Source: a virus. From it: DNA of 51,614 bases. Made by a program: the position numbers and the translations under genes. Positions 1 through 51,614 of the stretch are shown here, piece by piece; the stretch's first letter is position 1; every line of letters begins with the position of its first letter. The stretch covers positions 1 to 51,614 of the IMG/VR virus record IMGVR_UViG_3300009079_002130, one strand, 5' to 3'. The notes under the pieces are model-generated. The model was not told the origin of the DNA. It was given only the letters and a program-made list of their open reading frames with translations, and ran no database searches.

Positions 1-720
1 ACTCTTGAAATGGCAGAAGAAAGAATTGCCGAAAGAATTGATGCGAATCTTCTTAATGTTCCAATTCAACAACTGATTGATTTACCACGCTCAGCATTTG
101 AGAATAAAGTAAATGGTATTTCCAAGAAGACTCGGGGTTCTTTGGTAATCAAAGAATATCCTACTGCTTCGGCACACTCCGGGCACTTCAAGGCACTTCT
201 GAATGAACTTGCTCTGAAGAAATCATTTAGACCTGATATTATCTTTATTGACTATTTGAATATCTGTTCATCTTCACGATTTAAGAGTGGTAGTAATATC
301 AATTCTTATACTTTGGTTAAGTCTATTGCCGAAGAACTTCGTGGTTTGGCAGTAGAGTTTAATGTTCCTATTATGAGTGCGACACAGACGACTAGGAGCG
401 GTTTTGGTTCTTCCGATGTAGAATTGACCGATACTTCTGAATCGTTCGGTCTTCCTGCTACTGCCGACCTTATGTTTGCTCTGATTAGTACAGAGGAACT
501 TGAAGGTCTAGGGCAGATTATGGTGAAGCAACTTAAAAACAGATATAATGACCCAACAATCTTTAAGCGTTTCGTTGTTGGAATTGACCGTGCCAAGATG
601 AGACTTTATGATGTGGAACAATCGGCACAAAATGACATACTTGACAGTGGTAAAGAAGAGGAGTATAATAATGAAGAAAATAAACCAAAAAAATCATTTG
701 AGGGATTTAAATTTTCATGA
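1..720 (+). CDS. 41: T4 gp41-like replicative DNA helicase, C-terminal part (5' truncated by window edge)
   Basis: The frame is open from base 1, so the gene begins upstream of the window. The product is the C-terminal RecA-like domain of a DnaB-family hexameric helicase, which unwinds the lagging-strand template and partners with the gp61 primase (also in this window, 7488). The motif LEMAEERIAERIDAN follows the expected post-Walker-A helix, IIFIDYLNI is the Walker B strand, SATQTTRSGF matches the H3 glutamine motif, and the VKQLKNR/GIDRAKMRLYD strands end the RecA core. The Walker A lysine lies upstream of the window. The C-terminus is charged (KEEEYNNEENKPKK) and probably flexible. The stop overlaps the next start as ATGA, so the two are translationally coupled. 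Confidence 0.93.
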   Translation, partial: TLEMAEERIAERIDANLLNVPIQQLIDLPRSAFENKVNGISKKTRGSLVIKEYPTASAHSGHFKALLNELALKKSFRPDIIFIDYLNICSSSRFKSGSNINSYTLVKSIAEELRGLAVEFNVPIMSATQTTRSGFGSSDVELTDTSESFGLPATADLMFALISTEELEGLGQIMVKQLKNRYNDPTIFKRFVVGIDRAKMRLYDVEQSAQNDILDSGKEEEYNNEENKPKKSFEGFKFS

Positions 721-1127
721 CACAACGAGTTGATTTTAATAAGTATCAGAACTTCGTAGATGCCGTAACTTCTGATGCATCCAAAGATTTCCTTGCTCTT
801 TCTGACCGTATGGTTCAGTTGGATGAGAAAGGTGCTAATATTGAGCGTCTCCTGACTGCCTCTGTTGGTATTAATGCCGAGGGTGGTGAATTCTTGGAGA
901 TTGTAAAGAAAATGGTTTTCCAAGGTAAGTCTTGGAATGATGAGACCCGAACTCACTTGATTAAGGAACTGGGTGATACGATGTGGTATGTGGCACAAGC
1001 GTGTATTGCTCTTGATGTCTCTTTTGATGAAGTAATTCAGACCAATATTGATAAACTGATGAAGCGTTATCCGGACGGATTCTTTGATGTATATTATAGT
1101 GAAAATCGTGAAGATGGAGACATTTGA
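717..1127 (+). CDS. MazG-like nucleotide pyrophosphohydrolase
   Basis: This 136-residue protein matches the all-alpha MazG/NTP-PPase fold. An acidic helix (NAEGGEFLEIVKK, E-x2-E type) is followed by KELGDTMWYVAQ, the E-x2-D metal-binding motif that coordinates magnesium in this family. MazG proteins hydrolyse (d)NTPs or related nucleotides to monophosphates; in cyanophages they have been proposed to adjust host nucleotide or alarmone pools. The start is fixed by the ATGA overlap with the helicase gene. It sits in the replication/nucleotide-metabolism group, fitting a nucleotide-pool role. The exact substrate cannot be told from sequence. Confidence 0.85.
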   Translation: MTQRVDFNKYQNFVDAVTSDASKDFLALSDRMVQLDEKGANIERLLTASVGINAEGGEFLEIVKKMVFQGKSWNDETRTHLIKELGDTMWYVAQACIALDVSFDEVIQTNIDKLMKRYPDGFFDVYYSENREDGDI

Positions 1128-1306
1128 TGACTAAAACAGTATCTGTTAAGATGGATGTTCGGACTGCCGCTGCCGTTCGTCAAATTCTTTTTGAGAATCA
1201 AAAAGGTTATACCTATGATGAACTTTCTGTTCCTCCTCGTATTTCTGACATTCGTGCCGTGATTTTAGACCTTGATGAAAAGATTGGTGCTGTAGTTGGT
1301 GAATGA
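1127..1306 (+). CDS. small conserved phage protein, function unknown
   Basis: A 59-residue protein starting at ATG 1127, which overlaps the upstream stop as TGATG; an in-frame TTG one codon earlier is less likely. It begins MTKTVSVKMDVRTAAAVRQ, and the mix of beta (KTVSVKM) and helical segments (AAAVRQIL) resembles small regulatory or structural proteins, but no family is recognised. It is the last gene before a late promoter, so it probably ends the early/middle transcript containing gp41 and MazG. Confidence 0.6.
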   Translation: MTKTVSVKMDVRTAAAVRQILFENQKGYTYDELSVPPRISDIRAVILDLDEKIGAVVGE

Positions 1307-1326
1307 CCCTTCGGGAGTCTTGAGCA

Positions 1327-1333
1327 CTAAATA
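1327..1333 (+). promoter_or_regulatory. T4-like late promoter (CTAAATA)
   Basis: CTAAATA, the cyanophage form of the T4 late promoter box, lies 15 bp before the start of the gene at 1348, in the gap after 1306. AT-rich sequence follows. Confidence 0.65.
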
Positions 1334-1347
1334 AAAATAAAATACTT

Positions 1348-2271
1348 ATGGCTACCTTATCCGTGAATGATTTGGGAAAAAGAAATAACTTTAATATTTT
1401 TTTAACCAGAATTAGAACTGGTAAAGATTTTGTATTGAATGAATCTAATGGTCAGAAAATAAAACTAAGTAAAACTATCGTAACTGAATTAACAGATATT
1501 ACTAAATTTAATAAGTTTAAATCTGGTCAATCCATAGTTCTCCCAACTTCTTCTGGTTCAACTGTAAGATTAACTGAATTATATAAAGACTCTGAATTTT
1601 CTGGAAGAACCCAGGCAACAACCGCCCAAGAAGACGCTCAGATTATAAGAGTAAATCAGCAATTACAAGATATATTTGACAAATTAGGTACAGATTTTAT
1701 ACCACTAAAAGTTGGTGCCACAACTTACCAGGTGGGACTTTGTGAAAGTACACCGGGAACACCTAAATGCGATTTTCATTTTAGAGGAATATCTGGGTAT
1801 GTTGGGCACGTTTCTCATAAGGCAGGTTCTGGACCTAAAGCATTTCAACAGTGGTCTGGAACGTCTGCAAGAGTGGAACCAACAATTAATAATCATCCAG
1901 AAACTCAGGCATTTATTAATACTTTACTTGAAATGTTTCCAAACGGTATGCCTCCAGCAACAACTGTAGGAAGAAAAATACAGGATGAAACACTTAAAAA
2001 ATTGGCAGTCTATGGTAATGGATTTGGGGGTCCAAAGGGTGAAAATAATGTAGATGTTACTATGCAGGGAGTTTTAAATGTTCAAAGTAGAGGAAGATAT
2101 TATGAATTAACTTGTACTGGACATAAAATAAATAATGGTGATAGAATAAATGCAAGTTATGAACCTGTATTTTTAGGCGTTTATAAAGGAGACCGAAGTG
2201 ACCACGGTATAAGAGGTGCCAGAGTTATTATTCAACCAATCGGTGGTAGAAGCATACAGAAATTTGTGTAA
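1348..2271 (+). CDS. late protein of unknown function, possibly nuclease-like
   Basis: This 307-residue protein has a late promoter directly upstream. The N-terminus (SVNDLGKRNNFNIFLTRI) is followed by beta-rich sequence. The middle contains CDFHFRG then GYVGHVSHKAG, which loosely resembles the spacing of a PD-(D/E)xK nuclease core with the acidic residue replaced. The motif NNHPETQAFINTLLEMFPNG and a C-terminal beta-rich segment ending RGARVIIQPIGG are also distinctive. No family is recognised with confidence. Late expression suggests a virion or DNA-packaging role; a defective or divergent nuclease fold is only a hypothesis. Confidence 0.6.
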   Translation: MATLSVNDLGKRNNFNIFLTRIRTGKDFVLNESNGQKIKLSKTIVTELTDITKFNKFKSGQSIVLPTSSGSTVRLTELYKDSEFSGRTQATTAQEDAQIIRVNQQLQDIFDKLGTDFIPLKVGATTYQVGLCESTPGTPKCDFHFRGISGYVGHVSHKAGSGPKAFQQWSGTSARVEPTINNHPETQAFINTLLEMFPNGMPPATTVGRKIQDETLKKLAVYGNGFGGPKGENNVDVTMQGVLNVQSRGRYYELTCTGHKINNGDRINASYEPVFLGVYKGDRSDHGIRGARVIIQPIGGRSIQKFV

Positions 2272-2274
2272 TAT

Positions 2275-2523
2275 ATGAAAGACCTCCAAGCATTCCTTGA
2301 TAATATTATTGATATTTTTACCACTAAAAAATCATTACCTAAAGATGTAATGAATGATTTTATCAAGTATTTTTACTTCACTCTTGATAAGGAAATCAAA
2401 TCAAATAAGTCGGAAGTATTAAAGAATAAATATATTAAGATTAGAAAAAATGGATTAAACTATATTGTTGCTAATAAAGAAGCAATAATGGCGAATATTC
2501 GTAAGAAAAAATTAAGTAAGTAA
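2275..2523 (+). CDS. small basic protein, unknown function
   Basis: 82 residues, starting three bases after the previous stop and ending in a TAATG overlap with the next gene, so it sits inside a late operon (1348-3854). It is rich in lysine, asparagine and isoleucine, with predicted helices (LQAFLDNIIDIFTTKK, DVMNDFIKYFYFTLDKE) and a basic tail NIRKKKLSK. No recognisable family; the basic tail would suit nucleic-acid or capsid interior contact. Confidence 0.6.
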   Translation: MKDLQAFLDNIIDIFTTKKSLPKDVMNDFIKYFYFTLDKEIKSNKSEVLKNKYIKIRKNGLNYIVANKEAIMANIRKKKLSK

Positions 2524-3854
2524 TGAAAAGTTTCTTTCAGTTCATATCAGAAGCAACTTCTGCATCAGACCAAGCTCAGCGTCTTGGGTTGCAGGGTGAC
2601 GGGCACGGTGGTTGGTATGATAGAAGAACTAATGAGTTTGTTGCCAAGACCGAAGGTGGAAAGTTAAAGTTTTATAATAAGCGTCAGAGAGTAGGAAAGG
2701 ACCCAAATCAAACCCCACACGAAAAGGATGTTCCTTCACCGAGTTATAATGACCCAAATGCTCAACAGCAACCCCAACCCCAAGCAGAACCCCAACCGGA
2801 ACCTGCTCCAGAGCAACAACCGGTAGCACAGGAACCACAACAACCTGTAGAAACTCCTCCACCAGTTCCTAAGACCAAAGGAACTCTTACGATTGCTTTT
2901 GGTCGTTTTAATCCTCCTACGGTCGGGCACCAGCAATTAATGGATGTTGCTGCTGCTTCATCTCAGGCAGATGGTGGAGACTATCTAATCTATCCATCCA
3001 GAAGTCAGGATAAGAAAAAGAATCCACTGGACCCTGATACAAAGATTTCATATATGAGACAGATGTTTCCTGCTCATAGTGAAAGAATTGTGAATGATGC
3101 CGCAAATAAGACTATTTTTGATGTTCTTAAAAAGGCACATAATGATGGATATACTAATGTTAGAATCGTGGGTGGTTCCGACCGTGTAAAGGAGTTTGAG
3201 AAATTATCCAATAACTATAATGGTCAATTATATGCCTTTGATGCGATTGAAGTAGTTTCTGCCGGAGACCGCGATCCTGATGCCAAAGGTGTTGAGGGAA
3301 TGTCTGCATCCAGAATGAGACTTGCCGCTGCCGAAGGAGATTTTCGTAAGTTTAGAGAAGGTCTTCCTCCAGATATGAAGCGTAAATCGGCACAAGAATT
3401 ATTTGATTCTGTAAGAGCATCTATGGGTATTAATGAGAACTGGAATCTCTGGGAAATTGCCCCTAAGTTTGATTACCAGACTCTTCGTGAGAATTATGTT
3501 TCCGAAAAAATATTCCAAATCGGTCAACTGGTTGAGAATCTGAATACTGGACTTGTTGGAAGAATCATTCGTCGTGGAACTAATTATCTGATTTGTGTAA
3601 CTGAATCTAATATGATGTTTAAGTCTTGGATTAAGGATGTAATGGAAACCAAAAAATATACCGAAGTTAAAATGGATAGAAAGATGAGAGAACCCGGAAA
3701 ACCAAATACTTTAGTTGGAACTTCTGGATTCTACAAGTATGTTGCGGATATGACACCAGAGGCACCCGAAACAAATCTACAATACGGAGCAAAACCCTAT
3801 CGTGGTTATAAAGTATCTAATATCAGGGAGTTTATAAATAAGTATAGAAAATAG
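2523..3854 (+). CDS. nucleotidyltransferase (NMN/pantetheine adenylyltransferase-like) with capsid-targeting-like N-terminus
   Basis: 443 residues. Residues 1-11, MKSFFQFISEA, resemble the N-terminal capsid-targeting sequence of T4 internal proteins (MKTYQEFIAEA type), including an I-x-E|A site expected for the prohead protease. Residues ~20-60 are a Gly/Trp-rich module (GDGHGGWYDRRTNEFVAKTE). Residues ~75-115 are a Pro/Gln-rich linker. From ~121 a cytidylyltransferase-like Rossmann domain begins: GRFNPPTVGHQQL (127-139) carries the T/HxGH motif and GMSASRMR is the ISSTxxR-like motif; both bind ATP. The C-terminal ~130 residues are a separate late-phage module. Such enzymes join AMP to NMN or phosphopantetheine. 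It overlaps the upstream gene as TAATG. The substrate is inferred only. Confidence 0.8.
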   Translation: MKSFFQFISEATSASDQAQRLGLQGDGHGGWYDRRTNEFVAKTEGGKLKFYNKRQRVGKDPNQTPHEKDVPSPSYNDPNAQQQPQPQAEPQPEPAPEQQPVAQEPQQPVETPPPVPKTKGTLTIAFGRFNPPTVGHQQLMDVAAASSQADGGDYLIYPSRSQDKKKNPLDPDTKISYMRQMFPAHSERIVNDAANKTIFDVLKKAHNDGYTNVRIVGGSDRVKEFEKLSNNYNGQLYAFDAIEVVSAGDRDPDAKGVEGMSASRMRLAAAEGDFRKFREGLPPDMKRKSAQELFDSVRASMGINENWNLWEIAPKFDYQTLRENYVSEKIFQIGQLVENLNTGLVGRIIRRGTNYLICVTESNMMFKSWIKDVMETKKYTEVKMDRKMREPGKPNTLVGTSGFYKYVADMTPEAPETNLQYGAKPYRGYKVSNIREFINKYRK

Positions 3855-3874
3855 TAAAGTAGTAAAGTCTTAAT

Positions 3875-5302
3875 ATGAAAAATCATATTGCCGAAGATCT
3901 GCCAGCAAGAAAATTTGCCCCTGCTGCTGCCGATTCTGGTCCTACTGACAAGAACGATAAAAAGGAAAGTTCTGGAAAGTCTCCAGAGAAAAAGGCAAAG
4001 CAGGCAGTGTATGATATTCGTTATAGAGCAAGAAGAGAAGATATTCCACTTCCTCAGGCATTTTCTCAATATATGCAAAATAGCAGTATGGGAGGTGAGG
4101 AAAGAAAGATGGTCAAGGCAAAACTATTCGGTAAAGAAGGTGGTGGTATGAAGGCAGAAGACTTTAATCCTATTTTTAAGGATGCGGCATCTGATAATGT
4201 TGCCAAAGCACTTTTTAAAGTTTTTGTGGAAGGAACGGAACAAGAACAGCAATCAATTTCTCTAACTTATCTTGAAGAATTAGACAGTCCAGAGCACAGA
4301 AAGTATAAGGTAAGAGTTACTGATAAGAATACTAAAAGGTCTTATGTGAGAATGGCAACCCGTGAGAAAATCAATCAACTTCGTGCCAATCCAAATATTG
4401 AATCAGTTGAGATGACCGAATATGGCGAACCTTATGAGGGTGAGAGAAAGAAAGGTTCTCAGACCGCAAGAGTTGCTGCAGGTAAAGGATTAGACCCCGT
4501 AGGTAAAGAAGACGGTGATGTTGATAATGATGGGGATAAAGATAAGTCTGATAAGTATCTAATGAAGAGGCGTGGTGCGATTGGTAATGCCATCGCAACT
4601 CGTAAAGAAGAGTTCATTCACGAAGCAGAAACCGAAGATTCTAACACCCAAACACTTGATTATATAAAGGGAAAAGTTAAGAATAAAGTAACTATTTCTC
4701 CTATTCAGGGTGGAAATGAAAAAGTTAGAATAGTGGCACATAATGAACTTGAAGGTGAATTGATTGCTGAAACTGGGTACTCAAAGTTTCTTAAAAAGGT
4801 TCATTCTCTTCAAGAAAAAGCAGTAAGTCAAAATCAGCAACAACTTGCTGCTATGGCTATTGAATATCTTGATGGAAATATGCCTGATGCGAGTGACGCT
4901 GTAAAACAAATGGCAAAAATGGGAAGAAAAGAACTCAAAAAATTTGCCAAAACCAAGCACAAAGGTCTTCCAGAAAAAGTAAAGGAAGAAATGGATTGTG
5001 GTTCTGATGATAAGAAAAAAAAGAATGGTGAAGAGGAAGACCCCCGTTCTTCGAAGACAAAGGATAACCTTAGAAGAAATTATTTAAGGGCGATGGGTCT
5101 TAAGATGTCTTATGAACCAGAAGGTGAGGTATTGGAGGATTATATGAGAGTAAATTCTGATGGTAGCAGAGAAAGAGTTGCAGGTGACCCCCCAAAGGCA
5201 AAACTAAAAAGAAAACCACTAGGTCATACTCCCGAACAACAAAGGCAAATGAATAAACAACCTAAAACAGACTATAGAGCAAGACCTGGAGAATCCGATT
5301 AA
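3875..5302 (+). CDS. large late structural or head-associated protein with Asp-rich calcium-loop motif
   Basis: 475 residues, highly charged and probably partly disordered. The N-terminus contains DLPARKFAPAAADSG and a conserved-looking helical segment (AVYDIRYRARREDIPLPQAF, then SQYMQNS) typical of cyanomyovirus proteins. Around residues 214-229, DGDVDNDGDKDKSDKYL resembles an EF-hand/dockerin calcium-binding loop, followed by KRRGAIGNAIATRK. A Lys/Glu-rich stretch and a Pro/Arg-rich tail (RPGESD) complete it. It belongs to the same late transcript as the nucleotidyltransferase and ends just before another late promoter. Probably a virion or head-core component; the precise function is unknown. 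Confidence 0.65.
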   Translation: MKNHIAEDLPARKFAPAAADSGPTDKNDKKESSGKSPEKKAKQAVYDIRYRARREDIPLPQAFSQYMQNSSMGGEERKMVKAKLFGKEGGGMKAEDFNPIFKDAASDNVAKALFKVFVEGTEQEQQSISLTYLEELDSPEHRKYKVRVTDKNTKRSYVRMATREKINQLRANPNIESVEMTEYGEPYEGERKKGSQTARVAAGKGLDPVGKEDGDVDNDGDKDKSDKYLMKRRGAIGNAIATRKEEFIHEAETEDSNTQTLDYIKGKVKNKVTISPIQGGNEKVRIVAHNELEGELIAETGYSKFLKKVHSLQEKAVSQNQQQLAAMAIEYLDGNMPDASDAVKQMAKMGRKELKKFAKTKHKGLPEKVKEEMDCGSDDKKKKNGEEEDPRSSKTKDNLRRNYLRAMGLKMSYEPEGEVLEDYMRVNSDGSRERVAGDPPKAKLKRKPLGHTPEQQRQMNKQPKTDYRARPGESD

Positions 5303-5305
5303 TTC

Positions 5306-5312
5306 CTAAATA
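5306..5312 (+). promoter_or_regulatory. T4-like late promoter (CTAAATA)
   Basis: CTAAATA box 29 bp upstream of the small membrane protein at 5342, directly after the stop of the preceding gene. Confidence 0.6.
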
Positions 5313-5341
5313 ATACAGGATACTCTTCACACGAGGTAATT

Positions 5342-5527
5342 ATGTCAGTCGCAGCTCTCTGGGCTTGGGTTATTGCTAATGAGGCAGCAGTAGCAACTAT
5401 TCTTTTAGTTGTTTCTGAGTTCCTTGGTGCAGTTCCAAAATTAAAGGCAAATGGTTTAGTTTCATACGTTATTCTTCAAGTTCAGCAAAATCTTAAGAAA
5501 AAAGGTGCAGTAGATCCTACTCCCTGA
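5342..5527 (+). CDS. small membrane protein, holin-like size
   Basis: 61 residues. The N-terminal half is hydrophobic (ALWAWVIANEAAVATILLVV), forming one transmembrane helix, and the rest is an amphipathic/basic segment (QVQQNLKKKGAVDPTP). A GAGG ribosome site lies before the ATG, with its own late promoter upstream and an intrinsic terminator downstream, so it is monocistronic. Single-helix late proteins of this kind could be holins, lysis regulators or minor virion membrane-interacting proteins. No family is certain. Confidence 0.65.
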   Translation: MSVAALWAWVIANEAAVATILLVVSEFLGAVPKLKANGLVSYVILQVQQNLKKKGAVDPTP

Positions 5528-5547
5528 ACTAAACGGGGTTGATAATA

Positions 5548-5578
5548 AGGAGACCAAATATTAGGGTCTCCTTTTTTT
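5548..5578 (+). terminator. intrinsic terminator
   Basis: Stem AGGAGACC (5548-5555) pairs with GGTCTCCT (5565-5572), followed by a run of Ts. The T-tract runs straight into the next late promoter. Confidence 0.9.
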
Positions 5579-5585
5579 ATAAATA
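5578..5585 (+). promoter_or_regulatory. T4-like late promoter (TATAAATA)
   Basis: A perfect T4 late box that begins on the last T of the preceding terminator's T-tract, 33 bp before the start at 5618. Confidence 0.85.
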
Positions 5586-5617
5586 TTACTAGAAAAAGAA
5601 TTTTGTAGGTAAGAAAC

Positions 5618-6385
5618 ATGTCACTTTGGGGCATTTCAACAAACGCTGAAACTGCAGCAAATAATTACGCGATTCCAAAATATTTGGGCAACTATTCTGC
5701 TGCAAACGGTCAATTCGAAGCAACTGATAGAACCAGAAGTCCTTATAATTGTTTTGCAGATAATCGTGGATGGATTCAAAGACATTATAAGACTACTAGT
5801 AATTCTGGAATTTCTACTCGCTATTGGGATTCTATTTTAGTTCCTGTAGCTGGATTAAATACTGCTGGTGCTGGAACAAGTACAACTGGTTTAGGGCAAG
5901 CAACTCCAATTGCTGTTTTCTTTGAGGATCCTAATCTTGCTTCTCCAATTAGCATCGGTGCCGGTGGAACAACTGGAATTGGAACCGGAACTACTGGATA
6001 TGTTCATATAGTATGGAACGAAATGGTATACTGCTCCGCTGGAGCAACTGTTCTTATTTCTCAATCTACTGGAGCAAATATTGTTGCTACTGCAGCTTCT
6101 ACAGGAGTTCCAGTTCAAGTTAATGTTCCCGGAATAGGACAAACTGTAATCACTTTTAACGGACAAATTACTAATAGAGTTGGATTTGCATTTACTGCTC
6201 CTAATACTGGTATTGGAACTGTTCTTAGAATTGCAACTACTGGTGGTGTTGTTGGTGTTATTACTGATGCTTCTGGTGGTGCCGCAGTAGATAAAACTAT
6301 TGTCGGACTTGTTAAAAATATTGCAGGTGCAGGAACAACATCTGGTGTTGGTATTGGAACTACTACTTTAACAATTAAAGCATGA
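5618..6385 (+). CDS. Gly/Thr/Ala-rich virion structural protein
   Basis: 255 residues with a strongly biased composition: small residues and beta-branched strands (GAGGTTGIGTGTTG, IGIGTTTLTIKA). It starts MSLWGISTNAETAANNYAIP and contains FADNRGWIQRHYKTT near residues 47-61, a pattern seen in cyanomyovirus structural proteins. The sequence suggests an all-beta, repeat-like surface or decoration protein. A perfect late promoter and position among virion genes support late structural expression. The exact virion location is unknown. Confidence 0.65.
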   Translation: MSLWGISTNAETAANNYAIPKYLGNYSAANGQFEATDRTRSPYNCFADNRGWIQRHYKTTSNSGISTRYWDSILVPVAGLNTAGAGTSTTGLGQATPIAVFFEDPNLASPISIGAGGTTGIGTGTTGYVHIVWNEMVYCSAGATVLISQSTGANIVATAASTGVPVQVNVPGIGQTVITFNGQITNRVGFAFTAPNTGIGTVLRIATTGGVVGVITDASGGAAVDKTIVGLVKNIAGAGTTSGVGIGTTTLTIKA

Positions 6386-6386
6386 T

Positions 6387-6758
6387 ATGAGATTTGATGA
6401 GTTGAATGAGAATAATTATATATTATTTGCCATTAAGTATTATGAAAATCCCCAATCAGTAACGATGGAGGACTTTGAGTCTGACTTGAAAAGAATAAGA
6501 TATGTAAAGAGATTATTAAAAAGATATAAAAATACTGGCGAATTAAAGACGCATTTAATATTAAATCATCTTATTATCCTCTTTAATGTTTTTAATGATG
6601 CCACAGTTCCTTTGTTATTCTATAACTTAGAAAAGGAACTTTGGCCGTCTATTAAAAGTTTTTTACTTTTCTTAAATCGTTTACCGGAATATCCCAAAAC
6701 TCAGATACACGAAATTATTGAAGATTCTGAGTGTCTGTCTCAATTGCAGAAAATCTAA
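6387..6758 (+). CDS. conserved cyanophage protein, helical, unknown function
   Basis: 123 residues, almost entirely alpha-helical by composition: acidic N-terminus (MRFDELNENNYILFAI), a basic middle (DLKRIRYVKRLLKRYKNTG), then HLIILFNVFNDATVPLLFYN. It is recognised as a gene type that recurs in cyanomyoviruses, but no function is known. It starts one base after the preceding stop region and ends in TAATG coupling with the next gene. Confidence 0.65.
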   Translation: MRFDELNENNYILFAIKYYENPQSVTMEDFESDLKRIRYVKRLLKRYKNTGELKTHLILNHLIILFNVFNDATVPLLFYNLEKELWPSIKSFLLFLNRLPEYPKTQIHEIIEDSECLSQLQKI

Positions 6759-6970
6759 TGGATATAAACAAGATTATTGATATTATCCACACTCTCAAAG
6801 AAGAGGGTATGGTAACTGGTGCTCCTACCAATAGTCTTGTTGGTGGAAAAATAGCAGGAACCGCAGAGGCGGGTGATAGTCCTCCAGTAGATTTGAGAAA
6901 AGGAAAGAGGAGGAATTGGAACCCATTCTTCAAAAATCTTGCCAGAATGCAAAGAAGAAAACCCAAATAA
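6758..6970 (+). CDS. small conserved cyanophage protein, unknown function
   Basis: 70 residues. The start at ATG 6758 is chosen because it overlaps the upstream stop (TAATG) and gives MDINKIIDIIHTLKEEGMVT; an in-frame GTG-type upstream extension would overlap the previous gene substantially. A short N-terminal helix is followed by a Gly/Pro linker (TNSLVGGKIAGTAEAGDSPP) and a strongly basic tail (NLARMQRRKPK). The basic tail may contact nucleic acid or protein. It is paired with the preceding gene. Confidence 0.6.
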   Translation: MDINKIIDIIHTLKEEGMVTGAPTNSLVGGKIAGTAEAGDSPPVDLRKGKRRNWNPFFKNLARMQRRKPK

Positions 6971-7033
6971 ATAATAGCAAGACCACTACTTGATTTTTTT
7001 GTTTTGTAGAACCCAATATCCACCAACAAAAAA

Positions 7034-7477
7034 ATGTTTAACAAATCATCTAACGAAACAAAAATTGCAGTTCTAGAAGAACGTCTTACTTCCTATGAGG
7101 TTATGATGAAAAAGATAGATGAAGCCATTCAAATAATGGGGCAGACCAGTCAAAACATCTCAAAGATGTTAGCAGTTCACGAAGAAAAGTTAGATAATAC
7201 TAATAAGACTGATGAGGTAATTTTTAGTAGAATTCGAGTGATGGAGGATAAAAATACAGAAGAGCACGGTAGAGTAATCGAAAGGTTTGAATCATTAGAA
7301 AAAAAGATAGATAACCGCATAGAATCGGTAGATAAAAAAGTTGATGACGTAACAAAGTTTCGTTGGTTAGTTGTAGGTGCTTTAGTAATAATTTCTTTTG
7401 TGTTTTCTCAGTCAGGTATGGTTGTGGATGTCTTGACACCAGACGCAGAACAGATTAGAATAGAGAAAGCAAAATAA
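7034..7477 (+). CDS. coiled-coil protein with C-terminal transmembrane anchor (XhlA-like architecture)
   Basis: 147 residues. Residues ~8-110 form long charged heptad-like helices (IAVLEERLTSYEVMMKKIDE, then SLEKKIDNRIESVDKKVDD). Residues ~112-130 are a hydrophobic helix (WLVVGALVIISFVFSQSG). A short tail follows. This order (coiled coil then one membrane helix) is like hemolysin XhlA-type phage accessory proteins that assist lysis, but no specific motif proves it. It could also be a membrane-tethered replication or spanin-like factor. It stands ten bases before the primase gene. Confidence 0.6.
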   Translation: MFNKSSNETKIAVLEERLTSYEVMMKKIDEAIQIMGQTSQNISKMLAVHEEKLDNTNKTDEVIFSRIRVMEDKNTEEHGRVIERFESLEKKIDNRIESVDKKVDDVTKFRWLVVGALVIISFVFSQSGMVVDVLTPDAEQIRIEKAK

Positions 7478-7487
7478 TACCCTCATA

Positions 7488-8459
7488 ATGGACTTGATTG
7501 ATTCCAAGTATATTGGATTAGTTTCTTCACGCCTTCAGAAATTTAAAAGAGTTAAAGCAGACCTCTATAACTTCAGATGTTGCCTATGTGGAGATTCTCA
7601 AAAGAATAAAAGTAAGACACGAGGGTATTTGTATGCCGTAAAGACTAATACAAACTTTAAGTGTCATAACTGTGGGGCAAGTATGTCCTTCAATAATTTT
7701 CTCAAAGAATTAGACCCTACTCTTCATAAACAATATACGATGGAGAAGTTTAAGGAAGGATATACTGGTAAGAACTTCGTGGTTGAAGAACCAAAGTTTG
7801 AATTCTCAAAACCAACTTTTTCCAAGAAACTAGACCTTCCAAAAGCATCATCAAATCAAATTGCTAAAGAATACTTGGAAAAAAGAAAACTCAATCCAGA
7901 AAAGTTTTATTTTGCTGACAAGTTTCAGGAGTGGGTGAATACTCAAAAACCCACATATAGTAGGATTGTAAAGGACGAGAGTCGTATAGTCATACCACTA
8001 TACACTAGGGAAGGAGAAGTCTTCGGATTTCAAGGAAGAGCACTAGGACCGAACAATGTTAAATACATTACCGTCATCTTGGATGATTCGATTCCCAAAC
8101 TTTATGGACTCAATAAGGTAAATGTAAATGAGACGGTTTATATTGTCGAAGGACCATTTGACTCTGAGTTTGTAGAGAATGGAATTGCTATGTGTGGTGC
8201 CGATGTTGATATATCATCCTGTAACTTTAAGGATGTTGTTTATGTCTTTGATAACGAACCACGAAATCGAGAAATATGTAGTAGAATGAATAAGATTATT
8301 GAAGATGGAAACAAAATTATAGTATGGTCCAAATCTATTCAGCAAAAAGACATTAACGATATGGTGCTTGCTGGACTTTCGGTTATGGATGTGTTAAAAT
8401 TAAATACTCACTCAGGTTTAGAAGCAAAAGTAAAGTTTACCGAATGGAAGAAAGTATGA
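7488..8459 (+). CDS. 61: T4 gp61-like DNA primase
   Basis: 323 residues. An N-terminal zinc-binding domain carries two CxxC pairs (RCCLCGDSQKNKSK at ~28-41 and FKCHNCGASM at ~63-72). A TOPRIM-type catalytic domain follows, with VYIVEGPFDSEFVENG as the conserved glutamate motif and VVYVFDNEPRN as the D-x-D-like acidic motif. It makes RNA primers for lagging-strand synthesis and works with gp41 (1-720). It overlaps nrdA as ATGA (8456-8459), which is likely translational coupling. Confidence 0.92.
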   Translation: MDLIDSKYIGLVSSRLQKFKRVKADLYNFRCCLCGDSQKNKSKTRGYLYAVKTNTNFKCHNCGASMSFNNFLKELDPTLHKQYTMEKFKEGYTGKNFVVEEPKFEFSKPTFSKKLDLPKASSNQIAKEYLEKRKLNPEKFYFADKFQEWVNTQKPTYSRIVKDESRIVIPLYTREGEVFGFQGRALGPNNVKYITVILDDSIPKLYGLNKVNVNETVYIVEGPFDSEFVENGIAMCGADVDISSCNFKDVVYVFDNEPRNREICSRMNKIIEDGNKIIVWSKSIQQKDINDMVLAGLSVMDVLKLNTHSGLEAKVKFTEWKKV

Positions 8460-10756
8460 GCAACGGAACAAAGGTTATTAAAAGAAACGGATCGATTGAG
8501 GGTCTTGACTTAAACAAACTTCACCTAATGGTAGAAGAAGCATGTAAGGACTTGGCAGGAGTATCGGCATCTCAGGTTGAAATGAAGTCCGGTATTCAGT
8601 TTTATGATGGCATTACTACATCGGAGGTTCAGGAGATTCTAATTCGCTCTGCAAGCGACTTGATTGACCTTGACCATCCTAACTATCAGTTTGTTGCTGC
8701 CAGACTCCTTCTGTTCGCTCTCCGCAAGCAGTTATTCGGTCGTATGCACGAGTGCTCTACTCTGATTGAACACGTTCATAATTGTGTTGATAAGGGTGTC
8801 TATGATGAAGAGATCTTAAGTCTTTATAGTGATGAAGAGTTTGATAAACTTCAATCCTTTATTGTTCATGAGCGTGATTACCTCTTCACTTATGCGGGTC
8901 TCCGTCAGGTAGTTGATAAGTATCTGGTTCAGGATAGAAGTTCTGGTGCTCTTTATGAGACTCCTCAGTTTATGTACCTGATGATTGCTGCTACCATCTT
9001 CTCTAAATATCCAAAGGAAACTCGTTTGGATTACGTTAAAAAATATTATGACGCAATCAGCAAGCACAAAATCAACATCCCAACGCCGATTATGGCAGGA
9101 GTCAGAACTCCACTTCGTCAATTTGCATCTTGTGTTCTCGTTGATGTTGATGACACCCTCGATAGCATCTTTAGCAGCGATGTGGCTATTGGTAAATATG
9201 TCTCACAAAGGGCTGGTATCGGTATTAACGCTGGTAGAATTCGTGGCATCAACAGCAAAATCAGAGGCGGAGAGGTACAACACACAGGCGTGGTGCCCTT
9301 CCTTAAGAAGTTTGAAGCAACTGTCCGATGCTGCACTCAGAACGGCATCAGAGGTGGTTCTGCTACAGTTTTCTTTCCTATCTGGCACCAAGAAATAGAA
9401 GACATTCTAGTTCTCAAAAATAACAAAGGAACTGAAGATAATCGTGTTCGTAAATTGGATTATGGAATTCAAATATCCAAACTGTTCTATGAAAGATTCA
9501 TCAAGAATCAGGAGATCACACTTTTCTCCCCACACTCAGTTCCCGGATTGTATGATGCTTTTGGTACAGATTCATTCGATGAGATATATGTAAATGCGGA
9601 GCAAGATGAGTCTATTCCAAGAAAAACTATTGGAGCACAAGAACTTTTTCTGGATCTTCTGAAGGAAAGAGCAGAGACCGGTCGTATTTACATTATGAAT
9701 ATTGACCACTGCAACTCTCATAGTTCTTATCTGGATAAGGTTAATATGAGTAACCTTTGTATGGAGATCACCGAACCCACGACTCCAATACAGCATATTG
9801 ATGATGAGAATGGAGAAGTCGCAACTTGTATTCTATCTGCGATAAATGTTGGAAAACTAAAGCACTTTGATGATATGAAAGAACTTTGCGATATTTCTGT
9901 TCGTGCTTTGGATGAGATTATTGACTATCAAAATTACCCCGTAAAGGCAGCAGAGAACTTCACCAAGAGGCGCCGATCACTTGGGATAGGTTATATTGGT
10001 TTGGCACACTTCCTTGCTAAGCACGGCGTCAAATATGAGGATCCTGCATCTTGGAATCTGGTTCACGACTTGAGTGAGGCATTCCAATATTATCTGATTA
10101 AGTCAACCGTAAATCTTGCGAAAGAAAAAGGTGCCTGTGAGTATTCTCATCGTACCAAGTATGGTCAGGGTATTCTACCGATTGATACATACAAGAAGGA
10201 TGTTGATGAAATTGTTCCGAATAATTTGAAGTATGATTGGGATAGTCTTAGGGAACAAGTTAAGCAATATGGAGTACGGAACTCAACACTGTCGGCACAA
10301 ATGCCTTCGGAGAGCAGTTCCGTTGTGTCAAATGCAACAAATGGAATTGAACCACCTCGGGGATACTTGTCCATTAAGAAATCAAAGAAGGGTCCGCTCA
10401 AACAGATTGTACCCCAGTATCAAACTCTTAAGAACAACTATACGCTTCTTTGGGATATGCCTAGCAATACTGGTTATATCAATATTGTTGCTGTTATGCA
10501 AAAGTTCTTTGATCAGGCAATTTCTGGAAACTGGTCATATAATCCAGAAAATTATCCCAATAATGAAGTACCTGTGTCGGTGATGGCACAAGACCTTCTT
10601 ACAACTTACAAATTGGGATGGAAAACAAGTTATTATCAGAATACTTATGACATTAAGACCGATGAAGTGGTTGAAGAATCAAAAGAAGACCTTCAATCAC
10701 TCCTGAATGACATTATGAGTTCTGATGAAAACGACTGTGAAAGTTGCAAAATCTGA
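8456..10756 (+). CDS. nrdA: class Ia ribonucleotide reductase, large (alpha) subunit
   Basis: 766 residues from the ATG at 8456, which overlaps the primase stop (ATGA); an earlier in-frame ATG at 8444 is possible but less economical. An N-terminal ATP-cone-like region begins VIKRNGSIEGLDLNKLH. Active-site residues are in place: the first redox Cys in RQFASCVLVD (residue 226), NLCMEITEP with catalytic Cys 435 and Glu 437, the second redox Cys in EVATCILSAINVG (458), the radical-transfer tyrosine pair in TSYYQNTYD (726-727), and a C-terminal CESC pair for thioredoxin/glutaredoxin reduction. It reduces NDPs to dNDPs for phage DNA synthesis, with NrdB downstream. Confidence 0.97.
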   Translation: MSNGTKVIKRNGSIEGLDLNKLHLMVEEACKDLAGVSASQVEMKSGIQFYDGITTSEVQEILIRSASDLIDLDHPNYQFVAARLLLFALRKQLFGRMHECSTLIEHVHNCVDKGVYDEEILSLYSDEEFDKLQSFIVHERDYLFTYAGLRQVVDKYLVQDRSSGALYETPQFMYLMIAATIFSKYPKETRLDYVKKYYDAISKHKINIPTPIMAGVRTPLRQFASCVLVDVDDTLDSIFSSDVAIGKYVSQRAGIGINAGRIRGINSKIRGGEVQHTGVVPFLKKFEATVRCCTQNGIRGGSATVFFPIWHQEIEDILVLKNNKGTEDNRVRKLDYGIQISKLFYERFIKNQEITLFSPHSVPGLYDAFGTDSFDEIYVNAEQDESIPRKTIGAQELFLDLLKERAETGRIYIMNIDHCNSHSSYLDKVNMSNLCMEITEPTTPIQHIDDENGEVATCILSAINVGKLKHFDDMKELCDISVRALDEIIDYQNYPVKAAENFTKRRRSLGIGYIGLAHFLAKHGVKYEDPASWNLVHDLSEAFQYYLIKSTVNLAKEKGACEYSHRTKYGQGILPIDTYKKDVDEIVPNNLKYDWDSLREQVKQYGVRNSTLSAQMPSESSSVVSNATNGIEPPRGYLSIKKSKKGPLKQIVPQYQTLKNNYTLLWDMPSNTGYINIVAVMQKFFDQAISGNWSYNPENYPNNEVPVSVMAQDLLTTYKLGWKTSYYQNTYDIKTDEVVEESKEDLQSLLNDIMSSDENDCESCKI

Positions 10757-10801
10757 CCTGAGTAAATATAAAAGTGTGAGTTAATTTAGAGAATAAAAAT
10801 T

Positions 10802-11983
10802 ATGGATTTTAACTTTAAGACAAAACTAGCGGAGAAGAATGTGGTCAATCAAATGACAGTTTTTAACTCTGAAGAGGTAGATACTAAAAAGCAACCGATG
10901 TTTTTTGGAGCACCTCTGGGCATCCAGCGTTATGATTCTTACAAGTATCCAATCTTTGATAAATTAACTCAGCAACAACTTGGATACTTTTGGAGACCTG
11001 AAGAAATATCTCTTCAGAAAGATCGTGGTGATTATCAAACATTACGTCCAGAACAAAAACATATTTTCACCAGTAATCTGAAATATCAGATTATGCTTGA
11101 TTCGGTTCAGGGAAGAGGTCCCGGTATGGCATTTGCTCCCTACTGCTCTCTTCCTGAATTGGAAGCATGTATGAAGGTCTGGGAGTTTATGGAGATGATT
11201 CATAGTCGCTCATATACCTATATCATTAAGAATGTTTATTCGGACCCTGCGGATGTCTTTGATACAATTCTTCGTGATGAAAGAATCCTAGAACGTGCCG
11301 TGAGTGTCACCGAAGCATATAATGATTTCATCAATAGTGCTCAACATTATGGAACTTCTGAACTTTGGAAATACGCCCAAGAATCAGTTCCTTACGCACA
11401 GGCAGAAAGATATGAACTCAAACGAAAACTTTTCAGAGCAGTTGCAAACGTTAATATTCTTGAAGGTATTCGCTTTTACGTCAGTTTCGCTTGCAGTTTT
11501 GCATTTGGCGAACTCAAACTTATGGAGGGAAGTGCAAAAATCATCGGTCTAATTGCCCGTGATGAGAGTCAGCACTTGGTCATTACTCAGAACATTCTCA
11601 ACAAATGGAAGGAGGGTGATGACCCTGATATGAAGAAAATCTCACAGGAAGAAGAGCAGTGGGTCTATAAGACTTTTGAGAATGCAGTCAATCAAGAAAA
11701 ACTCTGGGCAGAATATTTGTTCAAGGATGGTTCTATGATTGGTCTGAATGATAAACTTCTTTGCCAGTATGTCGAATGGACTGCCAACCGCAGAATGAAG
11801 GCAATTGGTCTTCGCCCACTTTATGGTATTCCTGCGAAGAATAATCCTCTTCCTTGGACCTCACACTGGTTGAATTCAAGAGAACTTCAGGAGGCACCTA
11901 TGGAAACGGAAAAAGAATCCTATGTGATTGGTGGTATTAAACAGGATGTTGGTGCTAATACTTTCTCCGGATTCAAGTTGTGA
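10802..11983 (+). CDS. nrdB: class Ia ribonucleotide reductase, small (beta) subunit
   Basis: 393 residues, ferritin-like diiron fold. Diiron ligands and radical site are visible: an Asp in YQIMLDSVQGRGP, Glu/His in EFMEMIHSRSYTYIIKN (with the tyrosine expected to carry the radical in SRSYTYI), Glu in NILEGIRFYVSFACSF, and Glu/His in LIARDESQHLVIT. It generates the tyrosyl radical used by NrdA 45 bp upstream. The stop overlaps a GTG start of the following small gene (GTGA). Confidence 0.97.
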   Translation: MDFNFKTKLAEKNVVNQMTVFNSEEVDTKKQPMFFGAPLGIQRYDSYKYPIFDKLTQQQLGYFWRPEEISLQKDRGDYQTLRPEQKHIFTSNLKYQIMLDSVQGRGPGMAFAPYCSLPELEACMKVWEFMEMIHSRSYTYIIKNVYSDPADVFDTILRDERILERAVSVTEAYNDFINSAQHYGTSELWKYAQESVPYAQAERYELKRKLFRAVANVNILEGIRFYVSFACSFAFGELKLMEGSAKIIGLIARDESQHLVITQNILNKWKEGDDPDMKKISQEEEQWVYKTFENAVNQEKLWAEYLFKDGSMIGLNDKLLCQYVEWTANRRMKAIGLRPLYGIPAKNNPLPWTSHWLNSRELQEAPMETEKESYVIGGIKQDVGANTFSGFKL

Positions 11984-12141
11984 CACCAAAAATACTCAAT
12001 AGTGATGGAAATTACGATGAGTGGTGTGAAGAAGAAATTATAAAATCTTATAAGGATGCTGCCGAATATGATGATGTGCTTTTTGGAGACCACGACTATT
12101 CTTATATTTGGTTGAATAATAAAACTAATGAGAGTCCTTGA
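11980..12141 (+). CDS. small acidic protein after nrdB, unknown function
   Basis: A 53-codon gene starting with GTG at 11980 in a GTGA overlap with the nrdB stop. The product is acidic and aromatic (NYDEWCEEEI, DVLFGDHDYSYIWLNN) and contains one Cys. The last codons overlap the 5' arm of the terminator, so the transcript ends with this gene. Coupling to nrdB and the absence of any gap support it as real. Function unknown; a small partner of ribonucleotide reductase is only a guess from position. Confidence 0.6.
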   Translation: MTPKILNSDGNYDEWCEEEIIKSYKDAAEYDDVLFGDHDYSYIWLNNKTNESP

Positions 12142-12155
12142 GGCTCTCTTTTTTT
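12130..12155 (+). terminator. intrinsic terminator after nrdB operon
   Basis: GAGAGTCC and GGCTCTC form a stem with loop TTGA, followed by seven Ts that lead directly into TATAAATA. Confidence 0.88.
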
Positions 12156-12162
12156 ATAAATA
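12155..12162 (+). promoter_or_regulatory. T4-like late promoter (TATAAATA)
   Basis: Perfect late box starting in the terminator T-tract, 27 bp before the start at 12189. Confidence 0.88.
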
Positions 12163-12188
12163 AAACTATAAAGAACTTATAAGAAAAG

Positions 12189-13385
12189 ATGTCTAGACTT
12201 ACTGGTACTGATGCATATGGTTTGATGGAGGCATATCAAGCAGTATATGCTCCTCAAGAACTCACCGAAGAGCAAGTTTGGGAAGAAGTTGAGAACTGGG
12301 TCAATTCACTTCTTGAAGAAGGTTATGACCTGAGTGATTATACCTGGGAGGAGATGTATGAAGAGTATTTGGAAGAAATTTATGGAACTAATCTGGGGGG
12401 AAATACTAAAACTAAACCTAATAAGTTAGATACTGCTGTAGGTAATGCCATTAAATCTATAACAAGTTCCGGTGCAGACGCCACACCAAGAACTACAGGT
12501 ATTTACGGACAACCAACAAGGAAACCTGCATCCCCAACTTTCCAAAATACTGGTGGATTTGGTAGATATGCTCCCCCATCCACACAAGTAAAAACTCCTG
12601 CTCCTGCCGCTCCTGCCAATAGAACTCCTGGACTTACTCCTGTTCCCATCACTAGAACTCCTGCTCCTGCCACAAAACCAGCAGCACCAGCACCCGCTGC
12701 CGCCAGACCTTCTGGCGGTGCTCCTAGACCTTCTGCCGGTGCTCCCGCTAAAGTATCACCAACACCCACAAAACCAGCAGGACCTGCAATGGGTAAACTT
12801 GGGGGCACTACCTTTGAGAGAAGGACTCCAACATCTGCCGAATTGAAGGCAGCACAATCGGCAAGAGCATCGGGAGCATCTCCAGAGAAAGCACTTCAGG
12901 CAGCAAAGTCTGCTGGTGGAGCACTTCAACAAACTGCTGCTAAGGTAATGGAAAAACCACCAGCATTTAGTCCAACTCCTGCCGCTGCAAAAACAACCCC
13001 AACTCCATCCACACCAAAGGCACCTACACTTGGTTCCAAAAAACCCGGCAGTATGGTTTCTCATTTTGACCCATTTGATGTAATCAAAGGTCATCTTCTT
13101 GATGAAGGTTATGCCGATACTGAAGAATCGGCACTTGCTATTATGGCAAATATGAGTGAAGAGTGGAGAGAGAGTATTTTAAATGAGGGTGACAACTACG
13201 ATAAGAATCGCCAAAGAGCAGCGAAAAGAGCAGCAGAAAGAAATGCTGCCAGAGATAGAGGACAAACTGGAAATGTCCCTGGAGTAGGTTATGTAACACC
13301 AAGAAGAGAAAGAGAAACTTATAGAGATGCTGCAGGCACTGAAAGGCACACTTCTGGTGCTAAAATGCCAAAAAAAGAAGGTTGA
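12189..13385 (+). CDS. modular late protein with shared N- and C-terminal helical modules (putative virion/internal head protein)
   Basis: 398 residues in three parts. The N-terminal module (residues ~12-58) includes GLMEAYQAVYAPQELTEEQ and TWEEMYEEYLEE, and 47 of these residues are identical to the protein at 14754. The middle (~75-290) is an Ala/Pro/Thr-rich low-complexity linker (APAAPANRTPGLTPVP). The C-terminal module (~295-335) reads GHLLDEGYADTEESALA then NMSEEWRESILN, which recurs at 19704. A perfect late promoter and terminator flank it as a single gene. The shared ends suggest common assembly contacts, for example with the prohead core. Function unknown. Confidence 0.7.
   Translation: MSRLTGTDAYGLMEAYQAVYAPQELTEEQVWEEVENWVNSLLEEGYDLSDYTWEEMYEEYLEEIYGTNLGGNTKTKPNKLDTAVGNAIKSITSSGADATPRTTGIYGQPTRKPASPTFQNTGGFGRYAPPSTQVKTPAPAAPANRTPGLTPVPITRTPAPATKPAAPAPAAARPSGGAPRPSAGAPAKVSPTPTKPAGPAMGKLGGTTFERRTPTSAELKAAQSARASGASPEKALQAAKSAGGALQQTAAKVMEKPPAFSPTPAAAKTTPTPSTPKAPTLGSKKPGSMVSHFDPFDVIKGHLLDEGYADTEESALAIMANMSEEWRESILNEGDNYDKNRQRAAKRAAERNAARDRGQTGNVPGVGYVTPRRERETYRDAAGTERHTSGAKMPKKEG
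12222..12362 (+). repeat. N-terminal module, copy 1 (47 identical codons' product)
   Basis: Encodes 47 residues identical to those encoded at 14775-14915, while the DNA differs at many synonymous sites. The protein module is therefore under purifying selection, and this is not a very recent DNA duplication. Confidence 0.85.
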
Positions 13386-13409
13386 TATTATTTTTCAAGT
13401 AATCACAAG

Positions 13410-13435
13410 ACCTCTCCACCAGGAGGGGTTTTTTT
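13410..13435 (+). terminator. intrinsic terminator
   Basis: CCTCTCC (13411-13417) pairs with GGAGGGG (13422-13428), then seven Ts; the T-tract merges into the following late promoter. Confidence 0.85.
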
Positions 13436-13442
13436 ATAAATA
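13435..13442 (+). promoter_or_regulatory. T4-like late promoter, extended form
   Basis: TATAAATAACTAAAAAAGTA; the box and its downstream AACTAAAAA-GTA extension recur before 19704 and, slightly changed, before 25722. Confidence 0.88.
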
Positions 13443-13462
13443 ACTAAAAAAGTAAGAAATAA

Positions 13463-14719
13463 ATGAAAAGTTTTAGAGAGTTTATGATAGAGGCACGAGA
13501 TGCTGTAAAAGACGCTACATATACTGGAGATGCTGCCGAACAGGAAAGAATAAGACAAAGAGACCTTAAAAGGGGTTTTGATCCTGATAAGGAAAGAGCA
13601 GAGGCTAGAAGAAAAGCTAAAGAAGAATTATTGCGTAATAGGTCTAAGAATACTACAGTTCCTGGTGGTAACAAAGCAGATTCTCCTTTTGGTGGAAAAC
13701 CTCAACCACAACCTGAACAACCTTCTGATACGACACAACAAACTAAAACACCTCCTAAATCATCCACTCCACCTTCACAACCTTCTGATACGACACAACA
13801 AACTAAAACACCTCCTAAATCATCCACTCCACCTTCACAACCTTCTGGTGGAAGTGGTGGAAGAGGAACATCTTCACCTCCTCCATCAAGTTCAACCACA
13901 ACCCCATCTTCCGGAAGAAACCCAAATCAGTACAGAGGTCCTGGTACTGGAAGAACTGAAACTCCAAGAAGCACAACAAATCCAGGAAAAGGTCCCGGTG
14001 CATTTCAGACGGTAAAAAATAATGCAAAAAATATTAAAAACTTCAAACCTGGTAGTGTTCCGGGATTGAAGTCTGGTGGTGTTTTATCCGGTGTAGTTGA
14101 TACCGCAGTTGAGAAATCTAGGGGTTCTGGGTGGTTAAGATCTCTAGCCAAAGGCACAGCATCAGCATTAGGAGCTGTTGGTGGTGGTATTGCCGGTGGT
14201 GCTGCAGGATCTCTTGCTGGTCCAGTTGGAACCGCAGTCGGTGGATATGCTGGGCAAGCAGCAGGAGCCGCTGCTGCAGGTAAGGCATTTGATACTGTTG
14301 CCGGAGCAAATGCAGTAGGAAGAAAGCAAATTGCAACTGATAATCGTAAGAGTCAATCTGGTGGTGCATTAGTTGGAACCGGCGGAAAGACTTCCTTTGA
14401 TACTAAAAAGAATACGATTACAAGTGGCGGAAAAACCGCTCAATTGGGTAAGACTTCTGTTGTTACGGATCCAAAAACAGGAAAGCAGGGTGTCGGATAT
14501 CTTGCATATAAAGGTGGAAAAGCAGTTTATAAAAAACCAGATACAAAATCTCTTGCTCAGACATCATCCAATCCATTAGAAAGAGTTGGTAGGTCTTTAT
14601 TTGCCGGTGCTTATAAGGCAAATGATGCTAAACTTGCTGCCGCAAAACTTAAGACAGCTGCTACAAGTGATGCTTCTCGTAACAAACAACTTGGTGTTAA
14701 ATTGAAGCCGGGAGGTTAA
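13463..14719 (+). CDS. putative internal head protein: capsid-targeting-like N-terminus, repeat linker, glycine-zipper segment
   Basis: 418 residues. Residues 1-11, MKSFREFMIEA, closely resemble the T4 internal-protein capsid-targeting sequence with a likely prohead-protease site after the Glu. A basic helical region follows, then a Ser/Thr/Pro/Gln-rich linker that contains a 20-residue tandem repeat (starts SDTTQQTKTPPKSS). Residues ~230-285 are a glycine-zipper-type hydrophobic stretch (GAVGGGIAGGAAGSLAG, then GTAVGGYAGQAAGAAAAG), as found in membrane-inserting proteins. A basic C-terminus ends NKQLGVKLKPGG. Inference: a packaged, possibly ejected protein able to enter a membrane. It has no recognised enzyme domain. 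Confidence 0.68.
   Translation: MKSFREFMIEARDAVKDATYTGDAAEQERIRQRDLKRGFDPDKERAEARRKAKEELLRNRSKNTTVPGGNKADSPFGGKPQPQPEQPSDTTQQTKTPPKSSTPPSQPSDTTQQTKTPPKSSTPPSQPSGGSGGRGTSSPPPSSSTTTPSSGRNPNQYRGPGTGRTETPRSTTNPGKGPGAFQTVKNNAKNIKNFKPGSVPGLKSGGVLSGVVDTAVEKSRGSGWLRSLAKGTASALGAVGGGIAGGAAGSLAGPVGTAVGGYAGQAAGAAAAGKAFDTVAGANAVGRKQIATDNRKSQSGGALVGTGGKTSFDTKKNTITSGGKTAQLGKTSVVTDPKTGKQGVGYLAYKGGKAVYKKPDTKSLAQTSSNPLERVGRSLFAGAYKANDAKLAAAKLKTAATSDASRNKQLGVKLKPGG
13717..13847 (+). repeat. 60-bp in-frame tandem repeat (about 2.2 copies)
   Basis: Two exact 60-bp copies (13717-13776, 13777-13836) plus an 11-base partial third copy, encoding a 20-residue Ser/Thr/Pro-rich unit inside the linker of the gene at 13463. 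The lack of mismatches implies recent expansion. Confidence 0.92.
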
Positions 14720-14723
14720 TTTT

Positions 14724-14731
14724 TATAAATA
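14724..14731 (+). promoter_or_regulatory. T4-like late promoter (TATAAATA)
   Basis: Perfect box five bases after the preceding stop and 23 bp before the ATG at 14754; there is no terminator in between. Confidence 0.85.
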
Positions 14732-14753
14732 ATTGAAAATAGTGTTTATTCAT

Positions 14754-15734
14754 ATGTCAAAAGAAATTGTAGACTTGATGGAGGCATATCAAGCAGTATA
14801 TGCTCCCCAAGAATTGACAGAAGAGCAAGTATGGGAAGAAGTTGAGAACTGGGTTAATTCACTTTTAGAAGAAGGTTATGATCTAAGTGATTATACTTGG
14901 GAAGAGATGTATGAGAATTATGTAACTGAGAATTGGGCAGCTGTAGGTAAAGCATTATTAGGTTATGGGGCAAGAGGATTAAATGTAGCAAAGGTTGGAG
15001 CAAAACCTGTATTAAAAAATGTAGTAACTAAGGGTGGAAAGTATGGAGCTATTGGTCTTGGTGCATTAACAGCAGATGAATTACTTACAAGAGGAGCTGG
15101 AAGAACAGCAGTAGGTAAAGGTTTGGAGCAAACAAGAAAACTCGGACCAGCACTTAGAGGAGAACCAGCAACACCATCTGCAAAAGTAGAACCCTCATCT
15201 TCAGAGAAACCTGGAGAATCCACAGGGAAAGTAGTGAACGCTGCCGGTGGTAAAGGAGGAACAGTTACTTCCGGAACAAAATATGCAGCAACTCTTGGTG
15301 GAAAAAAGGGTAGTGTAACTTATGATGATACTGGTAAAAAGACATTTACTACCGACTCTTATGGATATGATGCCTATGACCTTGTGCTTGAGTATCTCCT
15401 CTCACAAGGGCACACAGACACCGTAGAAGAGGCAAATTATGTAATGTTGGTAATGGATGCCGAAACTATTGGAACTATTGTTGAGACAGCGGCAGACCAA
15501 TCTGATAAGCAAATTGATAAAGGTGTAAAGACGACTTATAAAGCACAAAATGTTCTTGATAATCAACATCAAGGTAGAAGTAAAGGATTGAATAAACTTC
15601 CAAGAGGCGAAAGAGAAGAGAAGGCAAAAAGAATGGGAGGTCGTCTAAAAAGTCGTAGAGACGATTTATTTGGAGAACGCAATAAGCGTGAAGATTCAAA
15701 AAGAGAACAACTGAAGAAAATGTTAGGTTTATAA
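14754..15734 (+). CDS. modular late protein, paralogous at its N-terminus to the gene at 12189
   Basis: 326 residues. The ATG at 14754 is preferred over an in-frame TTG at 14733 because it gives MSKEIVDLMEAYQAVYAPQE, aligning with the paralogue, and leaves normal spacing from the late promoter. The N-terminal module is followed by a basic/Gly-rich segment (AIGLGALTADELLTRGAG), a low-complexity Ser/Gly linker, a C-terminal module related to but diverged from the others (DAYDLVLEYLLSQGHTD, then EEANYVMLVMD), and a basic Arg/Lys-rich end (RLKSRRDDLFGERNKR). Probably a virion-associated protein; its function is unknown. Confidence 0.68.
   Translation: MSKEIVDLMEAYQAVYAPQELTEEQVWEEVENWVNSLLEEGYDLSDYTWEEMYENYVTENWAAVGKALLGYGARGLNVAKVGAKPVLKNVVTKGGKYGAIGLGALTADELLTRGAGRTAVGKGLEQTRKLGPALRGEPATPSAKVEPSSSEKPGESTGKVVNAAGGKGGTVTSGTKYAATLGGKKGSVTYDDTGKKTFTTDSYGYDAYDLVLEYLLSQGHTDTVEEANYVMLVMDAETIGTIVETAADQSDKQIDKGVKTTYKAQNVLDNQHQGRSKGLNKLPRGEREEKAKRMGGRLKSRRDDLFGERNKREDSKREQLKKMLGL
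14775..14915 (+). repeat. N-terminal module, copy 2
   Basis: Second copy of the 47-residue module (see 12222-12362); identical protein, diverged at synonymous positions. Confidence 0.85.
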
Positions 15735-15756
15735 TCTAAAATCCTAACATAACTCA

Positions 15757-15783
15757 AAGCACCTCTTGACAAGGTGCTTTTTT
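15757..15783 (+). terminator. intrinsic terminator
   Basis: AAGCACCT (15757-15764) pairs with AGGTGCTT (15772-15779), followed by Ts. Confidence 0.9.
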
Positions 15784-15813
15784 ATTGCTAGACTAGGTTT
15801 GTCTCCGTTGAAG

Positions 15814-15821
15814 GATAAATA
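15814..15821 (+). promoter_or_regulatory. late promoter variant (GATAAATA)
   Basis: GATAAATA 22 bp before the ATG at 15843; differs from the canonical box only at its first base. Confidence 0.6.
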
Positions 15822-15842
15822 ATAGCTCTATAAGACTACTAA

Positions 15843-16286
15843 ATGAGCTATGAGAATCCTTGGAGATATAATGGGGAGATTTTTGAATCAAACCATATAG
15901 AAGATTATTTTGGATTCGTATATCTCATATCCTGTAAGACCACCGGTAGAAATTATATTGGACGCAAGTACCTTTGGCAGTTCAGAACCCCAAAAGGAAA
16001 AAAGAGAAAAGTAAAGTCAGAATCTGATTGGAAAAATTATTATGGTTCTTGCCCAGAATTAAAAGAAGATATAATCAAATACGGCAAGGAGTTCTTCAGT
16101 AGAGAAATTATAAGTCTTCATAAGACAAAAGGTAAATGTAACTTTGAGGAAACAAGACAACTTTTTCTAAATAATGTACTGACCGAATCACTTGACTCTG
16201 GGGTTCCGGCATACTATAATAGCAATATTCTCTCTAGATATTTTCGGAAAGACTATTATGATGACGCTACTGGAACAAACTCTTAG
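15843..16286 (+). CDS. GIY-YIG-like nuclease fold protein
   Basis: 147 residues. GFVYLISCKTTGRNYIGRKY (residues ~23-42) matches the two-part GIY-(10-11)-YIG motif with GIY changed to FVY, as in many cyanophage homologues. SESDWKNYYGSC and a conserved Glu-rich region (NFEETRQLFLNNVL) follow. The protein is short: a catalytic domain without an obvious DNA-binding extension. Roles could be a homing-type nuclease or a late DNA-processing nuclease. It overlaps the next small gene by 29 bases. Confidence 0.72.
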   Translation: MSYENPWRYNGEIFESNHIEDYFGFVYLISCKTTGRNYIGRKYLWQFRTPKGKKRKVKSESDWKNYYGSCPELKEDIIKYGKEFFSREIISLHKTKGKCNFEETRQLFLNNVLTESLDSGVPAYYNSNILSRYFRKDYYDDATGTNS

Positions 16287-16440
16287 GTCTTCTCACGATT
16301 GGGCAGTTGATCGCATACATACATTATGTGAAGATAAGAGTGTCGAAGACGCTCAGGCAATTCAGGCAGAGTTTAGAGAATGGATGAACCCCGATATCTC
16401 AGAACACGATGTTTTTTCACTTGAATACTTAGGAGACTAA
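16258..16440 (+). CDS. small acidic conserved protein, unknown function
   Basis: 60 residues from ATG 16258 (an ATG at 16261 is an alternative), starting inside the end of the GIY-YIG gene. It is helical and acidic (LLEQTLRSSHDWAVDRI, EDAQAIQAEFREWMNP, EHDVFSLEYLGD). It ends two bases before the C39 peptidase gene and lies in the same operon as the lysis enzymes. No family is recognised. Confidence 0.6.
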   Translation: MMTLLEQTLRSSHDWAVDRIHTLCEDKSVEDAQAIQAEFREWMNPDISEHDVFSLEYLGD

Positions 16441-16442
16441 TA

Positions 16443-17141
16443 ATGCGAATAGACCTTCATAACTTCTTTCAGTACTACGACCCAAAGAATCCAAAACACG
16501 TTGCGGCAGTAGAGCAACTTGAAGTAGATTTGGTGGGTAAATCTCCAGACCTGATGGAGGATACTGCTAATTGGGTGAAGATTTTTAGAACAAAACTAGA
16601 AGTAGTAATTCCAGGAATTTTGAATGTTCCTTACTATCCTCAAACAGATAATTATAGAGACGCTAATCGTACTTGTAATAGTTCTTCCTGTGCTATGTGC
16701 CTTGAGTATTTTAAACCAGGAACTTTAGTAGGAGCAAAAGGTGATGATGCTTATGTTCAGAAAGTATTCGCAGTCGGTGATACAACTGACCACTCAGTTC
16801 AAACCAAAGTTCTTGCTTCTTACGGAGTTAAGTCTGAGTTTAGGTATAATCTTGGGTTTGCTGACCTTGATCGTGAGTTGTCTGCTGGGAGACCCGTTGT
16901 TATTGGCATACTCCATCGTGGCACTTTATCTTCTCCTACTGGCGGGCATATGCTGTGTGTAATAGGAAAAAGTCCTGATGGAAAATCTTATATCTGTAAT
17001 GACCCATATGGGGATTTGAATGATGGATACACAGGAGCAGTCACGAATGGTAAAGGTGCCGTATATAAGAAGTCAGACCTTCAGTATCGTTGGTTAGAAA
17101 ATAATAAAGATAAAACTGGTTGGGGAAGGATTTTCAAATGA
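16443..17141 (+). CDS. C39-family cysteine peptidase-like protein (probable cell-wall/virion peptidase)
   Basis: 232 residues. From ~residue 58 a papain-like C39 fold is indicated: VPYYPQTDN carries the oxyanion Gln, NSSSCAMCLEYF the catalytic Cys, GGHMLCVIGK the catalytic His, and YICNDPYGD the Asp/Asn. The first ~55 residues are a separate helical module (DLHNFFQYYDPKNPKHVAAV). Such domains cleave peptides and occur with peptidoglycan hydrolases in phages. The ATGA overlap with the GH24 lysozyme gene supports a paired role in degrading the host wall, in lysis or at entry. Substrate inferred. Confidence 0.75.
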   Translation: MRIDLHNFFQYYDPKNPKHVAAVEQLEVDLVGKSPDLMEDTANWVKIFRTKLEVVIPGILNVPYYPQTDNYRDANRTCNSSSCAMCLEYFKPGTLVGAKGDDAYVQKVFAVGDTTDHSVQTKVLASYGVKSEFRYNLGFADLDRELSAGRPVVIGILHRGTLSSPTGGHMLCVIGKSPDGKSYICNDPYGDLNDGYTGAVTNGKGAVYKKSDLQYRWLENNKDKTGWGRIFK

Positions 17142-17749
17142 CTATCAAATTTGTAGATGCTGCAAAAAACCATAAAGACCTAGAGCATCAAAATCGTGCC
17201 TGGGCATTTCTTCAGGCATCAGTTCACAAAGAAATATTGGATGAGTTTGCTAGGATTTATAGAAACCAAAAGATAGAACCAACACTTGATGGACTACCAC
17301 TTCAAGGTGTTGCCCTTATCAAGGAATTTGAAGATTGTCATCTCAAAGCATATTATGATCCTCTTACAGGTGGGTTGCCCATCACGATTGGGTGGGGCAG
17401 CACTCGTAGAAAGGATGGAACGCGATTTATGATTGGGAATAAAATTACTCAAGAAGAAGCAGATGATTTGTTCTACTATCAACTTCGCCGGGAGTTTATT
17501 CCTGCTCTTCAAAAAATACCTTACTGGAGTGAGATGAATGACAATCAACGCGGAGCACTTTTATCCTTTGCTTACAATCTCGGAGATTTTTATGGTCATC
17601 CTGACTTCAATACTATTACAAGAGTCCTAAAGAATAAGGAATGGGATAAAGTTCCTGAAGCACTTAAACTCTATCGTAATCCTGGAACTAATGTTGAAGC
17701 AGGATTATTAAGAAGAAGAGTTGCAGAAGCAAAATTATGGTCATCCTGA
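17138..17749 (+). CDS. GH24 phage lysozyme (endolysin)
   Basis: 203 residues from ATG 17138, which overlaps the previous stop as ATGA. The GH24 active-site pattern is clear: Glu65 in IKEFEDCHLKAYYD, Asp74 in YYDPLTGG, Thr83 in PITIGWGST. The spacing between Asp and Thr is slightly longer than in T4 lysozyme because of the LTGGLP insertion. RGALLSFAYNLG and AGLLRRRVAEAKLW are the conserved C-lobe motifs. About 55 N-terminal residues precede the domain. No signal peptide is evident, so export would need a holin. It cleaves peptidoglycan glycan strands. Its last 9 bases overlap the convergent nuclease gene. Confidence 0.9.
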   Translation: MTIKFVDAAKNHKDLEHQNRAWAFLQASVHKEILDEFARIYRNQKIEPTLDGLPLQGVALIKEFEDCHLKAYYDPLTGGLPITIGWGSTRRKDGTRFMIGNKITQEEADDLFYYQLRREFIPALQKIPYWSEMNDNQRGALLSFAYNLGDFYGHPDFNTITRVLKNKEWDKVPEALKLYRNPGTNVEAGLLRRRVAEAKLWSS

Positions 17750-18082
17750 ATAAGGTTTGGCAATACCTTCGTTCAACATCCTTTCGTTGATTGTGACTGG
17801 ATCGTCAACAAAATAAAGAGTGCCAAGTATCCTTCCATACTTATCTTCTTTGAAAGTTTCAATTACCCATTCACCTTCTCGGGACAGTTCTTTTTCTAAC
17901 CACGCTTTTGTCGCAAGACCTTCTGCTTTTTCTTTAAGGTCTTTGGTTCTTGTTTCTGCGGCATTAATACCTTTGAGACGAACTCTTTGAACAGTTGTAA
18001 GATTGAATCCCAAATCTATTGAAACATCTAATGTGTCACCATCAACAATTCTTTCTATCTTCTTGATTTTATAGTGATACAT
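17741..18082 (-). CDS. thermonuclease (SNase)-family nuclease
   Basis: 113 residues, single OB-fold SNase domain. VDGDTLDVSIDLG is the first strand pair with the calcium-binding Asp, QRVRLKGINAAETRT supplies the first catalytic Arg and the Glu (with the usual GIDAPE changed to GINAAE), and DKYGRILGTLYF supplies the second Arg. The enzyme cuts DNA or RNA. No signal peptide is visible, so it may act in the host cytoplasm, for example in host nucleic acid degradation. It is the last gene of a minus-strand four-gene operon whose start overlaps the small upstream gene by 14 bases. Confidence 0.85.
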   Translation of the reverse strand: MYHYKIKKIERIVDGDTLDVSIDLGFNLTTVQRVRLKGINAAETRTKDLKEKAEGLATKAWLEKELSREGEWVIETFKEDKYGRILGTLYFVDDPVTINERMLNEGIAKPYSG

Positions 18083-18185
18083 TATCTTCTTCGTATGCTA
18101 ATTTAAGTATATAGTAAATGATATAAGCAGCACCGGCAAGTCCAATACCTAATAGTATATTTACACTCCATACTGGGTCAGTCAT
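18069..18185 (-). CDS. 38-residue single-span membrane protein
   Basis: A 38-codon minus-strand gene, start at 18185, stop at 18069. The product begins MTDPVWSVNILLGIGLAG, followed by AAYIIYYILKLAYEE: one transmembrane helix and an acidic C-terminus. It overlaps the upstream gene's stop by 8 bases and the nuclease start by 14, which fits a compact operon. Function unknown; small size and membrane helix make it a possible lysis or superinfection factor. Confidence 0.55.
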   Translation of the reverse strand: MTDPVWSVNILLGIGLAGAAYIIYYILKLAYEEDNVSL

Positions 18186-18471
18186 TTTCTTTTTCTTCAG
18201 GTTTTTTATTTAAGTTTGCCTTCAAAGCAATAATAGTTGCCAGAAGAGACATCAAAACTTGAATTGATTCTGATGTATTATCGTCACATTTACTTGGAGG
18301 TTTTGCTCCACTTTTATCAAATGCCTTTACCAGATACAGATAATGTAAACTACTCATCACTTTGAAATTACATATTACATAATTTGTGAAAGTCATTCCG
18401 ACAATTGCTGTTGCTACAAATGCAACCATCACAGGAACTATATTATCAAGTGTTGGATATTTGAATTTCAT
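18178..18471 (-). CDS. two-span small membrane protein (holin candidate)
   Basis: 97 residues with two hydrophobic helices: VPVMVAFVATAIVGMTFTNY (~13-32) and SIQVLMSLLATIIALKANL (~68-86), joined by a polar loop, with a charged C-terminus (NKKPEEKEND). Two helices plus a charged tail in under 100 residues is a class II holin-like layout, and it lies next to the lysozyme cassette, though on the opposite strand. No sequence family is recognised, so holin is inference only. The start overlaps the upstream gene's stop by 4 bases. Confidence 0.58.
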   Translation of the reverse strand: MKFKYPTLDNIVPVMVAFVATAIVGMTFTNYVICNFKVMSSLHYLYLVKAFDKSGAKPPSKCDDNTSESIQVLMSLLATIIALKANLNKKPEEKEND

Positions 18472-18731
18472 AATCGTCCTTCGGTTTTATGTATCCATTC
18501 CTTCAACTCAGCAACATATTTTCTGAGTTCTTGTGCCTTATTTAGATGCCATTCATCACCACTCCTGAAGTACTCGTGAGTGTGATTATCTATTGCCTTT
18601 AGAATATTGTGTATCGGTGTATTCCAGTGCTCTCTATGAGGTGTATTCCACTCTCGTGGCATAAAATGTGAAAAGCAGTTTGAAGTATTTAGATTCTTGG
18701 GAGACTTATTCACCCCCCAACCACTTCTCAA
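18468..18731 (-). CDS. small conserved protein, Trp/His-rich, unknown function
   Basis: Up to 87 residues; an internal ATG at 18662 gives a 64-residue form starting MPREWNTPHREHWNTPIHN, which may be the true start since this is where the conserved-looking sequence begins. It is helical, with HYVAEL-type heptads (KAQELRKYVAELKEWIHK). First gene of the minus-strand operon. No function recognised. Confidence 0.58.
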   Translation of the reverse strand: MRSGWGVNKSPKNLNTSNCFSHFMPREWNTPHREHWNTPIHNILKAIDNHTHEYFRSGDEWHLNKAQELRKYVAELKEWIHKTEGRL

Positions 18732-18741
18732 ACTGGCACAC

Positions 18742-18770
18742 TTGACAGAACCTAAATAATCTCATATAAT
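18742..18770 (+). promoter_or_regulatory. sigma70-type early promoter with nested late box
   Basis: TTGACA (18742-18747), 17-bp spacer, TATAAT (18765-18770): a perfect consensus. The spacer contains CTAAATA (18752-18758), a late promoter box. The upstream GGCACAC sequence also precedes the promoter at 26644. Confidence 0.85.
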
Positions 18771-18778
18771 GCAAAGGA

Positions 18779-18800
18779 ACCCACTCAAAAGGTGGGTTTT
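18779..18800 (+). terminator. hairpin just downstream of a perfect promoter (attenuator-like)
   Basis: ACCCAC (18779-18784) pairs with GTGGGT (18792-18797), followed by TTT. It would lie at the very 5' end of a transcript from the promoter at 18742. Confidence 0.55.
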
Positions 18801-18903
18801 GTCATAATGAGTCTGTGATGTGACACTTAGAGCCGTGGAAGATGCCCTTCGAGAGAGGTGGTATACCCCTCTTCTATACGGATGCCGAATTCTATTAAAA
18901 TTA

Positions 18904-19554
18904 ATGCAACAATTTTTTACTGTAGCCTTTCCCCTTTTGGCAATGGTTACAACCAGCACGGCAACACTGCCCCAAGTGTTTCCTCCTCCACCCGTGAGTG
19001 GTCCGCCACCATTCTCTATTATTCAAGAGGATCCTACACGAAAGACAGCGACCAGAGAGGTTGCTCCAGTTAAACCAAAAGAAAAAAGACTAATTTGTAA
19101 AGGATGTAATACTAATGAAACGAAGACTGTAGAATTTCTACAGAATCGTGGAATTACTGACAAAAATGCCATAGCAACCATTATGGGCAATATCCGACAA
19201 GAATCTACCTTCACTCCTAATGTATGTGAGGGTGGTGCTATAGTGTCTTATGGTGCTTGTACAAGTGGTGGTTATGGTCTTATTCAATTTACCGATGCTC
19301 CAAGATATAATGGTCTTGGTAAGTTTGCTGCTCGTATTGGTGGAGACCCTTCCACACTTGATACTCAACTTCGTTATATTATTACTGAACCACAATGGAG
19401 AGGTATTGAAGATAGATTGAAAGTCCCAGGAAAACCTATTGAATATTATATGCGTTTAGCATATACTTGGTTGGGGTGGGGACATAAAGGAGCAAGAACT
19501 GATTTTGCTTATAACTACTCAAATAAGTTAGTTCTAACTGTGATTGACTCCTAA
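18904..19554 (+). CDS. phage tail lysozyme-like protein
   Basis: 216 residues from ATG 18904. The frame is open upstream to a GTG at 18820, but the ATG gives a signal-like hydrophobic N-terminus (MQQFFTVAFPLLAMVTTS). A Pro-rich linker (PQVFPPPPVSGPPPF) follows. From ~residue 82 a phage tail lysozyme domain is recognisable: FLQNRGITDKNAIATIMGNI, then RQEST with the catalytic Glu expected in NIRQES, SGGYGLIQFTD, and PSTLDTQLRYIITEPQW. Such domains open peptidoglycan during DNA entry. A strong terminator follows. Whether it is a virion protein or secreted is not settled. Confidence 0.75.
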   Translation: MQQFFTVAFPLLAMVTTSTATLPQVFPPPPVSGPPPFSIIQEDPTRKTATREVAPVKPKEKRLICKGCNTNETKTVEFLQNRGITDKNAIATIMGNIRQESTFTPNVCEGGAIVSYGACTSGGYGLIQFTDAPRYNGLGKFAARIGGDPSTLDTQLRYIITEPQWRGIEDRLKVPGKPIEYYMRLAYTWLGWGHKGARTDFAYNYSNKLVLTVIDS

Positions 19555-19594
19555 ATACATATACCTGACTTGCTGACACTTTTCAGGTGAGATT

Positions 19595-19618
19595 GGAGTG
19601 CTTCGGCACTCCTTTCTT
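19595..19618 (+). terminator. intrinsic terminator with TTCG tetraloop
   Basis: GGAGTGC (19595-19601), loop TTCG, GCACTCC (19606-19612), then TTTCTT. Very stable C(UUCG)G-type loop. Confidence 0.9.
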
Positions 19619-19619
19619 G

Positions 19620-19627
19620 TATAAATA
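19620..19627 (+). promoter_or_regulatory. T4-like late promoter (TATAAATA)
   Basis: Perfect box directly after the terminator; followed by two very short reading frames (19631 and 19659) before a second late promoter at 19677. Confidence 0.75.
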
Positions 19628-19676
19628 ATAATGTCAGCAAGAATGTACCGGCGTTGAATGGAAACGAGGTATGATT

Positions 19677-19684
19677 TATAAATA
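19677..19684 (+). promoter_or_regulatory. T4-like late promoter, extended form
   Basis: TATAAATAACTAAAAAGTAT, nearly identical in 20 bases to the promoters at 13435 and 25695; 19 bp before the ATG at 19704. Confidence 0.9.
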
Positions 19685-19703
19685 ACTAAAAAGTATTCAT
19701 AAA

Positions 19704-20633
19704 ATGGACGCACAAGAACTTCGCAATCTTCAAGAAGCATATATGGAAGTTTATGAACTTGATGAAGATTGGAAACCTGTAAATGTGCCAAGAGTAAAAA
19801 CTCGTATGGGAAATCTTGAAGGGAGATTGTCTTCAGTTTCTAATGATAGATTTTCCAGCAATACCCCAGAATATGCCAGATATCAAAGAACCGCAAATGT
19901 TGTCTCACAATCAACTGAAAATCCAAATAAACCTTTCCAAAAACCAACATTTGATCCAGGTGGACTGAAAATAAAACCAGGAGGCCGAGGTGTCACATTT
20001 TCTCCAGAAAGAAATTCACAATGGAAACCATTTTCATCTAGATTACCTACCAAAACTCCTGCTACAGTAACAAAACCATCTACACCATCATCCACAAAAC
20101 CAAACCCTCGTAGTATTTCTGGTTCTAGTGCTCCTAGACCGGGAAGAGGATCTACATCAAATTGGATGACAGATAGAATGGGTGAATTTACATCTGCGTT
20201 AAATAGATTATCAGATCCAAGAAAACCAAATTCAACCACAAAACCACAAGTAAAACCAACCAAAAGTTCAAGAGGTGGTGGTTCATCAGCACAAGGCGTT
20301 GGTTCTCCATCAGGAACTGGTAGATATCAAGTTGGTGGGGCGCAAGGACATGGTATTTCTGGAATAAAAATGGCCGATAGTTATGACCTCTACGACATCA
20401 TTCTCTCACACCTTCTTGATGAGGGTTATGCCGAAACACCAGAAGCAGCAGAATCTATTATGGTGAATATGAGTGAAGAGTGGAGAGAGAGTATTTGTGA
20501 GGCAGAGATTGAACCCCCAAAAGAAAGAGTTGGTGCTTTGACGAATATTGATATTCCAATGTCCGAAAGAGAAGCAGCAAGACAAAGAACACTTGCAAAA
20601 GCAAAAGCAAAAAGAGAAAAAAACAAAAATTGA
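19704..20633 (+). CDS. modular late protein with shared end modules (putative virion protein)
   Basis: 309 residues. The N-terminus LRNLQEAYMEVYELDEDW is a diverged form of the LMEAYQAVYAPQE module at 12189 and 14754. The middle is a Pro/Ser/Thr/Lys-rich linker (KTPATVTKPSTPSSTKPN). The C-terminal module YDLYDIILSHLLDEGYAET then NMSEEWRESICEAE closely matches that of 12189. A basic Lys/Ala tail (AKAKAKREKN) ends it. Same promoter type as the other family members. It probably shares a common assembly partner with them; function unknown. Confidence 0.68.
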   Translation: MDAQELRNLQEAYMEVYELDEDWKPVNVPRVKTRMGNLEGRLSSVSNDRFSSNTPEYARYQRTANVVSQSTENPNKPFQKPTFDPGGLKIKPGGRGVTFSPERNSQWKPFSSRLPTKTPATVTKPSTPSSTKPNPRSISGSSAPRPGRGSTSNWMTDRMGEFTSALNRLSDPRKPNSTTKPQVKPTKSSRGGGSSAQGVGSPSGTGRYQVGGAQGHGISGIKMADSYDLYDIILSHLLDEGYAETPEAAESIMVNMSEEWRESICEAEIEPPKERVGALTNIDIPMSEREAARQRTLAKAKAKREKNKN

Positions 20634-20640
20634 ATAAATA
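20633..20640 (+). promoter_or_regulatory. late promoter variant (AATAAATA)
   Basis: AATAAATA overlaps the preceding stop codon. It lies just before a terminator hairpin, so a transcript starting here would lack part of the hairpin's 5' arm. Confidence 0.45.
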
Positions 20641-20641
20641 T

Positions 20642-20670
20642 AGGAGGGCACTCATAACCCTCCTTTTTTT
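20642..20670 (+). terminator. intrinsic terminator abutting the next start codon
   Basis: AGGAGGG (20642-20648) pairs with CCCTCCT (20658-20664), followed by seven Ts; the next ATG begins at 20671, immediately after the T-tract. Confidence 0.85.
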
Positions 20671-21072
20671 ATGTTCAATTTCAATTTCGGCAAGAAGAAA
20701 CCTGATATTAAGCAATATGCAATTATAGGAGTCGTATTATCTTCTGTGATTGTAATACTCTCACAGTGCTCTAGTATTCCTAGCAATCAACTTTGGGATT
20801 TACTGGATGAGATACAAAGAAAATATTTTCCACAAACTATACTAAATGAGTTTATTATCAAAGATGATGAAAAACTCAAAAGAAGAATTGTGAGGGATGT
20901 TGATAGTGCAATTGATGAGTATTGGAGAAAAACTGGAGAAAAACCCGTAGAGATTCCTGCTCCAATATTTTCAGAGAAACCTGTAGATGAATCTGTGTGT
21001 TATACTGAAGAATGTAAATCACTCGGTGGAGAAATGCGTTTATGTGCTCCTTGGGTGTCTGGATGTAACTAA
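20671..21072 (+). CDS. membrane-anchored or lipoprotein-like protein, unknown function
   Basis: 133 residues. The N-terminus has basic residues (FGKKKPDIK) then a hydrophobic segment YAIIGVVLSSVIVILSQC. The segment ends in Cys, resembling a lipoprotein signal, though Gln before Cys is unusual. The periplasmic-type remainder has a helical part (DDEKLKRRIVRDVDSAIDEY), a Pro-rich stretch and four C-terminal cysteines (VCYTEECKSLGG, RLCAPWVSGCN) that could form disulfides. The ATG follows a terminator T-tract directly and has no visible ribosome site. A spanin-like or superinfection role is conceivable but unproven. Confidence 0.58.
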   Translation: MFNFNFGKKKPDIKQYAIIGVVLSSVIVILSQCSSIPSNQLWDLLDEIQRKYFPQTILNEFIIKDDEKLKRRIVRDVDSAIDEYWRKTGEKPVEIPAPIFSEKPVDESVCYTEECKSLGGEMRLCAPWVSGCN

Positions 21073-21114
21073 AAGTCGTATATATAAACATATCTTATTT
21101 TTATAGAGATTATT

Positions 21115-21303
21115 ATGTCTGTATCACAAGAACTACTGACTGCTATTGAAGCGTGGAAAGTAGAAGACGAAAAGTTCACTGCTGGTAATAGTGCCGCTGG
21201 TACTCGTGCCCGTAAGGCACTTCAGGAAGTTGCCAAACTGGTCAAGACCCGTAGAGGCGAGATTACCGAAGAGAAGAACGCCCGTAAGGAAGCAAAGGGT
21301 TGA
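21115..21303 (+). CDS. small basic histone-like conserved cyanophage protein
   Basis: 62 residues, alternating Lys/Arg/Ala/Glu helices (AGTRARKALQEVAKLVKTRR, then EEKNARKEAKG), the composition expected of Hc1/histone H1-like DNA-binding proteins. The codon use (GTC, CGT, AAG) looks highly optimised, unlike the AT-rich neighbours, suggesting high expression. A TATAAACA late-box variant lies about 25 bp upstream. It may bind DNA in the virion or during infection; this is inferred from composition. Confidence 0.65.
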   Translation: MSVSQELLTAIEAWKVEDEKFTAGNSAAGTRARKALQEVAKLVKTRRGEITEEKNARKEAKG

Positions 21304-21328
21304 CTTTAGTGCCCTGATGCCTTATAGT
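21300..21328 (+). promoter_or_regulatory. sigma70-type promoter for the tRNA cluster
   Basis: TTGACT (21300-21305), 17-bp spacer, TATAGT (21323-21328). It overlaps the end of the preceding gene and points into the first tRNA 90 bp downstream. Confidence 0.7.
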
Positions 21329-21417
21329 AGTTTGACGGGTGGAGGAGGTCCAAACTTCTTATAAATCCCACACCTCCCAAGCCTCTCAACGATGCTCAAA
21401 CAGGGAGGTCCCTTTAT

Positions 21418-21490
21418 GTCCCGTTAGCTCAGGAGACAGAGCAATTCTCTTCTAAAGAATCGGTCGTGGGTGCGAATCCTACACGGGACG
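21418..21490 (+). tRNA. tRNA-Arg (UCU)
   Basis: Acceptor GTCCCGT/ACGGGAC with discriminator G, D arm GCTC/GAGC, anticodon arm ATTCT-CTTCTAA-AGAAT giving anticodon TCT, T arm GTGGG/CCTAC. CCA is not encoded. It reads AGA/AGG codons, common in this AT-rich phage but rarer in marine Synechococcus hosts. Confidence 0.93.
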
Positions 21491-21491
21491 C

Positions 21492-21584
21492 TTGCTACTT
21501 TGCACTGGAAAGATAAACCAGAATGCCGGTAGCAAACGAGGGTAAGTCCCTGTTATATCCTTATGAGATATATCACACTTGCCC
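21492..21584 (+). ncRNA. structured RNA candidate between tRNA-Arg and tRNA-Asn
   Basis: Two consecutive helices. First: TTGCTAC (21492-21498) with GTAGCAA (21529-21535), enclosing CTGG/CCAG (21505-21508, 21518-21521). Second: GGGTAAGT (21540-21547) with ACTTGCCC (21577-21584, one G-U pair), enclosing TATATC/GATATA (21554-21559, 21567-21572). It has no tRNA-like T arm and no coding potential. It would be co-transcribed with the tRNAs, like the T4 tRNA-cluster stable RNAs. Confidence 0.5.
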
Positions 21585-21590
21585 CATCAT

Positions 21591-21663
21591 TCCCCGATAG
21601 CTCAATTGGTAGAGCAAAGTGCTGTTAACACTGAGGTTGTTGGATCGTGCCCAACTCGGGGAG
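21591..21663 (+). tRNA. tRNA-Asn (GUU)
   Basis: Acceptor TCCCCGA/TCGGGGA, D arm GCTC/GAGC, anticodon arm AAGTG-CTGTTAA-CACTG with anticodon GTT, T stem GTTGG/CCAAC. The T loop ATCGTGC departs from the usual TTCGANT. Confidence 0.9.
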
Positions 21664-21825
21664 TTGGAAGGTCTGGAAATGTCTGGGTCTTCCAAAACAA
21701 AAACGCTAAACAAACTTCGGGAGGAAACTCCCAACCGATTTGGAAATTACCTGAAAAACAGGAAGAATAAGGTTTGGTGTTTTTTGCAGAAAGTGTCTTC
21801 TGCGGGTGTCGGACACTCGATACCC
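21664..21825 (+). ncRNA. hairpin-rich spacer RNA between tRNA-Asn and tRNA-Thr
   Basis: At least five hairpins in 162 bases: TTGGAAG/CTTCCAA (21664-21670, 21689-21695); GGGAG-GAAA-CTCCC (21719-21732, a GNRA tetraloop); CCTG/CAGG near 21751-21763; GCAGAA/TTCTGC (21786-21791, 21798-21803); GGGTGTC/GATACCC (21804-21810, 21819-21825). No convincing gene on either strand. The density of helices suggests a processed or folded RNA. Confidence 0.45.
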
Positions 21826-21829
21826 ATCC

Positions 21830-21901
21830 GCCCTTGTAGCTCAGTGGTAGAGCAACGGTTTTGTAAACCGTTGGTCGTCCGTTCAAATCGGATCAGGGGC
21901 T
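21830..21901 (+). tRNA. tRNA-Thr (UGU)
   Basis: Acceptor GCCCTTG/CAGGGGC (one G-U), D arm GCTC/GAGC, anticodon arm ACGGT-TTTGTAA-ACCGT giving TGT, T arm GTCCG-TTCAAAT-CGGAT. The discriminator T (21901) is also the first base of the following TTGACA promoter box. Confidence 0.93.
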
Positions 21902-21929
21902 TGACATAATATTCGTTATGTCTTATAAT
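21901..21929 (+). promoter_or_regulatory. sigma70-type promoter with palindromic spacer
   Basis: TTGACA (21901-21906), 17-bp spacer, TATAAT (21924-21929). The inverted repeat GACATAA/TTATGTC (21903-21909, 21916-21922) overlaps the -35 box and fills the spacer, which could be an operator or a hairpin ending the tRNA-Thr transcript. Confidence 0.8.
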
Positions 21930-21988
21930 TCATGAGTCCGTGTGGAGGAGCATACTTCCCTAAATAGGAAGTGTATGTGCTAAGTAAA

Positions 21989-22453
21989 ATGAGAACTAAA
22001 ACTGAATTATTAAATGCAGTTGAAGCATCTCAATCAATGGCTGAGGTCGTAAGGAGATTGGGTCTTAATAAAAGTAGCACTACTTATGCTACTTTAAAAA
22101 AAGATTTTGCACATCACAATATACAACCTCAATTTAAAAAAAGAAGTAGGAACACTATTCCTTATACTTTTGAGGAAATGTTTTGTGAAAATTCTACTTG
22201 CGATAGATCAACTCTTAGGAATAGAATTATTAAAGAAGAAATTTTCAAATATAAATGTTCCGAATGTGGTATAATTGATTGGAATGGACAAAAACTTTCT
22301 CTTCAATTAGACCATATAAACGGAGTTTCTAATGATAATAGGATGGAAAATCTAAGATTTCTTTGTCCCAATTGTCATTCTCAAACAAAAACTTGGGGGA
22401 ATAAAAATAATTTCCCCGCCGAGAGTGATGCCAAAAGTAAGGCACCCCGATAA
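21989..22453 (+). CDS. freestanding HNH homing-type endonuclease in the tRNA cluster
   Basis: 154 residues from ATG 21989 (a longer form from GTG 21971 would start in a hairpin). The N-terminus looks like a helix-turn-helix (AEVVRRLGLNKSSTTYATLK). The HNH domain has KYKCSECGI and FLCPNCHSQT as the zinc pairs and LQLDHINGVSNDNRMENLR as the catalytic H-N region. The ORF ends inside a cloverleaf-like structured RNA (22421-22490). Free-standing HNH genes between tRNAs are typical mobile elements in T4-like phages; the target here is unknown. Confidence 0.85.
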   Translation: MRTKTELLNAVEASQSMAEVVRRLGLNKSSTTYATLKKDFAHHNIQPQFKKRSRNTIPYTFEEMFCENSTCDRSTLRNRIIKEEIFKYKCSECGIIDWNGQKLSLQLDHINGVSNDNRMENLRFLCPNCHSQTKTWGNKNNFPAESDAKSKAPR

Positions 22454-22490
22454 GGGATACGGTAGAAGGATGCGAAACCTTCCACTCTCA
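22421..22490 (+). ncRNA. tRNA-like cloverleaf candidate, overlapping the HNH gene's 3' end
   Basis: A 7-bp closing stem GAGAGTG/CACTCTC (22421-22427, 22483-22489) encloses three arms: TGCC/GGCA (22429-22432, 22441-22444), CCC/GGG (22446-22448, 22454-22456) and GAAGG/CCTTC (22465-22469, 22478-22482). The last arm abuts the closing stem exactly as a T arm does, and an unpaired A follows. The anticodon-like stem has only 3 bp and no standard T loop, so it is either a decayed tRNA or another structured RNA. Confidence 0.45.
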
Positions 22491-22495
22491 ACATT

Positions 22496-22566
22496 GCGGA
22501 TATGGTGTAGTGGCAACACAAGAGTTTTCCAAACTTTTATCCTCGGTTCAAATCCGTGTATCCGCT
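22496..22566 (+). tRNA. tRNA-Gly (UCC)
   Basis: Acceptor GCGGATA/TATCCGC, D arm GTGT/ACAC, anticodon arm AGAGT-TTTCCAA-ACTTT with anticodon TCC, T arm with TTCAAAT loop. Discriminator T. Followed by hairpin TCCCCT/AGGGGA (22567-22572, 22581-22586). Confidence 0.92.
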
Positions 22567-22587
22567 TCCCCTAAAATATCAGGGGAG

Positions 22588-22594
22588 CTAAATA
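22588..22594 (+). promoter_or_regulatory. late promoter (CTAAATA) for the porin gene
   Basis: CTAAATA directly after the post-tRNA hairpin and 31 bp before the porin start. Confidence 0.55.
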
Positions 22595-22625
22595 AACTTC
22601 GTAGTTGTAAATCTTAACGAACTAT

Positions 22626-24107
22626 ATGAAATTTTTCAAACAAATGATGCTTGTGCCTGTTGCACTGAGTCTTGTTGCTCCTGCTGTGAATGCCGCAGAA
22701 CTCAATACTGAGGATGTCAACAAGTATGCTTCGGCACAACAAGTCACTAGCATTACACAATTTACTGATGTCCAACCTACTGATTGGGCATATCAGGCAC
22801 TTAGCAATCTTGTAGAGCGTTATGGTTGCGTAGCAGGTTATCCTAACGGCACATACAAAGGTGGTCAGGCAATGACCCGTTTTGAGGCAGCAGCACTGCT
22901 GAATGCCTGCCTTGATCGTGTAACTGAAACCACAGATGAACTCAAAAAACTTCTTGCTGAATTTGATACAGAACTAACTGTACTCACTTCTCGTGTAGAT
23001 GGTCTTGAGAACAAAGTTGGACAACTGCAGGCAACTCAGTTTTCAACCACTACCAAACTCAAAGGTGAAGTAAACTTTATTCTTGGCGGTGTTCCTGGTC
23101 TTGAAACTAACAAACGTGTTGATGTAGGTAATACTGCATTCAACTATGATGTTCGTCTGAACTTTGATACCTCTTTCACTGGTAAGGACTTGCTCCGTAC
23201 TCGTCTGCGTTCTGGTAACTTCAGTAGCGATCCTTTTGGTTCCAGTTCTTCACTCTTCAAACTTGATAAGGCAGAATCTTATGCCGACCAAGTTGTGATT
23301 GACCGTCTGTACTATCAGTTCCCAGTTGGTAAGAGTGTAACTCTAACTGCTGGTCCTCTGGTTCGTAACACTGAGATGGCATGGGTTCCTTCTGCTTATA
23401 AGTCGGAAATCCTTGACTTCTTTCAACTTGGTGGTGCCTCTGGTGTCTATAACAAGGCAACTGGTGCTGGTTTTGGTGCTCAATGGAAGCAACAAGTTCC
23501 AAAAGGTCAGGGAGGTTTCCTTGCTGGTCTGAACTATGTCTCTCAAGATGGTGATAACACTGAAACTGGTGTCTTCAATTCAGATAGTGGATTGAACTTT
23601 ATGACACAAGTTGGTTATCGTGCTCCTCAGTGGGGTGCTGCCGTTGCTTACCGTTATGGTACTGAAGGCAGTCGTGTCCGTACCTTCAACGCCCTTGGAG
23701 GCGGGTCTGGTGCCCTTGCCGCAGGTCAGGAAAGCAATAGCGTTGCTGTGAATGCTTACTGGCAACCTTCTCAGAGTGGATTCGTTCCTTCTATCTCAGT
23801 TGGTTATGGATATAATGATGTAGATGGTAAAGGTTCTAAAACTGGTGCCACCGATTCTGATTCCTGGTTCGTTGGACTTCAGTGGTCTGATGTGTTTGCC
23901 AAAGGTAATACTGCTGGTGTTGCTATTGGTCAACCCGGTAATTCTGACTTCGTTGGTGAAGATGCCGCGATGCTTGAAGTCTTCTATAAGTATCAAGTTT
24001 CGGACAACATCAGCATCACTCCTGCTATCTTCTATGTGAGCAATAATGCCCGTTATCAAGGAGAATCTTCTTGGGGTGGTGTGGTTCAGACCAAGTTCAC
24101 ATTCTGA
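22626..24107 (+). CDS. cyanobacterial-type outer-membrane porin with SLH domain
   Basis: 493 residues. A signal peptide (MKFFKQMMLVPVALSLVAPA, then VNAAE) is followed by an S-layer homology domain (DVQPTDWAYQALSNLVERYG to MTRFEAAALLNACLDR, ~45-100) that binds peptidoglycan-linked polymer. A short coiled coil comes next (ELTVLTSRVDGLENKVGQL), then an OprB/SomA-like 16-strand-type beta barrel with a final aromatic residue (GVVQTKFTF). It resembles host porins that take up ions or small solutes. In a phage it is an auxiliary metabolic gene and may alter outer-membrane permeability or receptor exposure during infection. A strong terminator follows. Confidence 0.88.
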   Translation: MKFFKQMMLVPVALSLVAPAVNAAELNTEDVNKYASAQQVTSITQFTDVQPTDWAYQALSNLVERYGCVAGYPNGTYKGGQAMTRFEAAALLNACLDRVTETTDELKKLLAEFDTELTVLTSRVDGLENKVGQLQATQFSTTTKLKGEVNFILGGVPGLETNKRVDVGNTAFNYDVRLNFDTSFTGKDLLRTRLRSGNFSSDPFGSSSSLFKLDKAESYADQVVIDRLYYQFPVGKSVTLTAGPLVRNTEMAWVPSAYKSEILDFFQLGGASGVYNKATGAGFGAQWKQQVPKGQGGFLAGLNYVSQDGDNTETGVFNSDSGLNFMTQVGYRAPQWGAAVAYRYGTEGSRVRTFNALGGGSGALAAGQESNSVAVNAYWQPSQSGFVPSISVGYGYNDVDGKGSKTGATDSDSWFVGLQWSDVFAKGNTAGVAIGQPGNSDFVGEDAAMLEVFYKYQVSDNISITPAIFYVSNNARYQGESSWGGVVQTKFTF

Positions 24108-24130
24108 TAAATCACTTATAACTTGAGTGT

Positions 24131-24157
24131 AAGCACCCATTCTTTGGGTGCTTTTTT
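24131..24157 (+). terminator. intrinsic terminator after porin gene
   Basis: AAGCACCC (24131-24138) pairs with GGGTGCTT (24146-24153), followed by Ts. Confidence 0.92.
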
Positions 24158-24170
24158 ATGTTATGAACTT

Positions 24171-24215
24171 CTTAACCAAATCTTAGTTGATTTTATCTTC
24201 CCTTTACCTTAGAAT
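24171..24215 (+). promoter_or_regulatory. Pho box array and -10 element upstream of pstS
   Basis: Four 8-bp Pho-box-like units at 11-bp period: CTTAACCA (24171), CTTAGTTG (24182), TTATCTTC (24193), TTACCTTA (24204), close to the cyanobacterial CTTAACCT consensus, ending on a TAGAAT -10 element (24210-24215). This arrangement is known for PhoB-controlled host genes and suggests that the host PhoR/PhoB system switches on phage pstS in phosphate-starved cells. Confidence 0.75.
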
Positions 24216-24238
24216 TACTCTGTAGTTATTCACTTTTT

Positions 24239-25204
24239 ATGAAACTCAAAAATATTATTGTTGCCGGTCTTGCTTTTGCTCCTACTGTCGCACTTGCCGG
24301 AGTTGACCGTCTTGCTGTTGCTGGTGCTACTTTCCCAGCAACTATTTACCAACGATGGTTTTCCACTCTTGCCAAATCTGGTGGTCCTAAAGTAAACTAT
24401 CAGGCAGTTGGTTCTGGTGCTGGTCGTAAGGCATTTATTGACCAAACAGTAACCTTCGCAGCAACTGATGACCCCATCTCTGATAAGGACAGAGCAAAGG
24501 TTTCTCGTGGTGTAGTTCAAATTCCGATTGTTGGTGGAACTATTGCTCTTGCCTATAACAATCCTTCTTGTAAACTGAAACTGACTCAGAAACAAGTAGT
24601 ATCAGTCTTTATGGGTTCTATTGATAACTGGAAGGAACTTGGATGCCCTGGTGGTAAGATTTATGTTTCACACCGTTCCGATGGTTCTGGAACCACTGCT
24701 GCCTTTACAGAGTCACTTCAGTCCTTCTCCAAGGAATGGACTCTTGGTGTCGGTAAATCTGTAAATTGGAAAGTTGGTGTTGGTGGTAAAGGTAATGAAG
24801 GTGTTGCTGGTGTTCTCCAAACTACTCCCGGTTCAATTGGTTATCTCAACCAATCCTTTGTGAAAGGTAATCTGAAAGCAGCAGCAGTTCAGAATAAGTC
24901 TGGTGAGTTTGTTCTCCCCAGTTATGTTTCTGGTTCCAAGGCACTGAATGGTATTCAGTTAGATAAAAATCTTGCTGGACAAAATCCCAATCCTTCTGCC
25001 AGCGGTGCTTATCCTATTGCCACTTTGACTTATGTTCTTGCCTATAAGACTGGTAATGGTCCTAAAGCAGCATCTATCAGAGAAGCAATTAATTATATGT
25101 TGAGTGATAAGGCACAGGCACTTGCTGATGACCTTGGATATGTTCCTCTCAAGGACGCAATCCAATCACGAGCACAATCTGCCGTGAAACTTATTGGTGA
25201 ATGA
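24239..25204 (+). CDS. pstS: periplasmic phosphate-binding protein
   Basis: 321 residues. Signal peptide MKLKNIIVAGLAFAPTVALAG, with the mature protein starting near GVDRLAV. PstS motifs: AGATFPATIYQRWF, NYQAVGSGAGRKAF, AATDDPISD, and SHRSDGSGTTAAFTES, which contains the Ser/Asp/Arg residues that bind phosphate. It would feed phosphate to the host PstABC transporter. Host-derived auxiliary gene, preceded by Pho boxes and followed by a terminator. Length is typical of cyanobacterial/cyanophage PstS. Confidence 0.95.
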   Translation: MKLKNIIVAGLAFAPTVALAGVDRLAVAGATFPATIYQRWFSTLAKSGGPKVNYQAVGSGAGRKAFIDQTVTFAATDDPISDKDRAKVSRGVVQIPIVGGTIALAYNNPSCKLKLTQKQVVSVFMGSIDNWKELGCPGGKIYVSHRSDGSGTTAAFTESLQSFSKEWTLGVGKSVNWKVGVGGKGNEGVAGVLQTTPGSIGYLNQSFVKGNLKAAAVQNKSGEFVLPSYVSGSKALNGIQLDKNLAGQNPNPSASGAYPIATLTYVLAYKTGNGPKAASIREAINYMLSDKAQALADDLGYVPLKDAIQSRAQSAVKLIGE

Positions 25205-25208
25205 TATT

Positions 25209-25237
25209 GAAGGGAGTTGACAACGACTCCCTTCTTT
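25209..25237 (+). terminator. terminator after pstS, overlapping a promoter
   Basis: GAAGGGAGT (25209-25217) pairs with ACTCCCTTC (25226-25234), then TTT. The loop contains most of the -35 box TTGACA of the next promoter. Confidence 0.85.
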
Positions 25238-25245
25238 AGTATAAT
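25217..25245 (+). promoter_or_regulatory. sigma70-type early promoter nested in terminator
   Basis: TTGACA (25217-25222) lies in the terminator stem-loop; 17-bp spacer; TATAAT (25240-25245). Drives the small gene at 25267. Confidence 0.85.
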
Positions 25246-25266
25246 CAAAATAGCATTCGGAGGATT

Positions 25267-25461
25267 ATGTCTCTTATTTCCCAGCGTGATAGAAAACTTG
25301 CTATCGAAGCATTAGAACACTATAAAACTACAATTCCATTAATCATTAACTTTGGAGAACTTCCTTCTGATATCGCCATTAAACAAGATGAACAAAAGAT
25401 GATGGAAGTAAATGCTCTTATAAATTGGATTAAGTTAGAACACTATAAGAATGAAAATTAA
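25267..25461 (+). CDS. small early protein, unknown function
   Basis: 64 residues with a strong GGAGG ribosome site 7 bp before the ATG and a consensus early promoter. Helical, mixed charge (RDRKLAIEALEHYKTTIP, EQKMMEVNALINWIKLEH). Overlaps the next start by 11 bases. Probably an early host-takeover gene of unknown role. Confidence 0.65.
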   Translation: MSLISQRDRKLAIEALEHYKTTIPLIINFGELPSDIAIKQDEQKMMEVNALINWIKLEHYKNEN

Positions 25462-25615
25462 TCTGTGGTTCTGCTCCGAAATGAATCAGTGGAGGTGGAC
25501 TCTCTGTGATAGTTCTCGTCCAATTCGTAAACAAGAATCTGGTCAAAGAGAAAATCTCCGTGATGCTATGAATGATATAGCAACTACGGTAGAATATATG
25601 ATGAATCAGTCTTGA
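25451..25615 (+). CDS. 54-residue conserved-looking cyanophage protein, unknown function
   Basis: The ATG at 25451 overlaps the end of the previous gene by 11 bases; stop at 25615, six bases before tRNA-Val. The product begins MKINLWFCSEMNQWRWTLCD and continues RQKESGQRENLRDAM-like (actual KQESGQRENLRDAMND). The Trp/Cys-rich N-terminus and helical C-terminus resemble a small protein family that recurs in cyanomyoviruses. Function unknown. Confidence 0.6.
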   Translation: MKINLWFCSEMNQWRWTLCDSSRPIRKQESGQRENLRDAMNDIATTVEYMMNQS

Positions 25616-25621
25616 CTTTAC

Positions 25622-25693
25622 GGGCGATTAGCGTAGAGGTAGCGCGGATCCTTTACACGGATTAGGTCACTGGTTCGATCCCAGTATCGCCCA
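25622..25693 (+). tRNA. tRNA-Val (UAC)
   Basis: Acceptor GGGCGAT/ATCGCCC with discriminator A, anticodon arm GATCC-TTTACAC-GGATT with anticodon TAC, T arm CTGG-TTCGATC-CCAG. Confidence 0.93.
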
Positions 25694-25694
25694 T

Positions 25695-25702
25695 TATAAA
25701 TA
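25695..25702 (+). promoter_or_regulatory. T4-like late promoter, extended form
   Basis: TATAAATACCTAAAAAGTAT, two bases after the tRNA-Val end and matching the extended promoters at 13435 and 19677; 19 bp before the ATG at 25722. Confidence 0.88.
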
Positions 25703-25721
25703 CCTAAAAAGTATTGGTGTA

Positions 25722-26156
25722 ATGGAAAAACTTTATAAATTATTAAGTGATACTCAGGCATCACTTTTTTTGCTATTCCAAAAAACTTGGGTATATCACT
25801 GGCATATTGTAGGACCTGACTTTAAACAGATTCACGATTTGTTTGGGGACCAATACGCAGAAATTCAAGAAGAAGTTGATCGTATCTCAGAACATATGAG
25901 ATTTTTGACTATTAAACCTATCAGCTCTTTATCTAGAGTTCTGGAAGTATCTGGTGTTGAGGAAGCAAAAACTAATATTTCTGAAATGGAAATGATTAAA
26001 GATTTACTTGAGGGACACAAAAAGATTATAGATATGTTAGGTGAAGTTGCTGAAGAAGCAGAAGCACAAAAGTCAAGAGGAACTGTCAATCTTGTTGATG
26101 ATTTAAACGAAGCACACGGCAAGTTCGTTTGGATGCTTCGTTCATTTACTGAATAA
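25722..26156 (+). CDS. Dps/ferritin-like protein
   Basis: 144 residues, four-helix bundle of the Dps family. Ferroxidase ligands are spaced exactly as in Dps: His26 (VYHWHIVG), His38 (FKQIHDLFGD, +12), Asp53 (EEVDRISEHM, +15), Glu57 (+4). The later helices (NISEMEMIKDLLEGHKKI, NEAHGKFVWMLRSF) complete the bundle. It is slightly shorter than typical bacterial Dps and lacks a basic N-terminal DNA-binding tail. It would oxidise iron with peroxide, protecting DNA, and late expression suggests it may be packaged or act late in infection. Confidence 0.85.
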   Translation: MEKLYKLLSDTQASLFLLFQKTWVYHWHIVGPDFKQIHDLFGDQYAEIQEEVDRISEHMRFLTIKPISSLSRVLEVSGVEEAKTNISEMEMIKDLLEGHKKIIDMLGEVAEEAEAQKSRGTVNLVDDLNEAHGKFVWMLRSFTE

Positions 26157-26168
26157 TTAATTATAAAG

Positions 26169-26429
26169 ATGGAAAACTTAAAAATTAGATGTAAGTCTTG
26201 CGGAAGTGAGATAGAAGGAAAGTCTGGAAAAACAGTTGCGTGTGGATGCCCTAATATGGCAACCATTCGCAATAATGAAAATGTTGCTGCACTTGACTTA
26301 TCAAAGGTTGTTATGATAAACTATATGAGTACCAAAGAAAAGTCTACTGTTCTTACGAATGAAGACCTTGCCTTCCAAGAAGCAAGGCGTCAGCGTAAAG
26401 TAAGACGACTTGATTTTGATGTCCGTTGA
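26169..26429 (+). CDS. zinc-ribbon small protein
   Basis: 86 residues. The N-terminus CKSCGSEIEGKSGKTVACGC has three to four cysteines in a ribbon-like arrangement (CxxC...CxC). The middle is mixed, and the C-terminus is basic (FQEARRQRKVRRLDFDVR). It may bind nucleic acid or protein. Follows the Dps gene by 12 bases in the same transcript. Confidence 0.65.
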   Translation: MENLKIRCKSCGSEIEGKSGKTVACGCPNMATIRNNENVAALDLSKVVMINYMSTKEKSTVLTNEDLAFQEARRQRKVRRLDFDVR

Positions 26430-26440
26430 TAGTTTTTATT

Positions 26441-26522
26441 GGAAGATAGCACCGATGGTTGGTAAATCGCCTTGAAAGCGATGCCAGGTTCACGCCTGAT
26501 AGTTCGATTCTATTATTTTCCT
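26441..26522 (+). tRNA. tRNA-Ser (UGA)
   Basis: Acceptor GGAAGAT/ATTTTCC (one G-U), anticodon arm ATCGC-CTTGAAA-GCGAT giving TGA, long variable arm (GCCAGGTTCACGCCTGA region) and T loop TTCGATT: a class II tRNA. The discriminator is T rather than the usual G. Confidence 0.88.
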
Positions 26523-26547
26523 TTTAATTGAAGACTATATAAAATAA

Positions 26548-26619
26548 CGGGGTGTAAGTCAGAGGTAGACGGTTTGCTTTGGGAGCAAAAAGACACTGGT
26601 TCGATCCCAGTCACCCCGA
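26548..26619 (+). tRNA. tRNA-Pro (UGG)
   Basis: Acceptor CGGGGTG/CACCCCG with discriminator A, anticodon arm TTTGC-TTTGGGA-GCAAA giving TGG, T arm CTGG-TTCGATC-CCAG. Confidence 0.92.
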
Positions 26620-26620
26620 T

Positions 26621-26640
26621 TGCCAGTTTCATGACTGGCA
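26621..26640 (+). terminator. hairpin after tRNA-Pro (termination/processing or operator)
   Basis: TGCCAGT (26621-26627) pairs with ACTGGCA (26634-26640). No T-tract; it ends four bases before the next -35 box. Confidence 0.5.
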
Positions 26641-26643
26641 CAC

Positions 26644-26672
26644 TTGACATAAAACTCAAATCACTCTATAAT
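26644..26672 (+). promoter_or_regulatory. sigma70-type early promoter
   Basis: TTGACA (26644-26649), 17-bp spacer, TATAAT (26667-26672): perfect consensus. The upstream ACTGGCACACTTGACA is shared with the promoter at 18742. Confidence 0.88.
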
Positions 26673-26695
26673 AACAAGGTAAACAAATCAAAGCG

Positions 26696-26914
26696 ATGTC
26701 TCTGACTATCAAATTCAAGAAAGATATTAGTACTCTTCGTGCCGCAGCGAATGGTGATTTTTATCTTGATGTAAAGAATCCGAAACTTTACAAGAAAGTC
26801 CGTAAGTTCTATCAAAATGAAGGAGTTATTTTTTCTGACGACCCTCTCGATAATTATGATATTCTAATCGATTATATTGTCCAAGACCTTGAGACCGTTG
26901 AAGTAACAAAATGA
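26696..26914 (+). CDS. small early protein, unknown function
   Basis: 72 residues: MSLTIKFKKDISTLRAAANG then DFYLDVKNPKLYKKVRKFY, acidic C-terminus (DYIVQDLETVEVTK). Consensus promoter directly upstream; ATGA overlap with the next small gene. The first of three coupled early genes (26696-27302). Function unknown. Confidence 0.65.
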   Translation: MSLTIKFKKDISTLRAAANGDFYLDVKNPKLYKKVRKFYQNEGVIFSDDPLDNYDILIDYIVQDLETVEVTK

Positions 26915-27042
26915 AAAATCTAATCGAAGTTAAGTACCAATACGCAAAATTTCCAAATGCTCTTTTGCGTAAGTTTTTTAAGACACAAGAACAAATTGAT
27001 ATTTTTAAGCAACAACACTCAGATTATATTTACATCAACTAA
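26911..27042 (+). CDS. 43-residue early protein, unknown function
   Basis: ATG 26911 overlaps the upstream stop (ATGA) and the TAA at 27040-27042 overlaps the next ATG (TAATG). The product begins MKNLIEVKYQYAKFPNALLR, basic and aromatic. The two overlaps strongly support it as a real coupled gene. No family recognised. Confidence 0.62.
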   Translation: MKNLIEVKYQYAKFPNALLRKFFKTQEQIDIFKQQHSDYIYIN

Positions 27043-27302
27043 TGATTCAATCTAAAGTTATTCTTGAAAAGGAAGAATATCGGTTTGTTGAAAGGGGTAT
27101 TATTGAACTCAACGGCAAACCCGATTATCGCCTTCAGAAAAAAGACTATTATACAAAACGATGGAATGATATCTATCTGTTTGATAATCAAATGCAATGT
27201 TTGACTGCTATGGAAGACCATCAATATGCCCGTTGGTTGGATCCTGATAGAGTTCCTTGTTATGTAAAAGATTATGATGATGAAGACACGGAGAGTCTCT
27301 AA
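27042..27302 (+). CDS. small early protein, unknown function
   Basis: 86 residues, beta-rich N-terminus (KVILEKEEYRFVERGIIELN) and an acidic C-terminus (VKDYDDEDTESL). Last gene of the early trio; its 3' end is duplicated as a 26-bp direct repeat downstream. Function unknown. Confidence 0.62.
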   Translation: MIQSKVILEKEEYRFVERGIIELNGKPDYRLQKKDYYTKRWNDIYLFDNQMQCLTAMEDHQYARWLDPDRVPCYVKDYDDEDTESL

Positions 27303-27360
27303 AAGTACTGGTCGGTGATGAACCCCCCTTTAGTCACGGAGAGACTCTAAAAGCACTGGT
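27287..27360 (+). repeat. 26-bp imperfect direct repeat (48-bp period) at the gene-cluster boundary
   Basis: 27287-27312 and 27335-27360 match at 24 of 26 bases (begins CACGGAGAG, ends ACTGGT). The first copy contains the end of the gene at 27042. It lies at the junction between the tRNA/early region and the AT-rich glycosyltransferase block. Confidence 0.7.
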
Positions 27361-27483
27361 GGATCCAAAATGACCCCTCAATAGGTTTCCAATTTCCTTA
27401 AAAAATTGGTGGTGCGGATGGAGAATACTCCCGCCTGGTTTCTTATTTCCAGTCAAAGAATAAGTGGCGAGCCTAAAGACCCC
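27361..27483 (+). other. non-coding, hairpin-containing junction sequence
   Basis: No supported gene. Short inverted repeats are visible (GGAGAATACTCC; CTTATT/AATAAG), as in the tRNA-cluster spacers, but no complete cloverleaf could be drawn. It may be a decayed tRNA or an insertion scar. Confidence 0.35.
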
Positions 27484-27513
27484 AAAGAGGAGTTGCATAA
27501 ACTCCTCTTTTTT
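27484..27513 (+). terminator. strong terminator overlapping a promoter
   Basis: AAAGAGGAGT (27484-27493) pairs perfectly with ACTCCTCTTT (27501-27510), then TTT. The loop TGCATAA carries the -35 box of the next promoter. Confidence 0.9.
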
Positions 27514-27521
27514 GCTATAAT
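27493..27521 (+). promoter_or_regulatory. sigma70-type promoter nested in terminator, driving the glycosyltransferase block
   Basis: TTGCAT (27493-27498), 17-bp spacer containing the terminator's 3' arm and T-tract, TATAAT (27516-27521). The start codon follows at 27544. Confidence 0.78.
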
Positions 27522-27543
27522 TACTCTATTATATAAAAAATAT

Positions 27544-28341
27544 ATGCTTGCTAATGATGATTTGGGGAATCTGGGTAGACTTGGAAACCAGATGTTTCAA
27601 TATACTTCTCTTCGTGGTCTTGCTGCAAAGCACGGATATGAGTATTGTCTTCCTCCAAGAGAAGTAGTAGCAACACGGGATCCTAATGTCTTTAATTCAG
27701 ATATCACTATGTTTGAGTGTTTTAAGATTCCAGAAGCACCAAAATATGTAACAAACTTCCCGAAAATAACAGAATCATGTTTTGAATTGGATCAAAACTT
27801 ATGGAATAATTGTCCTGATAATATCAGTCTTTATGGATATTTTCAGACTGAAAAATACTTCAAACACATTGAAGAAGATATTCGCACCGCATTTACTTTT
27901 GTTGATGAAATAAAAGAACCAACACAAGAATCCTTCAAATCAAATTTTGGTGATACTGAAGTAGTGTCTCTCCATGTGCGTAGGGGAGATTATTTAAAAT
28001 ATTCTCATCATCCGGTCCAGTCTTTAGAATATTATTCTCAAGGACTCTCTCATATGCCAGAAGATATCCCAATAATGATTTTCTCTGATGAAATTGAATG
28101 GTGTAAAGAACAAGAATTGTTTCAAGAAGATCGTTTTATTTTCTCAGAAGGGAATAGTACTGGAGTAGATCTTTGCTTGATGTCTCTATGTTCTTATGCT
28201 ATAATTGTAAATAGTTCTTTTAGTTGGTGGGGTTCGTGGTTAGCAAACAGTAAAAAAACTGTAGCACCTAAAAATTGGTTTGGGATGCCGTTATCACATG
28301 ACACTAAGGATCTGTATCGCCAAGGATGGATTGTAATTTGA
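27544..28341 (+). CDS. GT11-like alpha-1,2-fucosyltransferase
   Basis: 265 residues from ATG 27544, placed 22 bp after the -10 box; an upstream in-frame extension would read through the terminator. GT11 motifs: LGRLGNQMFQYTSLRGLAAK at the N-terminus, VSLHVRRGDYL (donor GDP-sugar binding, HxRRGD), and SLCSYAIIVNSSFSWWGSWL near the C-terminus. It would add fucose or a related deoxyhexose to a glycan. First gene of the glycan block; its codon use is closer to the phage core than to its very AT-rich neighbours. Confidence 0.88.
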   Translation: MLANDDLGNLGRLGNQMFQYTSLRGLAAKHGYEYCLPPREVVATRDPNVFNSDITMFECFKIPEAPKYVTNFPKITESCFELDQNLWNNCPDNISLYGYFQTEKYFKHIEEDIRTAFTFVDEIKEPTQESFKSNFGDTEVVSLHVRRGDYLKYSHHPVQSLEYYSQGLSHMPEDIPIMIFSDEIEWCKEQELFQEDRFIFSEGNSTGVDLCLMSLCSYAIIVNSSFSWWGSWLANSKKTVAPKNWFGMPLSHDTKDLYRQGWIVI

Positions 28342-28367
28342 AAAATAAGTATTGAAAAAATTTCACT

Positions 28368-29030
28368 ATGAAAGTCAACATTCCAAGCGTAATATATTTT
28401 CACATAGCTACCATTGGAAAATATCAAGAAATTTTTGATGAAATTTATTCACAAATACTAGAATCTAATCTAATTAATGAAGTTAAATTGATAAATCTTT
28501 GCATTGTTGGTGATGGTGAATTGATCTTTCCCTCACATAAAAAAATTAAAATTTATAAAGATCCTTATATTGAGTCTGGAGAATTTTTTACTTTAAATTT
28601 AATCAAAACATTTTCAGATTCGGTGAATGAAAAGTATGGAATTTTATACCTCCACACAAAAGGAGTAACGACTCCAGATAATTTGTGTATTGATGATTGG
28701 CGTCAGTATATGACTTATTTCAACGTCAATCAATATCAGAAGTGTTTTGATATGTTGGATGAGTATGATTCTTGTGGTGTTGATTTGGTAAGTGAACCAG
28801 CGACTCATTATTCTGGAAATTTTTGGTGGGCAAATTCTTCATATATTAAACAACTTCCAACTATAGATGAAATTAAGTTTCCAAAGATTCCTCCCATACT
28901 ATCCATAAGGCACAACTGCGAATTTTGGATTGGTATGGGCAATGGTAAATTAAAAAGTCTTTGGAACTCATATATAAATGTATATGAAAGACATCTTCAT
29001 AGATACGATACAATGGAGTATAAAAAATGA
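28368..29030 (+). CDS. glycosyltransferase-like protein
   Basis: 220 residues. GILYLHTKGVTTPDN and DDWRQYMTYFNV, then HYSGNFWWANSSYIKQLP resemble bacterial/viral transferases that act on cell-surface sugars; the 'YLHTKG' motif is typical of this group. No clear DxD is visible. Very AT-rich codons. ATGA-type overlap (29027-29030) with the following methyltransferase suggests coupling and a shared pathway. Confidence 0.68.
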   Translation: MKVNIPSVIYFHIATIGKYQEIFDEIYSQILESNLINEVKLINLCIVGDGELIFPSHKKIKIYKDPYIESGEFFTLNLIKTFSDSVNEKYGILYLHTKGVTTPDNLCIDDWRQYMTYFNVNQYQKCFDMLDEYDSCGVDLVSEPATHYSGNFWWANSSYIKQLPTIDEIKFPKIPPILSIRHNCEFWIGMGNGKLKSLWNSYINVYERHLHRYDTMEYKK

Positions 29031-29632
29031 AATTGGTTGAAATTTTGAATAAATTTAATTTAGATTCTGACTTCTTAAATGAAGGTTATACTGAAGGAGG
29101 AACTGATAAAAATAGTTATCATAGCTACATTGAAAATTTTTATGAAAAGGAATTTGAACCTTATAAAGAAAGTAAAATTGATTTATTGGAAATTGGAATA
29201 GAAACTGGTGGTTCCTTAAAACTGTGGAAAGAGTATTTTTTAAATTCCAAATCTGTTGTTGGAGTTGATATATCGGATGAAAAAATAGATCAAAGATATA
29301 AAAATATTGATGGCATAATCATGCATTTTGGTGATGCATATGATGAAAAGTTTTCTAAAAAATTCAAACAATTTGATATTATTATTGATGATGGTCCTCA
29401 TACTTTGGAAAGTCAATTAAAATCTATTAAATTTTATTTGCCGAAATTGAAGCAAAATGGACTTTTTATAATTGAAGATATTCAAAGTGTAGAGCATTTT
29501 GATATTTTAATTGATAAATCTAAAGAAGTTTGCGAATCTATTGATAATCAAGTTGAGTATTGTGTTGAATGTATTGATTTACGTGATAAGAAAGGTAGGT
29601 GGGACGATCTAATATTTTTAATCAGGAGTTAA
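29027..29632 (+). CDS. class I SAM-dependent methyltransferase (sugar-modifying type)
   Basis: 201 residues. IDLLEIGIETGGSLKLWKEY is motif I (SAM binding), VVGVDISDEKID motif II, FDIIIDDGPHTLESQ the D-D-G-x-H motif of CmcI/macrocin O-methyltransferase-like enzymes, and LFIIEDIQSV a later motif. It probably O-methylates a sugar in the glycan made by neighbouring genes. Coupled to the gene upstream. Confidence 0.82.
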   Translation: MKLVEILNKFNLDSDFLNEGYTEGGTDKNSYHSYIENFYEKEFEPYKESKIDLLEIGIETGGSLKLWKEYFLNSKSVVGVDISDEKIDQRYKNIDGIIMHFGDAYDEKFSKKFKQFDIIIDDGPHTLESQLKSIKFYLPKLKQNGLFIIEDIQSVEHFDILIDKSKEVCESIDNQVEYCVECIDLRDKKGRWDDLIFLIRS

Positions 29633-29650
29633 ATACCCTACAAAAAAATT

Positions 29651-30355
29651 ATGTCATTTCAATTAATTGTAGAAACTTTAAGAAATAAAAAAGGAATAGA
29701 GTTTGGTGGACCAACTGGACTTTTTAGTGTGCCAGAACATAACCTACACTTATATCCTCATGTAAATCTTGATGGTGGTAATATATTGAATAATAATTAT
29801 TTTCAATCCAATATAGGGTCAAATTTTACCTATTCCGAAAAAATTGGAAAGCAATTTGACATTGATTGTACAAATGAAAAACAACTTTCTTTGTCGGAAA
29901 GATATGATTTTATAGTTACCTCTCATGCTATAGAGCATTTTGCCAATCCTATCAATACTTTAAATTTGTGGAAAAAATATGTTTTAAAACCTGATGGGTA
30001 TGTTTTATCCATCATACCTAATAAAGATTTTTGTTTTGATAGGAAAAGACCATTAACAACCTTAGAGCATTTAATTTCAGACTATAAAAAAAATATTGGT
30101 GAAAATGATACAACCCATATTGAAGAACAAAAAAAATTACATGATTGGAGTGCTGGTGGACTTGTTAATTTTTATGAACTATGTGAAATAAATTATCTTA
30201 CAAGAGTTGTACATCACCACACTTTTAATATAGAATTGGTAGAGAAAATGTTTTCATACTCCGGATTTGAAAATATTGTTTCTTATATACATAATTTTTA
30301 TGGTACACCATTAAATATCGTAAACCTATCAATGGTAAAAAATGATAACTATTAA
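29651..30355 (+). CDS. SAM-dependent methyltransferase
   Basis: 234 residues. KGIEFGGPTGLFSV is a variant motif I, and DFIVTSHAIEHFANPI with LKPDGYVLSIIPNK are the later methyltransferase motifs of the Methyltransf_11-like group. A His-rich stretch (TRVVHHHTFNIELV) may be in the active site. Overlaps the next gene by 14 bases. Likely part of the same glycan-modification pathway; substrate unknown. Confidence 0.78.
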   Translation: MSFQLIVETLRNKKGIEFGGPTGLFSVPEHNLHLYPHVNLDGGNILNNNYFQSNIGSNFTYSEKIGKQFDIDCTNEKQLSLSERYDFIVTSHAIEHFANPINTLNLWKKYVLKPDGYVLSIIPNKDFCFDRKRPLTTLEHLISDYKKNIGENDTTHIEEQKKLHDWSAGGLVNFYELCEINYLTRVVHHHTFNIELVEKMFSYSGFENIVSYIHNFYGTPLNIVNLSMVKNDNY

Positions 30356-31304
30356 TTATCTTGCTCATGATCGTTCCAATAATTTTTGGAATATTACAAA
30401 ACATTTTCTTAATTTAATCAAAGAACAAAATAAATCAAAAATTAGAGTTAATATTCTTACAACTCATAATGCTGATTTTGAAATACTTGATGGTATAGAA
30501 ACAAATATAGTTTCATTTAATTCCGGATATAACTATATGTCAAAAATACAATATGCCGTTTCCCAAAATACAGAATATTCTGTAAAATTAGATGAAGATT
30601 GCTTTATTGGTAATCATGTATGGGATTATATGATTGAAAATGTTGATATTTTAGAATCTGATGATAATTTCATTCTAGCACCATTACTTTCAAACAATAT
30701 TCCTTTGGTGGATGAATTTATAGAATCTTTTATTACTGATGAATTTATTAAAAATGAAATCTATTCTTATTTCTTAAAAAGAGATATGCCAAATGGACTT
30801 TGGGGTGTAGACTATTCTCCTCTTAATGAATATACACTTCAAGCATCATCTTGGAATCCTTCTGCTTTTTATGAAGGTGTTAGTCGAATAGATCATTATT
30901 ATAAAGGGATTCATCCTATTCGTATTTGTGCAGAATCGCAAGTTATCTTAAATGATTATATTGTAGATAACTTTGATAAAATAATTGATAAGCAAGATTA
31001 CTCTATTGAAGAATTTAATCGTCCTTATTATACAAATAGTGTTTTTCTTGTTAAAACTAAGGATTGGAAAAGTTTTCTTAATATGTCTGGAGGTGATGCT
31101 TTTGATGAAGTTGCATTTAATAGTTTTAAAAATACATTTAATAAAAAGACTTTCTACATCAAGAATGGATTTTCAATTCATTTGACTTATAATACTATTC
31201 ATAATTCCAATCATAATGTGTGGGGTATTGGTATGATTGATGGTCTTGATTATGAAACTAATTTGCTTAAAAAAATTCATTATAAATTAGGTTATCAACA
31301 ATAA
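30342..31304 (+). CDS. GT-A-type glycosyltransferase
   Basis: 320 residues. A Rossmann-like N-terminus (TINYLAHDRSNNFWNITK) and EYSVKLDEDCFIGNHVWDYM carrying a DxD-like motif for metal/nucleotide-sugar binding. DKIIDKQDYSIEEFNRPYYT, then GMIDGLDYETN follow. No closer family is assigned. ATG/TAATG junction with the next gene at 31304. Confidence 0.68.
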   Translation: MITINYLAHDRSNNFWNITKHFLNLIKEQNKSKIRVNILTTHNADFEILDGIETNIVSFNSGYNYMSKIQYAVSQNTEYSVKLDEDCFIGNHVWDYMIENVDILESDDNFILAPLLSNNIPLVDEFIESFITDEFIKNEIYSYFLKRDMPNGLWGVDYSPLNEYTLQASSWNPSAFYEGVSRIDHYYKGIHPIRICAESQVILNDYIVDNFDKIIDKQDYSIEEFNRPYYTNSVFLVKTKDWKSFLNMSGGDAFDEVAFNSFKNTFNKKTFYIKNGFSIHLTYNTIHNSNHNVWGIGMIDGLDYETNLLKKIHYKLGYQQ

Positions 31305-32179
31305 TGAAATTAAAATCAAACAAAGTTGCCTTTGTTATTCCGGTTTATCCTCCTCATTATGGGTATTTAAATTTTCTTGATAGTCTCCCAAATGACTTGG
31401 ATTTTGATATCTACTTTATTCTTTCTTATAATGAAGATTTAGATATTTTAAAGTCATGTAATTTGAATCAAATATATAATACTATAGTATTAGAAGAAAA
31501 ATTTAATCGTAATTTTATTTCTAATATTGTCAATTCTAATACAATAATTACTTTTAAAAAATATTATGCTATAAACATGCTGAAGAATAGATATGAATAC
31601 ATTGCAGCAGTTGATTCTGAAATTGAATTTGTATCTATAGATAATGTATATGAAAAATTTAAACAGTATTGTGATAAAAAGAAAATTTTTGGAGCATCCT
31701 TAAATGAAAATAGGTTAGAAATAGCAAAGGATATAATGGGGCATCCTTCAAAATTTTTTGATCAAAATAATGAAGAATTAAAAAATAAAACGTGTGGTTT
31801 GACTCATTATTTTTGGTTTTCTGATATTCCAATTTATGATACTAAAATTGCTTCAGAATTCTTTGAATTTATAAATTTTGAAAATTATGAAACATTTGTA
31901 AATAAGTTAACTTGGTGGGTATTTGATTACATACCGTACATTTATTATTGTGTTCTTTATAAAGGTTATGACTTAATTAATTTAAAAGAGTATGGTATTA
32001 TGAGGAATTGGAGTATGGAATCAATGCCTATTGAAACTTATTTTGAAATAAATGAAAAATTTTCATATAAACCATTGTGGTTGATACATGACGTATATAA
32101 TGAAAATAAGCATCAAATAAAAAAAGATGATATAATTATGACATACCATAGAAATGACGGTCGAGCTGTCTACTTATAA
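31304..32179 (+). CDS. glycosyltransferase-like protein
   Basis: 291 residues. KVAFVIPVYPPHYGYLNFLD is a typical GT start; YIAAVDSEIEFVSIDN occupies the place of the DxD motif (here D-S-E). Later segments are Trp/Tyr-rich (TWWVFDYIPYIYYCVLYKGY). Extremely AT-rich. Probably a transferase of the block, possibly with altered metal dependence. Confidence 0.65.
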   Translation: MKLKSNKVAFVIPVYPPHYGYLNFLDSLPNDLDFDIYFILSYNEDLDILKSCNLNQIYNTIVLEEKFNRNFISNIVNSNTIITFKKYYAINMLKNRYEYIAAVDSEIEFVSIDNVYEKFKQYCDKKKIFGASLNENRLEIAKDIMGHPSKFFDQNNEELKNKTCGLTHYFWFSDIPIYDTKIASEFFEFINFENYETFVNKLTWWVFDYIPYIYYCVLYKGYDLINLKEYGIMRNWSMESMPIETYFEINEKFSYKPLWLIHDVYNENKHQIKKDDIIMTYHRNDGRAVYL

Positions 32180-32195
32180 ATGATTGGTAATTTGT

Positions 32196-33566
32196 ATGAA
32201 TAAGTTAGTAATTTTTGACCTCGATGGGGTTTTAATAGATAGTAGAGAAATGCACTATGAGGCACTCAATTGTGCTCTTGAAAATGTAGATAAGAAGTAT
32301 ATTGTCAATCGTGATGAGCATCTAAGTCTCTATGATGGTCTCCCTACTTCTCGTAAGTTGGCAATGCTGACCGAGAAGAAGAGTCTTCCTGTAGATACTC
32401 ATCAACAGATTTGGGAAGATAAGCAGAGAGCAACCTTTGAGATCTTTTCAAAGTTAAAGAATGACTTTGAACTGATGCTCTACTTTAGAAGACTCAAAGA
32501 TGAAGGGTTTCAAATTTGCGTAGCTAGTAATAGTATTCGTAATACGGTTAAATTGGTTCTACTAAAATTGGGAGTATTGGAGTTTGTTGATTACTATGTC
32601 AGCAATGAAGATGTAGTCCGTAACAAACCATTTCCTGAGATGTACTGGAAGTGTATGACTGCTTGTAATGCTCTTCCTAAGGACACTGTAATTTTTGAAG
32701 ATAGTCATATTGGAAGGCAGGGTGCTCTGGATAGTAAGGCACATCTAATTCCTATTGAGAACCGTCAGCATATGACCGAGAAAAAGATTGAAGAAGCAAT
32801 TGATATTTTGACGCAAACAACGGTAAGTCATATTCCTTGGAAGTCTGATAAGATGAATGTTCTTATTCCTATGGCAGGTGCTGGTAGTCGCTTTGCGAAT
32901 GCTGGATATACCTTCCCCAAACCACTGATTGAAGTGGATGGTAAACCAATGATTCAGGTTGTTGTTGAGAACCTTAACATCGAAGCAAACTATACTTTTA
33001 TTGTTCAGAAGGATCACTATGAAAAGTATAGTCTTCAATATCTCCTAAACCTGATTGCCCCTAACTGCAATATCGTTCAGGTGGATGGTCTTACCGAAGG
33101 TGCTGCCTGCACTACTCTGCTTGCCAAAGAGTTCATCGATAATGATGCTCCATTGGTAATGGCAAACTCTGACCAGTTTGTAGAGTGGAATAGTAACGAG
33201 TGCCTGTATGCCTTTAATGCAGATGGTATTGATGGTGGTATCGTTAGCTTCAAGGCAACTCATCCTAAGTGGTCTTATGCCAAGGTTGGTGATGATGGTT
33301 TTGTATCAGAGGTTGCGGAGAAGAAACCAATCAGTGATAATGCAACAGTCGGTATCTATTTCTGGAAGAAAGGTTCTGACTATGTAAAATATGCTGAACA
33401 GATGATTGAGAAGAATGTCAGAACCAATGGTGAGTTCTATGTCTGCCCAGTCTTCAATGAAGCAATTGGTGATGGTAAGAAAGTTCGTATCAAAGATATT
33501 GAAAGAATGTGGGGCATTGGAACTCCTGAAGATCTAAATTATTTCTTGGAGCACTATAAAGGATGA
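32196..33566 (+). CDS. fusion of HAD-family phosphatase and sugar nucleotidyltransferase
   Basis: 456 residues from ATG 32196 (an in-frame TTG at 32184 is less likely). N-terminal half: HAD motif I IFDLDGVLIDS with nucleophile Asp, motif II VASNSIRNT, motif III Lys in RNKPFPEM, motif IV VIFEDSHIGRQGA. From ~residue 217: nucleotidyltransferase motif IPMAGAGSRFANAGYTFPKP (GxGxRF plus Lys), VDGKPMIQVVVENL, and NSDQFVEWN. Such fusions make an NDP-sugar and remove a phosphate in one polypeptide. It supplies donors to the neighbouring transferases. Its GC and codon use match the phage core, unlike its neighbours, hinting at a different history. Confidence 0.85.
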   Translation: MNKLVIFDLDGVLIDSREMHYEALNCALENVDKKYIVNRDEHLSLYDGLPTSRKLAMLTEKKSLPVDTHQQIWEDKQRATFEIFSKLKNDFELMLYFRRLKDEGFQICVASNSIRNTVKLVLLKLGVLEFVDYYVSNEDVVRNKPFPEMYWKCMTACNALPKDTVIFEDSHIGRQGALDSKAHLIPIENRQHMTEKKIEEAIDILTQTTVSHIPWKSDKMNVLIPMAGAGSRFANAGYTFPKPLIEVDGKPMIQVVVENLNIEANYTFIVQKDHYEKYSLQYLLNLIAPNCNIVQVDGLTEGAACTTLLAKEFIDNDAPLVMANSDQFVEWNSNECLYAFNADGIDGGIVSFKATHPKWSYAKVGDDGFVSEVAEKKPISDNATVGIYFWKKGSDYVKYAEQMIEKNVRTNGEFYVCPVFNEAIGDGKKVRIKDIERMWGIGTPEDLNYFLEHYKG

Positions 33567-34036
33567 AACTGATTGCTCATCGTGGAAATACTGATGGTCC
33601 AAATCCAATTAGAGAAAACAGTGTTGATTATATTGAAAAAGCAATTTCTGAAGGATTTGATGTTGAAATTGATTTGAGAGTTGAAGATAATGAATATTAT
33701 CTTGGTCATGATGATCCTCAATATTTTGTAACTATTGAATGGTTGAGAAAATATAAGGATGTTCTTTGGATTCACTGTAAAAACCCAGAAGCACTTGAAA
33801 AAATGTTAAGTTCTACAATAGAATTTAATTACTTTTGGCATGAAAATGATTGCTATACAATCACCAGTAAAAGTATTGGATGGATTTATCCCGGAAAAGA
33901 ATATGTATTTAAATCAGTTATTGTTATGCCAGAATGGAATATCTCAGTAGATGATATTTTTAAAATTGCTCAGCAGAAGTGTTTTGGAATATGTTCAGAT
34001 TATGTAAAAAAAATAAATTATCATGAGTATTGCTAA
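33563..34036 (+). CDS. short glycerophosphodiester phosphodiesterase-like protein
   Basis: 157 residues. LIAHRGNTDG and NSVDYIEKAISEGFDVEIDL, RVEDNEYYLGHDDPQ show the GDPD core motif HRG, the Glu/Asp pair (E-x-D) and the second catalytic His in LGHDD. It is about two thirds of the usual length and lacks the usual C-terminal strands (ends GICSDYVKKINYHEYC). It could cleave a glycerophospho-sugar or be used in glycan remodelling. Overlaps the upstream stop (ATGA). Confidence 0.75.
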   Translation: MKLIAHRGNTDGPNPIRENSVDYIEKAISEGFDVEIDLRVEDNEYYLGHDDPQYFVTIEWLRKYKDVLWIHCKNPEALEKMLSSTIEFNYFWHENDCYTITSKSIGWIYPGKEYVFKSVIVMPEWNISVDDIFKIAQQKCFGICSDYVKKINYHEYC

Positions 34037-34749
34037 TGAAATTCACTTTTGGAATAATTACTTCCGGTATTGATGATCGAATTGGTAGGATTATTGATAG
34101 TATTGAATCTTTAAATATTCCCAAGTATGAGATTATTATCGTTGGAAATTGTAATTTAAAAAGAACTAATACTAGGATAATTCCTTTTGACGAAGATATA
34201 AAATCGAAATGGATTACCAAAAAGAAAAATATAATAACACAACTTGCTACATATGAAAATATAGTGTATTTGCATGATTATTTTTATTTTAATCCGGACT
34301 GGTATGATGGGTGGTTAAAGTATGGTGACGATTATAAAGTTTGTATGAATCGTATTTTAAACCTCGATGGAACTAGATATCGTGATTGGGTTTTGTGGGT
34401 TTGTAATGGTAATGATACTGATATACCTGTTCCGGGGCATCATCCAATTGATGATTTAGTTGCAGAATATAGAGGTGCTTTAATACCATATGATATGATC
34501 CACCTTTCAAAATATATGTATTTTTCTGGTGCTTATTGGGTTGGAAAAAGGGATGTTATGTTAGAATTTCCATTAGATGAAACTCTTATCTGGGGTCAGG
34601 GGGAGGATGTAAAATGGTCTAAAGAAATACGAAAAAAATATAATTTTTCTATGAATCCATATTCTACAGTGCAACTAATGGTTCAAAAAGATAGAGCATT
34701 TGAAGAAAGTAAAAGTGAAATGATTAAAAAACTAAAAATTATTATTTAA
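34036..34749 (+). CDS. GT2-like glycosyltransferase
   Basis: 237 residues from ATG 34036, overlapping the upstream stop (TAATG). FGIITSGIDDRIGRIIDSIE and YEIIIVGNCN are the GT2 N-terminal motifs; WITKKKNIITQLATYENIVY then LHDYFYFNPDWYDGW replaces the DxD. GQGEDVKWSKEIRKKYNF is the ED acceptor motif. Likely membrane-associated or soluble transferase of the block. Confidence 0.78.
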   Translation: MKFTFGIITSGIDDRIGRIIDSIESLNIPKYEIIIVGNCNLKRTNTRIIPFDEDIKSKWITKKKNIITQLATYENIVYLHDYFYFNPDWYDGWLKYGDDYKVCMNRILNLDGTRYRDWVLWVCNGNDTDIPVPGHHPIDDLVAEYRGALIPYDMIHLSKYMYFSGAYWVGKRDVMLEFPLDETLIWGQGEDVKWSKEIRKKYNFSMNPYSTVQLMVQKDRAFEESKSEMIKKLKIII

Positions 34750-34753
34750 AAAA

Positions 34754-35563
34754 ATGAAAAATAAATTTAATCTTATTGGAGATACATTTAGTCATACGAC
34801 AGGTGGGCATACTGGTTATTCTGTGCATGGAAAGATATCCAATTACATAGAGTGGGTACATGACTTGTCCGCTGATGATACAATGTATGTTGATCGATAT
34901 ATTTTTAATGCAATGCATGATAATATTCTTGGCAACAAATATGGGTGGCTGATGGAATCTAAATCATTAGATTATCAAAGAGGAATTGTAGGTGAAATAA
35001 AAAGGAATAAAGATGAGTATTTTAAAGTATTTAAATATATTTTTACACATGATAAGGAACTCCTATCATTAGATAGTAGATTCAAGTGGTGTCCTGCTCA
35101 AGGATTTTGGATTGAAGATTATAAATTACATCAAAAATCTAAAATGATTTCTTTCATTACATCAAATAAAAATTTTACCGAAGGGCACAAAAAAAGATTG
35201 GAATGGGTTGAAATGCTAGGAGATCAAGTTGATATTTATGGTAGGGGATTTAATGAGATAGATAATAAGGAGCAAGGATTGTGTGATTATATGTTTTCAG
35301 TTGTTGTGGAGAACGGTTTTTATGAATCGTATTTCACAGAAAAAATTCTTGATTGTTTTGCGACAGGTACAATACCTGTTTATATGGGATCTCCAGATAT
35401 TTGCAATTATTTTAACTGTGATGGTATAATAAAATTATCTGAAGAATTTGACATATCAGAGGAAATATATTATAATAAAATTGATGCAATAACAGAAAAT
35501 TTCAAAAAAGTCAAACAATATGAAATTCTTGAAGACTTCATTTATTTAAATTATTTAAGGTAA
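34754..35563 (+). CDS. GT10-like fucosyltransferase
   Basis: 269 residues. The C-terminal GT10 signature FSVVVENGFYESYFTEKILD, then CFATGTIPVYMGSPDI, is clear: this is the GDP-fucose-binding alpha-1,3/4-fucosyltransferase motif. The N-terminal part (GDTFSHTTGGHTGYSVHGK) is divergent. It probably works with the GT11 enzyme at 27544 on the same glycan, so fucose-like residues may be a feature of this structure. Confidence 0.82.
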   Translation: MKNKFNLIGDTFSHTTGGHTGYSVHGKISNYIEWVHDLSADDTMYVDRYIFNAMHDNILGNKYGWLMESKSLDYQRGIVGEIKRNKDEYFKVFKYIFTHDKELLSLDSRFKWCPAQGFWIEDYKLHQKSKMISFITSNKNFTEGHKKRLEWVEMLGDQVDIYGRGFNEIDNKEQGLCDYMFSVVVENGFYESYFTEKILDCFATGTIPVYMGSPDICNYFNCDGIIKLSEEFDISEEIYYNKIDAITENFKKVKQYEILEDFIYLNYLR

Positions 35564-35569
35564 AAATTT

Positions 35570-36355
35570 ATGGATACTAATTATGGGTGGGATATTGATT
35601 CCAAAGATAGTGGAGAATATATTAATACTTGTAAAAAAATTATTGAAGATTCTAATATATTTGATAATTTTAAATCGTCCAAAGAATATAATGTTATTCT
35701 GGAGCATGTTCATTATGAATTGGGATTACAATATTATGATCATATTCAAAAAGTTGGCAAAGAAATCTATGACAAATATTTGAATAAATTTTTAGAAAAT
35801 GATCAAATAGGAAATCCAAATCAATTTTTCTATGGGGACGGTAAAATATCACCGACCACTCTTAGATATATTAAAAATTGTTTAGATTTATCTTTTCTTT
35901 GTGATGATCAAAGTGTATCTAAAATTGTTGAAGTTGGTGGTGGGTATGGTGGTTTGTGTAAAACTTTGAGCGTTCTATGTAACTTTAATGAGTATTTAAA
36001 TATTGATCTTCCCGAAACAGTATTGCTTCAAGAAAAATACTTAAAAAATTTCTCTGAAATATACCCAAAAATTAAATTCGTTCCCTGTAATGAATTGGAG
36101 GATATTTCTAATATTGATCTTTTTATTAGTAATTATTCTCTCTCCGAACTTACGATTGAAACTCAACTAAATTATTACAATAAAATTATTAAAAATAGTA
36201 AAATAATTTATATTACATACAATTTGATTACCAATGATTCCATGAATAATTATAATATTCTCATATCAAAATTGAAAGATGATGGGTTTAAACTTGAAGA
36301 TAATTATTTTGATTATGGCAGTCATAAAAATACAATAATAGTTGGAAAAAAATGA
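35570..36355 (+). CDS. putative sugar O-methyltransferase
   Basis: 261 residues. KIVEVGGGYGGLCKTLSVLC is a strong SAM-binding motif of the putative sugar O-methyltransferase family, followed by YLNIDLPETVLLQEKYL and DLFISNYSLSELTIETQLNY. A long N-terminal helical part (NQFFYGDGKISPTTLRYIKN) precedes it. Overlaps the next gene as ATGA. Third methyltransferase of the block. Confidence 0.82.
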   Translation: MDTNYGWDIDSKDSGEYINTCKKIIEDSNIFDNFKSSKEYNVILEHVHYELGLQYYDHIQKVGKEIYDKYLNKFLENDQIGNPNQFFYGDGKISPTTLRYIKNCLDLSFLCDDQSVSKIVEVGGGYGGLCKTLSVLCNFNEYLNIDLPETVLLQEKYLKNFSEIYPKIKFVPCNELEDISNIDLFISNYSLSELTIETQLNYYNKIIKNSKIIYITYNLITNDSMNNYNILISKLKDDGFKLEDNYFDYGSHKNTIIVGKK

Positions 36356-37068
36356 AAATCTGTATTCTTACTATTGCAACAAACAAATACATTCAGTTTG
36401 TTGAAAGACTTCTTGATGATATTGAGAAAAACTTTCTTGATGGTCATGATATTCAATGCCTTCTTTTTACTGATCATGAAGTAGAAACTTCTGATAATGT
36501 AAAGGTTTCTCAAATAGGGCATAAACCTTGGCCAGAACCTGCTCTTAAAAAATATAACTATATTAATTCAGAATCAGAATATCTGAAAGATTTTGACTAT
36601 CTTTATTTGTTTGATGCCGATGTTGGTATTGTTAACACTGTTGGTGAAGAGGTATTGCAAGATCTTGTTGGGGTTCTTCACCCATATAAGATTTTGGAAT
36701 CAAAGAAAATATATCCATACGAAAAACGAAAAGAATCTACGGCATATGTTTCTGACCAAAATTATGATAAGTATTATGCTGCCGCATTTGTTGGTGGAAA
36801 GTCTTCCATATTTTTAAAGATGGCAAAGACTATTGCTGAAAGAGTTGAAGAAGATGATAGAAATGGTATTATAGCAAAGTGGCATGATGAGAGTCATTTG
36901 AACAAATACTTTAATGAGAATCCTCCAACTGCATTGTCTCCAAGTTATATGTTTCCAGAAGAACTCATCAATCATCCCCAATATCCATTTGAACCAAAAA
37001 TAGTTGCTTTGAAAAAAGAAAGTTCTTTTAATCAAGAAAAAATTCAAATGGGACAGTATCCAGTATGA
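36352..37068 (+). CDS. GT6-like (ABO-type) glycosyltransferase
   Basis: 238 residues. Hallmarks of GT6: GHKPWPEPALKKYNYI, YLYLFDADVGIVNTVGEE (DxD region, here D-A-D), LVGVLHPY, YYAAAFVGGKSSIFLKM and WHDESHLNKYF near the C-terminus. GT6 enzymes transfer alpha-1,3-linked GalNAc or Gal, as in the human A/B transferases; bacterial and phage members are known. It would build a blood-group-like glycan together with the fucosyltransferases here. Overlaps neighbours by 4 bases on each side. Confidence 0.87.
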   Translation: MKICILTIATNKYIQFVERLLDDIEKNFLDGHDIQCLLFTDHEVETSDNVKVSQIGHKPWPEPALKKYNYINSESEYLKDFDYLYLFDADVGIVNTVGEEVLQDLVGVLHPYKILESKKIYPYEKRKESTAYVSDQNYDKYYAAAFVGGKSSIFLKMAKTIAERVEEDDRNGIIAKWHDESHLNKYFNENPPTALSPSYMFPEELINHPQYPFEPKIVALKKESSFNQEKIQMGQYPV

Positions 37069-37775
37069 AAATTGATTTGAGAAAAATTCCTGCTGTTTAT
37101 ATGAATCTCAAACAGCACGAAGAAAAAAATGAGAAGATGCAAACACTTCTTGATAAATGTGGTTTTGAGACTAGAATTAAAGTTGAGGGTAATTATAGAC
37201 CAGACAATCCTCCGGCAGGATGTGCTGGTGCTCACTATATTGGGTTATGTGAAATTGATCCTCCATTTGTTTTGTTTGAGGATGATTGCCTTTTATATAA
37301 CTTTGAACCTATCATAGAAGTTCCTGATGATGCAGATGCTGTTTATCTTGGAACATCACAGTGGGCAAGATACTTCTCTTTTTCTGGACCTTTCGTTCAT
37401 TATGATATTGTTGATGACAATATCGTTAGGGTCTACAATATGCTTAGTGGACATGCTATATTGTATTTGACTCAAGAATATGTTAGAATGTGTCAAAGAA
37501 TATCACACCATGCTTCTGAAGTCATTGGATATAATCAAGATACTGGGTTTGCTGAAGTTCAAAAATATTTTAATATCTATTCTGTAAACAATCCTTTCTT
37601 TAAACAGAGTGGATATAATAATGCAGTTACTAGTTGTAAAGTAACAGATATTGGAATTCATGTGAGTGATGCTCAAAGATTTTTTGATAGTGTTAAATGT
37701 GACCTTTCTAGATTGCAAGGTGTACCCGATTTAAGTGGGGCTCCAAGTACATATCATCCATTAAAAATTGTATAA
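37065..37775 (+). CDS. GT25-like glycosyltransferase
   Basis: 236 residues. The short N-terminal Lys-rich helix, then GCAGAHYIGLCEIDPPFVLF, then EDDCLLYNF: the GCxxxH and EDD motifs point to the GT25 (LPS galactosyltransferase-like) group. The remainder is divergent (GHAILYLTQEYVRMCQRISH). Same strand and coupled to its neighbours. Confidence 0.72.
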   Translation: MKIDLRKIPAVYMNLKQHEEKNEKMQTLLDKCGFETRIKVEGNYRPDNPPAGCAGAHYIGLCEIDPPFVLFEDDCLLYNFEPIIEVPDDADAVYLGTSQWARYFSFSGPFVHYDIVDDNIVRVYNMLSGHAILYLTQEYVRMCQRISHHASEVIGYNQDTGFAEVQKYFNIYSVNNPFFKQSGYNNAVTSCKVTDIGIHVSDAQRFFDSVKCDLSRLQGVPDLSGAPSTYHPLKIV

Positions 37776-37779
37776 TATT

Positions 37780-38541
37780 ATGGTAGTTCAAATTTTTACT
37801 TCAGTAGTAAATCGTCCTGATTTTGTGAGTCTACAAAATAAACTATTCCAAAAGTTTCTTAAAAAAGATTATCAGTTTCATATTGTAGACGATTCAATTG
37901 ATTCTGAGATTTCTGATCAATTTCAGTCAATTTGTTTGGAAAATCAGTTTTCTTATTATAAAAAACCAGAAAGAAAAAATCCAATGAATCCTGCTCAAGC
38001 ATGTGCGGATACGGTTCAGTGGACTTATGATAATATCATTAGAAAAAATCATTTAGATGATATTGTTTTCTTCTGTGATTCTGATTTGTTTTTGATTGAT
38101 GAATTTAATATTGAGGATTATATGAGTGATGCTATTATTGCAGGACTTCCACAAAAGAGGGGAGAAGTTACTTATATGTGGAATGGGATAATGTTTTTTA
38201 ATATGCCTAAGATAACTGATTTGGATATTAATTTTTCTGATGGTGTTGTTGAAGGTGAGATGACCGATGTTGGTGGGCATACGTATTATTATTTTAAGAA
38301 AAATAATATTGAGATGAAAAAAACTGATGAAGAGTTCCCACTATACCCAACTCATTTTGGGGATATTGAAATTCAAAATGATGAAGTAACCAAAGGTTAT
38401 AACTTTGAATTGCATTTAGGTGGTAAGTTCCTTCACTACCGTGCCGCAACTAACTGGCATTCCAACTGGAGAGATTCTAATGATCCTTTATTTAAAAAAA
38501 CTGAGATCTTTAATACAATTATAGGGGAACTTTTAAAATGA
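37780..38541 (+). CDS. GT-A-type glycosyltransferase
   Basis: 253 residues from ATG 37780 (a TTG 12 bases earlier would overlap the upstream stop). IFTSVVNRPDFVSLQNKLFQ, then IVFFCDSDLFLIDEFNIED contains the D-S-D metal motif. YMWNGIMFFNMPKITDLDIN and FLHYRAATNWHSNWRD mark the acceptor side. No closer family assigned. Overlaps the FkbM gene as ATGA. Confidence 0.7.
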   Translation: MVVQIFTSVVNRPDFVSLQNKLFQKFLKKDYQFHIVDDSIDSEISDQFQSICLENQFSYYKKPERKNPMNPAQACADTVQWTYDNIIRKNHLDDIVFFCDSDLFLIDEFNIEDYMSDAIIAGLPQKRGEVTYMWNGIMFFNMPKITDLDINFSDGVVEGEMTDVGGHTYYYFKKNNIEMKKTDEEFPLYPTHFGDIEIQNDEVTKGYNFELHLGGKFLHYRAATNWHSNWRDSNDPLFKKTEIFNTIIGELLK

Positions 38542-39176
38542 AACATTTTCTAGATCTTGGTGCTCATAAATTAGAAGGTTTAAAGGAATTTACCGAAAAG
38601 TTGAATATTAATAAAGAATGGAATGTTTATTCCTATGAGCCCAATATTTTAGTTCATGAAGAATCTGAAAAAATTATTGAAACTATAAAAAATAATTATG
38701 CATATTTTGAATTTAATAAAAAGGCAGTTATGGATGAAAGTGGAACAATAACCTTTAATGGGCATAAAGGTGCTTGGAAAGATCAAACTAAATCTGATTT
38801 TATGGAGGGATACACTACTGGATCAAATGCTTTAGATACTAATCCATTGATTGATATTGGTAATGGTGTGATTTTTGATGTTTTTCAATATGATGTTGAA
38901 TGTGTTGATATTGATGATATCTTAGAGAGTATTTGTAATAAAGATTCTGAGGCAGAGATTTACATTAAATGTGATATTGAAGGATCTGAATTTGTAGTTC
39001 TTCCTAAAATTATTGAATCTGAATATGTACATTATATCAAAGAGATGTATATTGAATGGCATGAGCGTATGTGGTTTCATGAAGGAAATGTGGGAATTAT
39101 CAATAAACAAAAAGAAAGACAAGTTTATACTTCTAATCTTAAAAAATTAGGAATTAAGTGTTTCGTTCATCATTAA
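38538..39176 (+). CDS. FkbM-family methyltransferase
   Basis: 212 residues. FLDLGAHKLEGLKEF is a variant SAM motif I, WNVYSYEPNI the motif II acidic residue, VDIDDILESI and IYIKCDIEGSEFVVLPKI the hallmark FkbM DIEGxE motif. FkbM enzymes O-methylate hydroxyls on sugars or polyketides. Fourth methyltransferase of the block. Confidence 0.85.
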   Translation: MKHFLDLGAHKLEGLKEFTEKLNINKEWNVYSYEPNILVHEESEKIIETIKNNYAYFEFNKKAVMDESGTITFNGHKGAWKDQTKSDFMEGYTTGSNALDTNPLIDIGNGVIFDVFQYDVECVDIDDILESICNKDSEAEIYIKCDIEGSEFVVLPKIIESEYVHYIKEMYIEWHERMWFHEGNVGIINKQKERQVYTSNLKKLGIKCFVHH

Positions 39177-39177
39177 T

Positions 39178-39969
39178 ATGGATAAAAATAAAGCGGCATA
39201 TAAATTAAAAAATCTTTCTCCGGTATATTATCTTAATCTTGATGGGCAACCAGAAAGAAAGGAATATATGGAAGAGCAGTTTAAGTATTGGGAGATTGAA
39301 GATTATACTCGTATCTCTGCGTATGATGGAAGAGAAGATGACCTGAGTGATATTATAAAAGGTCGCTATCCTGAGAATATGACCTCTGGTGAGATTGGGT
39401 GTACAACTTCTCATCTCAAGGCACTCCAGCACTGGATAGAGACCTCTGACAGTCCTTATGCAGTTATTATGGAAGATGATGTGGATTTACAACTTGCCAG
39501 ATGCTGGAACTTTACCTGGAATGATATTATTGCCAAGGTTCCTTATGATTATGATGTAATTCAACTTGCCATTATCTGTACTGGTGATTTGCATGTAAAA
39601 CTTCATAAGAGATTTGTGAATGATTTTTCAACTGCTGCTTATATGATTACTCGTCACCATGCCGAAAAGATTCTAAGGCATCATGTTCGTGGAGATAAGT
39701 ATAAGTTAGATAATGGTGTAAAACCCAGAGCAGTTGCGGACGACTTGATTTACAATTCTGGCAATACCTTTTCTATTCCTCTGTTCCTTTATAAGATTTC
39801 TTTAGGTTCTTCTATTCATCCTGAGCACATTGATGTCTTTCATCGTCAGAGTCACGATGGTCTCCTCAACTTTTGGGAGAACCAGGGTGCTGATATGACA
39901 ATTGATGACCTGATGAACTATGACCCTTATCTGGGAAGAATCACAAATCCCTCCCCGCCACCAAGTTAG
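39178..39969 (+). CDS. GT25-family glycosyltransferase
   Basis: 263 residues. VYYLNLDGQPERKEYMEEQF is the GT25 N-terminal motif, GCTTSHLKALQHW and YAVIMEDDVDLQLAR (with EDD) the donor-binding motifs, and FSTAAYMITRHHAEKILRHH a later motif. LPS/glycoprotein beta-galactosyl- or glucosyltransferase type. Codon use is nearer the phage core than that of most of the block. Last gene before the early promoter at 39990. Confidence 0.85.
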   Translation: MDKNKAAYKLKNLSPVYYLNLDGQPERKEYMEEQFKYWEIEDYTRISAYDGREDDLSDIIKGRYPENMTSGEIGCTTSHLKALQHWIETSDSPYAVIMEDDVDLQLARCWNFTWNDIIAKVPYDYDVIQLAIICTGDLHVKLHKRFVNDFSTAAYMITRHHAEKILRHHVRGDKYKLDNGVKPRAVADDLIYNSGNTFSIPLFLYKISLGSSIHPEHIDVFHRQSHDGLLNFWENQGADMTIDDLMNYDPYLGRITNPSPPPS

Positions 39970-39983
39970 GGTCTTCTGACTCG

Positions 39984-40007
39984 GGGCACTTGACATTGCC
40001 CTCCTTT
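39984..40007 (+). terminator. terminator with promoter -35 box in the loop
   Basis: GGGCA (39984-39988) pairs with TGCCC (39997-40001), followed by TCCTTT. The loop CTTGACAT holds the -35 box of the next promoter. Confidence 0.6.
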
Positions 40008-40018
40008 GCCTATATAAT
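39990..40018 (+). promoter_or_regulatory. sigma70-type early promoter for hli genes
   Basis: TTGACA (39990-39995) in the terminator loop, 17-bp spacer, TATAAT (40013-40018). Start codon of the hli gene 24 bp downstream. Confidence 0.87.
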
Positions 40019-40042
40019 GACATAGTTCTTAATGAAACTACG

Positions 40043-40252
40043 ATGACCGTTACGACCAATGAGCACGGGCAACAAAACCTGTTCGCAAAGGAACCTGAAA
40101 TGTATGTGTCTCCAACTGATGCAGAGCGTTATGCACTTGAGACTTATGCAGAGAAGGCAGAAAAAGCAAATTCAAGATGGGCGATGCTAGGATTTGTTGC
40201 CGCAGTTGTTTCTTATGCACTCACAGGACACCTATTCTTTGGTGTAATCTGA
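40043..40252 (+). CDS. hli: high-light-inducible protein (Hli/Hlip)
   Basis: 69 residues. One membrane helix with the chlorophyll-binding signature EKANSRWAMLGFVAAVVSYA (ExxNxRxAMxGF) and an acidic N-terminus. Hli proteins protect photosystem II and its assembly intermediates from light damage; cyanophages carry them with psbA to keep photosynthesis going during infection. Same transcript as the tiny gene and second hli downstream. Confidence 0.93.
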   Translation: MTVTTNEHGQQNLFAKEPEMYVSPTDAERYALETYAEKAEKANSRWAMLGFVAAVVSYALTGHLFFGVI

Positions 40253-40338
40253 TGAACGAACTCATTTTTACCGTAACGATTATTTCTTTTCTTGTGCTTC
40301 TGGCACACTCTATCAATCAACTTTCCGACACTTACTAA
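40252..40338 (+). CDS. 28-residue single-span membrane peptide, unknown function
   Basis: Starts in a TGATG overlap with the hli stop (ATG 40252) and ends 11 bases before the second hli start. The product MNELIFTVTIISFLVLLAHS plus a short polar tail (INQLSDTY) is one membrane helix. Its place between two hli genes suggests a photosystem-associated micropeptide, but no known Psb/Psa/Pet subunit matches by eye. Confidence 0.5.
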   Translation: MNELIFTVTIISFLVLLAHSINQLSDTY

Positions 40339-40349
40339 GGAGAAACAAA

Positions 40350-40469
40350 ATGAAATTTGGATTTACTGAAACTGCCGAACTTTGGAATGGAAGACTTGCT
40401 ATGCTTGGATTCGTAATTGCTGTAGGTACTTATCTTACCACCGGGCAAATTCTTCCGGGAGTATGGTGA
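40350..40469 (+). CDS. hli: short high-light-inducible protein (second hli)
   Basis: 39 residues. FTETAELWNGRLAMLGFVIA matches the Hli signature ExxNxRxAMxGF, with ETGQILPGVW-like tail (actual TTGQILPGVW). A clear AAGGAG ribosome site lies upstream. It is a minimal one-helix Hlip, shorter than the first copy. Its last seven bases overlap the next tiny gene. Confidence 0.88.
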   Translation: MKFGFTETAELWNGRLAMLGFVIAVGTYLTTGQILPGVW

Positions 40470-40552
40470 CTTCTGATATTATCGCAATATTCTGTGGAAT
40501 ACTTATATCGGCAATACTACTAAATGTATTGAAACTCTCAAATAAAAAATAG
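40463..40552 (+). CDS. 29-residue single-span membrane peptide, unknown function
   Basis: ATG 40463 (or GTG 40466), overlapping the hli stop. The product begins MVTSDIIAIFCGILISAILL then has a basic tail (NVLKLSNKK). One transmembrane helix with the positive end predicted to face the cytoplasm. Possibly a photosystem-associated peptide; no homologue recognised. Confidence 0.45.
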   Translation: MVTSDIIAIFCGILISAILLNVLKLSNKK

Positions 40553-40560
40553 CAATATCA

Positions 40561-40595
40561 ATCCTTCTTTCTAAATACGGAGAGAAGGATTTTTT
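40561..40595 (+). terminator. terminator enclosing a late promoter box
   Basis: ATCCTTCT (40561-40568) pairs with AGAAGGAT (40583-40590), followed by Ts. The loop contains CTAAATA. Confidence 0.75.
40571..40577 (+). promoter_or_regulatory. late promoter (CTAAATA) within terminator loop
   Basis: CTAAATA 21 bp before ATG 40598, in the loop of the preceding terminator. Confidence 0.6.
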
Positions 40596-40597
40596 GT

Positions 40598-40759
40598 ATG
40601 CCCAGAGGACAATTGACTAAAGAAGAAATGAAGTATCAGGTCCTAAAGTTGAAGCAGAAACTTCAGAACGAACAGATTACTTATACCTCAGACCCCAAAG
40701 CACTTGCGGACCAATACTTGAATATGGTTCTGGATAAAATTAACGAATATTCCTGCTGA
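40598..40759 (+). CDS. small conserved cyanophage protein, unknown function
   Basis: 53 residues, helical and charged, beginning MPRGQLTKEEMKYQVLKLKQ. This start and composition are those of a small gene seen repeatedly in cyanomyoviruses. Late promoter upstream; it ends 45 bp before the psbA promoter. Function unknown. Confidence 0.65.
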   Translation: MPRGQLTKEEMKYQVLKLKQKLQNEQITYTSDPKALADQYLNMVLDKINEYSC

Positions 40760-40804
40760 CAAAGGGTTCTTATTTATACTGTGCCAGTTAGGTAATTGGA
40801 CCTA

Positions 40805-40833
40805 TTGACAGGATTTGCTGACAGTGTTATTAT
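40805..40833 (+). promoter_or_regulatory. psbA promoter
   Basis: TTGACA (40805-40810), 17-bp spacer, TATTAT (40828-40833); followed by a ~140-nt structured leader before the psbA ATG. Confidence 0.85.
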
Positions 40834-40842
40834 ATATACATA

Positions 40843-40955
40843 CACGGGGTTAAGAACCGTGTCTTCTCCAACCGGGATCACGAGAAGTAAAGCATCCCTC
40901 ATATCCACGATAGAGGGTGTCGTGGAGTATACTGTACCCAGTTCGTCCCCCGAAC
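40843..40955 (+). other. structured psbA 5' leader
   Basis: Several hairpins: CACGG/CCGTG (40843-40847, 40857-40861), CTTCTC/GAGAAG (40863-40868, 40882-40887), CCCTC/GAGGG (40896-40900, 40913-40917) with an alternative pairing CCACGA/TCGTGG (40905-40910, 40920-40925), and GTTCG/CGAAC (40941-40945, 40951-40955). The alternative pairings could allow switching. No Shine-Dalgarno is visible before the ATG. Confidence 0.5.
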
Positions 40956-40977
40956 TCATATTTACCCTTTTAATTAA

Positions 40978-43433
<2,456 letters not shown>

Positions 43434-43441
43434 TATAATTG

Positions 43442-43468
43442 AGAGATCCTTTACGGGTCTCTTTTTTT
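43442..43468 (+). terminator. intrinsic terminator after psbA
   Basis: AGAGATCC (43442-43449) pairs with GGGTCTCT (43455-43462, one G-U), followed by Ts. Confidence 0.88.
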
Positions 43469-43492
43469 ATGCTATAATGGACTTTAAGATTT

Positions 43493-43500
43493 TATAAATA
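43493..43500 (+). promoter_or_regulatory. T4-like late promoter (TATAAATA)
   Basis: Perfect box followed by GTTAAAAGATT, 21 bp before the EndoVII-like gene. Confidence 0.85.
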
Positions 43501-43521
43501 GTTAAAAGATTAAACACCATA

Positions 43522-44043
43522 ATGAGAACCACGAAGATTTGTAGAACCTGCACCAAAGAACTTCCCACTTCTGATTTTAGAGAAGGTCGTAGAAGGTGCA
43601 TTAGATGTGAAGAAAAAACCTATGCCGAAAACTGGTCTAATAAAACTCACATTACTTGTAATAAATGTGGTGTAGAAAAACTAATTTCCGAATACTACAA
43701 AGGTCATAAGAGATGTAAGGAATGTTATAGTAAAGATTATAAGGATAAAAAACCTTCTTATGATGATAAGAAGAATTATATGTTAAAATATACTTATGGT
43801 GAAGATTTTGGATTGGAGCAATACAAAAACATCTTACAAGAACAGAATGAAGTATGTGCTATTTGCTTTAATCCAAATACTAATGGTAGAAAAGATAGTA
43901 ACAACCTTTATGTAGACCACGACCATAAGACAGGTAAAGTCCGGGGATTACTTTGTAGTAACTGCAACAGAATGTTAGGATTGGTTGGAGACAACTTAAA
44001 TACATTAAGTAGTGCAGTTAAATACCTACAAAAGCACCAATAA
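43522..44043 (+). CDS. EndoVII-family (HNH) endonuclease downstream of psbA, F-CphI-like position
   Basis: 173 residues. Two small zinc-binding motifs at the N-terminus (CRTCTKELPTSDF...RCIRCEE, CNKCGVEKLISEYYK...RCKEC). The catalytic region has CAICFNP, LYVDHDHKTGKVRGLLC and SNCNRMLGLVGDN, typical of recombination endonuclease VII-type HNH enzymes. In cyanophage S-PM2 a homing endonuclease (F-CphI) is encoded at this same place after psbA and helps psbA intron mobility; this gene may play that role for one of the ORF-less introns. Late promoter upstream. Confidence 0.85.
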   Translation: MRTTKICRTCTKELPTSDFREGRRRCIRCEEKTYAENWSNKTHITCNKCGVEKLISEYYKGHKRCKECYSKDYKDKKPSYDDKKNYMLKYTYGEDFGLEQYKNILQEQNEVCAICFNPNTNGRKDSNNLYVDHDHKTGKVRGLLCSNCNRMLGLVGDNLNTLSSAVKYLQKHQ

Positions 44044-44044
44044 G

Positions 44045-44110
44045 ATGCTAACAATCCTCACAGCCTTCATAGCATTCGGAGTGCTCCTCTTTCTAATGTC
44101 TCTGATATAA
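44045..44110 (+). CDS. 21-residue hydrophobic micropeptide, copy A
   Basis: ATG 44045 one base after the preceding stop. The product starts MLTILTAFIAFGVLLF and is a single membrane helix throughout. Nearly the same peptide occurs at 45110. A small ORF could be chance, but two diverged copies preserving the reading frame support it. Confidence 0.5.
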   Translation: MLTILTAFIAFGVLLFLMSLI

Positions 44111-44115
44111 TAGAA

Positions 44116-44123
44116 TATAAATA
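44116..44123 (+). promoter_or_regulatory. T4-like late promoter (TATAAATA)
   Basis: Perfect box 20 bp before ATG 44144. Confidence 0.85.
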
Positions 44124-44143
44124 TCTAAGAAATATAATTTTTG

Positions 44144-45097
44144 ATGGAAGAACTTTCAGAATTATTTAAAATAGTTGCAGAAGAAAATAAAAAGAAAAAA
44201 CTAGAGATAGAATCTTTAGTTGGTGATTCTTTTGAGACACTTTTTATTGAGCAACTGAAACCCAAAAAGAAAAAAATTATTCAAAAGAAAATACAAGAAC
44301 CTCAAATTGTTGAAGTAGTAGAAGTAAAAAAAGATACTTTAATAGAAAAATCATTAGGTTTATTATCTGAACCATCAGATACTAAACATAAGAATGATCC
44401 AATTACACCATTAGATCAAAAGTTTGCCACTTTTGATGATCTTCAGAAACATTACAGCACTTTCCTTTCTCGTATTCAGCAACAACTCTCTACATTAGGT
44501 GGAGGTGGTGAAACTCAAATAAGATACTTGGATGATGTTGTTGGTGTTGCAACCAATTCAAGTAATTATAATTCAAAATTTTTACAATGGGATTCTTCAT
44601 CAAATACAGCAGAATTTGTTAATATCAATTCAGGAAATATTGTTGGTATTGTTACGGGATATTATGGAAGTTTTTATGATACCACAACACAAAATGCAGT
44701 AGGAGTTAATACATATCAACCAGTTACAATCAATACAACTGATATATCAAATCAAGTATCTATCGCAAATAGTTCTCATATTGTCGTTGCAAACTCTGGA
44801 ATATATAATATTCAATTTTCTTTACAAATTGATAAATCACAAGGTTCTCTAGCACATGTTTATATTTGGTTGAAAAAAAATGGAGTAGATGTTCCAAATA
44901 GTGCAACAGAATTAGCAGTTCAAGGAACCAATTCCGAAGTTGTTGCTGCTTGGAACTTTGTAGTATCTGCTTCTGCAAATGATTATTATGAACTTATGTG
45001 GAGTTCTACTGACGATCATATTCAAATCAAAGCAAGGACCGCAAGTGGAGTTGTTCCTGCTATTCCATCAATCATTCTCACAGTAGTCTCTGTATAA
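44144..45097 (+). CDS. virion structural protein with C-terminal jelly-roll (C1q/TNF-like) domain
   Basis: 317 residues from ATG 44144 (preceded by in-frame TTG). N-terminus: helical, charged (EELSELFKIVAEENKKKKLE, then KPKKKKIIQKK), typical of cyanomyovirus baseplate/fibre-linked proteins. A Gly-rich hinge (QQLSTLGGGGETQIRYLDDV) precedes beta-rich repeats. The last ~145 residues (AVGVNTYQPVTINTTDISNQ to PAIPSIILTVVSV) look like a beta-sandwich of the C1q/TNF-type, with ANSGIYNIQFSLQIDKSQ. It could be a receptor-binding or fibre-tip part. Late expression supports a structural role. Confidence 0.7.
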   Translation: MEELSELFKIVAEENKKKKLEIESLVGDSFETLFIEQLKPKKKKIIQKKIQEPQIVEVVEVKKDTLIEKSLGLLSEPSDTKHKNDPITPLDQKFATFDDLQKHYSTFLSRIQQQLSTLGGGGETQIRYLDDVVGVATNSSNYNSKFLQWDSSSNTAEFVNINSGNIVGIVTGYYGSFYDTTTQNAVGVNTYQPVTINTTDISNQVSIANSSHIVVANSGIYNIQFSLQIDKSQGSLAHVYIWLKKNGVDVPNSATELAVQGTNSEVVAAWNFVVSASANDYYELMWSSTDDHIQIKARTASGVVPAIPSIILTVVSV

Positions 45098-45109
45098 TAC
45101 ACAAGATAA

Positions 45110-45175
45110 ATGCTCACAATCCTCACATCCTTCATAGCATTCGGTATGTTCCTTTTCATAATATCTCTGCTATGA
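45110..45175 (+). CDS. 21-residue hydrophobic micropeptide, copy B
   Basis: ATG 45110. The product starts MLTILTSFIAFGMFLF, close to the peptide at 44045 (about two thirds identical, DNA very similar over the first 35 bases). One membrane helix. Its position after the jelly-roll gene mirrors copy A before it. Confidence 0.5.
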   Translation: MLTILTSFIAFGMFLFIISLL

Positions 45176-45201
45176 TACATAAGATAAAACCATAACTCTT
45201 T

Positions 45202-45903
45202 ATGTACGACGCAACTTTTATCAGTGATATTCACCTAGGAACTCCAAGATGTAATACTGAAAAGTTTCTAAAATTTCTAAAAGAACTTAAGACTAAGAAA
45301 TTAGTTTTAGTTGGTGATGTTATTGATATTCATTGTATGGAAAGATATAATACTCGTTGGACCAAAGAACATACTGAATGCGTTCATCAAATACTCAATC
45401 TCGCAAAGAAAGGAACCGAGATTGTTTATATTCTTGGTAATCACGAAGGTATGCTACGAAGGTATTGTGACTTTGAGCACAAGAACTTTAAGATGGTTGA
45501 TGCGTATGTTCATAAGGACTCAAAGGGAAATAAGTTTCTTTGTATTCACGGAGATAAGTATTCGGAGTATTCTTCTGGGTCTTGGAAGCAACTGATGTTC
45601 AATAAAGGTTATGAATTGATTACACCATTAAGTTTATTTCTGGAAAGATTCTTTCGGTTTTCTTTGGTTTATGCTCTGAAGAATAGTGTGCGTGGAAAGA
45701 ATTATATCAATCAATATGAGACCGATATTGCTTCTTATTGTGCCCAAAGAGATAAGAAATATTCTGGTGTAATCTGTGGGCACATACATTCTGGAAATAT
45801 TCGTAACTTTGGTAAGGTGATGTATATGTGTTGTGGAGATTGGTGTGATAGCACCTCTGCGATTGTGGAGAAAAATGGTGTATATTGTTTGGAAAAGTAT
45901 TGA
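45202..45903 (+). CDS. calcineurin-like metallophosphoesterase
   Basis: 233 residues. All five motifs are visible: ATFISDIHLGTP (D-x-H), LVLVGDVIDIHC (G-D), IVYILGNHEGML (G-N-H-E), FLCIHGDKYSEYS, and GVICGHIHSGNIR (G-H-x-H). Closest in style to LpxH/UDP-diacylglucosamine hydrolase-like enzymes. It could dephosphorylate nucleotides, phosphoproteins or lipid A precursors. Its substrate is not determined. Confidence 0.88.
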   Translation: MYDATFISDIHLGTPRCNTEKFLKFLKELKTKKLVLVGDVIDIHCMERYNTRWTKEHTECVHQILNLAKKGTEIVYILGNHEGMLRRYCDFEHKNFKMVDAYVHKDSKGNKFLCIHGDKYSEYSSGSWKQLMFNKGYELITPLSLFLERFFRFSLVYALKNSVRGKNYINQYETDIASYCAQRDKKYSGVICGHIHSGNIRNFGKVMYMCCGDWCDSTSAIVEKNGVYCLEKY

Positions 45904-45911
45904 TTATTTCC

Positions 45912-45940
45912 TTTACAAAAACTCATAAATGACCTATAAT
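45912..45940 (+). promoter_or_regulatory. sigma70-type promoter
   Basis: TTTACA (45912-45917), 17-bp spacer, TATAAT (45935-45940), 20 bp before ATG 45960. Confidence 0.75.
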
Positions 45941-45959
45941 AATCAAAAGACTTCAAAAA

Positions 45960-46274
45960 ATGAAAAAGTATAATACCGAAGATTATTTTTCTGTAATTGA
46001 TAGAAGAACTGGAAGAAAGATTGTAGATTGTGCCGAGTGGTCAGATGCAATGTTGATGTTTGACCTTGATGCACATAATCGCCAAATCACAAGTAATAAG
46101 TTTCTGATGGGTCAGGTGATTGATATTGAAATACCCAAAGCACTTCCTACGAATGAAATTGCTATCAATACCAAACCTTATCAGGACCATCAATATGAGT
46201 GGATGGTTGATAAAATCAATCAACTGCCTCAAATCAAACTTCCAGAAGGTCAACAAAAACCTGTAGTGGTATGA
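45960..46274 (+). CDS. small early protein, unknown function
   Basis: 104 residues, beta/helix mix (YNTEDYFSVIDRRTGRKIVD, then AEWSDAMLMFDLDAHNRQI), no recognised family. Preceded by an early promoter; overlaps the next tiny ORF (ATGATG/TGA). Confidence 0.62.
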   Translation: MKKYNTEDYFSVIDRRTGRKIVDCAEWSDAMLMFDLDAHNRQITSNKFLMGQVIDIEIPKALPTNEIAINTKPYQDHQYEWMVDKINQLPQIKLPEGQQKPVVV

Positions 46275-46360
46275 TGCAAAATATCAATTGGTTTAATGTT
46301 TTCTTTGATTTGTATATCATTTATTGGGGATTCAATTATGGGAGAAATAAGGAAGAATGA
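46271..46360 (+). CDS. 29-residue coupled small ORF
   Basis: ATG 46271 overlaps the upstream TGA and the ORF ends in ATGA overlap with the next. Product begins MMQNINWFNVFFDLYIIYWG, aromatic and hydrophobic, possibly membrane-inserting. The chain of overlaps (45960, 46271, 46357, 46459) suggests a translated series. Confidence 0.45.
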   Translation: MMQNINWFNVFFDLYIIYWGFNYGRNKEE

Positions 46361-46455
46361 ATCATAAGACAACATTATCAGAACAGTTTAGTTATATTTG
46401 GATTTGTTTAAAAGAAACCATCTTAATAACTCTAAATAATCATAAGTCGCAGTAA
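46357..46455 (+). CDS. 32-residue coupled small ORF
   Basis: ATG 46357 in ATGA overlap with the previous ORF; stop 4 bases before the HNH ATG. Product: MNHKTTLSEQFSYIWICLKE then TILITLNNHKSQ. A late promoter box (CTAAATA) lies within it. Unknown function. Confidence 0.42.
   Translation: MNHKTTLSEQFSYIWICLKETILITLNNHKSQ
46432..46438 (+). promoter_or_regulatory. late promoter (CTAAATA)
   Basis: CTAAATA 20 bp before the HNH gene start, inside the preceding small ORF. Confidence 0.6.
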
Positions 46456-46458
46456 CTT

Positions 46459-46830
46459 ATGGGACCTCTCCATTCGCCTAAAGAGTATCTGTTTAATCTT
46501 TGTACAGCAAGTTCTGGGGATGCTAAACGAATATGGAGAAAAGATATCAAAGAGAGTTGGAATCATAAGTGTGCCTATTGTGAGTCCGAAGATAATCTTA
46601 CAATAGATCACATAGTTCCTCAATCAAAAGGTGGATTAGATACTACTACGAATGTAGTGTGCTCTTGTCATTCTTGTAATCAATCTAAGGGGCACGAGCA
46701 CTGGAAACTATGGTATGTACAGCAAGATTTTTATAGTGAAGAACGATTTGATAAAATAGAAAATTGGATGAAACCTCCATTGCCAACTAATCTTTATTCT
46801 TATCGTCCAAGAAAAAATAATGCCTCATAA
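46459..46830 (+). CDS. HNH endonuclease
   Basis: 123 residues. CAYCESEDNLTIDHIVPQSK, then GGLDTTTNVVCSCHSCNQSKG show the HNH core with four zinc cysteines and the catalytic His. It is a single-domain nuclease common near structural genes in cyanophages; it may be a homing endonuclease targeting the neighbouring region or a packaging-associated HNH. Confidence 0.87.
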   Translation: MGPLHSPKEYLFNLCTASSGDAKRIWRKDIKESWNHKCAYCESEDNLTIDHIVPQSKGGLDTTTNVVCSCHSCNQSKGHEHWKLWYVQQDFYSEERFDKIENWMKPPLPTNLYSYRPRKNNAS

Positions 46831-46835
46831 GGTTT

Positions 46836-46843
46836 TATAAATA
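46836..46843 (+). promoter_or_regulatory. T4-like late promoter (TATAAATA)
   Basis: Perfect box 6 bases after the HNH gene; followed by a 16-bp palindrome and a second late box. Confidence 0.85.
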
Positions 46844-46850
46844 ACTCCAA

Positions 46851-46866
46851 GACAGTATATACTGTC
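46851..46866. other. 16-bp perfect palindrome (operator-like)
   Basis: GACAGTATATACTGTC, perfectly self-complementary, lying between two late promoters. Could be a repressor/operator site or a small hairpin at the 5' end of the transcript. Confidence 0.6.
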
Positions 46867-46873
46867 TAATTTT

Positions 46874-46881
46874 GATAAATA
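46874..46881 (+). promoter_or_regulatory. late promoter variant (GATAAATA)
   Basis: GATAAATA 13 bp before ATG 46895, the second of two late boxes for this gene. Confidence 0.5.
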
Positions 46882-46894
46882 CCGATTGCGATAA

Positions 46895-49789
46895 ATGTCA
46901 ACTCCCATAAGGATTAAAAGATCTGCTGTGCCTGGCAAAAGGCCAACAGCAGGTCAACTCTTAAGTGCTGAATTAGCATACAATACTTATGATGGCGAAC
47001 TGACTGCCAAGAGAGAGCGTCCTGGAATAGGTACGGATATTATCCGCATTGGTGCCGGAACAACAGTTACAAATATCATTTATGTCACAAAAGACGGAAA
47101 CGACACAAACACAGGACTCAAACTTGGAGATGCCAAAAAAACAATCGGAGCAGCACTCACACAGGCAACAACAGGATCAGTTATTAAAGTTAGTGCCGGA
47201 ACTTATATAGAAAATAATCCCCTAACCATTCCAGAACAAGTCTCAGTTGTCGGTGATAGTTTAAGAGAAGTATCGGTATCACCACAAAACCCAGATAAAG
47301 ATTTGTTCTATGTAGAAAATGGGGTTTATGTTGCAGAGATGTCTTATACAGGAACGATGGATCCTGGTGGGGCAATATTTTCTTTTAATCCAGATCAAAT
47401 AGGATATTTCGACCAATCACCTTATGTTCAGAACGGAACCAATTTTATTCCCGGAAGTATTGGAATGAGAATTGATGGTTCTAAGGCAATTGGACCAACT
47501 AAGAGTATGGTTCTTGACTCTTATACTCAATACAATCAAGGTGGTATTGGAATCTCAATTACGAATGAGGGATATGCACAGTTAGTTTCTCTCTTTACAA
47601 TTTGTAGTGATATTGCAGTGTTCTGTGGAACAGGTGCTGCTTGTGATCTTACAAACTCTAACTCATCATTCGGCACTTACGGATTAGTTGCCGATGGTGT
47701 AGGTCCTCTTAAATATACCGGAATCATTACAGGTTCTCCATCATCAATAAATGATGATACTTTTACGGTAGATTTAAGTGTTCCGACTCTCAATATTACA
47801 AATGCACTTTATGATAATACAACTGGTCTTTTAACCGCATACACAAGTACCCCTCATCAATTCTCAGTTGGAATGGGAATCACTCTTGCCGGACTTGGAT
47901 TTACTTGTCCTTATGAACCAGGAATTAGATACTATCCAAGTGGTCAAAATGGATATGTATTTGATACAAAGACTGTTGCACCTGGAAGATATTATGATGC
48001 TTATAATTTGATACAGGCAAACAAGCAGGAGATTCAGGATAAGTCTCTGGCAGCAATTGCAATCAATCATCCCGATTTTTATTTTCCTGGTGATTCGCAA
48101 ACAAATTCTAGATCTAGGTATTATGATTCTTATCGCCTGATTCAAAATAATAGGAGTGTAATTGTTGGAACTGCCTGGACGAATACTTATAATGTTTATC
48201 CGGGCATTTCAACCACAATGGATAAGTGCAAAAGGGATATTGGATATTTTGTTGATGCAGTTTCCACAGATGTTTTCACTGGCGGCAATCATTATGTTAG
48301 GGAATTTGTAAGACAATATTTTAATGCAAATGGAAATCCTATTAGTAATGGATTGGTTGGTGAAGTAAATGAATCCATTTATGCTTTTAATCAGTCAAGA
48401 AATTTAATGAAACAGGCAATTACAAATTCTCTTGTAGGTGCTGCTTATTCTGATTTAACAATTTCGACAGGAACTTCTACTTATAATGGTGGAGGTACTA
48501 CTTATGCAAATACTGATCCTTTGGCATGTTCTGATGTTCAATCTAATATTGATAATCTAGTCGGTATTGTTACGACAGTTATTGGTGCCGGAAGTTTGAT
48601 AAGTATTTCTAGTTCTGATAATTACGGAACATTTACAACAGGTGGAAACAAGTGCTATAGAGATATTGGATACTTGGTCGATGCAGTTTCTCTAGATGTA
48701 AGAGACTATACGAATAAAAATACTCGTAATTTTATTAAAGGATACTTTAATATAAATGGTGATCCTTTAATAAATGGACTTGTAGGGGAAGTTGCAGAAT
48801 CCATTTCAGCATTTAATGGAGTTAGAGATTATTCCAAAAAAGCAATTACGAACCAGTTGAATGCTCAGGACCTAACTATTGTCGGAGATCCTACAAATAC
48901 TGATCCTGCATCTTGTGCAAATGTTCAGACATTTATTGATAATCTTATTGGTGCAGTTACTTCTAGTTCTGTTGGAGTTGCCACAAGTAAATTGAATCTA
49001 ACGGCAGTTTCGATGGCAAGCACCGTATTTACTTGCAATATTGGTATTGCTACTCAAGCACATTATTATAATTCTGGCGGAACCGCAAAGATTAGTGTCA
49101 TTCGTCCTTTTGATGGCCAGATAATTTATTTTGGTGATTTATATTATACAGTCTCTAAGATTATAGTTGGATCTGGAGGAACCGGATATACCTCTCAACC
49201 AACAGTTACGATTGCAGACCCTGATACAAGTTGGGGAGTCACGGCACAAGCAGTATCAAATATTTCTAATGGTTCAGTAACCAGTTTTGATCTTATCTCA
49301 AGTGGTAGGGGATATACGTCAGTTCCTAAGGTTACAATTAGTTCGCCTGATGTTGGGATAAATACAGCAACGGCAACGACAATTTTATTACAATCTTATT
49401 ATCCAATTCTTAGTTCGTCTCCAATCTCTGCCGGAATCTGCACAGTTACTATCAGTGAAAACATTCCTTATGTAGTAAGCCCCGGAACAGAAGTTCCATT
49501 TTATAAGCAAAGTAGAGTTCTTGCATCTGGTCATTCATTTGAGTATATTGGTTCTGGAAATGAAATTGCAAAAGCACTACCGGCAACCGGTGGAGTTGCA
49601 ATTCAAGATAATGAAGTTGATATTAGAAATGGTGGATTGGTTGTTTATACCAGCACTGATCAGTCTGGTAACTTTAGGATTGGTGAAGGTGTTGTGGTGA
49701 ATCAACAATCGGGAACTATTTCTGGATCATTCTATTCTAAGAGTTTATTTTCAACCGTAACACCATTCATTCTAGCACTAGGAGGATAA
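46895..49789 (+). CDS. large tail-fibre/baseplate-type structural protein with beta-helix domain
   Basis: 964 residues. N-terminal attachment region: IKRSAVPGKRPTAGQLLSAE, ending DIIRIGAG. A pectin-lyase-like right-handed beta-helix then begins at ~residue 65 (YVTKDGNDTNTGLKLGDAKK, SAGTYIENNPLTIPEQVSVV). Two related internal segments each contain NKCYRDIGYLVDAVS/KCKRDIGYFVDAVS, suggesting duplication. The C-terminal portion has beta-rich modules (GSGGTGYTSQPTVTIADPDT). Beta-helical tail proteins recognise or degrade surface polysaccharide; no catalytic residues are identified. Likely a receptor-binding protein or its base. Confidence 0.78.
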   Translation: MSTPIRIKRSAVPGKRPTAGQLLSAELAYNTYDGELTAKRERPGIGTDIIRIGAGTTVTNIIYVTKDGNDTNTGLKLGDAKKTIGAALTQATTGSVIKVSAGTYIENNPLTIPEQVSVVGDSLREVSVSPQNPDKDLFYVENGVYVAEMSYTGTMDPGGAIFSFNPDQIGYFDQSPYVQNGTNFIPGSIGMRIDGSKAIGPTKSMVLDSYTQYNQGGIGISITNEGYAQLVSLFTICSDIAVFCGTGAACDLTNSNSSFGTYGLVADGVGPLKYTGIITGSPSSINDDTFTVDLSVPTLNITNALYDNTTGLLTAYTSTPHQFSVGMGITLAGLGFTCPYEPGIRYYPSGQNGYVFDTKTVAPGRYYDAYNLIQANKQEIQDKSLAAIAINHPDFYFPGDSQTNSRSRYYDSYRLIQNNRSVIVGTAWTNTYNVYPGISTTMDKCKRDIGYFVDAVSTDVFTGGNHYVREFVRQYFNANGNPISNGLVGEVNESIYAFNQSRNLMKQAITNSLVGAAYSDLTISTGTSTYNGGGTTYANTDPLACSDVQSNIDNLVGIVTTVIGAGSLISISSSDNYGTFTTGGNKCYRDIGYLVDAVSLDVRDYTNKNTRNFIKGYFNINGDPLINGLVGEVAESISAFNGVRDYSKKAITNQLNAQDLTIVGDPTNTDPASCANVQTFIDNLIGAVTSSSVGVATSKLNLTAVSMASTVFTCNIGIATQAHYYNSGGTAKISVIRPFDGQIIYFGDLYYTVSKIIVGSGGTGYTSQPTVTIADPDTSWGVTAQAVSNISNGSVTSFDLISSGRGYTSVPKVTISSPDVGINTATATTILLQSYYPILSSSPISAGICTVTISENIPYVVSPGTEVPFYKQSRVLASGHSFEYIGSGNEIAKALPATGGVAIQDNEVDIRNGGLVVYTSTDQSGNFRIGEGVVVNQQSGTISGSFYSKSLFSTVTPFILALGG

Positions 49790-49795
49790 TTAAAA

Positions 49796-50137
49796 ATGGC
49801 ATTACCATTAAATGTATTCAAGACAGTTACAAAAGTAGCAACAACAAATCCAGTCGGTATTTATACGGCACCTGTTGGATATACTGGTGTTGTGCTTTTG
49901 GCACAAATTGCAAATGTTGATTCTAATACTCATACAATTTCATTTTCTCATCGAAGAACGACTGTCGGTATTGCAGTTACCACTGAAATCGTAAAACAAT
50001 TTCCTGTTCAAGGAAATGATTCTGTTTCTTTAATTCAAGGAAAACTGACTTTAGAATCTGGTGATGTTCTTGTTTTATCTGCAAGTAACAGTTCTAATAT
50101 TAAATTTATTGGAAGCATTCTAGAGACACTCAACTAA
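49796..50137 (+). CDS. small beta-rich virion protein, unknown function
   Basis: 113 residues: MALPLNVFKTVTKVATTNPV, then HTISFSHRRTTVGIAVTTEI, LTLESGDVLVLSASNSSNIK. AGGAGG ribosome site seven bases before the ATG. Similar small beta proteins sit between fibre genes in cyanomyoviruses, probably as fibre or collar subunits. Confidence 0.65.
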   Translation: MALPLNVFKTVTKVATTNPVGIYTAPVGYTGVVLLAQIANVDSNTHTISFSHRRTTVGIAVTTEIVKQFPVQGNDSVSLIQGKLTLESGDVLVLSASNSSNIKFIGSILETLN

Positions 50138-50138
50138 A

Positions 50139-51614
50139 ATGGCAAAATATATTAGCGACCGCCAAAGAAATCTTAAGATTGGTATTACTTCTTATACTGA
50201 AAATTTAACAGTATTGGAAGTTACTGGTGGTGCTTATATTTCCAGTTATGTTGGAATAGGAACTACAAATCCAACACAATCTCTACACATTCAGGGTAGT
50301 GCAAGACTTACTGGTGCCCTTTATGATAGTACTAATGTAGCAGGAAATTCGGGTCAGGTACTTCAAACAACTGGTAGCGGTATTATATGGTCTAATGCTT
50401 CTGATGTTGGTATATTAACTTATGTCGATAGATCTGGTATAGCAACCTTTGCAACCAATGCCGGTATAGCAACCTTTGCTACTAGTGCCGGTATAGCAAC
50501 TTATGCTGATAGAGCTGGTATAGCAACCTATGCTGATAGAGCTGGTATAGCAACCTTTGCAACTAGTGCCGGTATATCAACCTTTGCAACCAATGCTGGT
50601 ATATCAACCTTTGCTACTATTGCCGGTATAGCAACCTTTGCAACCAATGCTGGTATATCAACCTTTGCTGATAGAGCTGGTATAGCAACCTTTGCAACCA
50701 ATGCTGGTATAGCAACCTTTGCTACTAATGCCGGTATAGCAACCTTTGCAACCAATGCTGGTATATCAACCTTTGCTACTAATGCCGGTATAGCAACCTT
50801 TGCAACCAATGCTGGTATATCAACCTTTGCAACCAATGCTGGTATATCAACCTTTGCAACCAATGCTGGTATATCAACCTTTGCAACTATTGCCGGTATA
50901 TCAACCTTTGCAACTATTGCCGGTATATCAACCTTTACATCAGAATGGATTTTAGGTGCTGTTGGAAGTTCAGATTACACCTTCACTGGACCTGGATTTA
51001 CTGGTGCAGAATCTGATCCAGTATTATATTTGGTAAGGGGACAACAATATAAGTTTACGAATACAATGGGTGCTCATCCATTTAGGATTCAAAGCACTCC
51101 AAATGGTTCTGTTGGAACTCAATACGATGATGGTATTCCAAGCAATAATATCTCTAACGGAACACTAACTTGGAATGTTCAATTTGATGCACCGGGTATT
51201 CTGTATTATCAATGCACTGCTCACGGATCTATGGGTGGTAAGATTTATATTATTGATGCTGGTATAGGACCTGATGTAAGCGTTAATACTACTGGAATTA
51301 TTACGGCATCAAGTTTTGTTGGTAACGCTTCGAGTGCTACCTTTGCAACCAATGCCGGTATAGCAACTTATGCTGATAGAGCTGGTATAGCAACCTTTGC
51401 TACTAATGCTGGTATAGCAACTTATGCTGATAGAGCTGGTATAGCAACCTTTGCTACTAATGCCGGTATATCAACCTTTGCAACCAATGCCGGAGTTTCT
51501 ACATCGGTCATAGGCGGTATTGGTTCCATTACGGGACTTTATGTATCTGGAATTAGTACATTAGGAACAGTACTAATTTCTTCTGGTATTGTAACTGCCA
51601 CCATAGGTATCGTA
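50139..51614 (+). CDS. repeat-rich tail fibre with cupredoxin-like domain (3' end beyond window)
   Basis: The frame from ATG 50139, two bases after the previous gene, is open to the window end (492 codons). N-terminal fibre region: MAKYISDRQRNLKIGITSYT, then QSLHIQGSARLTGALYDS. Residues ~91-265 are a 9-residue repeat array (GIATFATNA type). Residues ~267-373 are a cupredoxin-like domain with copper-type ligands: His313 in NTMGAHPFRI, and Cys359, His362, Met365 in YYQCTAHGSMGGK. A second repeat array follows. A long fibre is likely; the function of the copper-like site is unknown. Confidence 0.82.
   Translation, partial: MAKYISDRQRNLKIGITSYTENLTVLEVTGGAYISSYVGIGTTNPTQSLHIQGSARLTGALYDSTNVAGNSGQVLQTTGSGIIWSNASDVGILTYVDRSGIATFATNAGIATFATSAGIATYADRAGIATYADRAGIATFATSAGISTFATNAGISTFATIAGIATFATNAGISTFADRAGIATFATNAGIATFATNAGIATFATNAGISTFATNAGIATFATNAGISTFATNAGISTFATNAGISTFATIAGISTFATIAGISTFTSEWILGAVGSSDYTFTGPGFTGAESDPVLYLVRGQQYKFTNTMGAHPFRIQSTPNGSVGTQYDDGIPSNNISNGTLTWNVQFDAPGILYYQCTAHGSMGGKIYIIDAGIGPDVSVNTTGIITASSFVGNASSATFATNAGIATYADRAGIATFATNAGIATYADRAGIATFATNAGISTFATNAGVSTSVIGGIGSITGLYVSGISTLGTVLISSGIVTATIGIV
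50409..50935 (+). repeat. 27-bp tandem repeat array, ~19 full copies plus partial
   Basis: Encodes units such as GIATFATNA, GISTFATNA and GIATYADRA, with variants mixed rather than ordered, implying recombination among units. The period is 9 residues with no gaps. Confidence 0.93.
50937..51257 (+). other. cupredoxin-like domain within the fibre gene
   Basis: Domain part of the gene at 50139, inserted between two repeat arrays. A C-x2-H-x2-M loop (as in amicyanin) plus an upstream His form a type-1-copper-like ligand set. Sequence around it: LYLVRGQQYKFTNTMGAHPF and VQFDAPGILYYQCTAHGSMG. Confidence 0.78.
51336..51494 (+). repeat. second 27-bp repeat array of the fibre gene
   Basis: Five to six units of the same 9-residue type (GIATYADRA, GIATFATNA, GISTFATNA) after the cupredoxin-like domain. 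Confidence 0.88.

Follow-up and report, generated by a model that had tools for sequence, protein, structure and literature searches.

The glycan synthesis block at positions 27544-39969 of a Kyanoviridae (T4-like cyanophage) fragment, analysed here in a window of 51,614 nucleotides, is an exchangeable cassette between fixed borders (Table 1). The left border is made up of two small genes, a wcaG RNA and a terminator hairpin that overlaps a sigma-70-like promoter sequence; at the right border, a constant GT25 gene precedes hli and then psbA. Our reading is that T4-like cyanophages possess a 'glycotype' locus and that the block is its variable part. Cassettes would be exchanged there by recombination, expressed from the border promoter and put to work in cytoplasmic glycan assembly; we assign this reading a probability of about 0.6. 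'LPS clusters' near hli, GT6 included, were already known in P-SSM2; the novelty lies in the anatomy of the cassette, namely its exchange borders.

Table 1 Features of the cassette and its borders (positions in the window)
Feature	Coordinates	Strand	Details
Promoter of small upstream operon	26644..26672	+	sigma-70-like, TTGACA-17-TATAAT; 12/12 consensus match
Small gene, phrog_552	26696..26914	+	constant, upstream; homologue in 79/120 wcaG loci
Small gene, phrog_481	27042..27302	+	constant, upstream; homologue in 86/120 wcaG loci
wcaG RNA, RF01761	27381..27478	+	left border element; Rfam 96 bits (cut-off 42), E=3.7e-17
Intrinsic-terminator-like hairpin	27484..27510	+	11 pairs, then T-run
Promoter-like element, PeSL type	27493..27521	+	TTGCAT-17-TATAAT, overlaps hairpin; 27521 is the left exchange point
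GT11, phrog_2644	27544..28341	+	alpha-1,2-fucosyltransferase-type; Pfam 8e-29
Probable glycosyltransferase	28368..29030	+	no confident family match
Methyltransferase	29027..29632	+	Pfam
Methyltransferase	29651..30355	+	Pfam
GT-A fold glycosyltransferase	30342..31304	+	predicted structure
Probable glycosyltransferase	31304..32179	+	no confident family match
HAD phosphatase/sugar nucleotidyltransferase fusion	32196..33566	+	phosphatase part beta-phosphoglucomutase-like
GDPD-like short protein, phrog_34507	33563..34036	+	
Probable GT-A enzyme	34036..34749	+	no family match; conserved across phages
GT10	34754..35563	+	fucosyltransferase-type; Pfam 5e-10
NanM-type sugar O-methyltransferase	35570..36355	+	fourth methyltransferase; TIGR04371 2e-24
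GT6, ABO-type	36352..37068	+	Pfam 2e-39; DXD and WHDES motifs
GT25-like, phrog_24091	37065..37775	+	no Pfam match
GT-A fold glycosyltransferase	37780..38541	+	predicted structure
FkbM methyltransferase	38538..39176	+	Pfam
GT25, phrog_2835	39178..39969	+	constant, terminal; Pfam 5e-15; ATG is the right exchange point
Second hairpin/promoter composite	39985..40018	+	TTGACA-17-TATAAT, 5-bp stem; between GT25 and hli
hli	40043..40252	+	constant right flank; homologue in 69/78 GT25 loci

Whole-cassette replacement between sister phages

A sister contig (G001) is 97.9% identical to the window over positions 22494-27521 and 95.9% identical from position 39174, and between these flanks it carries 10.83 kb of unrelated glycan genes, the 11.65 kb from base 27521 (the end of the -10 box) to the GT25 start codon being replaced whole. 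A fibre-like ORF of 964 aa at 46895 is 99% identical in the two phages, which therefore provide a clean natural experiment: backbone and fibre gene are nearly identical and the glycan genes differ. Other near-identical pairs of loci display such swaps (L067/L394, L044/L050 and L020/L021). Across loci, the alignment ends within -7 to +15 of the -10 box in 257 of 406 pairs of wcaG loci and begins within -15 to +20 of the GT25 ATG in 2453 of 2811 pairs of GT25 loci, counts in which the pairs are not independent and the GT25 loci were collected via GT25. The comparison of gene content across cyanophages proposed in an earlier note on this DNA reveals constant flanks around a variable core, with homologues of genes 02-15 of the block in 0-27 of 78 loci versus 69 for hli. 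An assembly artefact is an improbable origin for the block, because it recurs, whole or in part, at 99.99-100% identity in three IMG/VR records besides that of the window, four in all.

The earlier note had also suggested transfer on the grounds of high AT content. Transfer is now shown by the exact cassette replacement and the repeated breakpoints, but the AT content is no evidence of its being recent: cassette genes have GC contents of 0.24-0.39, versus 0.39-0.45 for nrdA, nrdB, porin, pstS, hli and psbA, and the cassette is poorer in GC than the following 3 kb in 45 of 46 distinct loci, so that low GC characterises this locus generally. Exchange would proceed through homologous recombination in the conserved flanks, in the PeSL mode of T4-like phages.

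A wcaG RNA, a terminator-like hairpin and a promoter-like sequence at the left border

The wcaG RNA is known in cyanophages near exopolysaccharide genes and is considered probably cis-regulatory, a riboswitch candidate (Weinberg 2010, PMC2864571). In the window, positions 27484-27521 combine two traits of PeSL elements, namely a predicted terminator stem-loop that overlaps a sigma-70-like promoter sequence, and a location at a gene-exchange junction between related phages. Among 92 unbiased wcaG elements, a terminator lies 3' of 78 (5% in shuffles) and a terminator with an overlapping promoter 3' of 60 (0.2% in shuffles). The commonest -35 sequence, TTGCAT, is weak: it agrees with the consensus at only three of six positions, and the hairpin partly constrains it. 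Neither the wcaG RNA, the terminator/promoter border nor the constancy of the GT25 end was recognised in the earlier note. This left border is not universal, since P-SSM2 has a cassette and the GT25 gene but yielded no wcaG match over the stretch that was searched. Searching host genomes with the wcaG core pattern yielded 34 scattered matches in 257 Gb, none cyanobacterial by title, which we took as chance.

One alternative casts wcaG as a riboswitch within the cassette's 5' leader, with the hairpin as its expression platform and ligand-gated read-through expressing the glycan genes. It accords with the candidate status proposed by Weinberg et al., with the position of the hairpin (a median of 17 nt past the GTGGCG of the RNA) and with the glycan-type genes that often lie 3' of wcaG. 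However, fibre genes, hli genes and tRNAs also follow wcaG, and we detected no element-specific pairing of wcaG with either arm of the hairpin, the 5' arm complementarity scoring 7.55 for an element's own hairpin and 7.40 for swapped ones. Moreover, wcaG would be missing from transcripts that start at the promoter-like sequence overlapping the hairpin; since this sequence and the terminator separate the RNA from the glycan genes, the simple 5'-leader reading is called into question, and we regard this alternative as unlikely. Nor does wcaG seem to have a promoter of its own just upstream (within 40-150 nt in 3 of 127 elements); promoter signal rises instead at 590-810 nt upstream, before the small genes. 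In the glycotype locus as we interpret it, the wcaG RNA would stay at the 3' end of this upstream transcript, insulated by the terminator, and the early promoter of the border would drive whichever cassette comes in. Its regular position just before a terminator and overlapping promoter changes the order in which hypotheses on this RNA, an orphan riboswitch candidate from 2010 onwards, deserve testing.

Glycan synthesis genes and their likely product

The ORF layout and family matches bear out the earlier description of a one-strand, overlapping glycan synthesis block, with 16 ORFs, all on the + strand and overlapping or separated by a few bases, in place of the 15 genes then counted. Most of the families then listed also hold (GT11, GT10, GT6, the GT25 at 39178, the HAD-nucleotidyltransferase fusion and four methyltransferases). 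ORFs 28368, 31304 and 34036 have no confident family match, so they are only putatively glycosyltransferases; the 'GDPD-like' label of ORF 33563 reflects a profile match to GDPD structures confined to the N terminus (E=0.012), and the second 'GT25-like' protein (ORF 37065), although without a Pfam match, belongs to a phrog that also weakly matches the true GT25. The fusion in ORF 32196 joins HAD_2 (1.5e-22) and NTP_transferase (1e-10) Pfam domains, and the best PDB match of the terminal GT25 is Mimivirus R655. PDB profile searches with ORFs 34036, 30342 and 37780 returned no usable match; AlphaFold models of the latter two (pLDDT 84 and 91) matched, in Foldseek, the GT domains of LH3 and COLGALT1 (probability 1.00) and COLGALT1 and BoGT6a, respectively. 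Two candidates were set aside: a match of ORF 28368 to PITG_15142 that spans 35 residues, and a perfect-consensus promoter at 35448, inside the AT-rich GT10 gene and without a hairpin, which we did not count as part of the locus.

The GT6 enzyme (ORF 36352) aligns over its whole length with ABO (4.5e-35) and BoGT6a (1e-31) structures. It carries the catalytic DXD (D88-A-D90), typical of metal-dependent members, and WHDESHLNKY (W177-H-D-E) motifs, and both Asp residues of the former and WHDE of the latter are invariant in 13 phage GT6 proteins. At the donor-specificity loop of ABO, it has YYAAAF opposite the YYMGAF of an ABO chain; the Ala at the third place, the B-type state of ABO, we take as no more than a lead towards alpha-1,3-Gal or GalNAc transfer to a fucosylated acceptor. 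The 'blood-group-like, methylated oligosaccharide' of the earlier note is thus consistent with the ABO-type motifs, the two fucosyltransferase families and the methyltransferases, provided that 'blood-group-like' is read as family membership deduced from sequence. The soluble enzymes would assemble, on a cytoplasmic acceptor, a short oligosaccharide that is fucosylated, methylated and capped by an ABO-type alpha-Gal or GalNAc transferase; the constant GT25 may form the sugar linkage shared by every glycotype.

Destination of the glycan

None of 625 cassette ORFs from 58 loci has three or more predicted membrane spans by a crude hydropathy test (in which part of psbA gave two), and none resembles a flippase or polymerase. 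Addition of the glycan to a pre-existing acceptor in the cytoplasm is therefore probable, and a polysaccharide or O-antigen made de novo and exported is disfavoured. We estimate that a newly synthesised virion protein is the likeliest acceptor, at roughly even odds, the host lipid-A core coming next at clearly longer odds.

Modification of the host surface, through cytoplasmic capping or extension of the lipid-A core or another glycan that the host then exports, could block superinfection or recognition, and the variety of cassettes would then reflect phage-phage competition. Such genes have been taken as LPS genes in the literature (PMC9602691; PMC3037559), LPS enzymes occur among the GT25, GT11 and GT10 families, an early-type promoter suits this function and host exporters would make phage exporters unnecessary. 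Nevertheless, most of the surface glycan would have to be replaced in slow-growing cells within one latent period (6-8 h in S-SRM01; PMC8557907), and family searches recognised no LPS-core-specific gene in this cassette. We consider this explanation less likely than decoration of virion proteins.

Glycosylation of phage DNA, as in T4, might be expected of glycosyltransferases behind an early-type promoter in a T4-like phage. However, four methyltransferases and at least six glycosyltransferases would exceed the needs of a DNA sugar, and the thymidylate synthase/hydroxymethylase family PF00303 is absent from five complete relatives and three contigs, a 234-kb relative among them, while control genomes match; this makes DNA a very improbable target. 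Least probable of all is a role as stuffer, or as decaying sequence retained for headful packaging. Whether cyanophage 'LPS' clusters have a function or serve as packaging filler was a question that Sullivan et al. 2010 did not settle; in P-SSM2 and S-SSM7, large clusters make up most of the additional genome size (PMC3037559). Here, however, all 16 ORFs are intact in a tight operon, the borders are kept across swaps and cassette genes with close relatives have dN/dS values mostly of 0.03-0.2 (about 0.18 for ORF 28368), so that they are under purifying selection and not stuffer, which, with the conserved exchange borders, argues for function.

Comparison with known systems

The closest known system is the 'LPS' cluster near hli03 of P-SSM2 (PSSM2_257-271), with others in S-SM2 and S-SSM7 (Sullivan et al. 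2010, PMC3037559). P-SSM2 belongs to the same phage family, and its T4-GC 266, the counterpart of the terminal GT25, is likewise followed by hli, ferredoxin and psbA; our block places glycan genes beside a GT25 of this type, hli and psbA, as in cyanophage LPS-type clusters. The GT6 proteins are 55% identical, whereas the inner genes are largely different, and exchange borders were not defined in Sullivan et al. 2010. The Synechococcus phage S-SRM01, isolated and grown on a freshwater host, and DSL-LC02 share the succession of wcaG, a variable glycan cassette, the terminal GT25 (about 81% and 77% DNA identity, respectively), hli and ferredoxin, but their cassettes contain GDP-fucose or NDP-sugar synthesis genes and a NodZ-type fucosyltransferase.

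The PeSL of T4-like phages, as described in a paper citing Arbiol 2010 and Comeau 2014 (PMC4503421), pairs a stem-loop terminator with an overlapping promoter of sigma-70-like type and marks sites where genes are shuffled. Here, by contrast, it is joined to a wcaG RNA and guards one large glycan cassette, a link we did not find in the literature searched, in which Arbiol and Comeau are represented through the citing paper. Compared with wcaG as described (RF01761), the locus differs in that a terminator and promoter-like sequence separate the RNA from the glycan genes.

Bacterial O-antigen loci of the galF/gnd type resemble the locus in having constant borders around exchangeable, low-GC glycan genes. 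In contrast, the cyanophage cassette resides in a phage genome, has a single constant GT25 as its right border and lacks Wzx, Wzy and a ligase, multi-span flippases and polymerases being found in 0 of the 625 ORFs. More tentatively, and at somewhat less than even odds, we propose a dedicated glycotype-switching system, in which wcaG with the terminator/promoter border and a constant priming GT25 would form a slot for whole cassettes, near-identical phages would carry different virion sugars and wcaG would be a part of the border rather than a plain 5' riboswitch. If so, the switch would parallel the O-antigen serotype switch of bacteria.

Gene content of the cassette

The window, an IMG/VR virus record of 51,614 bases, belongs to a Kyanoviridae-type, T4-like cyanophage; among annotated phages the closest to it is S-SRM01, a phage of freshwater Synechococcus. 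The glycan block comprises sixteen consecutive ORFs on the plus strand, one more than an earlier note had counted. Family searches bore out that note's inventory for GT11, GT10, GT6, GT25, a second GT25-like ORF (phrog_24091) and four methyltransferases, and for the ORF that joins a HAD phosphatase to a sugar nucleotidyltransferase; the GDPD-like enzyme is a short, weakly supported ORF. Two ORFs without a family match (30342 and 37780) have GT-A folds predicted with good confidence, the predicted structures matching LH3, COLGALT1 and BoGT6a among other GT-A enzymes, and three others (28368, 31304 and 34036) are probable glycosyltransferases, from context only. Median GC is 0.326 in the cassette versus 0.397 downstream, and cassette GC falls below downstream GC in 45 of 46 distinct loci; a low GC content is a general property of this locus.

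Features of the window and its cassette borders
Feature	Position	Remarks
Repeated genes	12189-15734	Common start 'LMEAYQAVYAPQELTEEQVWEEVENWVNSLLEEGYDLS'; counterpart in sister contig G001 rearranged, with many short matches
abiF RNA (RF03085)	21373-21409	57 bits; immediately 5' of tRNA-Arg
Porin-like ORF	22626-24107	Adjoins pstS; shared with sister contigs and with S-SRM01, where it is annotated as a porin
Composite after pstS	25209-25245 (25217)	9-bp stem around TTGACA, then TATAAT; directly 3' of pstS
Two imperfect repeat copies	27296-27380	Just 5' of wcaG; roughly 48-nt unit, CACGGAGAG[T/A]CTCTAAAAG...ACTGGT...CCCC
wcaG RNA	27381-27478	96 bits (Rfam)
Terminator-like hairpin	27484-27510	A few bases past wcaG
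Promoter-like TTGCAT-17-TATAAT	ends 27521	Overlaps the hairpin; TTGCAT is a weak -35
Glycan gene block	27544-39969	Plus strand
Terminal GT25	39178	phrog_2835; P-SSM2 counterpart T4-GC 266; followed by hli and psbA
Composite after the cassette	39985 (39990)	
psbA region	40850-43324	Preceded by a PhotoRC-II RNA
HNH homing-endonuclease ORF	41666-42355	In the psbA region
Group I introns	42751-42977, 43094-43324	Split psbA

Whole-cassette exchange between fixed borders

The cassette is exchanged as a whole between fixed borders. The sister-phage contig IMGVR_UViG_3300027214_000179 (G001) matches window positions 22494-27521 at 97.9% identity, ending at the last TATAAT base, and the match resumes at 39174, four bases upstream of the GT25 ATG, at 95.9%. 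Between these breakpoints, 11.65 kb of the window correspond to 10.83 kb in the sister with no detectable DNA similarity, carrying GDP-mannose dehydratase-like and fucose synthase-like genes, other glycosyltransferases, a methyltransferase and a GT11 at 47%. Downstream, a fibre-like ORF of 964 aa is 99% identical in the two phages. A chimeric assembly is unlikely, because the first 3.4 kb of the sister cassette recur at 90.6% in another contig (L442) and the flanks diverge from the window by 2-6%. Across locus pairs, which are non-independent, alignments end close to the -10 box (-7 to +15 bases) in 257 of 406 wcaG-locus pairs and start near the GT25 start codon (-15 to +20 bases) in 2453 of 2811 GT25-locus pairs. 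Sharp breaks also occur in near-identical pairs (L067/L394, 99.8%; L044/L050, 96.9%; L020/L021, 96.6%). Homologous recombination in the conserved flanks would import a cassette, which would then sit immediately behind the border promoter.

At the right border, GT25 followed by hli and ferredoxin is common to S-SRM01, DSL-LC02 and P-SSM2, with psbA inside the stretch shown for S-SRM01 and P-SSM2. Of 78 IMG/VR loci retrieved by means of this GT25, 69 have an hli homologue; the constancy of GT25 in that set is partly by design, and independent support comes from G001, S-SRM01, DSL-LC02, P-SSM2 and the GT6-seeded loci, 66 of 77 of which contain a GT25-type match. Genes 02-15 of the cassette each have a homologue in just 0-27 of the 78 GT25 loci, mostly at about 30-50% identity, the exception among cassette genes being GT11 (66/78). 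The sister's psbA is broken after about 108 codons, at a place (about 41298) where the window is uninterrupted, and is accompanied by a different HNH ORF.

A terminator-promoter composite follows wcaG

The wcaG RNA was absent from the earlier note, which drew on sequence alone. The same succession of wcaG and hairpin/promoter composite occurs in S-SRM01, SynMITS9220M01, DSL-LC03 and, with variant hexamers, Bellamy. In a set gathered from IMG/VR by DNA pattern alone, avoiding glycan-gene bias, a terminator follows 78 of 92 testable unique wcaG elements (shuffles, 5%) and a terminator with overlapping promoter follows 60 (shuffles, 0.2%). Control stretches gave 6/82 terminators and 0/82 composites upstream, and 6/77 and 1/77 downstream. 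Stricter rules retained 62 terminators and 51 composites among 95 elements, whereas 1,900 shuffles yielded none of the latter. Of the 91 composites found, 90 have a spacer of 17, and there are 44 distinct stem sequences.

Weinberg et al. regarded wcaG as a riboswitch candidate with a probable cis-regulatory role (PMC2864571). By simple motifs, the first gene is of glycan type after 52 of 87 elements, and the terminator and promoter-like sequence separate wcaG from such genes. Pairing between wcaG and hairpin specific to its own element was looked for and none was seen. The RNA may be a border or 3'-end element, or it may act in gated read-through; under the former reading, wcaG would form the 3' end of an upstream two-gene transcript with a promoter at 26644.

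Among RNAs elsewhere, abiF also occurs in S-SRM01 (L002 578-614) and is annotated in S-CREM1, always amid tRNAs. A selenocysteine tRNA family match in DSL-LC03 (L009 8381-8466; 51.8 bits, cut-off 47) probably represents a serine or leucine tRNA of variant form.

Function and acceptor of the glycan

Whether clusters of this kind have a function or are 'stuffer DNA' was a question that Sullivan et al. (2010) did not settle (PMC3037559). Each cassette gene, compared with the nearest relative that allowed a measurement, has a dN/dS (Nei-Gojobori) of about 0.04 to 0.2, although dS is saturated for some pairs and distant pairs give higher, unreliable ratios. The cassette genes are thus under selection, which argues for function.

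No flippase- or polymerase-like protein was seen in the cassettes examined, where none of 625 ORFs had at least three predicted spans (controls: psbA part, 2; hli, 1); the acceptor would therefore be already cytoplasmic, or exported by host proteins. Glycosylation of phage DNA is unlikely. The host lipid-A core is a serious rival. We favour virion proteins because all are newly made in infection, because the GT25 family includes protein glycosyltransferases (best PDB match here, Mimivirus R655), and because a 234-kb relative (G006) encodes GT25-like/methyltransferase-like fusions of 956, 449 and 546 aa (L460 4323-10214; domains read by eye) beside Gly-rich structural-type and 2OG-oxygenase-like genes. 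R655 is a putative collagen glycosyltransferase (PMC9546862). The fusions could be virion-protein modifying enzymes.

Comparison with known systems

As cited in PMC4503421, PeSL composites, stem-loop terminators overlapping a promoter, are points of gene shuffling in T4-like phages (Arbiol 2010, Comeau 2014). The window holds two composites besides that at wcaG, with 0.05 expected, and the three suggest a segment assembled from PeSL-bounded blocks.

GT6 is already known in cyanophages, and we found it in 71 phage records, P-SSM2 included. The cassette enzyme aligns over its full length with human ABO transferases and BoGT6a, retaining DXD (D88, D90) and WHDESHLNKY. Its donor loop reads YYAAAFVGG, versus YYMGAFFGG in the aligned ABO chain and YYAGGFNGG in the P-SSM2 group. 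In ABO enzymes, Ala at the third variable place accompanies galactose and Gly accompanies GalNAc. As a lead, the cap may therefore be B-like in the window phage, which has Ala, and A-like in P-SSM2, which has Gly.
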